Shown here: positions 1-64,000 of the stretch, piece after piece
Position numbering within the stretch: position 1 is the first letter of the stretch
Layout: each line of letters starts with the position of its first letter
DNA from: Paramacrobiotus metropolitanus
Lineage: Eukaryota > Tardigrada > Eutardigrada > Parachela > Macrobiotidae
Direction of reading: 5' to 3'
Length of the DNA stretch: 64,000 nt
Assembly: GCF_019649055.1 (NCBI RefSeq)
Contig: NW_026570250.1
Coordinates: 1,054,001-1,118,000, forward strand
The notes under the pieces: generated by a model
What the model saw: the letters and a program-made list of their open reading frames with translations, nothing else
Told to the model about the DNA's origin: nothing
The model's database searches: none
Made by a program: the position numbers and the translations under genes

Positions 1-1526
1 TGGAACGGTACATCAAACTCCCTGCACAGTTGATTTTATGTAGTTAGTTATAAGTCATGGTATATTCCATGTCATCCAAATTAACAAAATATTAAAGTGG
101 CATATTAGACCAGTTTACTAGTTACATAAAAGTAATACCGGATATCGATTATATTTTCGATAGGGTCACTTCGGGAATCCTGTACATAATCCAAATCCAA
201 ACCACCCAGAAAATTTAAATTGGCCTCTCCGTACGTATTTGTGCTAGCATTATGGCGATTGCGATTTCTTGTAATTTTCGGCATCAGCTCCTTGCGAACT
301 TTCATCAAATCACTGACATTAAGGAACGAAAGTTTGATGTATTTTTGCTGGAGACCGCTAAGGTGATTCAACTGGAAGGCAAACACAAAGACTGCTGAAG
401 ATTCGACACCCACGAACAGTCACATAACAAAACTACTACTGCATGTAAAAAGTTAAATTGTAGCGTAATTCAAGCGAGCACAATTAAAGTATCGAAGGTA
501 TTCCAAGTTTGTTACTTGTTGGCTGAAAAGCATGAAATTTTCAAATTTCAGCATTCGCAGATGAGGCTTTTTAGTATTTAGCTTTTAAAAAGCGGACTAC
601 CAATATTCTCGACATTTTGGCGTTTTGAAAAATGAAAAATAATTTGTTCTGAGGCATGCCCGTAAAAGTCTTCTGTGCGACCTACCAATTCGAGATCCTC
701 CTTTTTCACCACATCAACCGATGTTATCAAATGACTGAACTTTCGCTGCAGATACGTGCATGTTTCCACTTCACAATCCCTTTTTGTCTTGATAAAAAAG
801 TATGGATGGTACGGCATGCCAACCTTCAAAAAAACAGCAAATACGTTATTCTCTACATATTACTGCAGTTATTATGTCGTCCAAACTCCTAAATCATTCT
901 AAAAATATTTTAACTGCATGCATTTAGAGACATTGTCGGTTATCCCAGCCGCAAATCAGCAGTGCATTTATACTGCACTAAAATCAGCTGCATGCTCACC
1001 TTGAAACGCTCGTTCAGCTCGTCAACGAAGAAGTAATCCACGACAGCAGTCAGCTTTTTGGTTTCCTCATTTAATACTTCGTTCTGGCAGAAAACCAGGT
1101 AATTAGACGGCACAAAGCAACCGATTAATACTGCGCTTACGGAATGCATGTTGAGGAGATATCCAGTTCGCACTTCTGGTTCTCTGTAGCGCTCAAAACC
1201 AAATTTTGCGTCCAGTTCATCTTGCTTCAGAGCACGAGCAAGACGATGGTCGTCACTGTCACCAGCAAAATCACTGGCTCTAAAAACCAAGGACAAACTG
1301 ATAACGCCGTTCAGTTCATTTTACTGCTCATTGGAATGATCGGCATTCTGATGTAAATATCAAATATGGTCTAAAAAATGTGCCACCGTAACTTCGGATA
1401 CGACCAAGCATTCAAGTGATTCATTTCAGCTCACTTCAAAACGGAGGGTTCTTCTGGAAGATCCACAAACTCCTGCTCGACATCCTCATCATGAGCGTCC
1501 TCGTTATCGCTGTCCCGTTCATCCAT
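1..1526 (-). CDS. POLE: DNA polymerase epsilon catalytic subunit, N-terminal exons (partial)
   Basis: Catalytic subunit of leading-strand replicative DNA polymerase epsilon, a nuclear B-family polymerase. Six minus-strand exons can be read: 1435-1526 (start codon at 1526), 1141-1279, 1000-1083, 686-823, 139-371 and 1-21 (cut by the window edge). All introns are GT-AG and all phases join in frame; one intron is 57 nt. The first exon is acidic (begins [10 protein letters not shown]). The next ones give [64 protein letters not shown] and ENIIDIREFDVPF, which follow the conserved N-terminal region of POLE in order, ahead of the exonuclease domain. The exonuclease and polymerase domains lie outside the window. 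Identification rests on family knowledge and is strong; only the acidic first exon is an inferred start. Confidence 0.9.
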
Positions 1527-2197
1527 TGTATATTACACCACAAGGAGAAAATGCTGTACAAGATGCTTGTTGATAGTGGTGTCCAGTGAATCTGCTCCAC
1601 TGTTTTGCAGTCAAAGCATAATTTCAAAACGGGCAGGAGTCAGGACCCATCATAATAATAGCTACCATTCACTGTGATTCACAATAAATTCCAGGATCCC
1701 TAATACGTTCGACCAAAAACCCTCCGTATAAAGGAGAAAGAATGTGTGACAAGTCTTAATATTATTTACTGTATTAACAACACTCCTCAAAACCGCAGGA
1801 TGCTACAAAGCAACAGGAAGAACTGGAAACAATAATTAAAATATAAGTAATAAGAAGTTTTAAAATTGAAAAATATTCGAATACAATAAAACCATCGCGC
1901 TCCTGTATGTTGGGCGGGATGTTTATTTATTGAAAGCAATTCGGCCGAAAATAACTCGAAGAGAAATCGTACGGGAACCGATTGCCCCGAACTGCTTTAC
2001 ACAAGGACCTGCATAATTGCATTGCACATACGCTTTAATACCGCTTCCGCAGTGTGGCTTCTACTTTTGCTGCTGAATCAGAATTTTTTGAAAGCTCATA
2101 ATAAGTCAAAAGTTTCGCACTTAAGTACAAAAAACATCCCATTTTCTGCGAGTTCGTTGGATTTTGAATTCTGATTTTGTTCAACGATTCAGACGCC
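1527..2197. other. Intergenic region between divergent genes
   Basis: About 670 bp between the POLE start (minus) and the start of the next gene (plus). The genes are head-to-head, so both promoters should lie here. I see AT-rich sequence without a convincing TATA box or repeat. Confidence 0.4.
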
Positions 2198-2550
2198 ATG
2201 GGAGACCCAAATGTCACCCGGGACGCTGCCAATTTTGCCATCGTTGTACTGATTAACCAGCCGATTGCATATCACGGCCCTCAATTTGTGCCTGGCCTTT
2301 CTCATGTGATATCTCAGCGAGTTGAAATGACTGCCGGGCAGTTTTTAACCGGAATGGGTGAACTCTGGCGCCTGTCGTCTTTCGTCGACGTAAACTCGGG
2401 CATAACGATTGTCAACGGACGTTACCTGCGAGTGGACGGTGGAGAATCTGAAAGATTTGGAAGTGGTAACAATTTATACATCCTGCAGCGAGATAAGGTT
2501 TTCTTGGTCGGAAAACGTGGAATGCTTCCGGGATTCGACTCACTGAAAAC
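2198..2550 (+). CDS. Possible profilin-like protein, first exon
   Basis: An open exon of 353 nt starts at ATG 2198 (MGDPNVTRDAANFAIVVLI) and ends at a good donor, GTAAGT at 2551. The order of a buried N-terminal strand segment, a central ...GITIVNGRYLRVDG... segment and ...NNLYILQRDKVFLVGKRG... resembles the actin-monomer-binding fold of profilin in spacing and length (about 120-130 residues). Similarity is weak and I could not place the C-terminal helix with certainty. A candidate continuation after 2598 reads ELVKRWIDRRIK, but its splice phase is unresolved. The gene is head-to-head with POLE. It could instead be an unrelated small cytosolic protein. Confidence 0.35.
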
Positions 2551-3162
2551 GTAAGTGTACCGGAAGCTGTTTTGTTGCTAATCTATTGTCCGCGAGCTTG
2601 TTAAAAGATGGATTGATCGTCGCATTAAGAGTCAAAATGGGCATGACCCAAAGTCGCCAGGCAATCGACAGATAATCACTATTTCAAAATTGGCTTGTAA
2701 CGTGGCTGCATGAAAATGTAGTCTTCCTTTCTTTTCATTCTCTTCCTGTCGCCCAACAAGCATTATTACATTTTGTGCGTTAGGGTACAATCTTAAGCTA
2801 GCAATTAGCATTTGCTTTTAGCATTTTAGGATTGGGTAAATTCAATGCCGATTCAAGAGATATTTAGACATAACCGCTGAAAAGAAAAACTCTTAATATA
2901 TCATTAATATCGTTGTTTATAACCGAAAATTATTCGGAAAATAAATTTCAAAAATTCATTTTTAGTTTCCTAATTTATTTTGTTTTAAGATTACGTAATT
3001 CAAAAACGGCCCAAAACTGTTTGAATTTCAACCCTCCAATTTACGATCATGAAATCGTATTTTTCTTCGCTTTCTCATGAATTTAGTTTTCTGAATTCTG
3101 AATGGAGCGGGCGAGGAATCGTTTGGCAAAGGGAGATTCTAGCAGACGAGGATAAGGGTGCT
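2551..3162. other. Intron or intergenic sequence
   Basis: AT-rich sequence with no supported gene. The 3' end of the upstream gene is probably in the first 150 bp. Confidence 0.3.
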
Positions 3163-4439
3163 ATGACCCCTCAGAGTGCTCCAGGCGCTGGAAGTGGCGG
3201 AAGCGGAGGGGTTAGTAACCGTTATTTGCTTATCTTTGTTAATCTGTTAGTGAATGGGTGTTGTTGGTCGTTCAAAGTGGGAATTTCCTACGTAAAGGTA
3301 CAGACAGCACATACAACTTATGGTTAGCGCAAAGTTGTTGCTATGGGAATATGCACCACACTACGTCGTGAATTTGTGCTTATTCAAATCCGATGTTGAT
3401 TAGCGTTCTGGATATACTTACCGCCGTGATGACGACCGGGATCGTGAAGGATTTTGGCGCCCATGGATCGGAATGGGAAAGAAGGCTGAGGGCCTTAGTG
3501 TGAGTGATTGCTTATGTATAGCGGGAGCGTAATTTCAACAGTGTTTGTTCGATATTGTAATTCCCTAATTATAATCAGTTGTTCGGAAGTTTTTTATTAC
3601 TGTAGTATCACCACGCCCGCACCAGTGCTTACCGAACCGACGACTGCGACTACAGCCGTGACCGTGATTATAACTACAATAATACGACGCGCACCAACAC
3701 TTACGTCCGTAATTATGACGGTGATCTCGGATTAGGCGGACGTCTGGGCACTGACTATCGCGGAGGCTATGGTTACCAGAACACCGGCGAGTACAACGAC
3801 GGCTATGGCAAATACGACGACAGTTTTCATCGTACGTATCACTAGCTGTACTGATTTTGAAATATGGAAAATGAAAATATATTGTTCAGCAACTTCAGCT
3901 TTGAATAGGTGGTTTCGAATGTTAAAGCTTTCTGGCGATAATTATAATAATTTTAAACAAAGTCTATTTAAGACTGATAACTTTTCCGGCCACCGTTGGC
4001 GTTTACTGATTTTACTAAATTTTTTGTTAAGTACTCGCCCGTAAAATCTGGGCTGGTGGCTGCATTTTTTTTATTTTTTATGACCAAGTTTTGTTTATTG
4101 TTTTGAAGGTGACGATCGCGGATGGTCCAGCTCTACTATGACGAACCGCTATGATGGAAACCGCTACACAATTGGAGAGAAAATGATGGATGGTGGCTAT
4201 TTCAACAGCAGTGCCAACAACTGGGATCGTCCAACGAACGGCGGAGCCGGCATCCGAGATCGTGACAATATTCGCGGTAAGCAGGTTTAGAATGGTATAC
4301 ATCGGAAGATTATTACCAAGGTCAAGCGAATATTATTTTCGTAAATTGTAAGTAGCTAACTGTACTACGAAAGGCGTCGGGATCAAGATTTTTATTGCTG
4401 CCTCTTATTTGCAGGTTATTCTCATATCAACATCAACTG
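3163..4439 (+). CDS. Tyr/Arg/Gly/Asp/Asn-rich protein, putative multi-exon gene
   Basis: Unrecognised protein assembled from GT-AG exons whose phases agree: 3163-3210 (begins MTPQSAPGAGSGGSGG), 3404-3499, 3606-3831, 4109-4276 and a 25-nt microexon 4415-4439. The product is low-complexity: a Gly/Ser start, then RRDDDRDRE, then long stretches rich in Tyr, Arg, Asn, Gly and Asp (for example RDRDYNYNNTTR and GYGYQNTGEYNDGYGKYDD). Such composition is common in RNA-binding, condensate-forming proteins and in some extracellular proteins; no folded domain is visible. The gene probably continues past 4439. Function is not assigned; the exon chain is supported mainly by splice phase and codon pattern. 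Confidence 0.5.
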
Positions 4440-5223
4440 GTAAATTCTCTTTTCCTGTGAATCATCCGGAAGTGTTTGATTTTCTCATGTTTGGTTAATT
4501 CGATTTTGCGATAGTCATTTTTTAACTTCTCGTGCATCAGCGTTTGGTAGAAAGCCGAATGGACCGAGTTTATTGACATTTTTTTTCTGGAACTGTTTAG
4601 ATTTACCCTGTTTATGTCATGGCTTTTTTATGGTATTGTGGCTTACGCTCATCCTAGTTTTTTGCACCCTGTTGTTTCACCTGCCCTGGAATTCTTGCCA
4701 TAAAATGTGATGAGTGCGTGCACGTGATGCGCTTGCTGCTTTCTGTTTGGTCTGCTGGCTGTTTTGCTGTATCCTTGTTTGTTTCACGTACCCGGTACTA
4801 ATCGACCGTGCGCGAATATGTACTTGCAGCGCCGTTTTAATTTATAATTCGAGGAAGCGAAATTCTCGTTCGCATATTCATTCTGTTATTTTAAATTTAT
4901 CACTGATATTTAGGAACAGTCACACATCAGTCCAAAAATTGAGGAAAGTGTGGATATTTGTAGGAAGTGGAGAGTTTTCATATGTATTCCAAATGTTTTC
5001 TGTTACGCTCGCGTTGTTTGTACTTTAATTTTTTATGGTGTATTCGTAACTGGGCAGCATCAGCAGTTCTGCAGGTTGTGTATCATGTATTAATGAATTA
5101 TTAATGAATAAGTTTTTGCTGTGCTGGCACAGGAAACACAGGTGTATTGGATTGGTGATGTATCTGCAGCAGCCTAGCAAATATCTAACTTGGTTAAATC
5201 GTCTAACCATGGTCCGCTTACAG
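4440..5223. other. Intron or intergenic sequence
   Basis: No supported exon seen. It may be an intron joining the Tyr/Arg-rich exons to the exons after 5224, but the phase of the microexon does not fit the next candidate exon directly. Confidence 0.3.
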
Positions 5224-6778
5224 GCCGACCGAAAGGTCACGCTGTTGCTGGCGATACGGCAGAAGCAGTCGTTAATAAGGGAACGGCGCTGCATATTCTG
5301 ACTGCAGAAGTGATCACTTTACTGAATTTCTCCCCTAATTATCGCCTGAATCTAATTCGTTTTCCTGCAAGTTACCATCAAATGTTCAAGAAGCAGCTAA
5401 CGCTGCGAAAATATGGATGGACCAAGCAGTGGATTTAATTACTACGCTGCCGGAAATTTTGGAAGTATGCGAAATATTTTTTTATTTTAATAACTGAAAT
5501 CCTGGCTTCTTCCTTATCGTCCACATTTTACAGGTAATTAAGATTGGACAAGATCGTTTCATCCAGCTGACACTGGAGAAGCGTCGCGAAGATTTCGAAG
5601 TTTGGCCGAACGCTTGCTGGACGAAAGCAAGAATACGGGCTTCAGGAAATCCGTCAAATTTTTAGCGAGACGTTTCGACCGGGAAAGAAGCTGATGTTTG
5701 ATGATTATGGATGTGCGAGCTGGGATGACCTTGTTTTCAACTTCAGCGATATTTTCCAGGTATTATATCTATAGCATAATTTTAACTTCTGGCCTGATGA
5801 ATTAGTTCTTTCTACACATTTTGTAGCACAGAATCAATGGCGTATCAACGAAATGCGCGAAATTGCAGTTTAATAACTGCCTATAAATCTTAGTCAGTGG
5901 CCAGTGCGTGTCATCACATTCGGATTGCATATCATAGGTCATGATTTATTTATCCTAAGAATTTTAATGTCACTAACGGATAAATCAAAATAAGCCTAAT
6001 TTACTAAACGATTATGGAAATTACTACCGGTACTTATTTGTGTACATGGGAAACCCGGCACAGAAGACTCAGACCATAAGGCAAAGTACAGTAAAAAAAT
6101 CACACCTAAAAAATCAAAAACAGTCAAAAACTTGATCCCTAGGTTCTTGTGCAGCCGAATGGAAACTGGAGTGTGCGCATTAAGCCAGCCCAGCCTATCC
6201 CCGTGGATAGCCCGCCTGCTTCTACCGGTCCGTCATCTTCGGCATCCGACGCAGCAGCCAATACTAAGCTAACCAAGAATCAGCGTCGTGCCCAACGAAA
6301 ACTGGAAAAAAAGGCTGCGGAGGTGGCTGCTGCTGCCAAAACGGATGCTGCACCGGAAGATGACAGCACGGGTGTTAGTGACCAGGAAGCGTCGGCTTCG
6401 ACGGCATCCAACGTCAAACTCACACACAAACAGGCAAACAAGCTTCGTCAACAACAGTATTTGGAAAGAAAACGAGCTATGGAAGCTGCTACCAAGGAGG
6501 GGAAGACGGAAGACGCTGGCACACGTGCCAATGATCAGAAAGCGTCGACTTCGACGGCATCCGACACAGCAGCCGCCAAACTAGCTAAGAAAGAGCGTCG
6601 TCGCCAGCGAAAACTGGAGAAAAAAGCGGCGAAGGCCTCTGCTGCCGAAAAGGAAGCTGTATCGGAAGACGCCAGTCCGGTTGTCAGTGACCGAGAAGCG
6701 TCGACGGCGGAAGTGCCTGTTGCTGTTCCGGCTCGTCCAGTGGTCGTCTCCACGCGGTTGGCTATGAATTTTGGATAG
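5224..6778 (+). CDS. Putative multi-exon gene with Lys/Ala-rich C-terminus
   Basis: Unrecognised. Candidate exons follow acceptors at 5224 (reads RPKGHAVAGDTAEAVVNKG), at about 5397 (AANAAKIWMDQAVDLITTLP, ending in donor gtatgc), at about 5534 (starts VIKIGQDRFIQLTLEKR and ends FDDYGCASWDDLVFNFSDIF before gtatta; its reading frame is not continuous), and a clear last exon 6143-6778. The last exon begins LVQPNGNWSVRIKP and ends with three repeats of a basic motif (NQRRAQRKLEKKAA, QQYLERKRAM, ERRRQRKLEKKAAK) separated by Ala/Ser/Asp-rich linkers, closing with TRLAMNFG and TAG. The tail looks disordered and possibly nuclear or RNA-associated. The exon chain before 6143 is uncertain and may belong to the preceding gene. 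Confidence 0.45.
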
Positions 6779-7445
6779 ATCATACATCCGGTATCGCATA
6801 ATTATGGTTATTATGTATTTGTATCCCTCTTTATTGCAGTTATCATATTTTGGTGGATTTGAACTGATTAATTTTTTTCATAATTTTCCATGAACTTTTA
6901 GGCTCTCTTTCTTCTACGTGAAAGTGGCAGTATCTGACACTAATTATAGTACCATCCACTGTACCAGCCCTTTTTTAATGTTTTATGGTTGTAGATTGTA
7001 ATGGTTTTATTGGGAAGGGTCTTCCGTAATAATTGTCACGCATTTTTTTCGGCTAGTAATTGTGCTTCCTCCATGGTTTTTTTTTGTGGTTGTATTGTTT
7101 CTGTAGTATTCTATTAAATCGATGCATAATTTGTTATGCCATTGTCGGCCAGTTGAAATGTCTACGCCATGTACTGCTTAAAATTTCAAAGTGCGCCAAA
7201 CACTTGTACTCGTATATATCTGTAGATAATATTACTTATTCGTTTTACAAAATTGGAGAACTCGTACAAATTATAAACCCTGGTCAAAGTATATACCACA
7301 TACGTATGTGGCACAACCGAATATGCCGATAATGTTATGCCTAACAAAATAACACTTTGCTTAAAATCAATAACGTGACCCAAAGAAACTACTGTATTAT
7401 CTGAAAACAAAAATTTAAGTACATCGTAGTATCGTAGTTTCAATA
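6779..7445. other. Intergenic, AT-rich
   Basis: Between the plus-strand gene ending at 6778 and the minus-strand peptidase ending at 7446, so the two genes converge. No feature seen beyond AT-rich DNA. Confidence 0.4.
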
Positions 7446-8105
7446 CTACAAATTAAAACTCTGCGCGCCGCACTTGTTTAATCCAACATGGATATGATCC
7501 GTGTGCGGATTTAGCCCGTTGTAGGAGCGGGTTCCCCCTTTCGTCCAGATCTGACGATTAAAAATAATCTCCTGTATCCCATTCTGACAGGCAATGCTTT
7601 TCAAATGATTAACAACGGCCATCCATGGATAAGTTACTCAGAAATCCACCGCGCGACCTTCACCGTGCAACGACACCGTGCTGCCTCCACGGACATTCCG
7701 GCAGTTAAAGATTTCCGTTCTACCGCTAAATTTATTCTTCAAATACGATGCCAAATTTTTTGCGCCCGGTGTGGCGCCGGAAGTGCACTGTGTGGCGCGG
7801 TTGGCATCACATCCACAACCTCCCGAAGCGCTTCCGGTTCCGCTTCCGCTGCTTCCATGAATGACCGCCCATGTATTTGCACCGACGATCCCGTCGGCTT
7901 CCTCATGCCGGCGCTGGAAGGCTTTCACTGCGGCTTGTGTACTTTGCCCGAAAATCCCGTCGGCACTGGTTCCCACCTTACGCTGGACCTCCTTGACGCA
8001 GTCACCTTTACTACCAACTTGCAGCTTTTGCGAGCATTGTGCTGACAGTACTGCTGCTGGCAGTAAACCTGCGATGAAAAATAAAAGCTTTACGTTCTGA
8101 AACAT
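7446..8105 (-). pseudogene. Secreted peptidoglycan-binding / M15-type peptidase with in-frame TGA
   Basis: Start codon at 8105. A signal peptide (MFQNVKLLFFIAGLLPAAVLS) leads to a PG_binding_1 domain (LQVGSKGDCVKEVQRKVG, DGIFGQSTQAAVKAFQ, DGIVGANTWAVI), a Gly/Ser linker, and a zinc peptidase domain of the M15/VanY type: HGEGRAVD supplies the first His and Asp, and DHIHVG the final His. These folds cleave or bind bacterial wall peptides, so a digestive or antibacterial secreted enzyme of bacterial origin is likely. Reading stops at TGA 7638-7640, directly after GRAVDF, yet the same frame then stays open for 63 codons through VTYPWMAVVNHLKS and the DHIHVG motif to TAG at 7446. One nonsense change, or readthrough, separates the two zinc-ligand halves. 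The gene is intronless. A Helitron end lies 42 bp upstream of the start codon. Confidence 0.75.
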
Positions 8106-8146
8106 AGTCGAATCATCGAATGGGAATGCAGATAGCGTAATATTTA

Positions 8147-8177
8147 CTAGCAACGACCGCGGCGCTACGCGCCGCGG
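8147..8177 (-). other. Helitron 1 3' terminal hairpin and CTAG
   Basis: CTAG at 8147-8150, then on the plus strand a six-base spacer and a 9-bp stem CCGCGGCGC / GCGCCGCGG with a 3-nt loop (8157-8177). This is the expected rolling-circle terminator. Confidence 0.85.
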
Positions 8178-8189
8178 TATCCACCGAAG

Positions 8190-8505
8190 GTTGCGGTGCC
8201 GCCTTTACACTTGTGTGGTTACAGTCGCGTGGTAACGCTGCGCTGCTAACTTTCGCGCGCTTGCGTTATATCCCTTAGTCTCGCTTGGTTAAGTTACGCC
8301 GCTAATTCTCGCTTGCTCTCGTTACGCCGCTCAAACTTTTGTGATCGCGTTACATCGCTTGCTCTATTGTGGTTACGTTACGCCGGTTACAGTGGCAATT
8401 CGCATGCGCACGGTACGCCGCCTACTCCCGCTTGGTTACTATACATCGCATCCTCTTCTGTGCTCACCTTATGCCGCTTACTCTCTTGTGGTTACGTTAT
8501 GCCGC
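8190..8505. repeat. Minisatellite A, left part in Helitron 1
   Basis: Degenerate 28-30-bp units of the type ttgtggttacgttacgccgc with variable spacers. The array stops at the Polinton insertion and resumes at 17211. Removing 8506-17210 restores a normal repeat unit. Confidence 0.8.
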
Positions 8506-8543
8506 ACTACTATAGACGGCTGTATAGGCGCTTTTCCCACGGT
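8506..8543 (+). repeat. Polinton left terminal inverted repeat
   Basis: 38 bp identical to the reverse complement of 17167-17204, flanked outside by TGCCGC. Confidence 0.9.
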
Positions 8544-9916
8544 GTGACCTCGTGGGAACCGGCTGCCGTGACCTTTGTTCCGACGTAACTGCATACAAGA
8601 TAGCCGGCATAAATTACGGACTGATATACATAAGAACCTAATAAAGATATTAATTGAAATTATTAGCACATTGTAATAAGCCAAATTAACATTCTTGTTA
8701 AGTAAATTATAGTTTATGTTCAAAAAGTTTTACTGTATTCGTGCACGTGCTAACTAGATATTAGCAAATTAAAATCAGTATAGTAAATTTTACTATTATT
8801 ACACTTATTTCAAAAACAGAAATTTAATTAAATATTATTTCTTTGTAAACAGCGCAATTCCACACAGTTGTCCGCGATGTATGCTGCGCTGACAACGGCT
8901 GCACCGGCTAATTAATATGCCGCAATACGGTAAAAATTGTGACATACCATTTGGCCAAGCACGATACAGCTCAGTGCTTCCAGTTGGATTCACTTTTGGC
9001 GGTCTCTTTGAAAACTGTTAAATTGTATCAACAAACAGTTACATTAATATTTATCTTCATTGTGATGTCAGGAAAGAGAAGGCGGATGTGTAGCAAGCAA
9101 CAGGTTAAAACCCACTGCAGGCTTATCAGTTCGTCATTTCAAGAATTGCTACATAGTGCCAGTTTTCAAGTCAGTTATACGAGGAATCGCTGTTCGAAAT
9201 TATTTTCACTAAGTGGATATCCTTCGAACGTCGGACATTATGGCGGATAGCATTCAAGGTCAGACTAAATTAAATTACCATTATGTAATGTTTATACGAA
9301 GTATCATCGAAAGGACTATTGGAAAGTAAAATATTTTTGAATTAAGAAAGATTTCTTCTCTTAAAAATCTGTTCTATTAAAATTCTGAAATTTCGAATTA
9401 GGACTACATTAATTTACTGAAAATCTGTATATATATACTGAAAATTCAATTATTATTACTTTTGTAAAATTTTAACAAATGAAACAAGCTGCAACGACTC
9501 CCAAATACGTTGTGCCAATCTGATACAACGCCCCCCCCCTTACGTTATGCCAAACCTGGTGCAACCTGGCTGCCGCCGGACAGCGTGAGTGCGGAACCTG
9601 CCTGGCCGTGTCGGGGACGTGGATTATGTCACTAATCCATCGGTCTACCGCTGCCGGCATCGCGTATATGCGCCTGGAAAACTGTGCATCGGGTCTTAAC
9701 GTTACGCAGAAGCAAAACAGCCATGGGTGAAAATACGGCATATTCCGGATGGTGGTGTCAGAGAAATGCGTGAACTCCGCAAGGTCATCAGCAGCCTGTC
9801 GTACAGGTTAGTCAGTTACTGTGGCTTATTGAGAAAAATGTTTATTTGTATCAACGATACATATTTCCGGCTGGAAATTTTTCAAAGTCAACGCTACTTG
9901 TACAACAAGGTTGTAT
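8544..9916. other. Polinton left interior, no clear gene
   Basis: Mostly AT-rich. A GC-richer stretch at about 9520-9810 contains a C9 run (9529-9538) and an exon-like segment reading VKIRHIPDGGVREMRELRKV before a donor at about 9808. I do not recognise it. Confidence 0.35.
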
Positions 9917-10077
9917 TCATTACTGCATGTGCGTTGGTTAGTTGTATCTGTACAAATCACGCACACATCTATACAACTAAGGCACTTCTGCAATTCCCGT
10001 TGGCTGGCCAGCGCTACTTGTATAGATGTATACGTATTCTGTACACATACAACTATCCAATGCACATGCAATAATAG
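9917..10077. repeat. Imperfect fold-back repeat inside the Polinton
   Basis: About 60 bp (9917-9977; includes tgcatgtgcgttggttag) recurs inverted at 10017-10077 (includes ctatccaatgcacatgca), with a loop of about 40 nt. It could fold as a long RNA hairpin or be a small MITE. No target duplication is clear. Confidence 0.6.
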
Positions 10078-10448
10078 TGCAGGTGCATGTAAGTATCATT
10101 TGCTAATCGGATCGGATATTACAGTTAGAACGACATCCGATGACGGAGCGCATTCTGTTATCAGCCGGTGGTGATTCATGGGTGAGTGCAAATGTGCGAG
10201 TCTGTGGTCCAAGCAGCAATAATGCATGACTGCATGCACGTAGTTCAGTTTATCAAAACAAACAAACTGCACGGACCACCGGAAACGAACTCGTATCGCT
10301 ATCGTAAAACCATATGTTACAAGATGCAGTATTGTCTTCCTGAATAATACAAAATTGTAATTATTTCAAGTACTGTATAATGGTTTCGCAATTATATAAA
10401 TTATCATGAATTCCTTTCGATTATTTCTTGTTTGAATTTTTGTCTTAG

Positions 10449-10639
10449 GTCTTGTGATAAACGGTCAGCCATGTGATCCAGAGAAGGTGATCATGCAATG
10501 CGCATCTACCCGAAAAGAACGGATCTTCTGTAATGGAAGCGGATGTAGCGGCATTAGTCTGTTGGGCGGGAAGTGTCTGGCTCTGCATCTGGGCAGTATT
10601 CTGGCGCAACGGGAAGCGTTTTTGGCCGAGCACATGTTG
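10449..10639 (+). other. Putative orphan exon inside the Polinton
   Basis: 191 nt between a good acceptor (tttgtcttag) and donor (gtaagt). It is open, GC-richer than its surroundings, reads LVINGQPCDPEKVIMQCAST and continues to FLAEHML. No family is recognised. It may belong to the same captured host segment as the TBL2 exons downstream. Confidence 0.35.
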
Positions 10640-11336
10640 GTAAGTCTGGCACATTAATTTTTGTTTCCTCAACCCACAAGTTGTATGGCACAGTAATATT
10701 TGTGTACGCTTTTAGCGATTGCACTGCGGTTGATCATGATTGAGTGCCATTGTATACTTGGTGCCGGTTTGGTCAAGCACCATTTGTAAGCGCCTGTTCG
10801 TTTGTAGGTGAACTATTTATTGAAGTTTGATCTTTTTTTTAATTGAGTGCAACCATGACCGCTATACAGATACAGCGAACTGCAGTTCGTTTGTGATACC
10901 TTGCACGGTTGCATACGTAGTTTTCGGTCTTATCAATTTATTGGCAATATATTCGCTGAGTTTAACTCGTGAATGTAATGCATGACGGTTCGTTTTATTT
11001 TTTTATTTCTTGTAGAATTTTTTTTGATGTTTTGATTTTTATTCTCTAAAATAGCTCGCATAAATCTTTTTCTGAAATTTTGAAAAATTTCTTTATATAA
11101 TATTGTAGTTAATGTTTTAAAGTCTAATTTATCGTTGCAACATTTAATTAGATTTTTTCGGGAAGGTCAAAAGGGTTGTTTATAAAATAGCGGTGGAATT
11201 GCATAGCAGTCTGTCTGGTCATGACATATTTATATCCACTTCCCGGGTGAAGTAATCAATAAACTGATTTTTCTACCTGCGTTTGCCTGTGATCTTGCTA
11301 TTTGATCTGCGTGCTTAGTGAGCGTTTCCTTGGCAG

Positions 11337-12526
11337 AAGCAAGCGCATCAACCTGGAGCTGGACCATGCGTTGTTGATCCGCTTCAGTCCCGACAACAAG
11401 TACGTTGGTAAATCACTTTTTTGCCACTAATTGCCTTGAAATTATGTAATTAATTACAGTTGGATTTTTTAATCTGGTACCAGCCTGTTCGCATTATATT
11501 AAAGCCATAGACAAAATCAATTAACATTCGAAAAATCTCACTTTAGGTACGTAATGATAACCCTTGATTAACAATTGATTATCGATTTATCGAATATTCT
11601 AATTTAACGATCGTCAGTGCTTTGGAAAAATAAGGTGCCGGTCTTTATTGTACAGAGCCGTGATCGGGCGGATGCACAACGCCGATGAGGTGTGCGTGTT
11701 CAAGCTGACGACGAACGCCAACGGACAGCGCAACAAGCTCTGCACGACGTTACCAATCAGGTACGGGATTTTTATCCTGTTTTCGCGTCATCTGATTTTT
11801 TTTTCATCTAAATTTATCGGTATGTGGTGGGTGATCAGGCGGCACACGCCAACGGCGAGATCCGCTGCATGGACATCCAGTGCAACGGCAAGTTCATCAT
11901 GACGGCCCACGACAACGCTGCCATCCACCTCTGGCCCATCAAGGGCGGCGCGCCGCTGGCCTCCATCGTCACCAACCTCGGCGTTCTGCATTCCGCGCAG
12001 ATCTCGCCCTGTGGTCGCTTCATTGCCGCATCCGGTAATTTCATTTTATATTTGCATATATTAAGATCGTGTTGTATATTTTGTGGTACCGTCGTTAGTC
12101 CGTGATTTGTTTGAAATTTTTTTATTATAGATGTTTCTGAATTTTGTTTTTATCAATTTTGCTGTATAGCAGCCGTATCTCAGTTACTGGTTATTTATGT
12201 ACACGTTTGATGGATGTACACGTATGTTTGATTACACGTATGTACACGTATATTTGATTAGACAGACATCAGTGTTTCGGTTACAGATTCGTTCAGGCTT
12301 CACGCCGGAAGTGCGGGCGTGGGCGATCGTGGCCGATAAATCCAGCGGCGACGTGTAGGCCGTGGAGAAGGCCTTCGAGCTGACCGGGCACAGCGTAGCC
12401 ATCCCGGCCTTCGGCCTCTCGGGCGATTCCACCCACATGCTCTCCGTCAGCAAGGACAAGTCCTTCCGCCTCTTTGACGTCAACGTAGACTACAATAAGC
12501 GCCAGTCTCCAGCGCCCTGGATCTGA
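11337..12526 (+). pseudogene. TBL2-like WD40 protein fragment captured in the Polinton
   Basis: TBL2 is an ER-anchored WD-repeat protein. Four GC-rich exons on the plus strand follow it in order: 11337-11399 (RINLELDHALLIRFSPDNK), 11656-11760 (NADEVCVFKL), 11839-12034 (NGKFIMTAHDNAAIHLWPIK, then ISPCGRFIAAS) and 12297-12526 (GFTPEVRAW, AFELTGHSVAIPAFGLSGDS, MLSVSKDKSFRLFDV). Introns with GT-AG ends are kept, so it was copied as genomic DNA, not cDNA. It is not functional as it stands: a TAG lies in frame at 12356-12358 after SSGDV, the phase between exons 2 and 3 does not match, and the N-terminal anchor and the last C-terminal repeats are missing (stop after SPAPWI). Confidence 0.75.
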
Positions 12527-13039
12527 CTGACTTCCCACGAACGGAATGCGTCGACACACGTCACCACAACGCACCTTTCTTGGCCCCGCCTCCCCCCCTC
12601 CCTGTGACCCACCTCGCCCCCCCCCCTCTTTTTCTGACCCCACCCCCATTGCTTTTCATTTAAATTAACGAAAATATGGAATACTGTAGTTAATGTTAGA
12701 AGAGATATCGGTACAACAGGAGGAAGTTAGAAGAGATATCGGTACAATAGGGGAAAATTTTACGCGGTCATTTAGTGTACTTTGTTCTTTGGGTTCTAGG
12801 TATCAATGGCGCTAAGCCAGTGGTGGGCGAAGTACTAAATGCGTTGGTAGACGCAGTGGTGGCGGTAAGCATTTGCCTAATTGGTTAGCATCGAATTCAT
12901 GTAAACCACTTCCGCAATTCCAACCTCCCATTTTCCCGTAATACTGATGGCGCTTTTTAATCTGGTGGTCCATTCCGCAGCATTGTTATTGGGATGCTGG
13001 GCCAGCGAAGAATCCGAAACAAGGGTAACATAAAAAGGC
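12527..13039. other. Non-coding Polinton interior with short repeats
   Basis: Holds a C-rich stretch (12580-12650) and a near-perfect direct repeat of gttagaagagatatcggtac at about 12697 and 12727. No gene seen. Confidence 0.4.
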
Positions 13040-14068
13040 TTATCCCGGGCTGCCATCGCTGCACAAGGCTAATTCAGGCTCGTAAAATTTTCCTTGAATT
13101 ACCTCACCGGCTAGGTCCTCGACCTCGTACACTGGTTCTGGTATGTGCCGTATAACACGCTGCACCTTAAATACTTCACGAGAAAAATTTGCTTCATAGC
13201 CTTTCTTAAACACGGACTTGTCTACAGCAATTCGTACGCTATCGCCTACTTTAAACTTTGGTGGATGTTGTGGTGAGTTCAACAGCATAACGCGGTAGAG
13301 CGTGTTAAAACTTCAAGAGAATTACTGTCGTCAACGTCCGCCGGTGCTTTTCCGTGAGCCGAAGTGGGTACTTGGTTGATTGCGTTAATAATGTCTTGCA
13401 GTACGTCGTAGCATTTATGGCTTTTGCGTACTTCAAAGAGCCGCCATAGGCGATTTTTTATGGTACGAATCGCACGCTCCGCCATAGCGCATTTAATGTC
13501 GCTATTTTCTGAAGAAAACATGTGGATTTTGCGTTGTTTTAGTAAGCTTTTCACTTCCGAATTATAAAACTCTTTTCCTACAATGATCAAAGCATTCTGG
13601 TTATGTAATAGAATAATGAGTACAAAAAGACACTAGAGTACCTTTGTCGAATTGTATTCTTTCCAAAGCAGGGTAGCCATATCGATCGAGAATCTTTTCA
13701 AGCGCTGCTGCCACTTTGATTCCGCTTTTGTTAAGCACCGGTTCGCACGCCATTTTTCGTGAAAAACAATCAATTGCTACAACGATAAACTTGAAATGCT
13801 TGTTTTCCTTGCTGTATTTTGAAACATCCATCAGGTCCACCTGAAGCTGGACGCCTTTGTCCAGTACCACGATGGGATTTCTTTGGAATTTGTAACGTCT
13901 TGGCTTATGTAGTGTGTAGGCATCCAAGCTTTCCAAAACCTGCTGCGCCTCTTTCCGGCTTGGACGAGGAGGGCTGCAATAACGCTGGAGCCGACATAGA
14001 CCGCCTAGGCTGGCAACGTGCTGGGGATTGGAATACGTCTGTTGCACCGTCTTTTCGTTCTTTTTCAT
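13040..14068 (-). pseudogene. Polinton-type integrase (rve + chromo-like C-terminus), with an intron and a frameshift
   Basis: Retroviral-type DDE integrase that inserts Polinton DNA. Start at 14068. The N-terminal zinc-less segment leads to DAYTLHKPRR, then the catalytic core: first Asp in VQLQVDLMD, second Asp in IQFDKG, Glu in MAERAIRTIKNRLW, and a C-terminal chromo/SH3-like part (KFKVGDSVRIAV, KGYEANFSREVF, VYEVEDLAGEVI). The second Asp lies at the edge of exon 1; a 64-nt GT-AG intron (13578-13641) then interrupts the motif and its removal restores the frame. A further single-base shift near 13280-13310 separates the core from the C-terminal part, so this copy is probably inactive. Spacing and motifs match Polinton rather than gypsy integrases. 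Confidence 0.85.
13578..13641 (-). other. 64-nt spliceosomal intron in integrase
   Basis: On the minus strand the exon ends GACAAAG, the intron runs gtactctag...ttgtag, and the exon resumes GAAAAGAG. The length is not a multiple of three and carries stops. Joining the exons recreates the conserved DKG-EF catalytic motif. Confidence 0.75.
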
Positions 14069-14154
14069 CCTCTTCGTCTTGACAACAAGATGAAAAACAG
14101 TTTAGTCGCATATTTTCTCCAACATGCACCGATATGGGAGCGCAGGGATTCATT

Positions 14155-14637
14155 TCACCATTGAATCCAACCGCTGCCCACTTGATTTTCCGCTTTTTGT
14201 TTTGCGACGTTTCCAGCAGCACCTCGGGGTCGCAGTTCTCGGGGAACCTTGGTATAAAGACGTTTTGTTCGCTTCTTTTTTTCCTTTACCGGTGATACTG
14301 TTTGAAAGCTCGGGAACGATGCAAAGTCTACCTTCTGCTTAGGGGCAGGTTCTGGTTGCTGCAACGGTACTTGTGGCGGGGGTACTGCCAAGGTGGGATC
14401 AGGACCCGCATTAGGTCGCAAAGCTAAATACCTTTCCAGTGTTTTACTCAGCATATCAGCCTTTTGCCACTGACTTAAATCTTTGCGTTGTAAAATATTT
14501 GAAGTAATTGAATCCAGGGACAAAATTTCAAAAGCTTCGGCTGGCTCCCTGATTGAAGAAAAGTCAGGTGGGCTTGGCTGTGGTGAAGTACCGGTTGGCT
14601 TAATCATTTCTTTTGGCACAAGATACCGTACTTCCAT
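14155..14637 (-). CDS. Polinton protein of unknown function, Pro- then Lys-rich
   Basis: 160 residues, starting 6 nt after the stop of the pX-like gene in the same direction. The N-terminus reads MEVRYLVPKEMIKP, followed by an acidic helical middle (SLDSITSNILQRKDLSQWQK), a proline-rich stretch (PPPQVPLQQPEPAPK) and a basic tail (KEKKKRTKRLYTK). Composition suggests a virion core or DNA-associated protein. I do not recognise the family. Confidence 0.6.
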   Translation of the reverse strand: MEVRYLVPKEMIKPTGTSPQPSPPDFSSIREPAEAFEILSLDSITSNILQRKDLSQWQKADMLSKTLERYLALRPNAGPDPTLAVPPPQVPLQQPEPAPKQKVDFASFPSFQTVSPVKEKKKRTKRLYTKVPRELRPRGAAGNVAKQKAENQVGSGWIQW

Positions 14638-14643
14638 TCCTAG

Positions 14644-14970
14644 CTATTGAGTTAAGACGTTGGCAACAACGGAGGCTAAGATAGGTAACACTGCAGCCAA
14701 AAATCCTCCCTTTTGCAATAAAATATCTTTTTTAGCTTTCATAGGATGACGGCGTAAAGCAGGAAGCTTTAAGGGTTTACGCCAACGTTTGCACACAGTT
14801 AACTGCTGCGGAGTTAGCTGGGCTGTCCCTTTCCCACAGTTTAGCGCAACCTCTGAGAAAGCCTTCAAATGCTTGCGATTGCAAAAACTGATCAGCTGGC
14901 GACGCTGTGCTGGCTTGAGTGATCTTAGTGTAATCAATAAAGGTGCTAAAGAATTCACGTTAGCGGACAT
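14644..14970 (-). CDS. pX-like virion core protein of a Polinton
   Basis: Start chosen at ATG 14970, giving 108 residues; it overlaps the end of the ATPase gene by 11 nt. A basic helical N-terminal part (LRSLKPAQRRQLISFCNRKH, then a lysine-poor FSEVALNCGKG segment) leads to a basic stretch (KRWRKPLKLPALRRHPMKAK) and ends with ILLQKGGFLAAVLPILASV, a glycine-led hydrophobic segment. That layout is typical of the small pX-type proteins of animal Polintons/adintoviruses, compared with adenovirus core peptide pX. The role is inferred by family layout: condensing DNA or meeting membranes in the capsid. Confidence 0.6.
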   Translation of the reverse strand: MSANVNSLAPLLITLRSLKPAQRRQLISFCNRKHLKAFSEVALNCGKGTAQLTPQQLTVCKRWRKPLKLPALRRHPMKAKKDILLQKGGFLAAVLPILASVVANVLTQ

Positions 14971-15646
14971 TTTTGGGCAGTGTGGATTTTGAAGGGTCCA
15001 AATATAAACGTTGCACCTCACCTGGTAGGATATGCGACCGCAGTCTTAAATACCCTGGCGAATCCGTTCGCAAGTTGATAACCAGAGGTTGATATGGCTC
15101 TTCGGTTGCTTTAGCGTAGGCTGCAGGTAAATATGGAAGTCCCATCTGATTGGATAAAATTTTAACCTGATTCACATCGCGCACATTGCGAAATAACAGA
15201 ATGTATTGACTGTTTAAATGTATGTCTCTGCTAGATTTTCCTTGCTTAAAAAGATTGTTGACAACGTAAATCACTGTCAAATTTTTATGGTGTATATCTT
15301 GGGTAAAAGGTTTACTTCCACTTTTGCTCTCAACAATGCTTGTTGCCAAATCATCTAAAATTAATAATTTAGGCTCGCTCCCAGCGAAAAAGTGATCGTT
15401 TTCCAAAATTTCTGTTACACCGTGAGTGAATTCTATTGATGGCACTTTGTTTTGCAATAGTTCGTAATCTTCCTGCCACTCAGTGTAGGCATAAACGATT
15501 CGAGCAAATTTAACATCAAACATATCATCGCGATTGATTAGCAGTTTAGTGATGTAACGACTCTTCCCAGCCTGCGAGGCACCAACCACTACGATACCAG
15601 CAGGAGTGCGCAAACGAGTTTCAAAATCGACTATGGGAAATGCCAT
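14960..15646 (-). CDS. FtsK/HerA-type genome-packaging ATPase
   Basis: Packaging motor ATPase of the A32-like group found in Polintons. Start taken at ATG 15646 (MAFPIVDFETRLRTPAGIVV), giving 228 residues. Walker A is GASQAGKSR at about residues 23-31 and Walker B is KLLILDDL. A downstream Asn-rich sensor-like segment (LTVIYVVNNLF) and an arginine (SSRDIHL) fit the family. The length is close to the usual 200-250. An upstream in-frame start at 15745 exists but its extension looks unlike coding sequence. The gene lies in a minus-strand run ATPase, pX, unknown, integrase. The frame is open throughout. Confidence 0.8.
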   Translation of the reverse strand: MAFPIVDFETRLRTPAGIVVVGASQAGKSRYITKLLINRDDMFDVKFARIVYAYTEWQEDYELLQNKVPSIEFTHGVTEILENDHFFAGSEPKLLILDDLATSIVESKSGSKPFTQDIHHKNLTVIYVVNNLFKQGKSSRDIHLNSQYILLFRNVRDVNQVKILSNQMGLPYLPAAYAKATEEPYQPLVINLRTDSPGYLRLRSHILPGEVQRLYLDPSKSTLPKNVR

Positions 15647-15699
15647 TTGTAAACTGTATTTAAGGAATCGATCACACAGCAGACACAAAACAGTTAAAA

Positions 15700-15923
15700 T
15701 GGACGCGGTAGTTGAATTATTCTCTGTAACCACCAACGGGTCCACCTACATTGAACGATTATCCGTTTCTTGTTGCGCTTGTCGACATGTGCAGTCCTAT
15801 AAACTGCAAATACCTAAATGTCTGCATGCCTGGAATTGGAACGCACCTTTGACACCAGGTGCCCATTATAAATTAAGGCACAGTTGTCCAGAATTACAAG
15901 GCACAGTTGTCCAGTGTTTTTGA
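15700..15923 (+). CDS. Small Polinton ORF, unknown
   Basis: ATG at 15700, 74 residues, begins MDAVVELFSVTTNGSTYIER and contains CCACRH. The start codon is divergent from the ATPase. A 23-bp tandem duplication (ggcacagttgtccag, at 15880 and about 15903) lies near its end and may have shifted the frame into the next ORF. Confidence 0.4.
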
Positions 15924-16173
15924 TGACATTGTGGAAACTTTTACGGGACGTTACTGGATCAAAGGCGAATCGCGAACGGAAATTTTGCGCCAGCATTTGC
16001 CTCTTGTATACAATTTGGATGACATTGGATGCCCACCCTATGATCACCTTTCCACTAAACCACACGCACTTTTTAACAGAGCTGTGGCTTTCACAGACTG
16101 GCTGGTCAAGCATGATAACGAACATAGTAGCGACAGCGAATCTGAACCAGATGCTAGACCTGGATTATATTGA
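15907..16173 (+). CDS. Polinton ORF with acidic tail, overlaps TBP
   Basis: Open frame of up to 88 residues reading VFDDIVETFTGRYWIKGESR and ending in an acidic tail (HDNEHSSDSESEPDARPG). Composition looks like real protein; the start is unclear and it may be the continuation of the preceding small ORF. It overlaps the TBP gene by 62 nt in another frame, as is common in compact viral genomes. Function unknown. Confidence 0.45.
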   Translation: MSSVFDDIVETFTGRYWIKGESRTEILRQHLPLVYNLDDIGCPPYDHLSTKPHALFNRAVAFTDWLVKHDNEHSSDSESEPDARPGLY

Positions 16174-16654
16174 TATCATGGATGGCATGGTCGAATACCG
16201 TCCACAGAAATTTTCGGGACTCCTAATGCGAAGGTATAAAACTTATCCATCTCACTGCCAGATCTACAGCAATGGTAAAATCACCGTTAATGGCGCAAAT
16301 ACGATACGGAAGGCTCGCAATTTGGCACATCGTTACTGCAAAGCGATCCAGGATCTTGGGTTTAAAGGTGTTACAGTGTCGCAGTTTCAGATTGTGAATA
16401 TTGTTGCGTCCGTTAATTTACAGCGTAAACTGAACCTTGAAATGCTTTATGAAAAACTGCCGATTTCATACATGAAACTGTATAATCCAGAACGATTCCC
16501 AGGTTTAAGCATGCGTGTGGCTTCTTGTACCGCTGTTCTTTTTCACTCTGGTAAAGTCAATTTGCTTGGTGCGAAGACCGAAGCTATGCTTAATGCAGCG
16601 GAACAAGAGCTGTTGGAAGTAGTTAATAAATACAATCCTGTTTCCCCTGGTTAA
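16112..16654 (+). CDS. TATA-binding protein (TBP) core encoded by the Polinton
   Basis: 180 residues from ATG 16112, which is almost exactly the length of the saddle-shaped TBP core with no N-terminal extension. The two imperfect repeats are visible: NIVATANLNQ ... YRPQKFSGLLMR ... IYSNGKITVNGA and NIVASVNLQR ... YNPERFPGLSMR ... LFHSGKVNLLGAK. The residues that intercalate into the TATA minor groove are kept as F34, Y52, F129 and F144 (one Phe changed to Tyr). TBP nucleates transcription by all three nuclear polymerases. The gene is intronless, overlaps an upstream ORF by 62 nt and lies just before two Pol III-like hairpin units. The sequence is far diverged from cellular TBP, which argues for a long viral history rather than a fresh capture. 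Confidence 0.85.
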   Translation: MITNIVATANLNQMLDLDYIDIMDGMVEYRPQKFSGLLMRRYKTYPSHCQIYSNGKITVNGANTIRKARNLAHRYCKAIQDLGFKGVTVSQFQIVNIVASVNLQRKLNLEMLYEKLPISYMKLYNPERFPGLSMRVASCTAVLFHSGKVNLLGAKTEAMLNAAEQELLEVVNKYNPVSPG

Positions 16655-16694
16655 GTAAGATGTATGAAGGCTGTTGTATAAGTAAATAAAGATA

Positions 16695-16817
16695 GTAAGC
16701 GCCGTGGTCGAATGGTAAGGGAACTAAACTGCAGAGAAGCAGTCGAGTTGAAATGTGTAGCGACTGCTTCTCTGCAGTTTAGCTCCCGCGTTCCATTCCC
16801 CTAAAGCCCCCTTTTTT
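16695..16817 (+). ncRNA. tRNA-like Pol III unit with long hairpin, copy 1
   Basis: A box TGGTCGAATGGT (16705-16716), then a 27-bp stem (16719-16745 with 16761-16787, one mismatch) with a 15-nt loop where an anticodon arm would be, then a B-box-like GCGTTCCATTCCC (16788-16800) and a T6 terminator at 16812. Not a normal tRNA: the hairpin is far too long. It looks like a Pol III transcript carrying a small-RNA precursor. Confidence 0.6.
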
Positions 16818-16869
16818 GTTATTATAGCCATTCCCGACGGTGCACACTATTTCTTCCAGTAGAAAATTG

Positions 16870-16989
16870 GATCCGCAGCCGAACGGGTTGGGGCTGAAAT
16901 ATAATAATAATGCAGTTGGGTAGATATAACACACTAACTGCGTTCTTATTATTCAGCCCCCACGTTCAAATCCGCTACTTATTTCTTTT
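16870..16989 (+). ncRNA. tRNA-like Pol III unit with long hairpin, copy 2
   Basis: A-box-like AGCCGAACGGGTTGGGG (about 16876-16892), an imperfect stem (16889-16920 with 16934-16962), a canonical B box GTTCAAATCC (16964-16973) and T4 at 16986. Same architecture as the unit 150 bp upstream but a different stem sequence. Confidence 0.6.
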
Positions 16990-17166
16990 CGTTGTAGAAA
17001 AATATATAGACGTGTTTAATTATTTTTTAGGTTAAATAATTTTAATAACATATTAATATATTATGTTTTTATTATATTAATTATAAAAGAAATTTAAAAA
17101 TATATCCAACGGTGAGTCATTCGCCGAAAGGTCACGCTTTGGCGAAAGGTCATTCTCACGGGTGTG
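16990..17166. other. AT-rich right end of the Polinton
   Basis: AT-rich sequence, then at 17111-17160 two copies of a gcgaaaggtcac-type motif just inside the right inverted repeat. No gene. Confidence 0.4.
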
Positions 17167-17204
17167 ACCGTGGGAAAAGCGCCTATACAGCCGTCTATAG
17201 TAGT
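17167..17204 (-). repeat. Polinton right terminal inverted repeat
   Basis: Inverted match to 8506-8543, 38/38. TGCCGC target duplication follows at 17205-17210. Confidence 0.9.
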
Positions 17205-17210
17205 TGCCGC

Positions 17211-20200
17211 TTACACTCTTGTGGTTACGTTATGCCGCTTACTCTCTTTTTGATTACGATATGCCGCTTACTCCCTTGTGGGTACGTTACGCCGCTCACT
17301 TTCTTGGGGTTACGTTATGCCGCTTACTCTCCTGTGGTTACGATATGCCCCTTACTCTCTTATGGTTACTTTACGCCACTCAATTTTTTGTGGTTACTTT
17401 GCGCCTGTGACTTTCTTGTGGGTAAGTTACGGCGCTCACTTCTTACGGTTACGTTATGCCGCTTACTTTCTTGTGGTTACTTTACGAGGCTCAGTTACTT
17501 GTGGTTATTTTGCGCCTGTGACTATCTTGTGGTTACTTTCCGCCGTTGACTCGCTTGGCTACGTTACGCCGCTAAATTTATTGTGATTACTTTACGCCGC
17601 TCACTCTCTTGTGGTTACTATTCTTCGCCTACTTGCTTTGCCTGCCTTACGCCGCTTGCTCTCTTGTGGTTACTTTGCGCCGCTTTCTCTCTAGTGTTAC
17701 GTTACGCCGCTCACTCTCTTGTGGTTGCTTTACGCCGCTCACTTTCTTGTGGTTACTTTGCGCCGCTTACTCGTGTGCTTTCGTTACGTCGCTTACTTTG
17801 GCATAACTACGTTACGCCGCTCACTCTCTTGTGGTCACGTTACTTTGCTTTCTCTCGTGTGTTCAAGTTACGCCGCTTACTCTTGCACGACTACATTACG
17901 CCAAATATCCTTCTTGGGGTTACTTTCTGAGACCCACTCGTGTACCATATGAGACCCACCCTTTATTCACTTAGTACGTTTGTTGAGCAGGTTCACTATG
18001 TTTATTCAGTTATTTCAATAAGCGCACCGTGTTTGGTAAGTTATATCCGTTATAGCATTTTTGTCTGGCAAGCTGTTTGGTAAGTTTACTTCGTTTAGTT
18101 TAGTAGGTTTAGTTACATGAATGAGTTGGATTAGTAATTTTAATTCGCTTAGTAATTGTATGGAGTAGATTTACTTTGTCTACTCAATTAGTTCAATGGG
18201 TTAACGGTGTTGTAAATTACTTACTTTATAGCATTTCGTTGGTTCAGTTATTTATAGTTTAGTTTATTTGAAATATTTTATTCATTTTATTCTAATTTAT
18301 TTAGGTTAGTTATTTTATTTATTCAATTTATTTATTTTATTTATTTATTTTTAATTATTTTAATAATTGAATTTATTTAGTTAATTGAATTTAGTTAGTA
18401 AAAAAGTAAATACTTTATCAATTATTCATCAAGTATTTATTTAATTAAGATATTTCATTTTAATTTATTTTATTTAATTTGATTTATTTAGTGCTCACTC
18501 TCTTTTGGTTACTTTGCGCTGCTAACTCTCTTGTGATTACGTTACGCCGTTCACTCTCTTGTGGTTAGGCTACGCCGCTCACTTTCTTGCGGTTACGTTT
18601 TGCCAGTCACTGTCTTGTGGTTACATTGCGCAGTTCACTCTCTCGTTGTTACGCAACGCCGCTCACTCTCTTGTGGTTACGTTACGCCTCTCAATTTCTT
18701 GCGGTTACATTGCGCCGCTTACGTTCTTGTGGTTACTTCAGGCCATTCACCCTCTTGTGGTTACGTTGCGCCGCTCACTTTCTTGTGGTTACGTCAGGCC
18801 GTTCACTCTTTTGTGGTTACATTGCGCCGCTTACTTTCTTGTGGTTACGTTACACCGCTCACTCTCTTGCGGTTACATTGCCTCTATTGGGTACGTTACG
18901 CCGCTCACTTTCTTGTGGTTACTTTACGCCGCTCACTTTCTTGTTGTTACGTCCGGCCGTTCACTCTTTTGTGGTTACATTGCGCCGCTTACTCTCTTGT
19001 GGTTACGTTACACCGCTCACTCTCTTGCGGTTACTTTACGCCGCTCATGTGGTAACGTTACGCCGCTCACTCTCTTGTGGTTACTTTACGCCGCTCATGT
19101 GGTTAAGTCAAGCCGTACACTCTCTTGTGGTTACTTTATGCCCTTCACGCTCTTGTGGATACCCTGCGCCGCTTACTCTCTTGTGGTTACGTTTTGCCGG
19201 TCATGTCTTGTGGTTATGTTGCGCCGTTCACTTTCTTGCAGTAACGTTGCGCCGCATACTTTCTTGTGGTTGCTTTACGCCGCTCACTTTCTTGTGGTTA
19301 CTTTGCGCCGCTTACTCGTGTGCTTTCGTTACGTCGCTTACTTTGGCATAACTACGTTACGCCGCTCACTCTCTTGTGGTCACGTTACTTCGCTTTCTCT
19401 CGTGTGTTCAAGTTACGCCGCTTACTCTTGCACGACTACATTACGCCAAATATCCTTCTTGGGGTTACTTTCTGAGACCCACTCGTGTACCATATGAGAC
19501 CCACCCTTTATTCACTTAGTACGTTTGTTGAGCAGGTTCACTATGTTTATTCAGTTATTTCAATAAGCGCACCGTGTTTGGTAAGTTATATCCGTTATAG
19601 CATTTTTGTCTGGCAAGCTGTTTGGTAAGTTTACTTCGTTTAGTTTAGTAGGTTTAGTTACATGAATGAGTTGGATTAGTAATTTTAATTCGGTAATAAT
19701 TGTAATGGAGTAGATTTACTTTGTCTACTCAATTAGTTCAATGGGTTAACGGTGTTGTAAATTACTTACTTTATAGCATTTCGTTGGTTCAGTTATTTAT
19801 AGTTTAGTTTATTTGAAATATTTTATTCATTTTATTCTAATTTATTTAGGTTAGTTATTTTATTTATTCAATTTATTTATTTTATTTATTTATTTTTAAT
19901 TATTTTAATAATTGAATTTATTTAGTTAATTGAATTTAGTTAGTAAAAAAGTAAATACTTTATCAATTATTCATCAAGTATTTATTTAATTAAGATATTT
20001 CATTTTAATTTATTTTATTTAATTTGATTTATTTAGTGCTCACTCTCTTTTGGTTACTTTGCGCTGCTAACTCTCTTGTGATTACGTTACGCCGTTCACT
20101 CTCTTGTGGTTAGGCTACGCCGCTCACTTTCTTGCGGTTACGTTTTGCCAGTCACTGTCTTGTGGTTACATTGCGCAGTTCACTCTCTCGTTGTTACGCA

Positions 20201-20910
20201 ACGCCGCTCACTCTCTTGTGGTTACGTTACGCCTCTCAATTTCTTGCGGTTACATTGCGCCGCTTACGTTCTTGTGGTTACTTCAGGCCATTCACCCTCT
20301 TGTGGTTACGTTGCGCCGCTCACTTTCTTGTGGTTACGTCAGGCCGTTCACTCTTTTGTGGTTACATTGCGCCGCTTACTTTCTTGTGGTTACGTTACAC
20401 CGCTCACTCTCTTGCGGTTACATTGCCTCTATTGGGTACGTTACGCCGCTCACTTTCTTGTGGTTACTTTACGCCGCTCACTTTCTTGTTGTTACGTCCG
20501 GCCGTTCACTCTTTTGTGGTTACATTGCGCCGCTTACTCTCTTGTGGTTACGTTACACCGCTCACTCTCTTGCGGTTACTTTACGCCGCTCATGTGGTAA
20601 CGTTACGCCGCTCACTCTCTTGTGGTTACTTTACGCCGCTCATGTGGTTAAGTCAAGCCGTACACTCTCTTGTGGTTACTTTATGCCCTTCACGCTCTTG
20701 TGGATACCCTGCGCCGCTTACTCTCTTGTGGTTACGTTTTGCCGGTCATGTCTTGTGGTTATGTTGCGCCGTTCACTTTCTTGCAGTAACGTTGCGCCGC
20801 ATACTTTCTTGTGGTTACGTCAGGCCGTTCATTTTCTTGTGGTTACGATACGCCGCCCAAATTTTTGCGATTACATTGCGCCGCTTAATTTTTTGCGGTT
20901 ACGTTACGCA
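17211..20910. repeat. Minisatellite A with a 1,545-bp tandem duplication
   Basis: 28-30-bp units (ttgtggttacgttacgccgc plus variants) with an AT-rich spacer. The block 17721-19265 is repeated almost unchanged at 19266-20810; only a few bases differ (for example around 18145/19690). The long open frames here read as endless SCGYVTPLTFLWL-type repeats in all three frames and are not genes. Confidence 0.85.
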
Positions 20911-21715
20911 TTAGATTGGTTCAGTAGGTTCACTTCACTTAATAAATGCGTTTAGCTGATTCAGATGGTTTAATAAGGTCGTTCAGGAGGTTCACTTGGT
21001 TTTGGTTGGGTTCTGTCGGTTCACTAATGTTTCGATTGAGTTGAGTTGGTACAACAACGATTGGGTTAGATTCATTTCGTTCAATATGGTTTGGGTTTAG
21101 CTGGTTCACTAAAATTTTGGTTGGGTTCAGTTGGATTCTGTCGATTCACGAAGGATTGAGACGGATTCAACTGGTTCACTCAAAAATTTCGTTGGGTTCA
21201 GTCGGTTCACTGAAGTTTTGGTTGGGTTCATTTGGTTTAATAAGGTTTTGGTTGGGTTCAGTCAGTTCGCTAAGAATTAGGTTGGGTTCAGCTGGTTCAC
21301 TAAGGTTTTGGTTGGGTTCAGTCGGTTCACTAAGGATTTAGTTGGGTTCAGCTGGTTCACCAAGGTTTTGGTTTAGTTCAGTCGGTTCACTGAGTATTAG
21401 GTTGGGTTCGGTTGGTTCACTAAGGTTCTGTTGAGTTCAGTCGGTTCACTAAGTATTAGGTTGGGTTCCGTTGGTTCACTAAGGTTCTGTTGAGTTCAGT
21501 CGGTTCACTAAGGTTTGCTTTAGTTCAGTCGGTTCAGTGAGTTTTTGGTTGGGTTCAGTCGGTTCACTAAGGTTTTGGTTGGGTTCAGCTGGTTCACTAA
21601 GGTTTTTGTTGGGTTCTGCTGGTTCATTTTGTTTAGTAAGTGTGTTCAGCAGGTTCACTATAGTTTGTGAGTTTGTTCAGTAGGTTCACTTGGTTTAGTA
21701 AGTGTTTTGGTTCTG
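20911..21715. repeat. Minisatellite B, 5' subterminal in Helitron 1
   Basis: About 30-bp units ggttgggttcagtcggttca + ctaaggtttt. The same array sits in the same place in Helitrons 2 and 5. Confidence 0.85.
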
Positions 21716-22222
21716 GCCAATGAGAGCGATTTGGAGGCGGTCGCGTTACGACTCCTGCCGCTTAATATGTAAGACTAGCAACGACCGCGGCGCGTCCCGC
21801 GCCGCGGTATCCAACGAAGGTTACGTAGAGAAAAAAAGGGACTCTTAACCGTATATTGTATGGGATGTTTGTGTTGTTTAGATGTGTTGCACTTTATTAT
21901 GTTTGTGTGTGTTTGATAATGTGGCGTATAGCGGAAACGAACGACCGGCACGTACAATTTGCAAATATTCTTACAAAACATCACAACGTTAGGTCTCGCA
22001 CAATAAGTGCACGAAGGAAAAACAACAAACAATTTCGCCCAATAGGTAGCATCAACAAAAGGAAGTAAAAGCGCCCGTAATACTGTAAAAAACTTGAGTA
22101 AAAGTAAAATATCCTAACAGAAGTAAAATACTATTGAATACAATTTAATACTTGTCCGGTAGTTAAGCTACAGTATGCAAGTCGTAACAGAAGCCGAAAA
22201 TCTTCGAATTCGTCAAACCTCA

Positions 22223-22836
22223 TTAATCGTACAGCAGTTCACCCGTTACAAAAAAATACTCCGCAGCTCCATCATCATTCAGCTGGAGGCCGTGATATTC
22301 CCAGTCGTTATGTTCGTTCTTGTGTGGGCGAATACCGAACTGGCTCACGATGACCTTTCCCAAAGTATACTTCGTCTGGGTGTTGTACTGCAGCAAAATC
22401 CCATGGTGCGCAATGTAAGCGTCCAAGAAGTGTTGCATCGGGCGTACTGGCAAAAGGGCGTCCGGACCAACGGCTTCGAAGAAAGTTCCGACAAAAGCCG
22501 TAATCAACGCTGTGTTGTTAATGGGTTGTGCAGGTGCGGGCACAACAACCTCCTGTGCCACCACCATTTCTTCCAGTTCTGGTAGTGCGACCGGCGGTGC
22601 GGCAATGAATGGCAACGGGTGAGCATTTTCCGGGGGCGGGGCTTCCACTTCCAGGATAGCGGCAGTATGCGATCGTGATCGTATGGAACGCGACACATGG
22701 GGCATTCAATCGGTTGTTCTTCCACTAACTGTTGTGCCTCCCACATTAATACGCAATCTAGATGAAAAGTGTGCCCACAGGGCAGTGCGGCCAGGTTGGC
22801 TGTGGCCAGCATGCAAATGGGGCATATAACCGGCAT
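22223..22836 (-). pseudogene. RING-H2 finger protein gene in Helitron 2, frameshifted
   Basis: Starts at ATG 22836. A RING-H2 domain fills the first 50 residues (CPIC, ALPCGHTFHLDC, CPMC; C-x2-C-x11-C-x-H-x2-H-x2-C-x16-C-x2-C), as in E3 ubiquitin ligases. The frame that carries the RING runs on as basic nonsense to 22504, while a +1 frame continues with a Pro/Ala-rich linker (VEAPPPENAHPLPF, VALPELEEMVVAQEV) and a folded-looking C-terminus (KYTLGKVIVSQFGIRPH ... DGAAEYFFVTGELLYD) ending at 22223. The shift lies at about 22640-22700. No intron explains it. The gene is intronless and sits between the G-rich repeat and the Helitron 3' end, so it is either a Helitron gene or captured cargo. Confidence 0.65.
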
Positions 22837-23179
22837 TGTAACTTATGTAAAATAATATTGTGGAGTTCGGTGGTTACACGCAAATCAACTAAAGTGGAAA
22901 CAGAGCATTAGTTTTCTGAGCTACAAAATGCGAAATGGCTTATCAGTGTTCATGTGTTGGGTTTGTGAATATTATGTGTCCTAGTGATGGGAAAATAGTT
23001 TTTTGCTCTTTTTTAGCCTGACAGGCCGCGTTAGTGATAAGCATGTGACAGCTACGTGATAGATACAGTTCGCTTGTCCGCGCAGGCCGCTGATAAAGTG
23101 GCGGCTTCTTTTATGTGTATTGAGGGGCGAATACTCGCGATATGACATCACGACTCAATATGGTGGGCTCAGATTAGGG

Positions 23180-24690
23180 CGGGGGCTATGTTGGGGTGGC
23201 GATGTTTGGGGGCCACGTTGGCCAGGGGCATAATTTGGGGAGCCGTTTCGGGGGGCTAAGTTTTGGGTGGCTCGGTTGGTGTTGGGGTGTGCTTATGGGG
23301 CATTGGGGAGGGGGGCTGCGATTGGGGGCGCGGGTTATGTGGGTGTTTAGGGCGGTTAAGTCTGGGGGCCACGTTGGCCAGGGGCTTAATTTAGGGAGCT
23401 TTCTGGGGGGTCAGGGTTTTGGAGGGTTTGGTTTGGGAAGGTACGTTTTGGGAGGCTGAGTTGAACGGTTGTGATGGGGTGTGCCATATTTGGGGGGCAG
23501 TGTGTGGGCAGCGATTGAGGGCGCTACGTTGGGGTTTGGGGCGGTTATGTCTGGGGGCCACGTTGGCCAAGGGCATAGTTTGGGGAGCCGTTTCGGGGGG
23601 TTAGGTTTTGGTTCGGTTGTGTTAGGGTGCGCCATATTTAAGGGGCAGTGTGGGGCACCAGTTGATTTCTAGAGCTACGTTGTGGGAGCTTAATTTAGGA
23701 GCCTTCAGGGTCAGGAGTTTTGAGGGTTTGGTTTGGGAAGGTACGTTTTGGGGCTGAGTTGAACGGTTGTGTTGGGGTGTGCCATATTTGGGGGCAGTGT
23801 GGGGGCACCGGCTGATGTCTAAAACCACAGTAGCCAAGGATGAGAGGACCGTCTGGGGGGTTAGGGTTTTGGGGGTTTGGTTTGGGGATCTCGTTTTGGG
23901 GGCTGAGTTTAACGGTTGTGTTAGGGTGCGACATATTTGGGAGGCAACGTGGGGGCTGCGATTGAGGGGGCTATGTTGGGGTTTGTAAGTTGTATAGAGC
24001 CACGTTGCCAGGGGTATAGTTAGGAGTTGTTTCGGGAGGGGCAGGTTTCGAGGTGTTCGGTTGTGTTAGTGCATCATATTTAGGGCAGTGTGAGGGACAC
24101 CAGCTGATGTCTAGAGCCACGTTAGCCAAGAGATTAATGAGAACCTTCTAGAGGGATTAGGGTTTTGGGGGTTTGGTTTGGGGAGCTCGTTTTGGGGGCT
24201 GAGTTTAACGGTTGTGTTAGGGTGCGACATAATTGGGGGGCAGCGTGGGGGCAGCGATTAAGGGGGCTTTGTTGGGGTTTTAGGGTTGTTTGGGGGCCAC
24301 GTTGTCCAGGGGCATAGTTTGGGGAGACGTCCTGTGGAGATGGGTTTTTGGGCGGGGGTTGGTTTGGTAAGCTATGTTTTGGGGGCTGAGTTTGAGGGTT
24401 GTTTTGGAGTGTGCTTTGCTAATGGCGCAGTGTGGGGCGTTGCGGTTTGGGGCGCGTGCCGTGTTGGGGTTTAAGGGTGGTTATGTCTGAGGCCACGTTG
24501 GCCAGATGCTTTGTTTAGACAACCGTCTGGAAGTGTAGATTTTTGGAGGTTCAGTTTTGCGAACCATGTTTGGGGGGCTGCGATTGCGGGCTAAGTTGGA
24601 GTGTTCTATATTTGGGGGGCAGTGTGGGGAACAGCGATTCGGAGGACAGTGGTTTGCGGGCTGAGGTGCTGTGGTTGTGGGCTATTGGGT
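23180..24690. repeat. G-rich, strand-asymmetric repeat in Helitron 2
   Basis: 1.5 kb in which the plus strand is packed with G3-G7 runs and almost no C runs. Degenerate long units recur, built from gggggccacgttggccaggg and ttttgggggctgagtt blocks. It lies between the RPA70-like and RING genes; open frames across it are composition artefacts. Confidence 0.75.
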
Positions 24691-24995
24691 GGCAGTATGC
24701 TGGCGGAGGGCTGTTATGCTTAATGATACGGTGGTTTAAACATATGCAAAATCATCGAATCTCCGACAATGTTTTAATTCGTTAAGCAGTTTTGGGCGCA
24801 CCATTCATTAATATAGTGACATAAAGCTGACAACAAAAGATCTTGATGCTAATTAAATTCAGGCGAATTTTAAAATGAGCGCGCGGCAGATTTTGAAACA
24901 AAGAGCTGGCTGAGCTGTTATGATACAGGCACAAACAAATAAAAATTATTTTTTATGTAACACTTATTCCTTGACGAAACTTGAGGGAACTGTTC

Positions 24996-26889
24996 CTAAG
25001 TTTCATGTTTTTTGGCGCTACTTTCACTCGTTCCCGTTGGCGATGCTGGTCGCTTGCCTTGGTCCTGGGTCGGAGACTCGGCCAAAGCTTGTGTGACAGC
25101 AGTGTCGTCAATGTATCCATTATCTTTGGCCAAGCAGATCCGGCGGCTTGTAGCTCTGTTTTGTTGCATGGCAGTAAAGTAATAGCGCTCTCCATCACTG
25201 CCGGTGATTGTTCCCTCCGAAATATGCAACTTGCAGAAGCAGACTAACTTGTATCTGTGCTCAAGGGAAAATTTCCCCGCCTAAAAGTTAAGTAACGTTC
25301 AAGCTAGTAACTACTATGGATGGTAGCTCGAATTTGCCTACCACATTTCCTCGGAGCACAATTGTTTCAGATGCTGGGTCGATTGAAGGATCCAAGACCT
25401 TCACCTTTCGCGAAGCACTTGAAATGTCTTAGCGTGTTTTACACCTTCAACGACAGCCAGTAGGTCTAAAAAACACGTCACTGAAAAAAATTTTCCAAAG
25501 TAATCTAAAAATTTATCGAATTTTCGCGCTGGGTCATTAAAATGTTTTGCCGTTTTGATGTCTGTAATTTGTCCAATTGGAAGAGGTTCGTTCACAGGAA
25601 TAATTGTTGTTGATGGTGTTAAAGTGATTCCGAGCTTAAGAGATGCCGCATTCCTGTACTTTTCGTTGTTTTCCGCGTTAACATGCGTTATCTGAACGAA
25701 CTGCGGTCAAGATAAAATATTCGGTATTATTATTGCGCTATTTTTAGAACTATCGGCAAACGTGGTCGAAAATCGATAAATCGATCAATTTGCGCATTGA
25801 AAATATCGTAAAGAAAAGCATCGTAAACTTCTTTGTTAAATTAACATTAAATCATAAAAAAAATTTAGAATTTGGAAACTAACTTGTCCAACATGAATGT
25901 TGTCAAATTTCTCGACGTTCTCGCGCCAAGCGGTAACGTTAAGGCTGCCAGTATGGTCCGCAAGCAAGATTCTTCGAAATTTCTTTTCTCCGTCAGTATC
26001 GTCAGGGCTGTTGTAGGTTTTATCCACAGAAGATACAACACCACAGACAGTTCTAAAAATGAGCGCTTTTTAATTTTGTTTTTTTAAATAAGCAGTGTAC
26101 ATACTTGTTCCTTCCTGACGCCATTCCTGCTAAACCGTTTGGAATTGCAGGTAGACCTGCAGTAAGAAGGGAGTTTCCGTTGTCGGAACCTGTTGCCACG
26201 ACCTCGTAGCCGCTTATGATAATTTTTTCTCTGCAAGAGACGGACGTTGCCAGAGAACTATTTATTTCATAAAAATTTCTGGACTAACCGGCCGAAAACT
26301 TTGAACTCGGTTAATGTAATGGTTGCAAATTGCATAGAGCTTCCGCTGAACGCGTTGCCAGAATTTTTGACAGAAGCATCTAAAGGTCAAATAAAGGTCA
26401 CTCAATGGTCAATGAGGCCAATCAAAGCTAGAATAAAACCATGAACCATAGCATGAAATGCACTTAAATATATTTTGGTAATCAGTTTAAAACCTGTTCA
26501 AGAATTTATTTAGAAATTTTACAGCAGACTTGCAGCAATTTGCGTAATTTTAACGCGTAACACGTTTTAACAACAATGCGTAATTACGGATTGCTAAATG
26601 AAAAACCACTCTTTCTTATGCATGACTATTTAAAAGTGATTGTTTAGTGTTTCAAAGTCAGTATTTTTTGCCTATAATGTTCTGGTCATAACTTACCAAT
26701 TTTGCGCGCACCATCCCATAAGATAATTGCAGTGGGGCTTTTTATTTCCTGTAAATTATTTCTTTGTAATTACCATTAAAATCGCTTTCTTCTAAACTAT
26801 TATCTTTTCACTTACGGCTATTTGGACTGTGACGTCCGTTCAGGAAGTTTAATTCCAGATCCTGAGGCTCCAAAATCACCGAAATCCAT
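24996..26889 (-). CDS. RPA70-like single-stranded-DNA-binding protein of Helitron 2
   Basis: Replication protein A large-subunit homologue, an ssDNA-binding partner of Rep/helicase. Exons with agreeing phases: 26697-26748 (SPTAIILWDGARKI), 26289-26379 (SSMQFATITLTEFKVFG), 26105-26230 (IIISGYEVVATGSDNGNSLL), 25884-26052 (RRILLADHTGSLNVTAWREN, the strand pattern of an RPA OB fold), about 25430-25703 (KFDKFLDYFGKFFSVTCFLD), a short exon ending at 25342, and 24996-25280 (HRYKLVCFCKLHISEGTITG, ending in a basic SSAKKHET tail). A possible first exon starts at ATG 26889 but its frame does not join cleanly, and one joint near 25420 is unresolved. TATA and heat-shock elements lie upstream. Most of the coding part looks intact, unlike Rep. 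Confidence 0.75.
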
Positions 26890-27012
26890 TGTGATCGGTC
26901 CACAGTTGGGCAGACTAAATTATAAGACAACTGTGTTTAAGCTGTGCAACTTTTCAAAACTTTTCTGATCCGATCTAAATGAGGAAATGAATCGCAAATT
27001 TTTTTCTCGGGG

Positions 27013-27022
27013 CCTTTATATA
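27013..27022 (-). promoter_or_regulatory. TATA box of the RPA70-like gene
   Basis: TATATAAAGG on the minus strand, about 125 bp before ATG 26889 and just downstream of the heat-shock-element array. Confidence 0.6.
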
Positions 27023-27059
27023 CTCTGGTGGCTGCCAGTGGTGTATCCGTTTAGCTAAT

Positions 27060-27620
27060 CAGAACCCTCAGGACGCATTCGTCATCATCGAAGTTTCTAG
27101 AAAATTATATTTGAACTGTGAAGACAGGTTTTTCTCCGCCAATCAGCACCTCTAGTGCGCATTTGTCATCATAGAATTTTCTAGGTATTTATTTTTGAAC
27201 TGTGAAGACAGGATTTGCTCTGCCAATCAGCAACTCCCGTACGCATTCGTCATCATAGAATTTTCTAGAAATTTATATTTGAACTGTGAAAACAGCTTTT
27301 TATCCGCCAATCAGCACCTCCCGTACGCATTTGTCATCATAGAATTTTCTAGAAATTCATATTTGAACTGTGAAGACAGGTTTTCACCCGCCAATTAAAC
27401 TCCTCAGTACGCATTTGTCATTATAGAAGTTTCCAGAGGCTTATATTTGAACTGTGCAGGCAGGTTCTCCGCCATTTAGAACCTCCAATACGCATTTGTC
27501 ATCATAGAATTTTCTAGAAATTTATATTTGAACTGTGCAGACAGGTTTTTTCCGCCAGTCAGAACCCTCAGTAGGCATTTGTCATCGTAGAATTGTCTGA
27601 AAATTTATATTTGAACTCTG
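27060..27620 (-). promoter_or_regulatory. Seven-copy heat-shock-element/CCAAT promoter repeat
   Basis: Seven direct repeats of about 83 bp. Each carries a CCAAT-type site (ccgccaatcagc) and a heat-shock element. Perfect alternating GAA-nn-TTC-nn-GAA is present at 27090-27102, 27258-27270, 27342-27354 and 27507-27519; the other three units (about 27172, 27425, 27590) have one or two changes. Together with the TATA box downstream this is the layout of an hsp-type promoter driving the RPA70-like gene. Confidence 0.8.
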
Positions 27621-27924
27621 AAAAAAGATGTCAAAAACAAACGTTTCGGATTTTCGTTTTCAAAAGGTAAAAAGGGTCCTTTCACTCATTTTTTAATTTA
27701 TTTCTTTCAAACGACCTTTTAATTTTAAAGCTAATAGAGTTGTCATAAGGTTTTTTATGACGTACTTATTCAATACGAACTATTCAAACTGACAAAATAC
27801 CGACAGAAGTCTTTTCATTGTCTGAGTTGTTAATTCGTATTCGCGGTTTTAACAGAAAACAAAGATGCTTCAAAAAACGCAACACGTCAATCACAATAAC
27901 AAAAGCTTTATTATTATACCAGCT

Positions 27925-30900
27925 TTAAAGGTTTGTAAAAACTTCGCGGAAAACAACGTTTCTGGTTTTCAGCTTTTTGACTGGAAGCACAACCTTAATT
28001 GCGTCAAAAGCTCGAGCTCTAGAGAATGCAACATACAACTGCCCGTGACAAAATACGGAAGATTTTAATACTATCCCAACTCTCTCGAAGGTTTGCCCTT
28101 GCGCCTTGTTGATAGCCATGACAAATGCAATTCGCACAGGAAACTGAAGACGGCTAAAATGGAATGGTAACTGATCGCCGGTCGGTTGCAACTTTATTCG
28201 GGATATTAACACCCGCTTTCCTTTGCTGCTTCCACTTAGTACTTTGCAGTCTAAGCTGTACTTGTTCAATTTTCGAATGATCATCCTGGTCCCATTGCAG
28301 AGGCCGTGCTTTGCATCTAAATTGCGGAGGAGCATTACCACTGTGTTGACTTTAAGCGCCAGTTCGTGGGGCGGCAATCCACTCGGAGTAAGCGTATACA
28401 AAAATTCCTCAGGAAATTCAGTTGGATCTTCTCCATTTTCGCAAACTGGGGTATCAACACTTGTGTAAGTAACAGCATCTCCTGGTTTGAACCAAGCGGT
28501 CAACATGGTCTCTCGATTCGTTGCGGCAGCTAAGGCTTCCTCTTCTTGGCCTGCTGTAAAGTAAACATCCTGTTCTTCCGGCTTGTGGACGGGCAGTCGC
28601 ACAATCGTATGGGAAACGCAGTGCATTTCGTATTTAAAAAGTCGCCAGCATGCTTCCGGGGCGCTTATATATCGGGACTCAACAAACGCCGCAATTTCAT
28701 CCAAATTCAACACTCGTTCCCCTTGGGCGTTGACTATGCTCATTAAAGCAACATCATTCCCCTTGAAAATGTACTTGTAGATGTATTTGAAACTCTTTAC
28801 AGTTGCACAAATTTCCACATTGATGTGGCAGTTGTATTTAAGCAACATGTAAGGGTTGTACGGAACGATCCACTGGTTATCCACCAAACGATTGCCAACG
28901 GTCATAGATCGCCCATTATCGCGGCGCCGGTACTCCGGGTAACCGTCTTTGTTGGGGTTGGTCTCAGCGCAGAAAGGTTTCGGAAATTTTGCGTGGCATT
29001 CGCCTGTTTCTCTCATACATACAGACTGTGGGTTTAGCTTTCCACACGGACCATGAACCATAAAGCTTTTGACGGCCTCATGCAACCGCGGATGAAGCAC
29101 TGGATCAGGAATTTCGCAGCAGACCACTTTACCAATAATTTCAGCTTCGACCTTCGCATCTCTTTTGTCAACAATCAACAGCAAGTGGCAATGAGGAAGT
29201 CCACGTTTTTGAAATTCAATTGTCTGTAATACAAATTCTATTATGTTTAAAATCACAAACGTTAACGCAATTTCTTCATCTCAACAAATGCTAAGCGACT
29301 GAAAAAAACCTTACTGCGAAAGAATTTTCGGCTGAACCGCAAGTAACTAATGCAATAAAATTAGTTCAAAAGAAATTTTAAAATGAAACCAGAAGGCTAA
29401 AGGATCGAGTATCCGACCTGATGTAAAAGTAGTTAATCCCACTTACAAAACAGAATCCATCCACTCGGCCGAAAACTTCATTGTCAACGATATCTTTCAC
29501 GAGTTCCTTAAGCTTCAGCTTGAACACACGGGCTACTAAGTCGGGACGGTCAGTGGCTTTCTGGCCGGGGAACAGATGCTCTTCAATTTCTTGACATCTC
29601 GCATTCATTGTCATTGTAAGGAATATCCACGGCTTTCCAAATTTTTGACACATGGCCATTGCGTCTTGATAGTTTTGACGCATTGCTCGCGGCCCCCCAC
29701 CAAAACTGGAGCTAAGCACCACGGAGCGCCCAGGCTGCATACCTCGCTCTGTAGCCGCTGTCGCTAAAAAATCCGACAACCCCTGGTAGCTTTCAACGCG
29801 CAGTTTCTTTTGGTTCAGCTTCTGGAACTGCAGCCTGGACGCTTCAACTTTAAGATAAGAATCCACTGTATACTGCTGGAAAAGTGCTTTTCCATGAAGT
29901 ATTGGATTGAACTCCTCTCGGTCGGCTATTTGATAAGCATAGAACTGCAGAACCCAAAAATACACGTCAAACATCAAATTGCATAACAGACCACCAACTA
30001 CTAAAAAAATGGAAAACATTTGTAGTAAACAGAATTTTGTTCATACTTCAAGTAGTGATACGCTTGCTCTTCCCTTCTCACGTTTTAACTGTGGATGAAA
30101 CCCTTTATTTCCAAGTGGGAACAACAGTGGATAACACATTGGATCGCAGTCGCCGTTCAACGAAGGAATCGTACGGAGGCCGCCAGTTTTTGAATGCACC
30201 GCAAGATGATGTTCAGGAAACTCTCCAACGGCGTTACCGACAATAACGGCAGCAACTTCGTGCAAGCTGGAGCAGTATATCGCCTTTGAGGTTTTCGCCG
30301 ATCGTTATCAAAGACCAATTTAACATCCAAAGGCGGTCGTTGTTCACAGCTTGCTTTTTGCTGTTCCTCAACTTCCACCTCCCGCATCATACGGTATGCC
30401 TCAGCAAAAGGATTGCACTTGCGAAGCGTTGTCTCGAGCTCTACCAAGAGCGGAAGTTGCAGTGAGCTGTTCACAGGGTCAGCTAAACGAACTTCTACCG
30501 CATCTGCGCTGTCCAAGAAATAGAGCTGTCCGTATTTCGGTGAATCATTGCTGGAAGGGTGGGCAGGACTGAGATAATGATACAGTTGGCCGGATGTACG
30601 ATAAGTCATTGGTCCAGTTCCCGGAAGACAATCAGTTTTGCAACAACCGACGCAAATACTAACGCACTATTATACTTTCGTATGTTAGCAAAAAAGCTTT
30701 TGCTGGAAAAATGACTGCCTGTCAGCAACTGATGCAAGATTTCTGGAAACCTTGCGGAATATACCGGCTCCAACTTAACACTCCCTTTTTGGCAACAACT
30801 TGTGAAAAGAGTGTGGTCATTCTGAGTAGCCTCTTCTTTAAAATGCCGCGCTCGACAGGCTTTGCAAATATAAGCCATGGGTCCCAGGTTGTGTAATGAA

Positions 30901-31104
30901 GGCTCGTCATTCCCAAACGATAAGGCAGCAAACCTTGTTTTGCAACGTCGTAGATCTTTGGCGGCTGCTCGCTCTTCTTGTAATCTATCTAGACCTTGCA
31001 ACGCGTCCTGATCTGATCTGATTCATTACTATCAAAGCGCCGTTTGCGTTCAGCGCCCGAGAGAGGGGCTCGTGAACTGCTGGGAGCGCGGTTCTTCAGC
31101 AGCT
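27925..31104 (-). pseudogene. Helitron Rep/helicase, internally deleted and frameshifted
   Basis: Rolling-circle replication initiator fused to a Pif1-type helicase. Exons about 31104-30047, 29944-29447 and 29223-27925 (GT-AG). The N-terminal Helitron domain (PKYGQLYFLDSADAVEVRLA, NPFAEAYRMMREVE, DPMCYPLLFPLGNKGFHP, FYAYQIADREEFNPILHGK) is followed by the HUH motif GLPHCHLLL and the two-tyrosine motif YIYKYIFK, so the nicking site is intact. After ETMLTAWFK the frame jumps straight to the last part of the helicase (TPSGLPPHELALKVN, AFVMAINKAQGQTFERVG, LYVAFSRAR): the Walker A/B half of the helicase is missing, deleted in frame. Other breaks: an ATCAG repeat expansion near 31010, and shifts near 30605 and 30255. 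Not functional as it stands. Confidence 0.85.
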
Positions 31105-31360
31105 CTACAACAAAGCACGTGTAAAGTTTACGGTATTGCTATCATTGAGTTACGTTAAATCTGAACTAAATTTTACTATTTTACTAATTATCTGTTACTT
31201 CAACGGTTTCATCTTGATATTCGGTTGTAATTTTTATAAAAAAAGTAAAACTCCTAATAAATTATGTTAGCACAAAACAATTAAGGTACCGCTCCACATA
31301 ACAGAAAAAGTTGACTAAAAATGTTTGGATACACCAAACGATTACGCGAGAATTACTTAC

Positions 31361-31702
31361 CGAAACATTCTTCCAGTTTGGTGGAACCGATTTGTTCTTG
31401 CTCAAAACTTTCACACTTCACGGTTTTCACTCCGGTAACAATTCCACTGACTTCTATGTAGCCATTCTCTGGACCGGTGAACTATCAAAACTTTCGAGAG
31501 ATTGAAATTAAAAGTTTTTCGAAAGGAGGTGCTTACCTCGTGAGAAAGGTTTACATAAATGACAACTTGGTCGGATGTCCTTATGTGAATTCTTTTTCGC
31601 TCTAAAAGATGTCTTTTCCCATTTTCCGACAATCCAGACATGAGTTTGAAGTTTTGAAGGAAGTTCAAAAGCTAATGCATATTGACGACTTAAACTATCC
31701 AT
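31361..31702 (-). CDS. RPA14/OB-fold-like exons upstream of Rep
   Basis: Exon 1 31537-31702 (ATG at 31702; contains LQTHVWIVGKWEK, then in a +1 frame SDQVVIYVNLSHE) and exon 2 31361-31481 (NGYIEVSGIVTGVKTVKCES ... STKLEECF). Pattern and length resemble the single OB fold of RPA14, the small RPA subunit. A one-base shift in an A-run splits exon 1. The donor at 31360 is phase-compatible with the acceptor before 31104 (ctttgttgtag), which would join this OB fold to the Rep N-terminus, so it may be a domain of a larger OB-Rep-helicase protein rather than a separate gene. Confidence 0.5.
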
Positions 31703-31759
31703 TGCTACTTAAGAACACAATTTCGACTGGAAAGTAGAACTGAGTTGGAATGGAATGAA

Positions 31760-32110
31760 ATGTTTGTGTTTGGCGGCTTTATATACTTGCGGGAATTCTA
31801 GGATTTGAGTTTCTGTAGAAATTTCTAGAAACTTCCACTGGCTCAGGAAATACTACCATAAGGTTCATAAAGTAATCATGCCACACCATAGAAAACTTTC
31901 GAAGGTGATGACGTAAGAAAACTAACTTCAGTAAGCTGACTAAGTTGGCGTCTTAATATACCCGCGCGAATTTTGGGACTTGAGTTTTTGTGGAAATTTC
32001 TAGAAACTTCTTTTAGCTGAGTGACAATTACCAAAAGGTTCATAAAGCAGGTCTGTCACACCACAGAAAACTTTTGAAGGTGATAATGTATTAAAACTAA
32101 CTTCAGTAGG
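31760..32110 (-). promoter_or_regulatory. Duplicated heat-shock promoter of the OB/Rep gene
   Basis: Two direct repeats of about 180 bp. Each holds a four-unit perfect heat-shock element GAAATTTCTAGAAACTTC (31818-31835 and 31993-32010) next to a TATA-like site: TATATAAAG near 31778-31786 and TATATTAAG near 31955. The first TATA is about 76 bp before ATG 31702. Confidence 0.8.
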
Positions 32111-32590
32111 CTGACTAAGTTTTAGCGGATTGATTAGGTTCGCTGAAATTAGGTTCGGTTCAGTTGGTTCATTAAGGCTAGGTGGGTTCAGTAGGTTCAC
32201 TAAATTTTCGGTTGGATTCAGTTGGTTCACTAAAATTTCGGTTGGGTTCAGATGGTTCATTAAAGATTTGGTTGGGTTCAGCTAGTACATTTAGGATTTG
32301 GCTTCGTTCAGTTGGTTCACTAAATTTTCGGTTGGGTTCAGTTAGTTCATCAAGGATTTGGCTTGGTTCAGTTGGTTCACTAAATTTTCGGGTTTGTTCA
32401 GTTGGTTCACTAAATTTTCGGTTGGGTTCAGTTGGTTCATTAAGTTTTCGGTTGGGTTCAGTTCGTTCTTCAAGGATTTGGCTTGGTTCAGTTGGTTCAC
32501 TGAATTTTGGATTGGGTTCAGTTGGTTCACTGAGATTTTGGTGTTCATTTTGATTAGGAAGTATGTTCAGCAGGTTCACTACAGTTTGTG
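32110..32590. repeat. Minisatellite B, 5' subterminal in Helitron 2
   Basis: About 30-bp units ggttgggttcagttggttca + ctaaattttc. Frames on both strands read as repeats; not genes. Confidence 0.85.
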
Positions 32591-32695
32591 AGCTTGTTCA
32601 TTAGGTTCACTTCGTTTGGTAAGTATTTTGGTTTTGACCAATGAGAGCGATTTGGAGGCGGTCGCGTTACGACTCCTGCCGCTTAATATGTAAGA

Positions 32696-34483
32696 CAAGC
32701 ACAGCACGCGGCGCTTACGCGCCGCGCTGCAGTGCAAAGGCGGTTTTTGTCGGCTGGTCATTTTTTCTAAACGAATGGAAGTGAAACGGTTTTATATGCT
32801 GAGTAAGTCTTATTGAAAGGGGAATACAGTTACTGTATCTAGAAACGGGATAAACCGAAATTCTTCGGTTACAAAACGCTTAAAAGAGTGGACACATCAT
32901 GCGTGCCCTTCGGTTACCAAAGGGTTAAAGGAGCGGGTGCCGCACGCGTAGCCTTCGGCGACCAAAGGCCCAGAAAAGCGGGTAACGCGCGCGTGCCTTC
33001 GGTGATCAAAGGCTCAAAAAGGCGGGTAACGTACGCGTGACCTTCGGTGATCAAAGGCTCAAAAAAACGGGTACCGCACGGGTAGCCTTCGGTGACCAAA
33101 GGCTCAAAAAAAGCGGGTAACGCACGCGTGGCCTTCGGTGATCAAGGGCTTAAAAAGGCGGGTGCCGCACGCGTAGCCTTCGGTGATCAAAGGCTCGAAA
33201 AGGCGGGTACCGCACGCGGAGCCTTCGGTGACCAAAAGGCTCAAAAGGGCGGGTATCGCACGCGTGGCCTTCAAAGATCAAAGGCTCAAAAAGGAGGGCA
33301 CCGCACGCGTGGCCTTCGGTTGCAAAAGGCTTAAAAGAACGGGTCCAGCACGCGTGGACTCCAGTGACCAAATGCTCAAAAAAAGCGGGTAACGCACGCG
33401 TGGCCTTCGGTTATCAAAGGCTCAAAAGGCGGGTACCGCACGCGTGGCCTTCGGTGATCAAATGCTCCAAAAGGTGGGCACCGCACGCGTGGCCTTCGGT
33501 TGCAAAAGGCTTAAAAGAACGGGTCCAGCACGCGTGGACTCCAGTGACCAAATGCTCAAAAAAGCGGGTAACGCACGCGTGGCCTTCGGTTGCAAAAGGC
33601 TTAAAAGAACGGGTCCAGCACGCGTGGACTCCAGTGACCAAATGCTCAAAAAAGCGGGTAACGCACGCGTGGCCTTCGGTTATCAAAGGCTCAAAAAGGC
33701 GGGTACCGCACGCGTGGCCTTCGGTGATCAAATGCTCCAAAAGGTGGGCACCGCACGCGTGGCCTTCGGTTGCAAAAAGCTTCAAAGAACGGGTCTAGCA
33801 CGTGTGGCCTCCGGCAACCCAAGGCTAAAAAACCCGAGCCCACAGGCATGGCCTTCGGTTATCAAAGGCTCAAAAGGGCGGGTACCGCACGCGTGGGCTT
33901 CGGTTGCAAAAGGCGTAAAAGGACGGGTCCAGCACGCGTGGACTGCGGTGACCAAAGGCTTAAAAGGACGGATACCGCACGCGCGGCCTTCGGTTTCAAA
34001 AGGCTTAAGAGGACGGGTCCCGCACGCGTGGACTGCGGTGACTAAAGGCCTAAATGGACGGGTAGCGCATGCGTGGCCTTCGGTTGAAAAAGGCTTAAAA
34101 GGACGGGTCCAGCACGCGGGACTTTCGGTTACTAAAGGCTTAAAAGGTGGTACCTCAAGGTAATTAAAGGCTTAAAAGACGGTACCGGTAAATTATTTAA
34201 AGTTATCAGGTTTCTTTAAGAACTAATGTTTGGAAGCTTAGTAAGGAGCAATGCTGAAGCCGGGATCCGGTTTATCAGGCAAAGGTTTTTACAGGTGAAG
34301 GTACTAAGTTTCGGAAACTTGGTAAGGACAAACGCGCAAAAGCACAGGTTTAAGGGGCTGCAAAAGCTTAAAACCCGCCAGGCAGGTTCTGGCCAATCAG
34401 AAAGGTTAGGCTGGTTCTGGCCAATCAGAACGTTTTGGAGGCAGGAGCGTTCCGGAATAACGGTTCTGCTTTAATATATAGGA
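32696..34483 (-). mobile_element. Helitron 3 (non-autonomous, 45-bp minisatellite)
   Basis: On the minus strand it starts TCCTATATATTAAAGC at 34483 and ends with a GC-rich hairpin and CTTG at 32696. CTTG replaces the usual CTRR and directly touches the TC start of Helitron 2. The body is a 45-bp minisatellite. The termini differ from Helitrons 1, 2 and 5, so this is a second subfamily. Confidence 0.75.
32900..34170. repeat. 45-bp minisatellite in Helitron 3
   Basis: About 28 units of accgcacgcgtggccttcgg followed by tgatcaaaggctcaaaaagg; the period is near 45 bp. Because 45 is divisible by three, all frames stay open and mimic 60-240-residue proteins. Confidence 0.85.
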
Positions 34484-35232
34484 CAAGCACAGCGCGCGGC
34501 GTTTACGCGCCGCGCTGCAGTGCAAAGGCGATTCAGGTCAGTTGCGTCTTTTTGGGTGAGTTCCGCACGCGCGGCCTTCGGCTACCAAAGACTCAAAAAG
34601 GCGGGTACCGCACGCGTGGCCTTCGGTGACCAATGGCTCAAAAAGGCTGGTACCGCACGCGTGGCCTTCGGTGACCAAAGGCTCAAAAAGGCGGGTACCG
34701 CACGCGTGGCCTTCGGTGATCAAAGGCTCAAAAAGGCAGGTACCGGACGCGTGGCCTTCGGTGACCAATGGCTCAAAAAGGCGGGTACCGCACGCGTGGC
34801 CTTCGGTGACCAAAGTCTCAAAAAGGCGGGTACCGCACGCGTGGCATTCGGTGACCAATGGCTCAAAAAGGCGGGTACCGCACGCGTGGCCTTCGGTTAC
34901 CAAACGCTTAAAAGGTGGGACCGCAAGGTTTGTTAAAGTAATTAAAGTTATCAGGTTTGTTAAAGAACTATGGTTTTGAAGCTTAGTAAGGAGTAGAGAT
35001 AGATAAGGGTGGAATCCGGTTTATCAGGCGAAGGTTTTCACAGGTGATGAAACTAAGTTTCGGATACTCAGTAAGGACAAAGGCGTAAAAGCACAGGGTT
35101 AAGGGGCTGCAAAAGCTTAAAAGTTGCTAGGCGAGTTCCGGCCAATCAGAAACGTAAGGTTTTTTCTGGCCAATCAGAAGGTTTTGGAGGCAGGAGCGTT
35201 CCGGAATAACGGTTCTGCTTTAATATATAGGA
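34484..35232 (-). mobile_element. Helitron 4 (non-autonomous, 749 bp)
   Basis: Starts TCCTATATATTAAAGC at 35232 (preceded by host A) and ends with a hairpin and CTTG at 34484, abutting Helitron 3. It contains eight units of the same 45-bp minisatellite (34560-34915). Confidence 0.75.
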
Positions 35233-37560
35233 TACGTAAATTCAAAAAATCACAGTTGGGTTGTTGTTTCTGTACCAGATAAAATGCTCGCGATCTTTAC
35301 ATAAGTCGACTGTCCAATGAATCTGCTTTTTATAGTACGTTTAAATGCATCCCATAGTTTGAGCATGACCATGTCATAATGCGCTCAGATCGCAGTGTTA
35401 TTGGAATGCCAAACATTTCTGGAAGAAAGATATACAACAATCCTTTGTCGTTAAATCCGATCGTAGCGACTGATTGAGCAAGGGTGTGATCAGAACTGTG
35501 TATCAGCCCATCTATCGGTAAAATAATTTGTTGCTTATTCGCTTATATTGTGCTACGGTTTTAGACTTTCAGTTAGTTATAAGTACGTCACAAAGCGCTA
35601 TAAATTTATGTATTACGTATTTTACTAATTTTACCTATTTACGTTTGAACTTTACCGCTATCTAGCGTCAGGAAGAGGCAGTTTTGACGATAAATGTTAG
35701 CGGCTTTGATCGTCTTGAAGTAAATTTATGAAGGAAGATGATTACCGCTATCGTATGCAAGTACATAATTATTAGCATAAAAATTAACAACTTAATTACA
35801 AATATAACGTGGATAGCGCAGTTTGCAATACGGTTCATAAGTCATAAGTAGATCGCATGTGCAATATGCATATATTGCATGTTGTCTTAACGTTAACTAG
35901 TAACTACCACGGCTCGGTTTCTTATCAGGATAACATTAGTACACAAATTTATATTTGTGCAAGTTATGTAACGTTTTTGATTGTGTACCACCACAAACAA
36001 AGCCGTGTAAACATAAACTATAAACCGTGAAAACAAAATAAAATTACCTTTTCAACGGCTATAGAAAACATACAAGAGAGAACGTTTGCATGATATGAGC
36101 ATGTCGCCGAAGTGTAATGCAGGCAAGTTTTGTACAGCAAAAAATTTGTGCGCGAAGGATCAGGATCATGACCGGCAAAAATTCCATAATGTAAGAACTG
36201 GCAAGTAATGGGATACAACATCGCCAAAACGCTGACTATGTTCTAATAGGTACGCAGCTGACTACGTACAGCAAAACTGACATAAAGTATTATAGAAGTT
36301 GTGGAAAACTATGAATATTAAAATACGGCAGCGAAACAACAACCGCCGCAGAGGTGTATCTGTACATATGTTCCCACGCGTTTGGCTAATATGGCAACAG
36401 CCAGATGAGCTGTTTGATTTATGTAAATTTGGTTTATGTTGGATTTATCTAAATTACGATTAGTTTAAAGAAGCTTCTTCTTTTCAGTCTTTTTTAATGT
36501 GCAACACCATAAGAATTTGAATTTCCATTTATAAGCTAATACTCGTATACATACAGATGTTTACTGAAATCGTCGCCGGGAAGTCTAACGCAGTACAAAA
36601 CAATGTTTTATAAATAGCGGAAATTTGTATAACGATGCAGTTGCACCGTCACACGTAAAAGGTCATGCACTTAACAAAGAAATAACAAGAAGTGCAAGTT
36701 TACAATGCAAATCTATTTTCGTCCTTATATAATGCGTTAAAGTTGCCTTTTCAACCAAGTTCAGAAGAACCAGCAAAAAATTCTTCCCCAGGAGTTGCCC
36801 ATGCTGCCGATCCTAAGCCACGTGATAGGATGACAATACATTTTAACGATTGCCAATAACATCTAACATCCAGATCGATATAAGTGCACAGTATCCAATT
36901 TTCTGCTTATCCGTTTTCCAGGTACAGCCGCACACTATTGTGGCGTGTATAAGCCGCAAAATATAATTTACCCAACTGTACACAAATTCATTTCTATATC
37001 CGCTGTATAAACAGTTGGAGAAAGCCGTCCCTTACTCCTTTCGTGCTTACTCATAAGATTCTCTTCAATAAACACCAACACCTCGGCAGAAATTTCTCTG
37101 TAGACCTTTTTACCCGCTCTTATGCGACGTATGAAAAACGTAAGTAAACTTGCAATTTATTACGCTCAGACGTCTGTAACGCTAGACCATGCTGATGTTA
37201 TTTTAATGCATGCTTTTGCGACATACCGATACACTTGGCGAGACTGTTTTAATTAAAACATTTTAAACAACGAATTTGCCACGGTTACGTCCACTTATTC
37301 CAGAATCCTGACCCTCCCAAAGTCTATGAATAGCCGGTGCAACTTTTAAAGTTATTAACTGTAAGTACTGTATGGTAAGTGCTGTAAGTAGTAAGCACTA
37401 CTGGAGCTTTTTGTAAATGGAAATGGTATTTTTGGAAATGGTATGGAAAGCACTACTGGAGCTTTTTGTAAATGGTAAATGGTATTTTTGTATCCTTTTC
37501 TTTATTGGGCAAAAGCCATCAATACAATAAAAAGTGCATACGCAGAATACTACGCAAAAT
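35233..37560. other. Host DNA right of the Helitron array
   Basis: AT-rich. Only one exon-like segment is seen (35339-35511). A direct repeat of about 45 bp (actactggagctttttgtaa at about 37397 and 37452) precedes the LINE 3' end. Confidence 0.4.
35339..35511 (-). other. Putative exon of an unknown host gene
   Basis: 173 nt, open, between an acceptor (ttaccgatag) and a donor (gtacta). Reads SSDHTLAQSVATIGFNDKGL, then LPEMFGIPITLRSERIMTWS. No family recognised. Before the Helitron array inserted, it would have lain close upstream of the M15-type peptidase gene. Confidence 0.4.
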
Positions 37561-37569
37561 GATTCACAT

Positions 37570-40439
37570 TTAAACATTAAAAAAACAACCAAAATCGTTA
37601 GCGCTGTCAGTCATTTTAGAACGCATACCCAACGTGCCCAAAACAGCGGCAGCATTTCCTTTTACAACAGCTAGGCTAAATCTCTGCTTTAAAAATGCGG
37701 TAGAGCGTGGCTCCCCTGTCGCGTCGCGAATCCTTCTGCCGACGAAACGAATAAGCTCCGAAAATGCCGGGCCAAAAGTTCCAAAGGTCTCGACCGCAAG
37801 GGGATAAAGAAGATATCCCATTCTTTCCACAAAGGCGTATTTACGACGTTTACTGTCTTCGGCCAAGAGCGCAACACTGCCGGATGCACTCGCGCTTGCC
37901 CGCACATGCGATAAGGCTACTGTGTCCCAACATGTAGCGTCCCAAACTAGCGCTTTGCCGTCACGTACAGGGACGAGAGTCATGCCGTCTGGTCGTGTAT
38001 TGTTTATACCGGACAGTCCCAGTGGCTCGCTTTGGCATGGGTACCCAGCATGTTCCAAAGCCCGCTTTGTTATATCGTTGAGTTCCACATGTCTAGAGTC
38101 TAGAGTCTAGACCATCTTCCTCGGCTGCTGGAACAGGATAGGCCGTGGTGACCATTTGTTTCCACATGGCTTCCGCAGTTCACACAGTCGTGTTCTTCTA
38201 CAGCTGGAAGTCCAAACCGAAGTGCGATGCCAATACGCACTTCTTCATCCCGCAAGAATGTGCGCAAATTAGGTGCAGGCAAAGCATTTAGCCATGCGCC
38301 CGAATCACGGTGTAGCGCAGCTAACAGTACGGCTCTGTTTGCTTCGTCGGTGGTCGTCCGCTTCATTAACAGCACTGCTTGGTCAATCAACGGTCGATCC
38401 CATGCGGATTGGAACTTTCTCTGATCCATAGCGGGAGGTTCACAGTTTGTCTCTTCTGACCATCGCAGCACAAGTGGATCAAGTAGTGTCGCTGCTGCAG
38501 GGTGGTAGATCATGGAAACTAAGGGAGTAACCGAATACGCCGATGCCAGAAAGGCAGGAAAAACTAGCGCTGTCGTACTCCGTAGCCCCATACCCCCATC
38601 CCTGATAGGAAGCGACATCTGGCTCCACTGTGCATCGTTCAAGCGGATGTTAAGGATGGACTGCAAACCGGCACGGACAATGTCGTCCATGGATGTCGTC
38701 AACGCCACGTGCTCGTAACATCTGCTTGTGCGGAAACCGTAGAGCAGTTTCGGTATCAGTAAACAATTTCGCAGGAGGTACAAGCTGTAATGTGCTGGTA
38801 TCAATTTGAGTCGCGATATGAAATACTCCAGCTGCAAGGATTTACTGCGTAGGAAAGTCTTGCACGCCGCTGTCGTTAAAGGAGCTCCAAGGAGAGTAAA
38901 TTCTTCTTCCCTGGAAACGGCCATTTCAGGAAAAGCATTGAGCACCATTTGTACAGCATGTAAACGGTCCGCAGTGAATTTTCCCACGCTGTAAACTTCG
39001 CATTTGCTGAGATTGAGCTCTAGTCCCATTCTGAAACCGCGTGCAATGATAAGTCGTATTGCTGCAATAACTTTTTCCGCGAAACCAGCTAAAGTGACAT
39101 CATCAAGGTAGCCAACTGCTATATCACACTCCAAGTCTTCAAAGAGTGGTAGTGTTGCAAGGCCATAACCAAACGGACCAGCGGGATCGCCTTGTTGCAC
39201 ACCAGTTTCTGAAGACAGCAGGGACGTACCGCAAGCCAGGTGTGACGTATACCGATAGGACTGCCAGAAGTACCGAAAGTACGCAGGGAACTTGTCACGT
39301 ACAGCAGCCAATAAAACGTCCCGGCGCAATGTATTGAAGGCATTTCTGAAATCGAGCTTTACAATAACGCGCGCGTCCGCATGTGTCGTTTCCACGTAGC
39401 TCCGAACAGCATGCGCGGCCGCTTCAGCGCCCCCTCTTACGCCGACGCCGAGTTGCACGGGGGAAAACATTGCGGCTGCTTCTTCAGCGCACCTGTTGCT
39501 AACAATCTTGGAAACCAATCGCCGTATCGTGTCCCCTACGGCGATTGGTCTCACTCCTCCATCTTTTTTTCCCAGTGGAATTAAATTAGCGCCGAAAAAA
39601 TACGGCCTAATATCTTCAGGTATATCCGTCTTGAGAATCATATTTGTCAGATCAGTGAGTGCGAGGCAAAGATCGCTTTGTTGATCGTCCTTGCGATTTA
39701 GGAGGTCCTTCAAATGTTGCGGGCGAAGGCCAAAAACTCCTGCTGCTGAGCCAGTGGGAAAACTAAAAACGGCAGTCATTACCTCGGCAGGAGAAACAAG
39801 TGGTGGTAAGAAGGAGTCATCAGGTGCTGGAGGGAATTGGCAGTCGTTGGGTGCTGGCGGGTGCTTATCTCGTAGTACTTCAGCATTGATCTCGGCCAGT
39901 TTTTCATCTTCCAGCAGTATCCTAATAGCTCCTTTAATATTAGCATCTTGGAACATGGAGTTTACCGAAGCACGTAGGCTATCTTGTGCGGAAGTATTAT
40001 TTCTGGCTTGCTCGCGACGGGGCAGAGTATGGCGGTTTGCAAGGGACAGATCTGCCAGGTTCTTTCTAATTACGGAGGTGAGAGATTCCCTGCGAAGAGT
40101 TTTGGTAGGTGGCAGCGATAAAGCGGTCGGTGCAAACAACAGCAGTGCGGTCCAGGTAGCAGATGAATTCTTGCGCACGCAGTTCCTGATCAGATCAGTC
40201 AGCACTTGAGCACATTGGCGACGCACCGCTTTAGGCACTCGTTTTGGAATGTGGTATCGGTCGCCTTCCAAGAAGGAACGTAAGGGGTGCTTCTGAGTCC
40301 CTCCAGGCGTAGGTAATGGAGGCTGGGCAGAGCAGGAACCCGTGGCGTGCTTGCGCGAACATGCCTTCAGATGAGCGGCGAATCCAGCTCCCTGCGTGAA
40401 ACACTTTTTGCAGTGCGGGCAAGGCTGATCAGGAGCCAT
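37570..40439 (-). pseudogene. Non-LTR retrotransposon ORF (RT + restriction-like endonuclease, R2/R4 type)
   Basis: Starts at ATG 40439. An N-terminal zinc finger (CPHCKKCF ... HLKAC) leads to reverse transcriptase motifs (GSAAGVFGLRPQHLKDLL, GGVRPIAVGDTIRRLVSKI, VIVKLDFRNAFNTL, GVQQGDPAGPFGYGLA and the catalytic VGYLDDV), then a CCHC knuckle (DCVNCGSHVETNGHHGLSC) and, in the next frame, a PD-(D/E)XK endonuclease (RPDGMTLVPV ... LVWDATCWDT). That order is typical of early-branching LINEs with one ORF and no APE nuclease. The two frames (38100-40439 and 37570-38088) are split by a repeat expansion at 38091-38111. A poly(A) signal (aataaag on the minus strand) lies near 37500. 5' end not defined. 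Confidence 0.85.
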
Positions 40440-41240
40440 AAATACTGAGAAAATGGAGAAAGACCAACCTAATGCGTCCTCGGGAAGGCCGGATGCCCAG
40501 GAGAATCAGGCCGCCGCGAGCAGCTTCCCATTCCGTGGCACTTTCCCCTTCCGTGGTACAGTGCCACGGTTAGATTCTCCGAAGCCACCCTCGCAGTCAG
40601 TAGGAGAAACTCCCTATCGACGCGCTGGGAAATTTAGCGCAAAATATCCATCCTTTATATTGTACTTTATTCAGGGGTCCAAAGGTCCAAATTTAGCGCA
40701 AAATACCCATCGAAAGTCAAATCATTCATAATAATAATTGATTTCAGTTTAAATATACACAGCACAGACCATTATCTTTATTAATCCATTATCTTTATTA
40801 TCTTTATTAAAGGCAAAAAATCACTAAAATCATCACGCTGTAAATTGTTTAGTGCATAACGCAACCTCTTATGCGAATCACCGGAGCCTTAAATTAACAA
40901 GGAATTAATTAGCTTACGCTATTCTGTTGGGTACTGTGTGAGCTTTTTCTGCACAGTTAATACTGCTTGGGAGTGTATCACTGTGCCTGTATTGCATATT
41001 GACAGCTGATACTACCCACGAGTCAGTATTCAACTTATTCGTGTATTAAATTATGAATATAGATATTTTGTAATTGGGCTACCATATGTATTGTACAGCA
41101 TTGCATATTACACTTACAAATTGTGATAACTGTTACAATTTAATTTTCTTTGCAGTACTGTGACGCTTGTGTGAATAGATTTATTAAGCATTTCGTATTA
41201 GGATAGTCTGCAATTTGTTGCGCGTGTCATAATTCAATTA
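40440..41240. other. Host or LINE 5' flank
   Basis: A short GC-rich part (40450-40700), possibly the LINE 5' region, then AT-rich DNA with ctttatta repeats at about 40770-40810. No supported gene. Confidence 0.35.
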
Positions 41241-41284
41241 CTAGCAACGACCGCGGCGCGCTACGCGCCGCGGTATCCACCGAA

Positions 41285-42551
41285 GGTTACGTTGCGCTGT
41301 TAACTATCGTGTGGTTAAATTACACCGTTTACTTTAACGTGATTTTGTTACGGCGCTTAGTCTCGTTTGGTTAAGTTACGCCGCTCAATCTCTTGGATTA
41401 CGTTTTGTCGCTTGCTCTTTTGTGGTGACCTTACGCCACTCACTATCGTGTGCTTACGGCACCTTACGCCACTTACTCGCGTATGCTTACACTCTTGTGT
41501 TTACATTGCGCCGCTTACTTTCTTGGGGTTACGTTACACCGCTTACGCTTTTGCGGTTACGTTACGCCGCTCACTTGTGGTTACGTTACGCCGCTCACTT
41601 GTGGTTACGTTACGCCGCTCACTTGTGGTTACATTGCGCCGCTCACTCCTTTGTGGTTACGTTACGCCGTTCAACCTCTTCCGGTTGCGTTGCGGTGCTT
41701 ACTCTCTTGTGGTTACGATACGCCGCTCACCAGTGGTTGCGTTAGACCGTTCACTGTTTTGCGGTTACGTTGGGCCGTTCACTCTCTTGTGTTTACATTG
41801 CGCCGCTTACTCTCTTCTGGATACATTGCGCCGCTAACTTTCTTGTTAATACGTTACGCCTTTCACTCTCTTGTGGTTACGTTACGCCGCTCACCTTCTT
41901 GTGGTTACGTCAGGCCGTTCACTCTTTCGTGGTTACATTGCGCCGCACTTACCATCTTGGGGTTACGATGCGCCGCTTACTTGTGGTTGCGTTAGACCGT
42001 TCACTATCTTGCGAAAACGTTGCGCCGTTCACTCCCTTGTGGTTACGTTACGCCGCTTGCTGCCTTGCGGTTACTTTCCCCCGCTCACTCTCTTTTGGTT
42101 TACTTTGCGCTGCTAACTCTCTTGTGATTACGTTACGCCGTTCACTCTCTTGTGGTTACATTGCGCCGCATACTCTCCTGTGGTTCGGCTACGCCGCTCA
42201 CTTTTTTGCGGTTACGTTTTGCCGGTCACTGTCTTGTGGTTACATTGCGCAGTTCACTCTCTCGTTGTTACGTAACGCCGCTCACTCTCTTGTGGTTACG
42301 TTACGCCGTTCACTCTCTTGTGGTTACATTGCGCCGCATACTCTCTTGTGGTTAGGCTACGCCGCTCACTTTCTTGCGGTTACGTTTTGCCGGTCACTGT
42401 CGTGTGGTTACATTGCGCAGTTCACTCTCTCGTTGTTACGCAACGCCGCTCACTCTCTTGTGGTTACGTTACGCCTCTCACATTCTTGCGGTTACATCGC
42501 GCCGCTTACGTTCTTGTGGTCGCGTCACGCCGCTCACTTTCTTGTGGTTAC
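41285..42551. repeat. Minisatellite A in Helitron 5, part 1
   Basis: Same 28-30-bp family as in Helitron 1. It contains three short 22-bp units (cgctcacttgtggttacgtta) at 41570-41630. Confidence 0.8.
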
Positions 42552-43635
42552 TGTAGTGTATGTAGTACTCGTACAAAGATTGTACGAGTATCTCGTGAAA
42601 TGGGATAATGGCCTATGGCTAATGTGCCGTAGCAACGGCATTATTGTTGTCCGTTATTGTTGCCATGTCTAGAGTTTAGTTGGTTGTTTGCTGCTGTCCC
42701 GAGCGGACATAATAAAAGATTATGCCGTTCGTTCAATACATGACAATGGCGTGAAGGATGTAGCTTTGTGTCAGAGGGGCGTATGTGCCAAGAGTGACGA
42801 CAACTTGAAGCGGAGCGACAGCGAAGGATGCAGACCACTCCATCCGAGACAGCGGATGTCAAATATACTGGGAAGAAGGCCAGAAAGAGGAAAGGTCAGA
42901 AGGACGATCCTAAAGGCCGAGTGAATCCCGTGATGGAAGCCAGAGTAATGAATGGCAAGTGCCATCCGGAGGAAGCAATGGAGGAGATAGTTATCCTCAG
43001 AGTGAAGCCAGAGATGGAACCGAGAAGAGAGCGGTTGTCCATCCGAAGGGCGAGAAGAGTGACATGGAGTTATCCCGACAGGATGCCAGTAAAGGGCGTG
43101 ACCTGCGGAGTGCATGAAAATGAGTCGCCCGACAGGAAGCCAATGGAGGATGGCGTGGCCTGCGGAAGTGCCTCCATGAAAGCAAGAAAGGAAGAAGAGT
43201 GCCAGGAACTGCCGAAGGGCGTTGCCTGTGAAGGACGCAGTGGCGCACCGTACGAGAGCGCAGTGGCGAACTTTTCGTAAGGACCAGCAAAGGTTGCAAG
43301 GGAAGTACGAAGGTTTAATTGCAGTTACGTAGTTACGTACTAACATGTGTTTGCATAATGATGATGCGCATGAGGCATGAACACGTACGTACAAAGTGAA
43401 TGAAGTGTTTGTACTTTTGGTTTTCAAAAGTGAAGGGCGAGTGTAGTGTATGTAGTACTCGTACAAAGATTGTACGAGTATCTCGTGAAATGGGATAATG
43501 GCCTATGGCTAATGTGCCGTAGCAATGGTATTGTTGTTGTCCGTTATTGTTGCCATGTCTAGAGTTTATTTGGTTGTTTGCTGCTGTCCCGAGCGGACAT
43601 AATAAAAGATTATGCCGTTCGTTCAATACATGACA
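42552..43635 (+). mobile_element. Miniature LTR retrotransposon (TRIM-like), 1,084 bp
   Basis: Two 194-bp direct terminal repeats (42552-42745, 43442-43635) start TG and end CA and differ at only about four positions. GTTAC is duplicated outside (42547-42551 and 43636-43640). A primer-binding-like TGGCGTGAAGG follows the left LTR and a purine-rich stretch precedes the right one; aataaaag in the LTR can serve as poly(A) signal. The interior is too short for gag-pol. Confidence 0.8.
42828..43280 (+). CDS. ORF inside the TRIM-like element
   Basis: 150 residues, very basic and acidic mixed (GKKARKRKGQKDD, RRERLSIRRARRV), with a repeated GVxCG/VAC motif. No gag, protease or RT motif. It may be residual coding sequence or chance; low support as a real protein. 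Confidence 0.25.
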   Translation: MQTTPSETADVKYTGKKARKRKGQKDDPKGRVNPVMEARVMNGKCHPEEAMEEIVILRVKPEMEPRRERLSIRRARRVTWSYPDRMPVKGVTCGVHENESPDRKPMEDGVACGSASMKARKEEECQELPKGVACEGRSGAPYESAVANFS

Positions 43636-43640
43636 GTTAC

Positions 43641-44040
43641 GTCAGTCCATTCACCCTCTTGTGGTTAAGTTGCGCCGTTCACTTTCTTGCAGTTACGTTG
43701 CGCCGCGTACTTGCTTGTGGTTTTGTTACGCCGCTCATGTTCTTGTGGTTAAGTCAGGCCGTTCACTCTCTTGTGGTTACTTTACGCCCTTCACGCTCTT
43801 GTGGATACCTTGCGCCGCTTACTCTCTTGTGGTTACGTTTTGCCGGTCACTGTCTTGTGGTTACGTTGCGCCGTTCACTTTCTTGCAGTTACGTTGCGCC
43901 GCGTACTTTCTTGTGGTTTCGTTACGCCGCTCACTTTCTTGTGGTTACGTCAGGCCGTTCATTTTCTTGTGGTTACGTTACGCCGCCCATATTTTTGCGG
44001 TTACATTGCGCCGCTTACTTTCTTGCGGTTACGTTACGCA
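43641..44040. repeat. Minisatellite A in Helitron 5, part 2
   Basis: Resumes directly after the TRIM target duplication with the same 28-30-bp units. Confidence 0.8.
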
Positions 44041-44044
44041 TTAG

Positions 44045-44840
44045 ATTGGTTCAGTAGGTTCACTTCGCTTAATAAGTGCGTTTAGCTGATTCAGATGGCT
44101 TAATAAGGTCGTTCAGGAGGTTCACTTGGTTTTGGTTGGGTTCTGTCGGTTCACTAATGTTTCGACTGAGTTGAGTTGGTACAACAACGATTGGGTTAGA
44201 TTCATTTCGTTCAATATGGTTTTTGTTTAGCTGGTTCACTAAAATTTTGGTTGGGTTCAGTTGGATTCTGTCGATTCACGAAGGATTAAGATGGATTCAA
44301 CTGATTCACTAAAAATATCGTTGGGTTCAGTCGGTTCACTGAAGTTTTGGTTGGGTTCATTTGGTTTAATAAGGTTTTGGTTGGGTTCAGTCAGTTCGTT
44401 AAGAATTAGGTTGGGTTCAGCTGGTTCACTAAGGTTTTGGTTGGGTTCAGTCGGTTCACTGAAGTTTAGGTTGGGTTCATTTGGTTTAATAAGGTTTTGG
44501 TTGGGTTCAGTCAGTTCGCTAAGAATTAGGTTGGGTTCAGCTGGTTCACTAAGGTTTTGGTTGGGTTCAGTTGGTTCAATGAGGTTTCGGTTGGGTTCAG
44601 TCGGTTCACTAAGGATTTAGTTGGGTTCAGCTGGTTCACTAAGGTTTTGGTTTAGTTCAGTCGGTTCACTAAGGTTCTGTTGAGTTCAGTCGGTTCACTA
44701 AGGTTTTGGTTGGGTTCAGCTGGTTCACTAACGTTTTAGTTGGGTTCAGCTGGTTCATTTTGTTTAGTAAGTGTGTTCAGCAGGTTCACTATAGTTTGTG
44801 AGTTTGTTCAGTAGGTTCGCTTGGTTTAGTAAGTGTTTTG
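44045..44840. repeat. Minisatellite B in Helitron 5
   Basis: Near-identical to 20911-21715 with a different unit count. Confidence 0.85.
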
Positions 44841-45370
44841 GTTCTGGCCAATGAGAGCGATTTGGAGGCGGTCGCGTTACGACTCCTGCCGCTTAATATG
44901 TAAGATAAGTACTGCACGCTGTTGAAGAATATGAGTCATTCTTTTGGTTGCGTTTCGGGGTAATTTGTCACAGGGGATCTTAACTCGTTAGTAACTATAT
45001 AGTGCGATTACTACTCTAGCATTTTGCTACCATCGTAAGCCATTGTATCTCGCATGGTTAATACTGCTCACCTGGAACCAACACTTGAAATTTAGTGTTG
45101 ACGTCGAATTTCTAATGGAAAAGTACGTTGACCAAGGTGTCATTACCATCAAGCAGCGATAGAGAACGGATTACTAATAACTTGTGTAATCATTCCTCAA
45201 TATTTGTCAATAATAAATTTTCTGTGCAATACGCAGTCCCGTAAAAATTTATTTATTATCTACTACAAGTTTACAACAAACAACAGCTTGTGTTGACGGA
45301 ACAAGAATATGTTTTTGGTAAACGTAAAATTTTGTTTTTGATTAAGTCGCTAAAGTAGCAATTAGACATG

Positions 45371-47348
45371 TGTAACCGACCAAAACGTCCGGACGACCAA
45401 GACGTCCGGCGGACGTTTTAGTCGTTAAACCGACCAAACCGTCCGGGGGCCAAAAAAACGTCCGCCGTAAATTTTGCCCACTCAAAAATTTTTGCATTCT
45501 CGATGTGACCTGAAGTTCCTGAGAGCGTCTCAGCCCGGACACTTTGGTCAGAGCACTATTTTGACCGGACACTTTGGTTGGAGCACTCTTTTATTCCTTA
45601 CAGTCAAATCTGTAAATCAGGCGCATTGGCAAAATGTGTTACTACTTGGACAGGGTTCTACGGTTCATGTTATTATGCAAAAATGTTTTCGTCGTCACTC
45701 TATGAATAAATTTTCTTTGTTACAGTCATTCATCACCCGCCTGAACGAGTGTGCTTTTCTTGAAAGTACACTCTTTGCTGATTATGGTAGAAGAACTCAA
45801 ATGAGTGCTCTAATCAACCATGCTTTGATACTTTTCTTTACCATATGGACGGTATGATTAAGTGCAAGCTTTCGGTCAGCCTAAATACTATACAAACTGA
45901 CCGTATAATGGTTGACTTGTAAAGGCTGCCTTTCATAGCTGTTTTAAATAACCGGGTGACCGAGCGCAAACTGCGCGGAACAAATTAGTTACAGATAAAT
46001 TACGTTATTGAAAGACTGTTAAGGTTTCATATGATGCTTATCGAAGTTACCTTGATAATTACTCAGTTATTAACAAATTCATTACCTTTTCCACTGGCAG
46101 GCGTCAATTACGCCACAGCTAACTACTTACATGAACTTCTTTGTTTATTTTAAAAGGATAAATTCTTGCAAAGCTGGCTGATACACTGAAGAAAAGAAAA
46201 CCTCCAAACATGCTTTTGCTTGACTGCTACTTTGCGAGCTTTCCTCGTGCAGCAGTTCGGCTTCGCCTTATGTTCATATCACTTATTTACTACCAAAATT
46301 CAAAGATACTTTTTTTCATGAAGATACCGTTTGAAACAGTGACGCTGGAATCATTTGAGTAAGGTTAGTTGCGCTCATCCATTTTATTCGCAAAACATCT
46401 TGCCGGTTCTCAAGAGTAGCATTCCTCAGCAAGCATTTGTTATTATTCGTCGAAAATCGACAATTTTGGGTGACGTGACCGACATGACAGAAAGTCCCGT
46501 TTCCTTTAAAATAGAGGACCTTCGCTTCGCTTCGGTCGAAAATGTAATACTGAAAAACAAACATAAAAAATATTAAACTAGAAAGCGTAAACCATTAAAC
46601 ATTTTGGGGGAAAAGCGCCAGCATACTGTCGCCCCTTACAATCATTATCTCACCGTAATTTTTAAGGTAAGCTGTATTTCCTTAAAAGAAGCCTTACCAA
46701 GTAGAAAGTGAAAACATCAAAATTTTAAGAAACTTAGATTTGGCAGCTACTCGGCTTTTGATTACTTCGTATCTTGCCAAATTCATGCTGGCATATCGTT
46801 TCTCTAATGGGAATGCTCAATAGGTTACAGGCAATGAAATGCGCGGCATCCTATGCGCTATTGCGCACTGCCTTTATTCAATCGCTAATTGCTGTTTTTT
46901 TTCATTGTTTCGCTATCCAACAGTTTCGTATCGCCGTGGACGCTAATGTAGATATTGTAAAATAAATCCCATCCGCTTTCCCGCCAAAGGTCGACTGATA
47001 TGTGATGAACCCTATGACCAAATTGTCCGAGCTGAAACAGTGCTCCGACCAAAGTGTCCGGTCAAAATAGTGCTCCGACCAAAGTGTCCGGGCTGTAATA
47101 GTGCTCTGACCAAAGTGTCCGGGCTGAAATTGTGCTCCGACTAAAGTGTCCGGGATGAAATAGTGCTCAGACCAAAGTGTCCGGGTTTAGACGCTCTCAG
47201 GAACTTCAGGTCACATCGAGAATGCAAAAATTTTTGAGTGGGCAAAATTTACGGCGGACGTTTTTTTGGCCCCCGGACGGTTTGGTCGGTTTAACGACTA
47301 AAACGTCCGCCGGACGTCTTGGTCGTCCGGACGTTTTAGTCGGTTACA
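45371..47348. mobile_element. TIR DNA transposon, non-autonomous (about 1.98 kb)
   Basis: Inverted ends of about 160 bp start TGTAACCGACCAAAACGTCC (left) and match the right end at 47190-47348. Inside the ends are cgtccgg palindromes and, at the inner edge, gtgctccgaccaaagtgtcc repeats (two left, five right). No transposase is seen inside and no clear target duplication, so the superfamily is open. Confidence 0.7.
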
Positions 47349-49158
47349 TACGGGTACTGTACTCTGTACTCACCGCAGAGCACGTTAACGTGCAGGTAGA
47401 GTAGACAGGCCAGCCATGTACAGTATGTGATTTACTGCTGCTATGCACGCAAACAAAAATACGAGTACGAGTACAAATATACAAATATTTTACGTCACTA
47501 GCTTCCAGGTAGGTTAGACTGAACAGACCAGCCATGTACTGTCACTACACGCAAGCAAATTTACATTGTACGAGTACTGTACTTTGCTCTCATATAGATA
47601 GAACGCGCCAACAGCATGCTTTTTGATTGAAATCAGACAGCATCCAGCAGCGCCTGGTGATATGACTTTTCTTAGAAAGCGCCAATAGAAACAATACTTG
47701 TACTGACATACTGCACCGAACCGCACCGACCCGCACTGACTCCCGCACAGCACCGCCCACCAGCGTTTAGATAGGGTAGACAAACTAGCCATGTACTGTA
47801 TGTATTTTACTGCTACTACGCGCAAACAAATATACGAGTACGATTACAAATATTGTACAGGTACTGTAACTTGCACTGAAGTGGACAGAGCGCACAAACA
47901 GCAAGATGTCTGATTAAAATCAGATAGCAACCGACTGTGAGTATGCAGTCTAAACCTATCCTCAAACGTTGGGGACAGAAACAATTTATTTTTTAACGCT
48001 ATATTAATTTTTACTTCTATTTATTAAAATTCAGTACTAGGTATACATACTGGGTAGCGCAAACAACACTCTGTATGTACCAGATGACGCAAACAATGTA
48101 GTCGTAACGCATCAGTGCCTTAACACATAGGTTGTTCGTATATTTACATGTAGACATTAGTAATTAATATAATTATTTTCATACCGCTAGTGGTGTTACC
48201 TTAAATTGCACTTTCGCAGAGCAAATTCAAGGAGTTTTTAAATTTATAATGAAACTGCTAATTTTTTCAATTAAAAACTCCAAAATCTGTACCGATAACG
48301 GAGTATTTCAAAGTTAAAATGTGGAGTTTTTCGAAAAGAAATTCTCATAGGTAAAGCATATAAGTTGCGACAAAAACAGGTAGTTTTTTGTAATGGAAAA
48401 AGTGACTTTTAATTTTAGATCTAAAACTATCTGTTTGTTACGCATTTCTTGCCCAAATATAATCGAAAAATCTACATTTACTGTGCAAATTTATGGAATT
48501 TACACACACACACACCCACACACCCACACACCCACACACCCACACACACACGCACACACACACACACACACATTCACTGGCATATATTCACTGGGGCCAG
48601 TCGAATGCTTCCCTTTTTTAACCTAGGGTGTTCATATATTAACAAGCAGTGGTGGTTGCGAAAACGATATTATTGCACGAGTGTGAGCGCCAATACCACA
48701 GGAATTGGAAAAGTGTTACGTACGCTCTTCGTGATGCCAGCCATACTCTGCTGTTGAAATATATGCTCTGCTATGGGTCGTGTATCACTTGACGAAGAAT
48801 TAATTGCAGCGTCTTGCACTTTACGCTCGGTGCAAATAAGTAACTATAATTATATTGACGTACAACGATCCAAACAGCAATGTAATGTAATCGTTCGAAG
48901 GGTAACGTAACGCATGTACACGTATGTGATTGTCGAGGTTCTATTAATCATAGTCACTGGTGGGTATGCGTATTACTTGGTAGCTGTGGTCTGTACCACG
49001 GCTTTCGTACAATTTCGTTTTCAAACACGTACTATTTTTTTCTCATAATGTATATTACAAATTTTGTTAATTTAAACTTCGAAAAAAACCCACGAAAACA
49101 GGTTTTTTTTGTCCAACACAAAATGGAAGTACTGACTTGTAAAACTGTATAGGTAATA
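47349..49158. other. Intergenic with a CA microsatellite
   Basis: No gene seen. A (CA)n/(CACACC)n tract occupies about 48501-48572. Short duplicated blocks (gtagacaggccagccatgta at about 47402 and similar sequences near 47520 and 47776) form a loose direct repeat. Confidence 0.5.
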
Positions 49159-50468
49159 CGAGGGTCACTCAGAAAGTAATGATAATCGGTATCAGCAAAT
49201 AATCATATAATTATGAACTAATTTTTTAAAAACTGTAGCATTCATAACTAGATCATAGGGCAATGGCCGTGGCCATACCGCCTACGGCTGGCGACTGGCA
49301 TGCATCTATGCGCAGTCGAGTCGAGCTGTTCACTGCACTAGTCATTAAACATGGCTAATTTAACGAAGCGCGACTTTCGTGCTATCATCTTAGAAAAATT
49401 TTTAGAAAAGAAAAGCGCGCGCAGTTGTCATGCTGAGTTGAAAAGTTTGCACCCTGATTCTTCTCCTTCTTATCCTACTGTTGCGCGTTGGTTCCAGCGA
49501 TTTCGCACTGAGCATTTTGACCTCGACGATGGTGCCAGAACTGGAAGACCTCCTACAGCGACCACGGCGAAGAACTCGGACGCAGTGAGAGAGCTGATCG
49601 AACACGATCCCCATATTACCGTCAGACAGATAGCAGAAGAACTGCAGATATCGGAGGGAACGGTTTGTGGGATAGTCCGCAGTGAGCTTGGTCTGCGCAA
49701 GGTTTGTCAGCGATGGGTCCCTCATTTATTAACTCCTGCCCAGATGGAAGTCCGCGTCGAATTGGCCCAGAACATCTTTGACGTTATTTCGACCGAACGC
49801 AAATATGACGTGTACACAGAGGATGAATCCTGGTTTTCATACTATGATCCCCTAACGAAGCAGCAGAATCAAGTTTGGATCGGAAACGACGACCCCACCC
49901 CCACTAGTGTCAAGCGTTCCAGGAGTACCCGTAAGCTGATGTACGCTTTTATTTCCAGCAGGCGTGGCGTTTTTCTGAAATCGGCTCTACGGCGTGGCAC
50001 AACATTGAATTCACAGTGGTACTGCGCAAATGTTCTTCAGCCTTTCTTTGATAAGTTCAGAAAAAAGAGACCCCAAAGCCGCGTAAGGAAGATCATTTAT
50101 CACCATGATAATGCACGTCCCCATACATCGAATGCCACAATGAATTTTATCTCGGCATCGCGAATGAAAATCCTCCCACATCCACCATACTCGCCTGACC
50201 TGGCACCTCACGACTTCAAGATTTTCCCAACGTTGAAGAAATTGTTACGTGGTAAAAAGTTTGAAAATGATGAAGAACTGGAAGAAAATATCAATACAGC
50301 GATCTCTAATTTACCACCTAATTTCTTTTCGAAAATGTTTGATGAGTGGCAGACTAGATGTTTGCGTTGCATAGAGATGAAGGGGCAGTATTTTGAGAAA
50401 ATACGAGGAAAGCGCTGATGCAATAAAAAATCGTGCGATAGTTATCATTACTTTCTGAGTGACCCTCG
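49159..50468 (+). mobile_element. Complete mariner transposon
   Basis: Perfect 27-bp inverted ends starting CGAGGGTCACTCAGAAAGTA, with TA target duplication at 49157-49158 and 50469-50470. Total 1,310 bp with one intact transposase ORF. Likely young and possibly active. Confidence 0.92.
49351..50418 (+). CDS. Mariner transposase, intact
   Basis: 355 residues, cut-and-paste transposase of the IS630-Tc1-mariner superfamily. The N-terminal paired helix-turn-helix region (about residues 1-110; includes GRPPTATTAKN) binds the inverted ends. The catalytic DDE/D core has D158 (YTEDESWF), D253 (HHDNARPHT) and D288 (YSPDLAPHD); 34 residues separate the last two, the D34D spacing of true mariners. The WVPHLLT and YSPDLAP motifs of the family are kept. 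No stop or shift; length is within the usual 340-355. Confidence 0.92.
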   Translation: MANLTKRDFRAIILEKFLEKKSARSCHAELKSLHPDSSPSYPTVARWFQRFRTEHFDLDDGARTGRPPTATTAKNSDAVRELIEHDPHITVRQIAEELQISEGTVCGIVRSELGLRKVCQRWVPHLLTPAQMEVRVELAQNIFDVISTERKYDVYTEDESWFSYYDPLTKQQNQVWIGNDDPTPTSVKRSRSTRKLMYAFISSRRGVFLKSALRRGTTLNSQWYCANVLQPFFDKFRKKRPQSRVRKIIYHHDNARPHTSNATMNFISASRMKILPHPPYSPDLAPHDFKIFPTLKKLLRGKKFENDEELEENINTAISNLPPNFFSKMFDEWQTRCLRCIEMKGQYFEKIRGKR

Positions 50469-51099
50469 TACATCGAAAGCAACGTTAAAATATGGAGTTT
50501 TTTTATCAAAAATTTGCGCTTTTTATTCAAAGAAATACTACATAAAATTATATTGACGTTTTCCCAAAACAACGCCGTAATAGTAGGTTCGAAACACACT
50601 TTTTTTTGGATATTTTGCGTAATGCTATGCTTAGAACGCAGCAGCAGAGAGATTTTGAATTTATATTACCACAAAGACAAAGCAGTGGTCTCTCAGATAT
50701 TAGGTTGTCAGACAGAGTATAAACAAAACTAGTTTAATAACTCAAAAGACTGCGTTCTTTAACAATGACAGACAGTGGTTATACGAATACTAGTCGTCTG
50801 TGTCTGGACTTCGGTACCTCTCTTTTGAAGCGAGGTATCTCGTCTTCTACTTTACCAAAATCAATTGACCAGCCCCAGTGGTCCATCATCAAGCACAGAG
50901 CGATAAGAAATACACGCCTCGTTCTAATAAGAAAGCTTGACCAAGAACAGCAGCGATGTCGATGCTCCAACTTTAACAATAAGTACGAGTACAATAAAAA
51001 AAAGCAGAATTTACGTTAAAACGTTAGTCGTCAGTGTAAACTTCAATCCGCATAGCGCAACTACGAAGGGGCGAGTGTGTAGTCCCATTTGTAATATAA

Positions 51100-51286
51100 G
51101 ATACGAGGACATTTGGGTGCTGTGAACATACCCTGCACGATTAGGCTGCGATGAACAGCTGGTTAGCCGTAGCTCGCAACGCTACTGATATCACAGTCTG
51201 AATGCAAACGGCTATAAATTTAGCCGGCTGTTCATCGCAGCCTAATCGTGCAGGGTATGTCCACAGCACCCAAATGTCCTCGTATC
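51100..51286. repeat. Fold-back element with 60-bp arms
   Basis: gatacgaggacatttgggtg... (51100-51159) returns as the inverse at 51227-51286 with one or two mismatches and a 67-nt loop. It may be a MITE or a genomic hairpin. Confidence 0.75.
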
Positions 51287-54161
51287 TATGCAAGCACGTT
51301 AGATATCTAGTATAGGGATGTTTATATATAGTCCTGTGTGTCTCTTGAGCTGGTGTGCGTTTTCGATGAAACTAAAACAAAATTGTGTCTGCACATACGT
51401 GATGTTTTATTTATAGGTACATAATCAAGCAATACTAACAGCAATGTAATGTATACTCGTACAAGACTGTTCTAAACAATTGATCATAACCATCGGTGCG
51501 CGTGAGTATGAGTTGAGGGGTGTGAGTTTTACTACGGATCTAACATAATTCTAATTTTAAACACGTACACTTTTACCCACAAAATTTACTAGAATTTTTA
51601 GCAATCAGGACTTCCAAAACTACACTCAAAATCATACTTTTGCCGTACACAATATCGTAGAGTTTTGTTCGCAAAATACATTATACAATATATTTTTATA
51701 CAATTTTTTCATTCAGTAAAATATTACGTAGAACTACACTGATCTTTTGCCAAATCGGTGCCACAAATGGTGCTTTTTGAACGCATGTTTCGTACTGTTG
51801 CGGTAAAGGTGCACTAACACAGCGTCGGCGCTCCATATTCAAAAACGTTTCCATCCGCTGTGGTCAATTATAGGTGGACTAAGCAATAAATTATAGTTTA
51901 TAAATACTTTTATTATTTTATTATACAGTTTTACTATAAGTTCTACAATTTGGTAAAAGAAAGTTTGCGATGCGGGAGTCCCCATCTTGTATTAGTAAAG
52001 AGCACGACCGTTTAACCAAGAAAAGTCACAAATTTCTCACAAGGAGACGCAATGCTGAACGGCATTCCGACAGCTGAGTAGAACGACTAAAGTGCTGGAA
52101 ACAGTGTTTTCTAGGGTCACATTGAATGCGATTTATTTTCCAATTTTGTCCTGGATGTGGCAGATTTATGGCTTTGATTCAATCTTTTCATGAATGCATG
52201 TGCACCATATCCGGTATCCAAAACAATTATGTACGAAGTACAAGAACAAATTCTCGTAAAATTTGTTTAATTTTATCTTGCAGCTCACGCAGCCACGTTT
52301 TGTAGCACGCCTTTTGGTTAATGCGTTACATGTTTTAGCACATTACTGATGTATAGTAAATTTTTTCCTAAAGAGATAGCAGTCGCTTCAAATGTGTTGC
52401 TTAGATTACGTAAAAACTTTTTTTTCGTTGTGTTGTGCTTGCTGAACAATTATTTTTCATCAACACGTAAATTTTTATATAGCGTCTAACATAAGTAGAC
52501 ATATTAACCGTGAAATGTAAAATACATCTATGAAGATTTATTGACAAATTTTTATATGCTTATCGATATATATCCTCGTCCGGATCTGGCCGTCAAAACG
52601 CTGTACGTGACTTCGACTAATAAATTGATGCGGTGTTAAAATCAACGTGGTTAGCGTGAATGTAGTGTTAGAAATAAGCGACCCCAGATTTTTTTTCAGC
52701 ATATTTACTCACGATTTGACACCGTTTGATCCATCTGACCAATTAGTGTCAGACTGCATATCGATTTCCCATGAGCACACCTTACACTTTTTACAGTCTC
52801 TTCCAGCATTGCGGGGTAATTTTGGAAGCACAAAAACGTGCGACATTTTGCTTTACGGTGTGCTTTCATTCTAGTGTGTAATTTTACTTTGCAGTTGGGA
52901 CCTTACTGTTTGCACCTTTCTGCAGTTTGCCTACCGAATTCAGTGCTTCAAATTAATTAAAAAAGGTTACTGTGATGAACGATTAATTTCAGACTGCTAA
53001 TTATCGCTACCGGTTGCAATTTAATAAACACCAGTCGGTCAGCGAATAAATCAATACTCTGTACACCATTTGTACACAAAATTTTAATTCTAATGAACCC
53101 GTAATTAATTAGTTAATCTCAATCAGAAATTTAACGCATCCTGGTAACTTATAAAGTTATGTTAGAGGCCTAAGCGCCCTACGAATTTTCTGGTTTACGC
53201 TACCAGAATATGTTTGGATGAGCAATTAAAACTAATTTTAATGTTATTTATCAGTTATTAAGATTATACACGTAGTAATGTCGACGATACCCGATAAGCA
53301 TTAGCAGTACTTATTGATAGATAAATCACTGAAATGTACGACTACGGTATATCGCAGTGAAATGTAAGCATTAAAATGTGTGGTATGAGTTTGTATGAGA
53401 AATGTCTAAATTGCCGACCTTGCCGGTCGAACAAGCTACTCTTGAGCAGCCTTTTAGAGCAACATTTATGGTTATTTGGTGTGTGGATATAAACGTGCAA
53501 AAAGGCACATCATCGCAATATGTGCCGGTTATGAAAGCTTGTCTTATTTCGTGCGTTACTCAGCTTTTGCAGAATTCTTACAATTGACAGGATTTACTAA
53601 ATTTGCGGTCTATTTGAACGGGACTATTGTAAGAACAGCGTGTAATTTTTAATGGGTATCTGTTCCTTAGCTTTCTTTTGCAGCATAGATTAATTTGATA
53701 GTTTTAAAAAGACGTTACCTGAGTGGATGGTACGTTCATTTTCGTGGTACATAATGCGTGATGATTTTTTAACAGAATGATTTTATTTTTACTTAATTTT
53801 ATATCGATGAATAACCTACGACTAACTTCTTAATTTACAAATATTCGGAAATCGATTTTATTTTTATTTCTTCGTGTTTTAGCAAATAAAACCAACGCAA
53901 AAGCTGGGCGTTAACTAGCACTATTTTTAATGTCATACGACTTTTTTCATAAATTTGTTATTATTTGCAAGGTCTTTAATGCGTGCAGGCTAGGATTTCA
54001 GGGTTTTAAAAAAGCTGGTGCAATTATGGGAAATACGTGAATATAAAAATGCACCAATTTCCGCCATCTAAGTGCGCCAACCACCACCTTAGAATATACA
54101 AATACTCCAAAGATTCAAATTCAATCCGATGAGTGGCATGGATCAACGACCATTCTTTGCT
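51287..54161. other. Long AT-rich stretch without supported genes
   Basis: Read on both strands; only short open frames without family features, good splice context or codon bias. Confidence 0.4.
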
Positions 54162-54740
54162 GGCCAGGGTCAAAAAGAGGGAGGAATTTTGAGAGGGAGG
54201 AATTTCTGCGTGGTCAAAAAGAGGGAGGAATTTTTGAAGCGAGGGAGGGAGGAATTTTGATATGGTCAAAAAGAGGGAGGAATTTTTTCGAAGTTCAAAT
54301 AAAGAACTCGGGGACCTCGAACCCGGGTCCCCGAGGTCGCCACTGAGGTTTTTTCATCAAGCGGGCGCGCGAAGCGAGCCCGCATTTCTAATTCAAGACA
54401 TGTTGAGGTTCGCTGGAACGGAAGTGCCGGTGACCTTTAGGTCGCCACGTAACCTTTGGGTCGCCACCGATTTTCATGGTGATTCCTATACAGTTTGACA
54501 TGCTGAGTCGAACTGAAGTACTCGGGGACCATGAACTGGGTCCCCGAGGTCGCCGTCACGAAATGTATCATATATGCACAGTGTGATGTGCATAGTCGAA
54601 TTAAGGTACTCGGGACTAACGAACCCGGGTCCGTTAGATCGCCACTACGGTATGCAACACATATTCACGGTTTGCTATGCTGAGTCGAACTGAAGTGCTC
54701 CGAGATCTCGGAACCGCGTCCCTCGAATCAGCAGTTATTT
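54162..54740 (+). repeat. MULE left TIR with internal palindromic units
   Basis: Contains gaggaattttga-type repeats at the tip, then about 95-bp units each with a palindrome such as ctcggggacc...ggtccccgag. Inverse copy at 58575-59154. Confidence 0.8.
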
Positions 54741-54820
54741 TGCCAGTTTCTAAATATATTCCTGATTATTCTAAAATTATGTCTTCTGATATTTCTGTAC
54801 ATATCTCTACACTTTCGAAA

Positions 54821-54940
54821 TATTTCTAAATATTTCTAAATATTTCTAAATATTTCTAAATATTTCTAAATATTTCTAAATATTTCTAAATATTTCTAAA
54901 TATTTCTAAATATTTCTAAATATTTCTAAATATTCCTAAA
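54821..54940. repeat. 10-bp microsatellite (TATTTCTAAA)n
   Basis: Eleven perfect units in a row, then a variant unit. Lies just inside the left MULE TIR. Confidence 0.95.
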
Positions 54941-55289
54941 TTTTTTAAAAATCTAATAAATTATCATTTACCGGATGCCCAGATTTCTGGTTACAGTATC
55001 TGAATATATCTAAAAACTGAACTTCCACTAGTTAATATTTTTGATATCATTATCTAAAAGTAAAAACCTCAATTCTTAAGCACTAAAATGCTTGATACCT
55101 AAATACCTAAACAAGCAAAAATTTTAGGGTACCCTTATAGGCACCCCCTAAAACCCCCGTTTATTATAGGCACCCCTTTTCACACCCCGTTTATCATAGG
55201 CATCCTTTTTTGAATTAAAAGTAATAATAATATTATGTGAAAGGAATATATTCCAAAAATTTATTTTATCATTTTATGCAGTTGCTATG

Positions 55290-56001
55290 ACCGTAAAAAC
55301 TTACTTTGAACAAAAGGTCAGTGCACTTGTGAAGGCTGGCATACCGGCGTGGATTTGGACTGGTTGGAAACAACACAAACAATTTTGTGGAAGCTTTCTT
55401 CAGAGCGGTGAAGGCAACAATTCGAGTTACCAGGCGCACAAGACCGCATCTAGCAGAATGCATCCGGATACTCTACGAATTTTCCTGCGAATCTGTGCAA
55501 TCTTCAAATTACCTTGAATACCTACACGATACAAGTTCCCTAAAAGTTCATGCACCAGAAAATGAAAACCTGTTCAGCAGCCTTGGAAGGTCGTTGAGTG
55601 ATTTTGCCAATCGTCTGCTTTTCAAGCAACTGTCGATCATGAAGGAATCTGAATACTTAGTAGAGCTAATTATGGGCGGATCTTTTATCGTTGTCAACCA
55701 AGGTAGACAAAGGGAATTCGCAGCTGAAGAATTGGTTACTGATAACAGCAGAGTAATTTTGGAATGCGACTGTGATTTCTCCTGCTCATATGGACTGACC
55801 TGCCGGCATATGATGGCAGTCCACAAGCATAAATGCGAGCCGATTGTATCCGCTGATGAATGCATAGCACGCCATGCGCGCGAGCTAAAGTTTTCCGAAC
55901 CGTTATATAAGGGAGCGCTGACAAACTCAGAGGCGTTCGAAGACGACGACGTATGCGAGATTAAACCAATGAATCCCAGACAACGGTACGATGACGGATG
56001 A
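55290..56001 (+). pseudogene. MULE transposase C-terminal part with SWIM zinc finger
   Basis: A fragment starting near YFEQKVSALVKAGIPAWIW shifts frame near 55370 into TNNFVEAFFRAVKATIRV, a motif of MULE transposases, and continues to ECDCDFSCSYGLTCRHMMAV, a SWIM zinc finger (CxCxnCxH) that contacts DNA or partners. It ends in an acidic DDDVCEIKPMNPRQR tail at 56001. The DDE catalytic domain expected upstream is absent, so the copy is not autonomous. A short second frame (55991-56248) continues in the same direction and may be residual 3' coding sequence. Confidence 0.65.
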
Positions 56002-57119
56002 CGCAAGAAGGGCCTGCAAACCGGTGATAGCAAGGCTGGCCGAACTCTCGCCAGCGCAATTTGAAACGGAAATATTCCGTTTTCGAGAAATTCTTGATAA
56101 CTTCATGGAACCGCTAGAAAATCCAGTGACAAGTACAGCGAGCGCCGATAAAGCTTCAGAAAACGTCAGAAGACCTGTTATGAAGCACTCTTTCATGTTT
56201 AGTTTTTTTACAATGTGTCATCCGCAGTTAAAGGAAGTGCGCTGTTGATTTGTTTTTGACAAATCCGTGGTTCAAATATTTAATGCCGTTTTAGCAAGAC
56301 TTTTTTTTCTGGTGCAATTTTAAAATCCAAACAGTGATAAAATATAGAAGATTATATCAACATATAATATGAATTTATGATCCAAAGCTTGCGGTAACTA
56401 TTAAGAATTTTGACCTGAAAGTGGTGTTCGAATTTATCTCTACAGTAGCATCACATGATGTAATTTAATTAGAACATAGTCAGCAGGGACAAAAACGAAT
56501 AGGTACTAGTTAAATAAAATTTGATATGCTATGTATTTTGACACTTAAGAATTTAGGTATTTTGAAGTGAAATGCCAGTTTTTAAAAACCTTGTTTTATT
56601 AACTTGTTTTATATTTGCGGGATTTTATGTTTCAATATTCTCAAACACTCGAATCAGAATTTTAACGTTTACGTTTTAGGTAATATAAAATGTTAAAGCT
56701 ATTGAGAAGCACAAATACTTCAAAATGTATTTTGAAATGTGATAAATAATTAAAAACGTAATTAGATTTTCTAAAATATATTCAGAAATGTATCATGAAA
56801 TAATTAGATATATCTGACCCTATCGAAAAATACCGCTAAGTATATTCAGAAATATCTAGCAATATATTTTAAATTTAAAATGTAAGAGAAAAATGTAGAA
56901 ATATAATAAAAAAATATTGGTAGAAGCAATGACAATTATTGAAAAAAATATTGAGAAATATTTAGAAATATTGAGAAGTTTTTAGAAGTATTGAAAAATA
57001 GTTGGTAAATGTAGCGATATGTACGAAAATATCAGAAAATATAATTTCAGAACAGACAAAAATATATTCAGAAACTGTACTTGTTAGGTGAATAGTGTAA
57101 GGGCTGGTGGTTTGTCTTG

Positions 57120-58230
57120 CTTAAGTCGTGAGCCGTGACCGCCGGACAGGGTTAGGGTGCCGGCACGCCGGCCCGCACGGGTAGCACGACAACTCTATGA
57201 CCTTCATTTCGCTGACCGAGAATTTGATGACCGACTTGCTGCTGACTACCACAACTTGCTGACCGACAAATCGCTGAGCGGCAGTTCGCTTTTTTACAAA
57301 CTGGCTGACCGACATCGTGCTGAAACTAATTTGCTGAACGACAGCTTACTTGTCGGTCAGCGAAATGTCGGTAATCGACAACTCGCTGACCGACAACTTG
57401 TAGAAGACGAAAACTTGCTGACCGACAATTTGCTGACCAATTCAACGCACATTATCGATATTCACGCGAAAACTAGAATATTCGTTGGTTTCATAAAAAG
57501 GAAGCAATACTATGACAGTTATAACTGAGTCTGAAATATAACTTTATTATGCCGTCTTAAGTTCACGAGTATGCTATTGTCTCAGTCAATAATTATTTGT
57601 CGAATTGATAACTGTCAAAGATGTTTTAATAATTACACCGGTTTCTTAGGTTTTTTAGGTTTCTTGGGTTTCTTAGGTTTCTTAGGTTTCTTAGGTTTCT
57701 TAGGTTTCTTAGGTTTCTTAGTTTTCTCGGGTTTCTTAGGTTTCGTGGTTTTTTTCTTTTTCATAGGTTTTTTTATGAAATCCACTCATGCACGCTCGAA
57801 CTGAGAAAAGGAGAAATGGTTGACTGGATTTTTCAGATTGCTGCATAAGCCGACAGCTGTTAACAACAGTAGAATTGGTTGTGGTATCCGATTATAATCA
57901 CCCTAACTGAGTTTTACAAGGATTTGATGGGTAACAGACTAAATTTGTGGTCAGCGAGTTGTCGGTATTTCCATAAAACGTCTGTCAGTAAAATGTCGGT
58001 CAACAATTTAGTAAGTAAGCAAGTTGTCGGGTAAACATTCTGTCAGTCAACAAATTGTCGCCAGCAAATCGTCGGTGTCAGCGAGTTGTCGTTCAGCAAA
58101 ATGTCGTTCAGCGATTTGTTGTTTCAGCAAACTGTCGGGTCAACGTTTTATCGGTCAGCAAATAGTCGTCAGCAAGTTGTCGGTCAGAAAGATGACCGTC
58201 AGCGAGTTGTCGGTGTGCCTAGGGCACGAC
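57120..58230. repeat. Inverted arrays of a cgacaacttgctgac-type repeat inside the MULE
   Basis: About 57180-57440 carries repeats of gctgaccgacaacttgctga on the plus strand; 57945-58220 carries the inverse (gtcagcaagttgtcggtcag). Together they flank a 0.5-kb core containing a 9-bp repeat (57640-57740). This may be a nested foldback element. Confidence 0.6.
57640..57740 (+). repeat. 9-bp repeat ggtttctta
   Basis: About ten units; reads as GFL repeats in one frame. Simple repeat, not a gene. Confidence 0.85.
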
Positions 58231-58574
58231 CGATGGATTGACAGGAGTCCCATTTTCTTCAACATAGAGCGTCTTGGCTTTGATACTGAACCTTAGTTAA
58301 TTCAAGCAAATATTTTTGTTGCAATTATTTCTGTTCTCTTTATGTTCTGCAGGAGTGAAACTGCCTTGCGCTAATAAATCAAACCTTAGTAGCTACTAAG
58401 CCTTAGGGGGTACTTTGCTTTAGTAGTAGCCTTAGCACCCACTAAGGCTTATTAAATAACAGATAGTGCAACGTAGTGCGTGACCGACGGACAGATTAGT
58501 GCATGACAGACGGACAGACAAAAGTCCTAATTCCTGGACATAGAGGACCTCCGCTTCGCTTCGGTCGAATATAT

Positions 58575-59154
58575 ATCGTGGTGGCGGCTTGTGGGACGCG
58601 GGTCCGAGAACCCCCAGTACTTCAGTTCGACTCAGCATAGGAAACCGTGAATATGTGTTGCATAACGTAGTGGCGATCTCAGGGACCCGGGTTCGTTAGT
58701 CCCGAGTACTTTAATTCGACTATGCACATCACACTATGCATATATGGTACATGTCGTGATGGCAACCTCGGGGACCCAGTTCAATGTCCCCGAGTACTTC
58801 AGTTCGACTCAGCATGTCAAACTGTATAGGAATCACCATGAAAATCGGTGGCGACCCAAAGGTTACGTGGCGACCTAAAGGTCACCGGCACTTCCGTTCC
58901 AGCGAACCCTCAACATGTCTTGAATTAGAAATGCGGGCTCGCTTCGCTCGCCCGCTTGATGAAAAAACCTCAGTGGCGACCTCGGGGACCCGGGTTCGAG
59001 GTCCCCGAGTTCTTTATTTGAACTTCGAAAAAATTCCTCCCTCTTTTTGACCATATCAAAATTCCTCCCTCCCTCGCTTCAAAAATTCCTCCCTCTTTTT
59101 GACCACGCAGAAATTCCTCCCTCTCAAAATTCCTCCCTCTTTTTGACCCTGGCC
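58575..59154 (-). repeat. MULE right TIR
   Basis: Inverse of 54162-54740, including the tip sequence ending CCCTGGCC. Confidence 0.8.
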
Positions 59155-60161
59155 TTGTTGGCTTATGGTGTACAGGTAAAGCTTAAACCAAGATTACCAG
59201 ACGGTAGCGTGAACTCCATGTGTACAAATCGGTACCTGATGGGTTGTAAATATGCCTACCCATAATGCTCTGACATAACATAAATACAGCAGATGTAAGT
59301 CCACCTTGTTTGCGCCATTGTTTCGCCGGGTTACTGCACTATCTCCTACCTAATCTGAACTGGCACTAAATGACTTCCACCGATATTTCCAGTGACACAG
59401 AACGCTCAGAAAGATCCACAATACTGAAAAAATTTTAAACAATAACTATTGGCCCCACGCAAATTGCTTGTAACATACTGGCTACGGCATAGAAATATTC
59501 AAAAATCGAAAGGATAACCTGGTTATTGTTTGATGGTAATTATTTTTTGTGATAAAGATTATGGTTGATTTTATGTGTCATGCGTTGTACTGTATGATTT
59601 GAGCGAATACTTTTTTCTTGGCCATGTCACAAACTTGGAGCAGTCGTAAATTCCCAAGGTGTGTTACCGGAAACAGTACTATGACTCAGAACTATGTTGC
59701 AGACGTTGCTCACTTGACGTTTTTTGTTGTTGTATATCCCATCCGTAAAATAAATTTTCCATACACGTTCATTAAATCCAAAGTATCAGCATGCGAAGTG
59801 ATGAGAAAGCGGTATGCTATCCCGTGCAAAAAATTACTCCGTTTAATGCTCGACGCGCGCCGCAGCTCCGCCTTCGGTTCTTGACCCACACAAATGGAAA
59901 AAAAATAAGATTTTTCAAAAACAAATTACGATGCAGATAGCAAACTTAGTGTTTCGTGAAAGCTGGAGCCATAAGAGCCCGCTCTAACTTTTGCTGGGTA
60001 AAATAGAGGTAACGCACAGTGTTGTATTTACTATTCCCCCAAAACCTTACTTGTTTTTTTTACTTTTCGTCTGACCATTAACTTTACTATTTACTTTACT
60101 TTTCATTTTTACTTCCTTTTTACGTTTTGTCGTAACCTTACTTACTTTTACGAACTGCGTA
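59155..60161. other. Intergenic region before the GC-rich coding block
   Basis: AT-rich, no gene seen. Composition changes abruptly at about 60160. Confidence 0.4.
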
Positions 60162-62725
60162 ATGACTAGTAAGCCCGCCACACCAGAAAGAACGGCCACA
60201 CCAGTTACAACTGTTGGCCCACAGTCGCCCAGGTTCATAAGGAAGAATAGGACTCCTCCAGAAGCAGAGGAACCTCCTTCGCAACGGTCACTTCCAGCAT
60301 GGAGAGGACCACCGATGGACTTGGAGCTGAATCCAACTCGCAAGCCCACTCCACCAGCGCGGAGTGGCCCCTCAAGGGACTTAGAACGCCCCGGCCCTAC
60401 CAGGCCTGGGCCACCCATATTAAAGCCTGCAACCAAAGAGCAGCCGACTTTGACACTTCGTGGCCTAACGACCACGAAGAAGAAGTCACCACCGAAGAAG
60501 TTCCCTGGGCAAGGCCATGTGCTTTCACCACCAGAGGAACGACCGCTCCCATCAGGGACAACGGAACCCTTGCGGGACGAGCCTCCAGCGAGGCATCGTA
60601 TTCGGTTGACCCCAACGGGCCCAACCAGCCATTACCAGATGGACCCGCATAACGAATTGGTTAGCGAGATCATAGAAGTTGATCTCCGCTTAAACCTTAC
60701 GGAAGAGGACATGCGCCAGCGGATACGCGCCGGCGACCCAGCCTTGACCGAACATGAAATTGACCGCACCAACCGGGGCTGTCAGCTGTTGGTCCAGGAA
60801 CGGAATATCCTCATCCGACGACTCATGGCTATGAGAAGTAAAAGCCAGGCCCTTCGCCAGCGCAAACTACCTGGCGAGATCATCGAACATGCAATCAATA
60901 TTCGAGGGCCACACATTAACCCAAGAGCTTGGACAGTGGAACCGCGCCCAAGACCAGGCCAGCCAGTGGAAGACCAACTCCCACCGGAGGAGGTCGAAAG
61001 CGATGAGGAAATTCCTCAATTCCCGGCAGCCTACTACGGCGTCCTGTCCAGCGATGAAGAAGACTTGGATAAGGATGTCCAAAGAGTTCTATATGAGACT
61101 GCACGGGTTAAATCTCCTCTACCGAGGAGATCGCCCCGCAAAAGTCGGTCTCCAGAGAAACGGACTTCCCCAGGCCGCGCCACATCGCAACCGGCGCGCA
61201 TGCTAAGTACGCCGGCCCCAGGACCGCCACCAGCCAGGTTCACACCGAGCCGGCCAGGCAAATTACATGTCAAAGAGAAGATCGATACCTCGCCTTCTCA
61301 AGAGCCAGTCATGACCACAGCGGTGGAACGAATCCCGGCACCAACGGTGGCCGCGGATTCCAAATTAGACGACGAAGTCCAAATCACCGTGACCGCACCA
61401 GCACCTGTGGTCCCGGAAACGGCTAAAATCGTCATTGAACTTCCGACCGAACAGGTGGAACAGATTCGGCCTTAATGCCCATGACCACTCTCAGTCCAAC
61501 GGAGCAGAGACACCTTGTGGCCCATGCGGAGCACAACGATAGAAGGCAGTATCCTTACCTCCTCAAGAAGAGACAAGAGGCTAAGGACCAGAATAAGCCG
61601 GATGACTATGAAATGCTAACGGAAATGCTTCGCCGGCTAGTGGACAGAATGCTCCACGATTACTGGAATCGAAGGCGCAAACGTTTTTTCCCCTCACCGA
61701 AGAAAGACCAAATGATGGCCCAACCGCTGTCATCGACTGCACCAACAGTAGTGTTGCCGAAAGCGTCTTCGGAGCCAGAGCCGATGGACACATCCCCGTC
61801 AGGGCCAGTTGTGGCGACGCCACAAGCTGAGCCAATACAGGCGAACCATCGAAGGCCAAAACGCCACCAAAGGCACCAGCTGACCAAAGTCAAGCAGGAG
61901 CGGGCCCAACGGCCGCAGCTCCAACAACTTTGTCAACCATGCCAGCCAAAGTGGACGACATACCCATTGGCCAGCCAGTAACTTTCCCCATAGCTGGGAC
62001 ATTGGAAGATTTGGCGATTGGCGCATCAGTGATCCACTCTGCCAACTCTCAAAGAGGCAAACAGCCGAGGAAAGCCAAGAAGCCAGAGGGCCAAACCGGC
62101 CAAACAGAATTATGAGAAGAGAAACGGGCCGAGACCTATACCAGTGTCTCGTCAGTGTCATTCGGCCCGTATGGCACTCGGCGAGGAGTTTAGAGGACTT
62201 CCGCTTGCGGACCGCGTACTGACGGCACCCTTTATGCGGCGGGTGGTCACTCTTATCCTTGACTCAGGTCTGCTGGTTCGCACACACCGCGACTGGACCA
62301 GCATGGCAGAAATCCATGTGGCCCATCGACCACAAGGACTTTCCCGTAGCAGAGACAATTACTTCCACCAAATCTGCCGAGCCATCGGGTACTTACATGA
62401 CCCAAGAGGATCCCCCTTGATGGACATTGCCAGGACAATTAACGCACTTTACTATAAGGGAACGATGGACCCATGGAAGCTCAGTGACCAACTAGTGAAC
62501 GAATTACTAGCATTGGTCAGAGATGGCGTCCTGGAAACAACTAATGCCTTCCGCGCCGAACCATTACGCTTCGCTGTCCCGGGATTTATCCCACAAAAGA
62601 CCCAACGGGGTCTGTACGTGTCGCACGGCGTTGGCACAAGATGGGACTCGAGCAGACGGAAAGCGGTAGGAGCGAAGGCTAAAGAAATGAAAGGCAGGGC
62701 CAAAGAGGACCCAACTACAACATGA
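60162..62725 (+). CDS. Unrecognised Pro/Lys-rich gene A with predicted winged-helix module
   Basis: Open frame 60162-61475 (437 residues): a disordered Pro/Thr/Arg-rich start, a helical middle (EDMRQRIRAGDPALTEHEID), an acidic SSDEEDLDKDVQR and SR/PR-rich stretch. Its TAA overlaps ATG 61475 (TAATG), where a second frame (to 61981) continues with YPYLLKKRQEAKDQNKPDD. Around 61835-61850 coding potential moves to another frame (TPPKAPADQSQAG, VDDIPIGQPVTFPIAGTL), and from 62144 back to a frame ending at 62725, whose 193 residues look like two winged helices (DRVLTAPFMRRVVTLILDSG, then SDQLVNELLALVRDGVLETT) and a basic tail. So there are two frame changes: either decay, sequence errors or unseen introns. 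Composition suggests a chromatin or nucleic-acid protein. Family unknown. Confidence 0.5.
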
Positions 62726-62743
62726 CCCAACTGGCCATACAAC

Positions 62744-64000
62744 ATGACCCAACTGGCCAAACTGCCAGGCCCAAAGAACCTGCCGAAAGAAATGCCTCCA
62801 AGGCCATCAGTAACCCGAAGGGAGAACGCCCTTCAAAAGGAACAGCAGGAGGCGCAGATGCGAGCGACAGGCCAACGGCCCTCGCCACGGGACACTGTGT
62901 CGCTGCCTAACGCAGCTGGCCGGTCTAGACCTCCTTCACCGGCTCCATCAGCTTCTTCCATGAAGAGTCGAAAAACTACGGCCAAGAAAGGGCGCGGCAA
63001 GAAATCGCCGACCCCACCACCCGATGATTCGGACTCAGAAGACTCTAAACCAAAGTCAGTGTGAGAAGACGAAGAGGAGGATGAAGGGGACGAAGAAATG
63101 GATTCCTCAAAGTCCGACTCCGAAGACTCAGATGATGATGATCAGAGCCCTGGTAAACTTTCCATAAATGTCCCACCGGACCACAGTATGGAAATACCTC
63201 CAGTCGACGAAAATCAGGCACCTACCGGTGACCAGAGCATGGAGGATCAGGGCAGCACACAAGGCGCTCAACATGCGGACCAGGGCGGCGCAGAAGACGC
63301 CCATCCCAGTGACCAGAGCGACACACCACCTGACTCGGTCGCCCGACATGTAAGAGACACATTTTCCCCGGACTCGGGCGAAGTGCGCCATACTTTACCA
63401 GATCCATGCCCGGCCAAGCCACGCATTGGCTATGTCTCGCCACCAACACCAAAGGTGGCCAGGAAATGGCCAGGCGGAGATCCATCCAAGAAGATGAAGA
63501 TTTCCAACATGGATAAAGGATGGGCATACGTGAAGGCCGCCCTACAGGCGTTGTCCCAAACGGGCACAACTTACGCCACAGGGGACTTGGCCTACCAGCT
63601 GATTGAGAAATGGGAAGGCCCCTCCCTGGCTGTCCAAGTCGAAAGTGAGGCAGTATGTCCAGATGGCATACAATGAAGGCGTCATCTTGAGGACCCATAC
63701 GCCCAACGGCGAAATCTACACGTTCCCACCGGAAAATCGTGAGGCGGCTCCTCAAGGCTACTGGGAATGGCGCAACGCCATTCTCACTGTGCTGACTACC
63801 ACACAGCATCCCCTCGGCCTCACACGCGGAGAAATTGCCAATCAACTTCTGGGCCATTACCAGCTGTACTATATGGCGCACCACCCGCATTTGATTGATG
63901 GAACGGAATACGCCTCGGGCAACGGCCGGGACATAGGCTTATTCCCCATCTTTGAGGACGTCAGATACGTCGTCAAGAAGATGCTGCGTGAACGCTGGCT
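62744..64000 (+). CDS. Unrecognised gene B, paralogous to gene A, partial
   Basis: The frame 62744-63064 is Pro/Ser/Lys-rich (KSRKTTAKKGRGKKSPTPPP, then DDSDSEDSK) and hits TGA at 63062; the same frame stays open after it (EEMDSSKSDSEDSDDDDQSP) to 63676. A winged-helix-like module then starts at about 63505 (GWAYVKAALQALSQTGTTYA), changes frame near 63640, and continues in frame 0 (AYNEGVILRTHTPNGEIYTF, then WRNAILTVLTTTQHPLGLTR and VRYVVKKMLRERW) off the right edge. Its order mirrors the module of gene A (compare DSGLLVRTHRDWTS), so A and B look like a tandem duplication. At least one stop and one shift are present. Confidence 0.5.

What the first reader, a model, noticed from the sequence alone, without database searches (positions are those of the whole stretch)
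16112..16654. A Polinton-like element that encodes its own TATA-binding protein
Seen: an intact 180-codon ORF with both TBP repeats, the NIV..NL, Y-P-FxGL-MR and SGK..GA motifs and aromatic residues at all four TATA-intercalating positions (F34, Y52, F129, F144), inside an element bounded by Polinton-type TIRs and a 6-bp TSD. Known: TBP-like proteins occur in giant DNA viruses; I know of none in animal Polintons/adintoviruses. Inference: the element redirects or supplies the general transcription factor for its own promoters.
Basis: partly seen in the sequence, partly recalled or inferred. Interest (0 to 1): 0.9.

Follow-up and report, generated by a model that had tools for sequence, protein, structure and literature searches.

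The report
Polintons carrying their own TATA-binding protein
In a tardigrade genome, many copies of a virus-like transposon carry their own version of the cell's basic gene-start protein (TBP), which suggests that a small animal DNA virus brings part of the transcription start machinery with it.

Summary
Window 16112-16654 encodes an intact two-repeat TBP (Pfam 4e-36) inside an 8.7-kb element (8506-17204) with 38-bp perfect TIRs and flanking TGCCGC. This copy is defective: no PolB or capsid gene, broken integrase, a captured host fragment. The gene is no accident of this copy. About 174 non-host TBP sites were listed; 27 of 27 non-host loci read carry Polinton genes, and 113 of 145 ATPase sites have TBP within 12 kb. 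In a related family 7 of 8 TIR pairs enclosing TBP have identical 6-bp flanks. These TBPs join 55 database proteins in one clade, apart from host TBP (AU p 4e-7). Three other contigs, judged by identical lengths, hold TBP and capsid. TBP is under purifying selection, keeps the intercalating aromatics, but replaces both minor-groove threonines (N in 87/87; L in 79/82). Related elements also encode PC4-like ORFs, and TATA boxes precede some early-type genes but rarely capsid-module genes. Most likely it is an element-specific promoter factor; function is untested. The papers searched link no TBP to animal Polintons.

The parts
8500..8505 (.). left target-site duplication TGCCGC
8506..8543 (+). 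left terminal inverted repeat, 38 bp
   Evidence: same terminus at C168, C155 and C17
8506..10277 (.). left arm of the element; 8600-10277 is 75-76% to C168:129766-131345 and (to 10242) C155:259465-261007
11083..12516 (+). captured host sequence (two matching pieces) with WD40-like exons, 78-92% to C48:362304-363961
   Evidence: WD40 matches below Pfam's cut-off
12880..13068 (-). fragment of the FYVTL (PY-like) Polinton ORF; cut off
13043..14101 (-). integrase (rve) in three broken frames
14155..14643 (-). ORF resembling ones in L009, L021 and L029 (by eye), no Pfam family
14644..15045 (-). open ORF of the PV-like family; weak Adeno_PX match
14960..15745 (-). packaging-type ATPase, 261 aa, open
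15558..16170 (+). X (LD.DWF) ORF directly upstream of TBP, split in two frames here
16112..16654 (+). TATA-binding protein gene, 180 codons, intact
16719..16787 (+). hairpin with 27-nt arms, 96% complementary, z -10.0, T run at about 16811; A-box-like TGGTCGAATGG upstream (consensus recalled)
16887..16963 (+). second hairpin, z -5.5
17167..17204 (-). right terminal inverted repeat, 38 bp
17205..17210 (.). right target-site duplication TGCCGC

Best explanation
A diverse clade of animal Polintons (adintovirus-like integrated DNA viruses) carries a long-diverged viral TBP as a standing gene. It is an early-type product, next to ORF X on the same strand in many loci. In the nucleus it binds and bends DNA at element promoters with its four aromatics, and recruits host TFIIB and RNA polymerase II through its C-terminal stirrup. 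Because both threonines that read the minor groove in cellular TBP are replaced throughout the clade, it probably prefers sites other than the canonical TATA box, so it would shift transcription from early genes (TATA boxes read by host TBP) to capsid-module genes that mostly lack TATA boxes, helped by the PC4-like protein. Shown: gene, fold model, linkage, clade, selection, residue changes, TATA distribution. Inferred: nuclear entry, DNA binding, partner contacts, promoter choice, timing.
For: Intact TBP with two repeats and a confident model. Polinton genes at 27 of 27 non-host loci read, none at the host TBP locus; TBP within 12 kb of 113 of 145 ATPase sites, about 3.6 expected by chance. 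Eight TIR pairs enclosing TBP, 7 with identical 6-bp flanks. Separate clade with database proteins. Shared source and contig length with capsid proteins for three contigs. dN/dS 0.06-0.29 in 13 of 16 pairs. T to N in 87 of 87 and T to L in 79 of 82; Asn pair and aromatics kept. PC4 is the top Pfam match in 8 of 8 ORFs tested, above cut-off in 3. TATAWA within 130 bp upstream: PC4 7 of 10, PolB N-part 3 of 6, X 3 of 16, TBP 3 of 24; ATPase 0 of 10, INT 0 of 11, PRO 0 of 10, PY 0 of 10.
Against: No expression, binding or interaction data. No late-promoter motif could be separated from coding conservation. TATAAAAG over whole loci is not above its shuffles (19 against 11-20), and many upstream regions are homologous or overlap the gene before, so the TATA counts are not independent. 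3 of 16 X and 3 of 24 TBP starts have a TATA box, so for TBP itself an early promoter is shown only in some families. L012/L018 has dN/dS 1.18 and two pairs have saturated dS. 32 of 145 ATPase sites have no listed TBP nearby. The TFIIB-facing stretch is only partly kept: P 58 of 83, L 66 of 83; the window has NPERFPGL where the host has EPELFPGL. The roles of the threonines and of that stretch are recalled from TBP structures.
Confidence: 0.6

Rival explanations
1. Host-takeover decoy: the viral TBP does not start element genes but ties up TFIIB, TFIID or TBP regulators, so that host transcription falls while TBP-independent element genes continue.
For: Parts of the TFIIB-facing stretch are widely kept (E 79 of 84, F 83 of 84, G 78 of 83), while the minor-groove threonines are lost.
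Against: The Asn pair (80 of 82, 86 of 87) and the aromatics (85 of 85, 87 of 87, 83 of 84, 82 of 82) are kept, which a pure decoy would not need.
Confidence: 0.15
2. Pol III factor: the TBP serves a TFIIIB-like complex for short hairpin RNAs of the element, such as the two hairpins just downstream of TBP in the window.
For: Two strong hairpins (z -10.0 and -5.5) with A/B-box-like flanks and a T run (consensus recalled). The first hairpin is unchanged in the C168 copy.
Against: Four regions of other elements were checked: L012, L033 and L035 gave different hairpins with weaker pairing, L013 none. Rfam matches are below threshold; ARAGORN finds no tRNA in the window.
Confidence: 0.08
3. End-binding factor: TBP bends the element termini for replication, packaging or integration rather than for transcription.
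For: TIRs of both families hold a TATA-like site about 15-25 bp from the end (TGTATAGG; TGTATAAAC).
Against: Only two TIR families were seen; short A+T-rich words are common; I recall no Polinton known to use TBP at its ends.
Confidence: 0.1
4. Passenger: a cellular TBP copied into one element, amplified with it, without function.
For: A number of copies are fragments or hold stops.
Against: One deep clade shared with proteins from elsewhere, purifying selection, clade-specific residues that hardly vary.
Confidence: 0.05

Closest known systems
Polinton/Maverick elements and adintoviruses of animals
   Same: TIRs with 6-bp duplication, PolB, rve integrase, A32/FtsK-like ATPase, adenain-like protease, capsid relatives named F54H12.2-like by NCBI
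   Different: carry TBP and PC4-like ORFs; in one survey of adintoviruses and kin the words TATA, TBP and PC4 do not occur in the main text (PMC11071296, word count and one passage)
TBPs of mirusviruses and giant viruses
   Same: virus-encoded TBP: mirusviruses 59% of genomes (PMC10132985, passages); YSLPV1-3 with TFIIB (PMC4602308, passages); megavirus, with its own RNA polymerase (PMC11464507, passages)
   Different: those are very large viruses; here TIR pairs lie 13-16 kb apart and no RNA polymerase was met among the ORFs put to Pfam, which were a part only. Their TBPs were not in my trees, so kinship is untested
TBP of haloarchaeal tailed viruses (HJTV-2, HRTV-9)
   Same: virus-encoded TBP
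   Different: 28-29% identity, archaeal hosts; HJTV-2 falls outside the clade, on a long branch
Cellular TBP (host gene at C4)
   Same: two repeats, aromatics, Asn pair
   Different: host core lies in at least two exons and is closely similar to human TBP; it keeps both threonines

Membership tests
Polinton/adintovirus | terminal inverted repeats with 6-bp target duplication | tested here: met
   window TIR and TGCCGC; 7 of 8 pairs of a related family; the two ends seen on C168 do not share flanks, but the C168 right flank equals the C155 left flank
Polinton/adintovirus | DNA polymerase B | tested here: met
   PF03175 in L011 and L015; own HMM in further loci. None among the window's ORFs; the copy is deleted
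Polinton/adintovirus | retroviral-type integrase | tested here: met
   rve 34.2 bits, over cut-off, in L013; 26.5 bits, below cut-off, in the window
Polinton/adintovirus | packaging ATPase and adenovirus-type protease | tested here: met
   Pox_A32 19.1 bits, below cut-off, in L013; Peptidase_C5 22.4 bits in L011 over cut-off 21.3, 20.2 below it in L010
Polinton/adintovirus | double jelly-roll major capsid protein | tested here: inconclusive
   relatives named F54H12.2-like, with kin in spiders, a rotifer and a sea slug; no PDB match by sequence; fold search switched off
TBP | two TBP repeats over the Pfam cut-off | tested here: met
   123.1 bits against 22.9
TBP | four DNA-intercalating aromatics and the Asn pair (recalled) | tested here: met
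   F34, Y52, F129, F144, N4, N96; clade counts
TBP | two minor-groove threonines (recalled from TBP-TATA structures) | tested here: not met
   N in 87 of 87, L in 79 of 82 with a residue
TBP | binds TATA DNA and TFIIB | not testable with these tools
   needs biochemistry
Pol III small RNA (VA RNA-like) | A box, B box, terminator, structured RNA | tested here: inconclusive
   structure shown; boxes judged by eye from recalled consensus

The most novel reading that the evidence does not exclude
Animal Polintons possess their own orthogonal start of transcription: a viral TBP with changed minor-groove readout, plus a PC4-like cofactor, that opens late promoters host TBP cannot read. As far as I recall, this would be the smallest DNA virus system of eukaryotes to encode a core general transcription factor while borrowing the host's RNA polymerase II.
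Probability: 0.35. Interest if true: 0.92.

Novelty: new variant of a known kind. Interest (0 to 1): 0.82.

Why it matters
Virus-encoded TBP was known in very large eukaryotic viruses and in some archaeal ones. Here small animal elements (TIR pairs 13-16 kb apart) keep one, across deep lineages and under selection. It gives a natural, long-diverged TBP with defined changes in DNA-reading residues, useful for asking how TBP specificity evolves, and it offers a testable early-to-late switch for Polintons. It also shows that a gene model called TATA-box-binding protein-like in this tardigrade is a Polinton gene.

Tried and rejected
Recent host capture: rejected by the tree and AU test. IMG/VR scans with TBP and ATPase alignments: 75 and 129 stretches matched patterns, no relative confirmed. 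PHROGs: no match at E 0.01 for TBP, X, ATPase or capsid; polymerase matched. Late-promoter motif TATTTAAGG: 15 in the loci against 0-4 in shuffles, but the matches I looked at by eye lie in conserved ATPase coding sequence, so dropped. PC4 ORF and capsid against the PDB by sequence: no match. Further general transcription factors in ten more ORFs: none over cut-off.

Full report
What is in the window. The ORF at 16112-16654 (+) gives 180 residues and a stop and matches Pfam TBP over two stretches, 123.1 bits, 4.1e-36, cut-off 22.9. Its best relatives among solved structures by sequence are eukaryotic TBPs, up to 83 bits. AlphaFold2 with 20 related sequences gives mean pLDDT 93 and pTM 0.82; comparison of folds was not possible.

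The element. A 38-bp perfect inverted repeat bounds 8506-17204 (8699 bp), flanked on both sides by TGCCGC. The flanks are a minisatellite whose unit contains TGCCGC, so the duplication in this copy is weak evidence on its own. The same terminus occurs on C168, C155 and C17. On C168 the two ends seen do not share flanks (CTTTTC and TACCTC); the right flank equals the left flank on C155, so one element may be split over two contigs. Inside the window element, from right to left: two hairpins, TBP, a broken X ORF, ATPase (open, 261 aa), a PV-like ORF (open), a further ORF, an integrase in three frames, a cut-off PY-like ORF, element sequence 86% to C168 (from about 12512), a captured fragment 78-92% to C48 with weak WD40 matches, and the left arm, 75-76% to C168 and C155. 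No PolB or capsid ORF was found in it. A second copy on C168 is 96% identical over 4.3 kb, its TBP 98%.

The host. Capsid-like proteins named Paramacrobiotus metropolitanus lie on contigs of 4484719, 1749592, 1291523, 1075524, 930367 and 219588 bases, the lengths of C1, C16, C31, C44, C60 and C168. The passages read give 170 Mbp and a longest scaffold of 4.48 M for that species (PMC11191345); G000 has 169.8 Mb. An NCBI protein called TATA-box-binding protein-like of this species (P0106) agrees with the C60 Polinton TBP at 130 of 131 residues, with a 45-residue gap where the gene model seems to have an intron.

How common. The Pfam search and two protein searches list 175 sites after merging within 1.5 kb, one of them the host gene. 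Each search scored only its best 150 candidates, and fragments are included. I read stretches around 28 TBP sites, picked by score and for variety (8, 20, the latter after I had seen that the first ones were Polintons, but without knowing their own content). The host TBP locus (L014) had no Polinton gene; the other 27 of 27 had, by HMMs made from the loci's own ORFs. From the other side, the best 150 of 405 ATPase candidates merge to 145 sites; 113 have a listed TBP within 12 kb, about 3.6 expected by chance. The other 32 may lack TBP or be missed. Conversely 117 of the 175 TBP sites have a listed ATPase within 12 kb.

Mobility with TBP aboard. In a related family the terminus AGAAGAAACAG... 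occurs 21 times with up to 3 mismatches. Eight pairs face each other 13-16 kb apart, each enclosing TBP hits; the other five ends are unpaired. Seven of eight pairs have identical 6-bp flanks; C128 has not. One of the seven (C69) sits in a TA repeat, so its match is weak.

Elsewhere. A profile of 20 TBPs found 1611 proteins. In the 120 listed, 63 stand apart at 156 bits or more, one with an organism name (P. metropolitanus), before other TBPs begin at 146 bits. Sources are jgi, ena, lgn and ncbi contigs; I take most to be metagenomes, which I could not check. Three sets of TBP and capsid proteins share source and contig length: 21688 ena (P0105 and P0107 with P0181), 20036 lgn (P0087 with P0185), 27637 ena (P0082 with P0186). 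I did not see the contigs. Capsid relatives with organism names include spiders, a rotifer, a sea slug and Hypsibius.

Ancestry. In a 99-row quick tree, 24 Polinton TBPs (the window and 23 of 27 loci; L022, L026, L030 and L031 hold only pieces and were left out) and 55 database TBPs form one group (SH-aLRT 100, stem 1.02), with host, human and algal TBPs outside; the window pair is nearest P0002 (support 91). A 55-row careful tree used 20 of those 24, 20 of the 55, 5 of 8 archaeal and 10 of 11 eukaryotic rows and no phage; holding the window TBP with host and human TBP costs 248.7 log units, AU p 3.8e-7. In that tree the eukaryotic rows do not form one group (2 changes), so the clade may have sprung from within eukaryotic TBPs. 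Giant-virus, mirusvirus and TRF sequences were not in the trees; the donor is open.

Selection and residues. Of 16 pairs, 13 have dN/dS 0.06-0.29, two have saturated dS, and L012/L018 has 1.18, where the L018 tail differs. Over 87 clade members (fragments included) the host's first-repeat threonine is N in 87, the second-repeat threonine L in 79 of 82 with a residue; the Asn pair is N in 80 of 82 and 86 of 87. At the place of the host's PELFPGL, E stands in 79 of 84, F in 83 of 84, P in 58 of 83, G in 78 of 83, L in 66 of 83; the first-repeat H-C-Q each in more than 80 of 86. That the threonines read the minor groove and that the PELFPGL stretch faces TFIIB is recalled.

Other transcription genes and promoters. 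PC4 is the top Pfam match in 8 of 8 ORFs of that family tested, above cut-off in 3 (L010, L016, L027), weak in five. TATAAA occurs in the last 120 bp of 19 of 130 upstream regions, against 6.5 (sd 2.1) in first-order Markov copies; TCAGT in 26 against 12.6. Over whole loci TATAAAAG is not enriched (19 against 11-20). By gene, TATAWA within 130 bp: PC4 7 of 10, PolB N-part 3 of 6, X 3 of 16, TBP 3 of 24, MCP 1 of 12 (at -6), GSGF ORF 1 of 11, PV 2 of 9 (both look like ATPase coding), PRO 0 of 10, ATPase 0 of 10, INT 0 of 11, PY 0 of 10. Several TATA boxes are followed about 25-36 bp on by TCAGT or TCATT. Many regions are homologous and late-gene upstreams overlap coding, so the counts are not independent. 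The early/late labels are by analogy with other DNA viruses.

Reading. PC4, the PolB N-part and in some families X or TBP look fit for host TBP; capsid-module genes mostly do not. A TBP with changed DNA-reading residues and a partly kept TFIIB face fits a switch factor for the second class. This is inference; decoy, Pol III, end-binding and passenger readings are given as rivals.

Print. Searches for Polinton with TATA-binding protein, TATA-box binding, TBP or (with Maverick) transcription initiation factor; Maverick/adintovirus with TBP; Polinton-like virus with virophage, transcription factor and TATA; adintovirus with transcription; tardigrade with Polinton; and Polintoviruses, Mavericks, gene content, tardigrad listed no paper that, from titles, abstract starts and the passages opened, links TBP to an animal Polinton. 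Opened by passages only: PMC10675990, PMC10132985, PMC4602308, PMC11071296, PMC11244446, PMC11464507, PMC11191345. The adintovirus founding paper was not held. Most subscription papers are outside the library.

Noticed in passing
window 16719-16787 and 16887-16963: Two strong shRNA-like hairpins downstream of TBP with tRNA-like A/B-box flanks (by eye) and a T run; possibly Pol III small RNAs or pri-miRNAs of the element.
   Followed up: partly
window 11083-12516: A fragment 78-92% alike to C48, with weak WD40 matches, lies inside the TIR-bounded element: apparent host gene capture by a Polinton.
   Followed up: partly
L019:4550-5758, L025:4111-5331: Long ORFs of 403 and 407 aa end in TBP and have over 220 residues before it; the upstream X gene may be in one frame with TBP there. 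X has no Pfam family.
   Followed up: partly
L010:3510-4184, L028:3019-3633, L036:2992-3681: BIR (inhibitor of apoptosis) ORFs in TBP-bearing elements.
   Followed up: partly
L022:2802-9901: A 3.2-kb inverted duplication, 99% alike, with TBP and ATPase pieces on both arms.
   Followed up: no
window 60047-63890: Block of open frames with high G+C and strong A-over-T skew; the four ORFs put to Pfam gave no family over cut-off; unexplained.
   Followed up: no
window 27925-30019: Helitron-type N-terminal and Pif1-like helicase ORFs.
   Followed up: no
window 49351-50418: Mariner-type transposase ORF, 355 aa, open.
   Followed up: no
window 38100-40439: Reverse transcriptase ORF, 779 aa, open.
   Followed up: no
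L028, L036: A very long-branched TBP pair (branch 3.28) in larger ORFs, beside ATPase, INT and BIR genes; L031 looks alike in gene order.
   Followed up: partly
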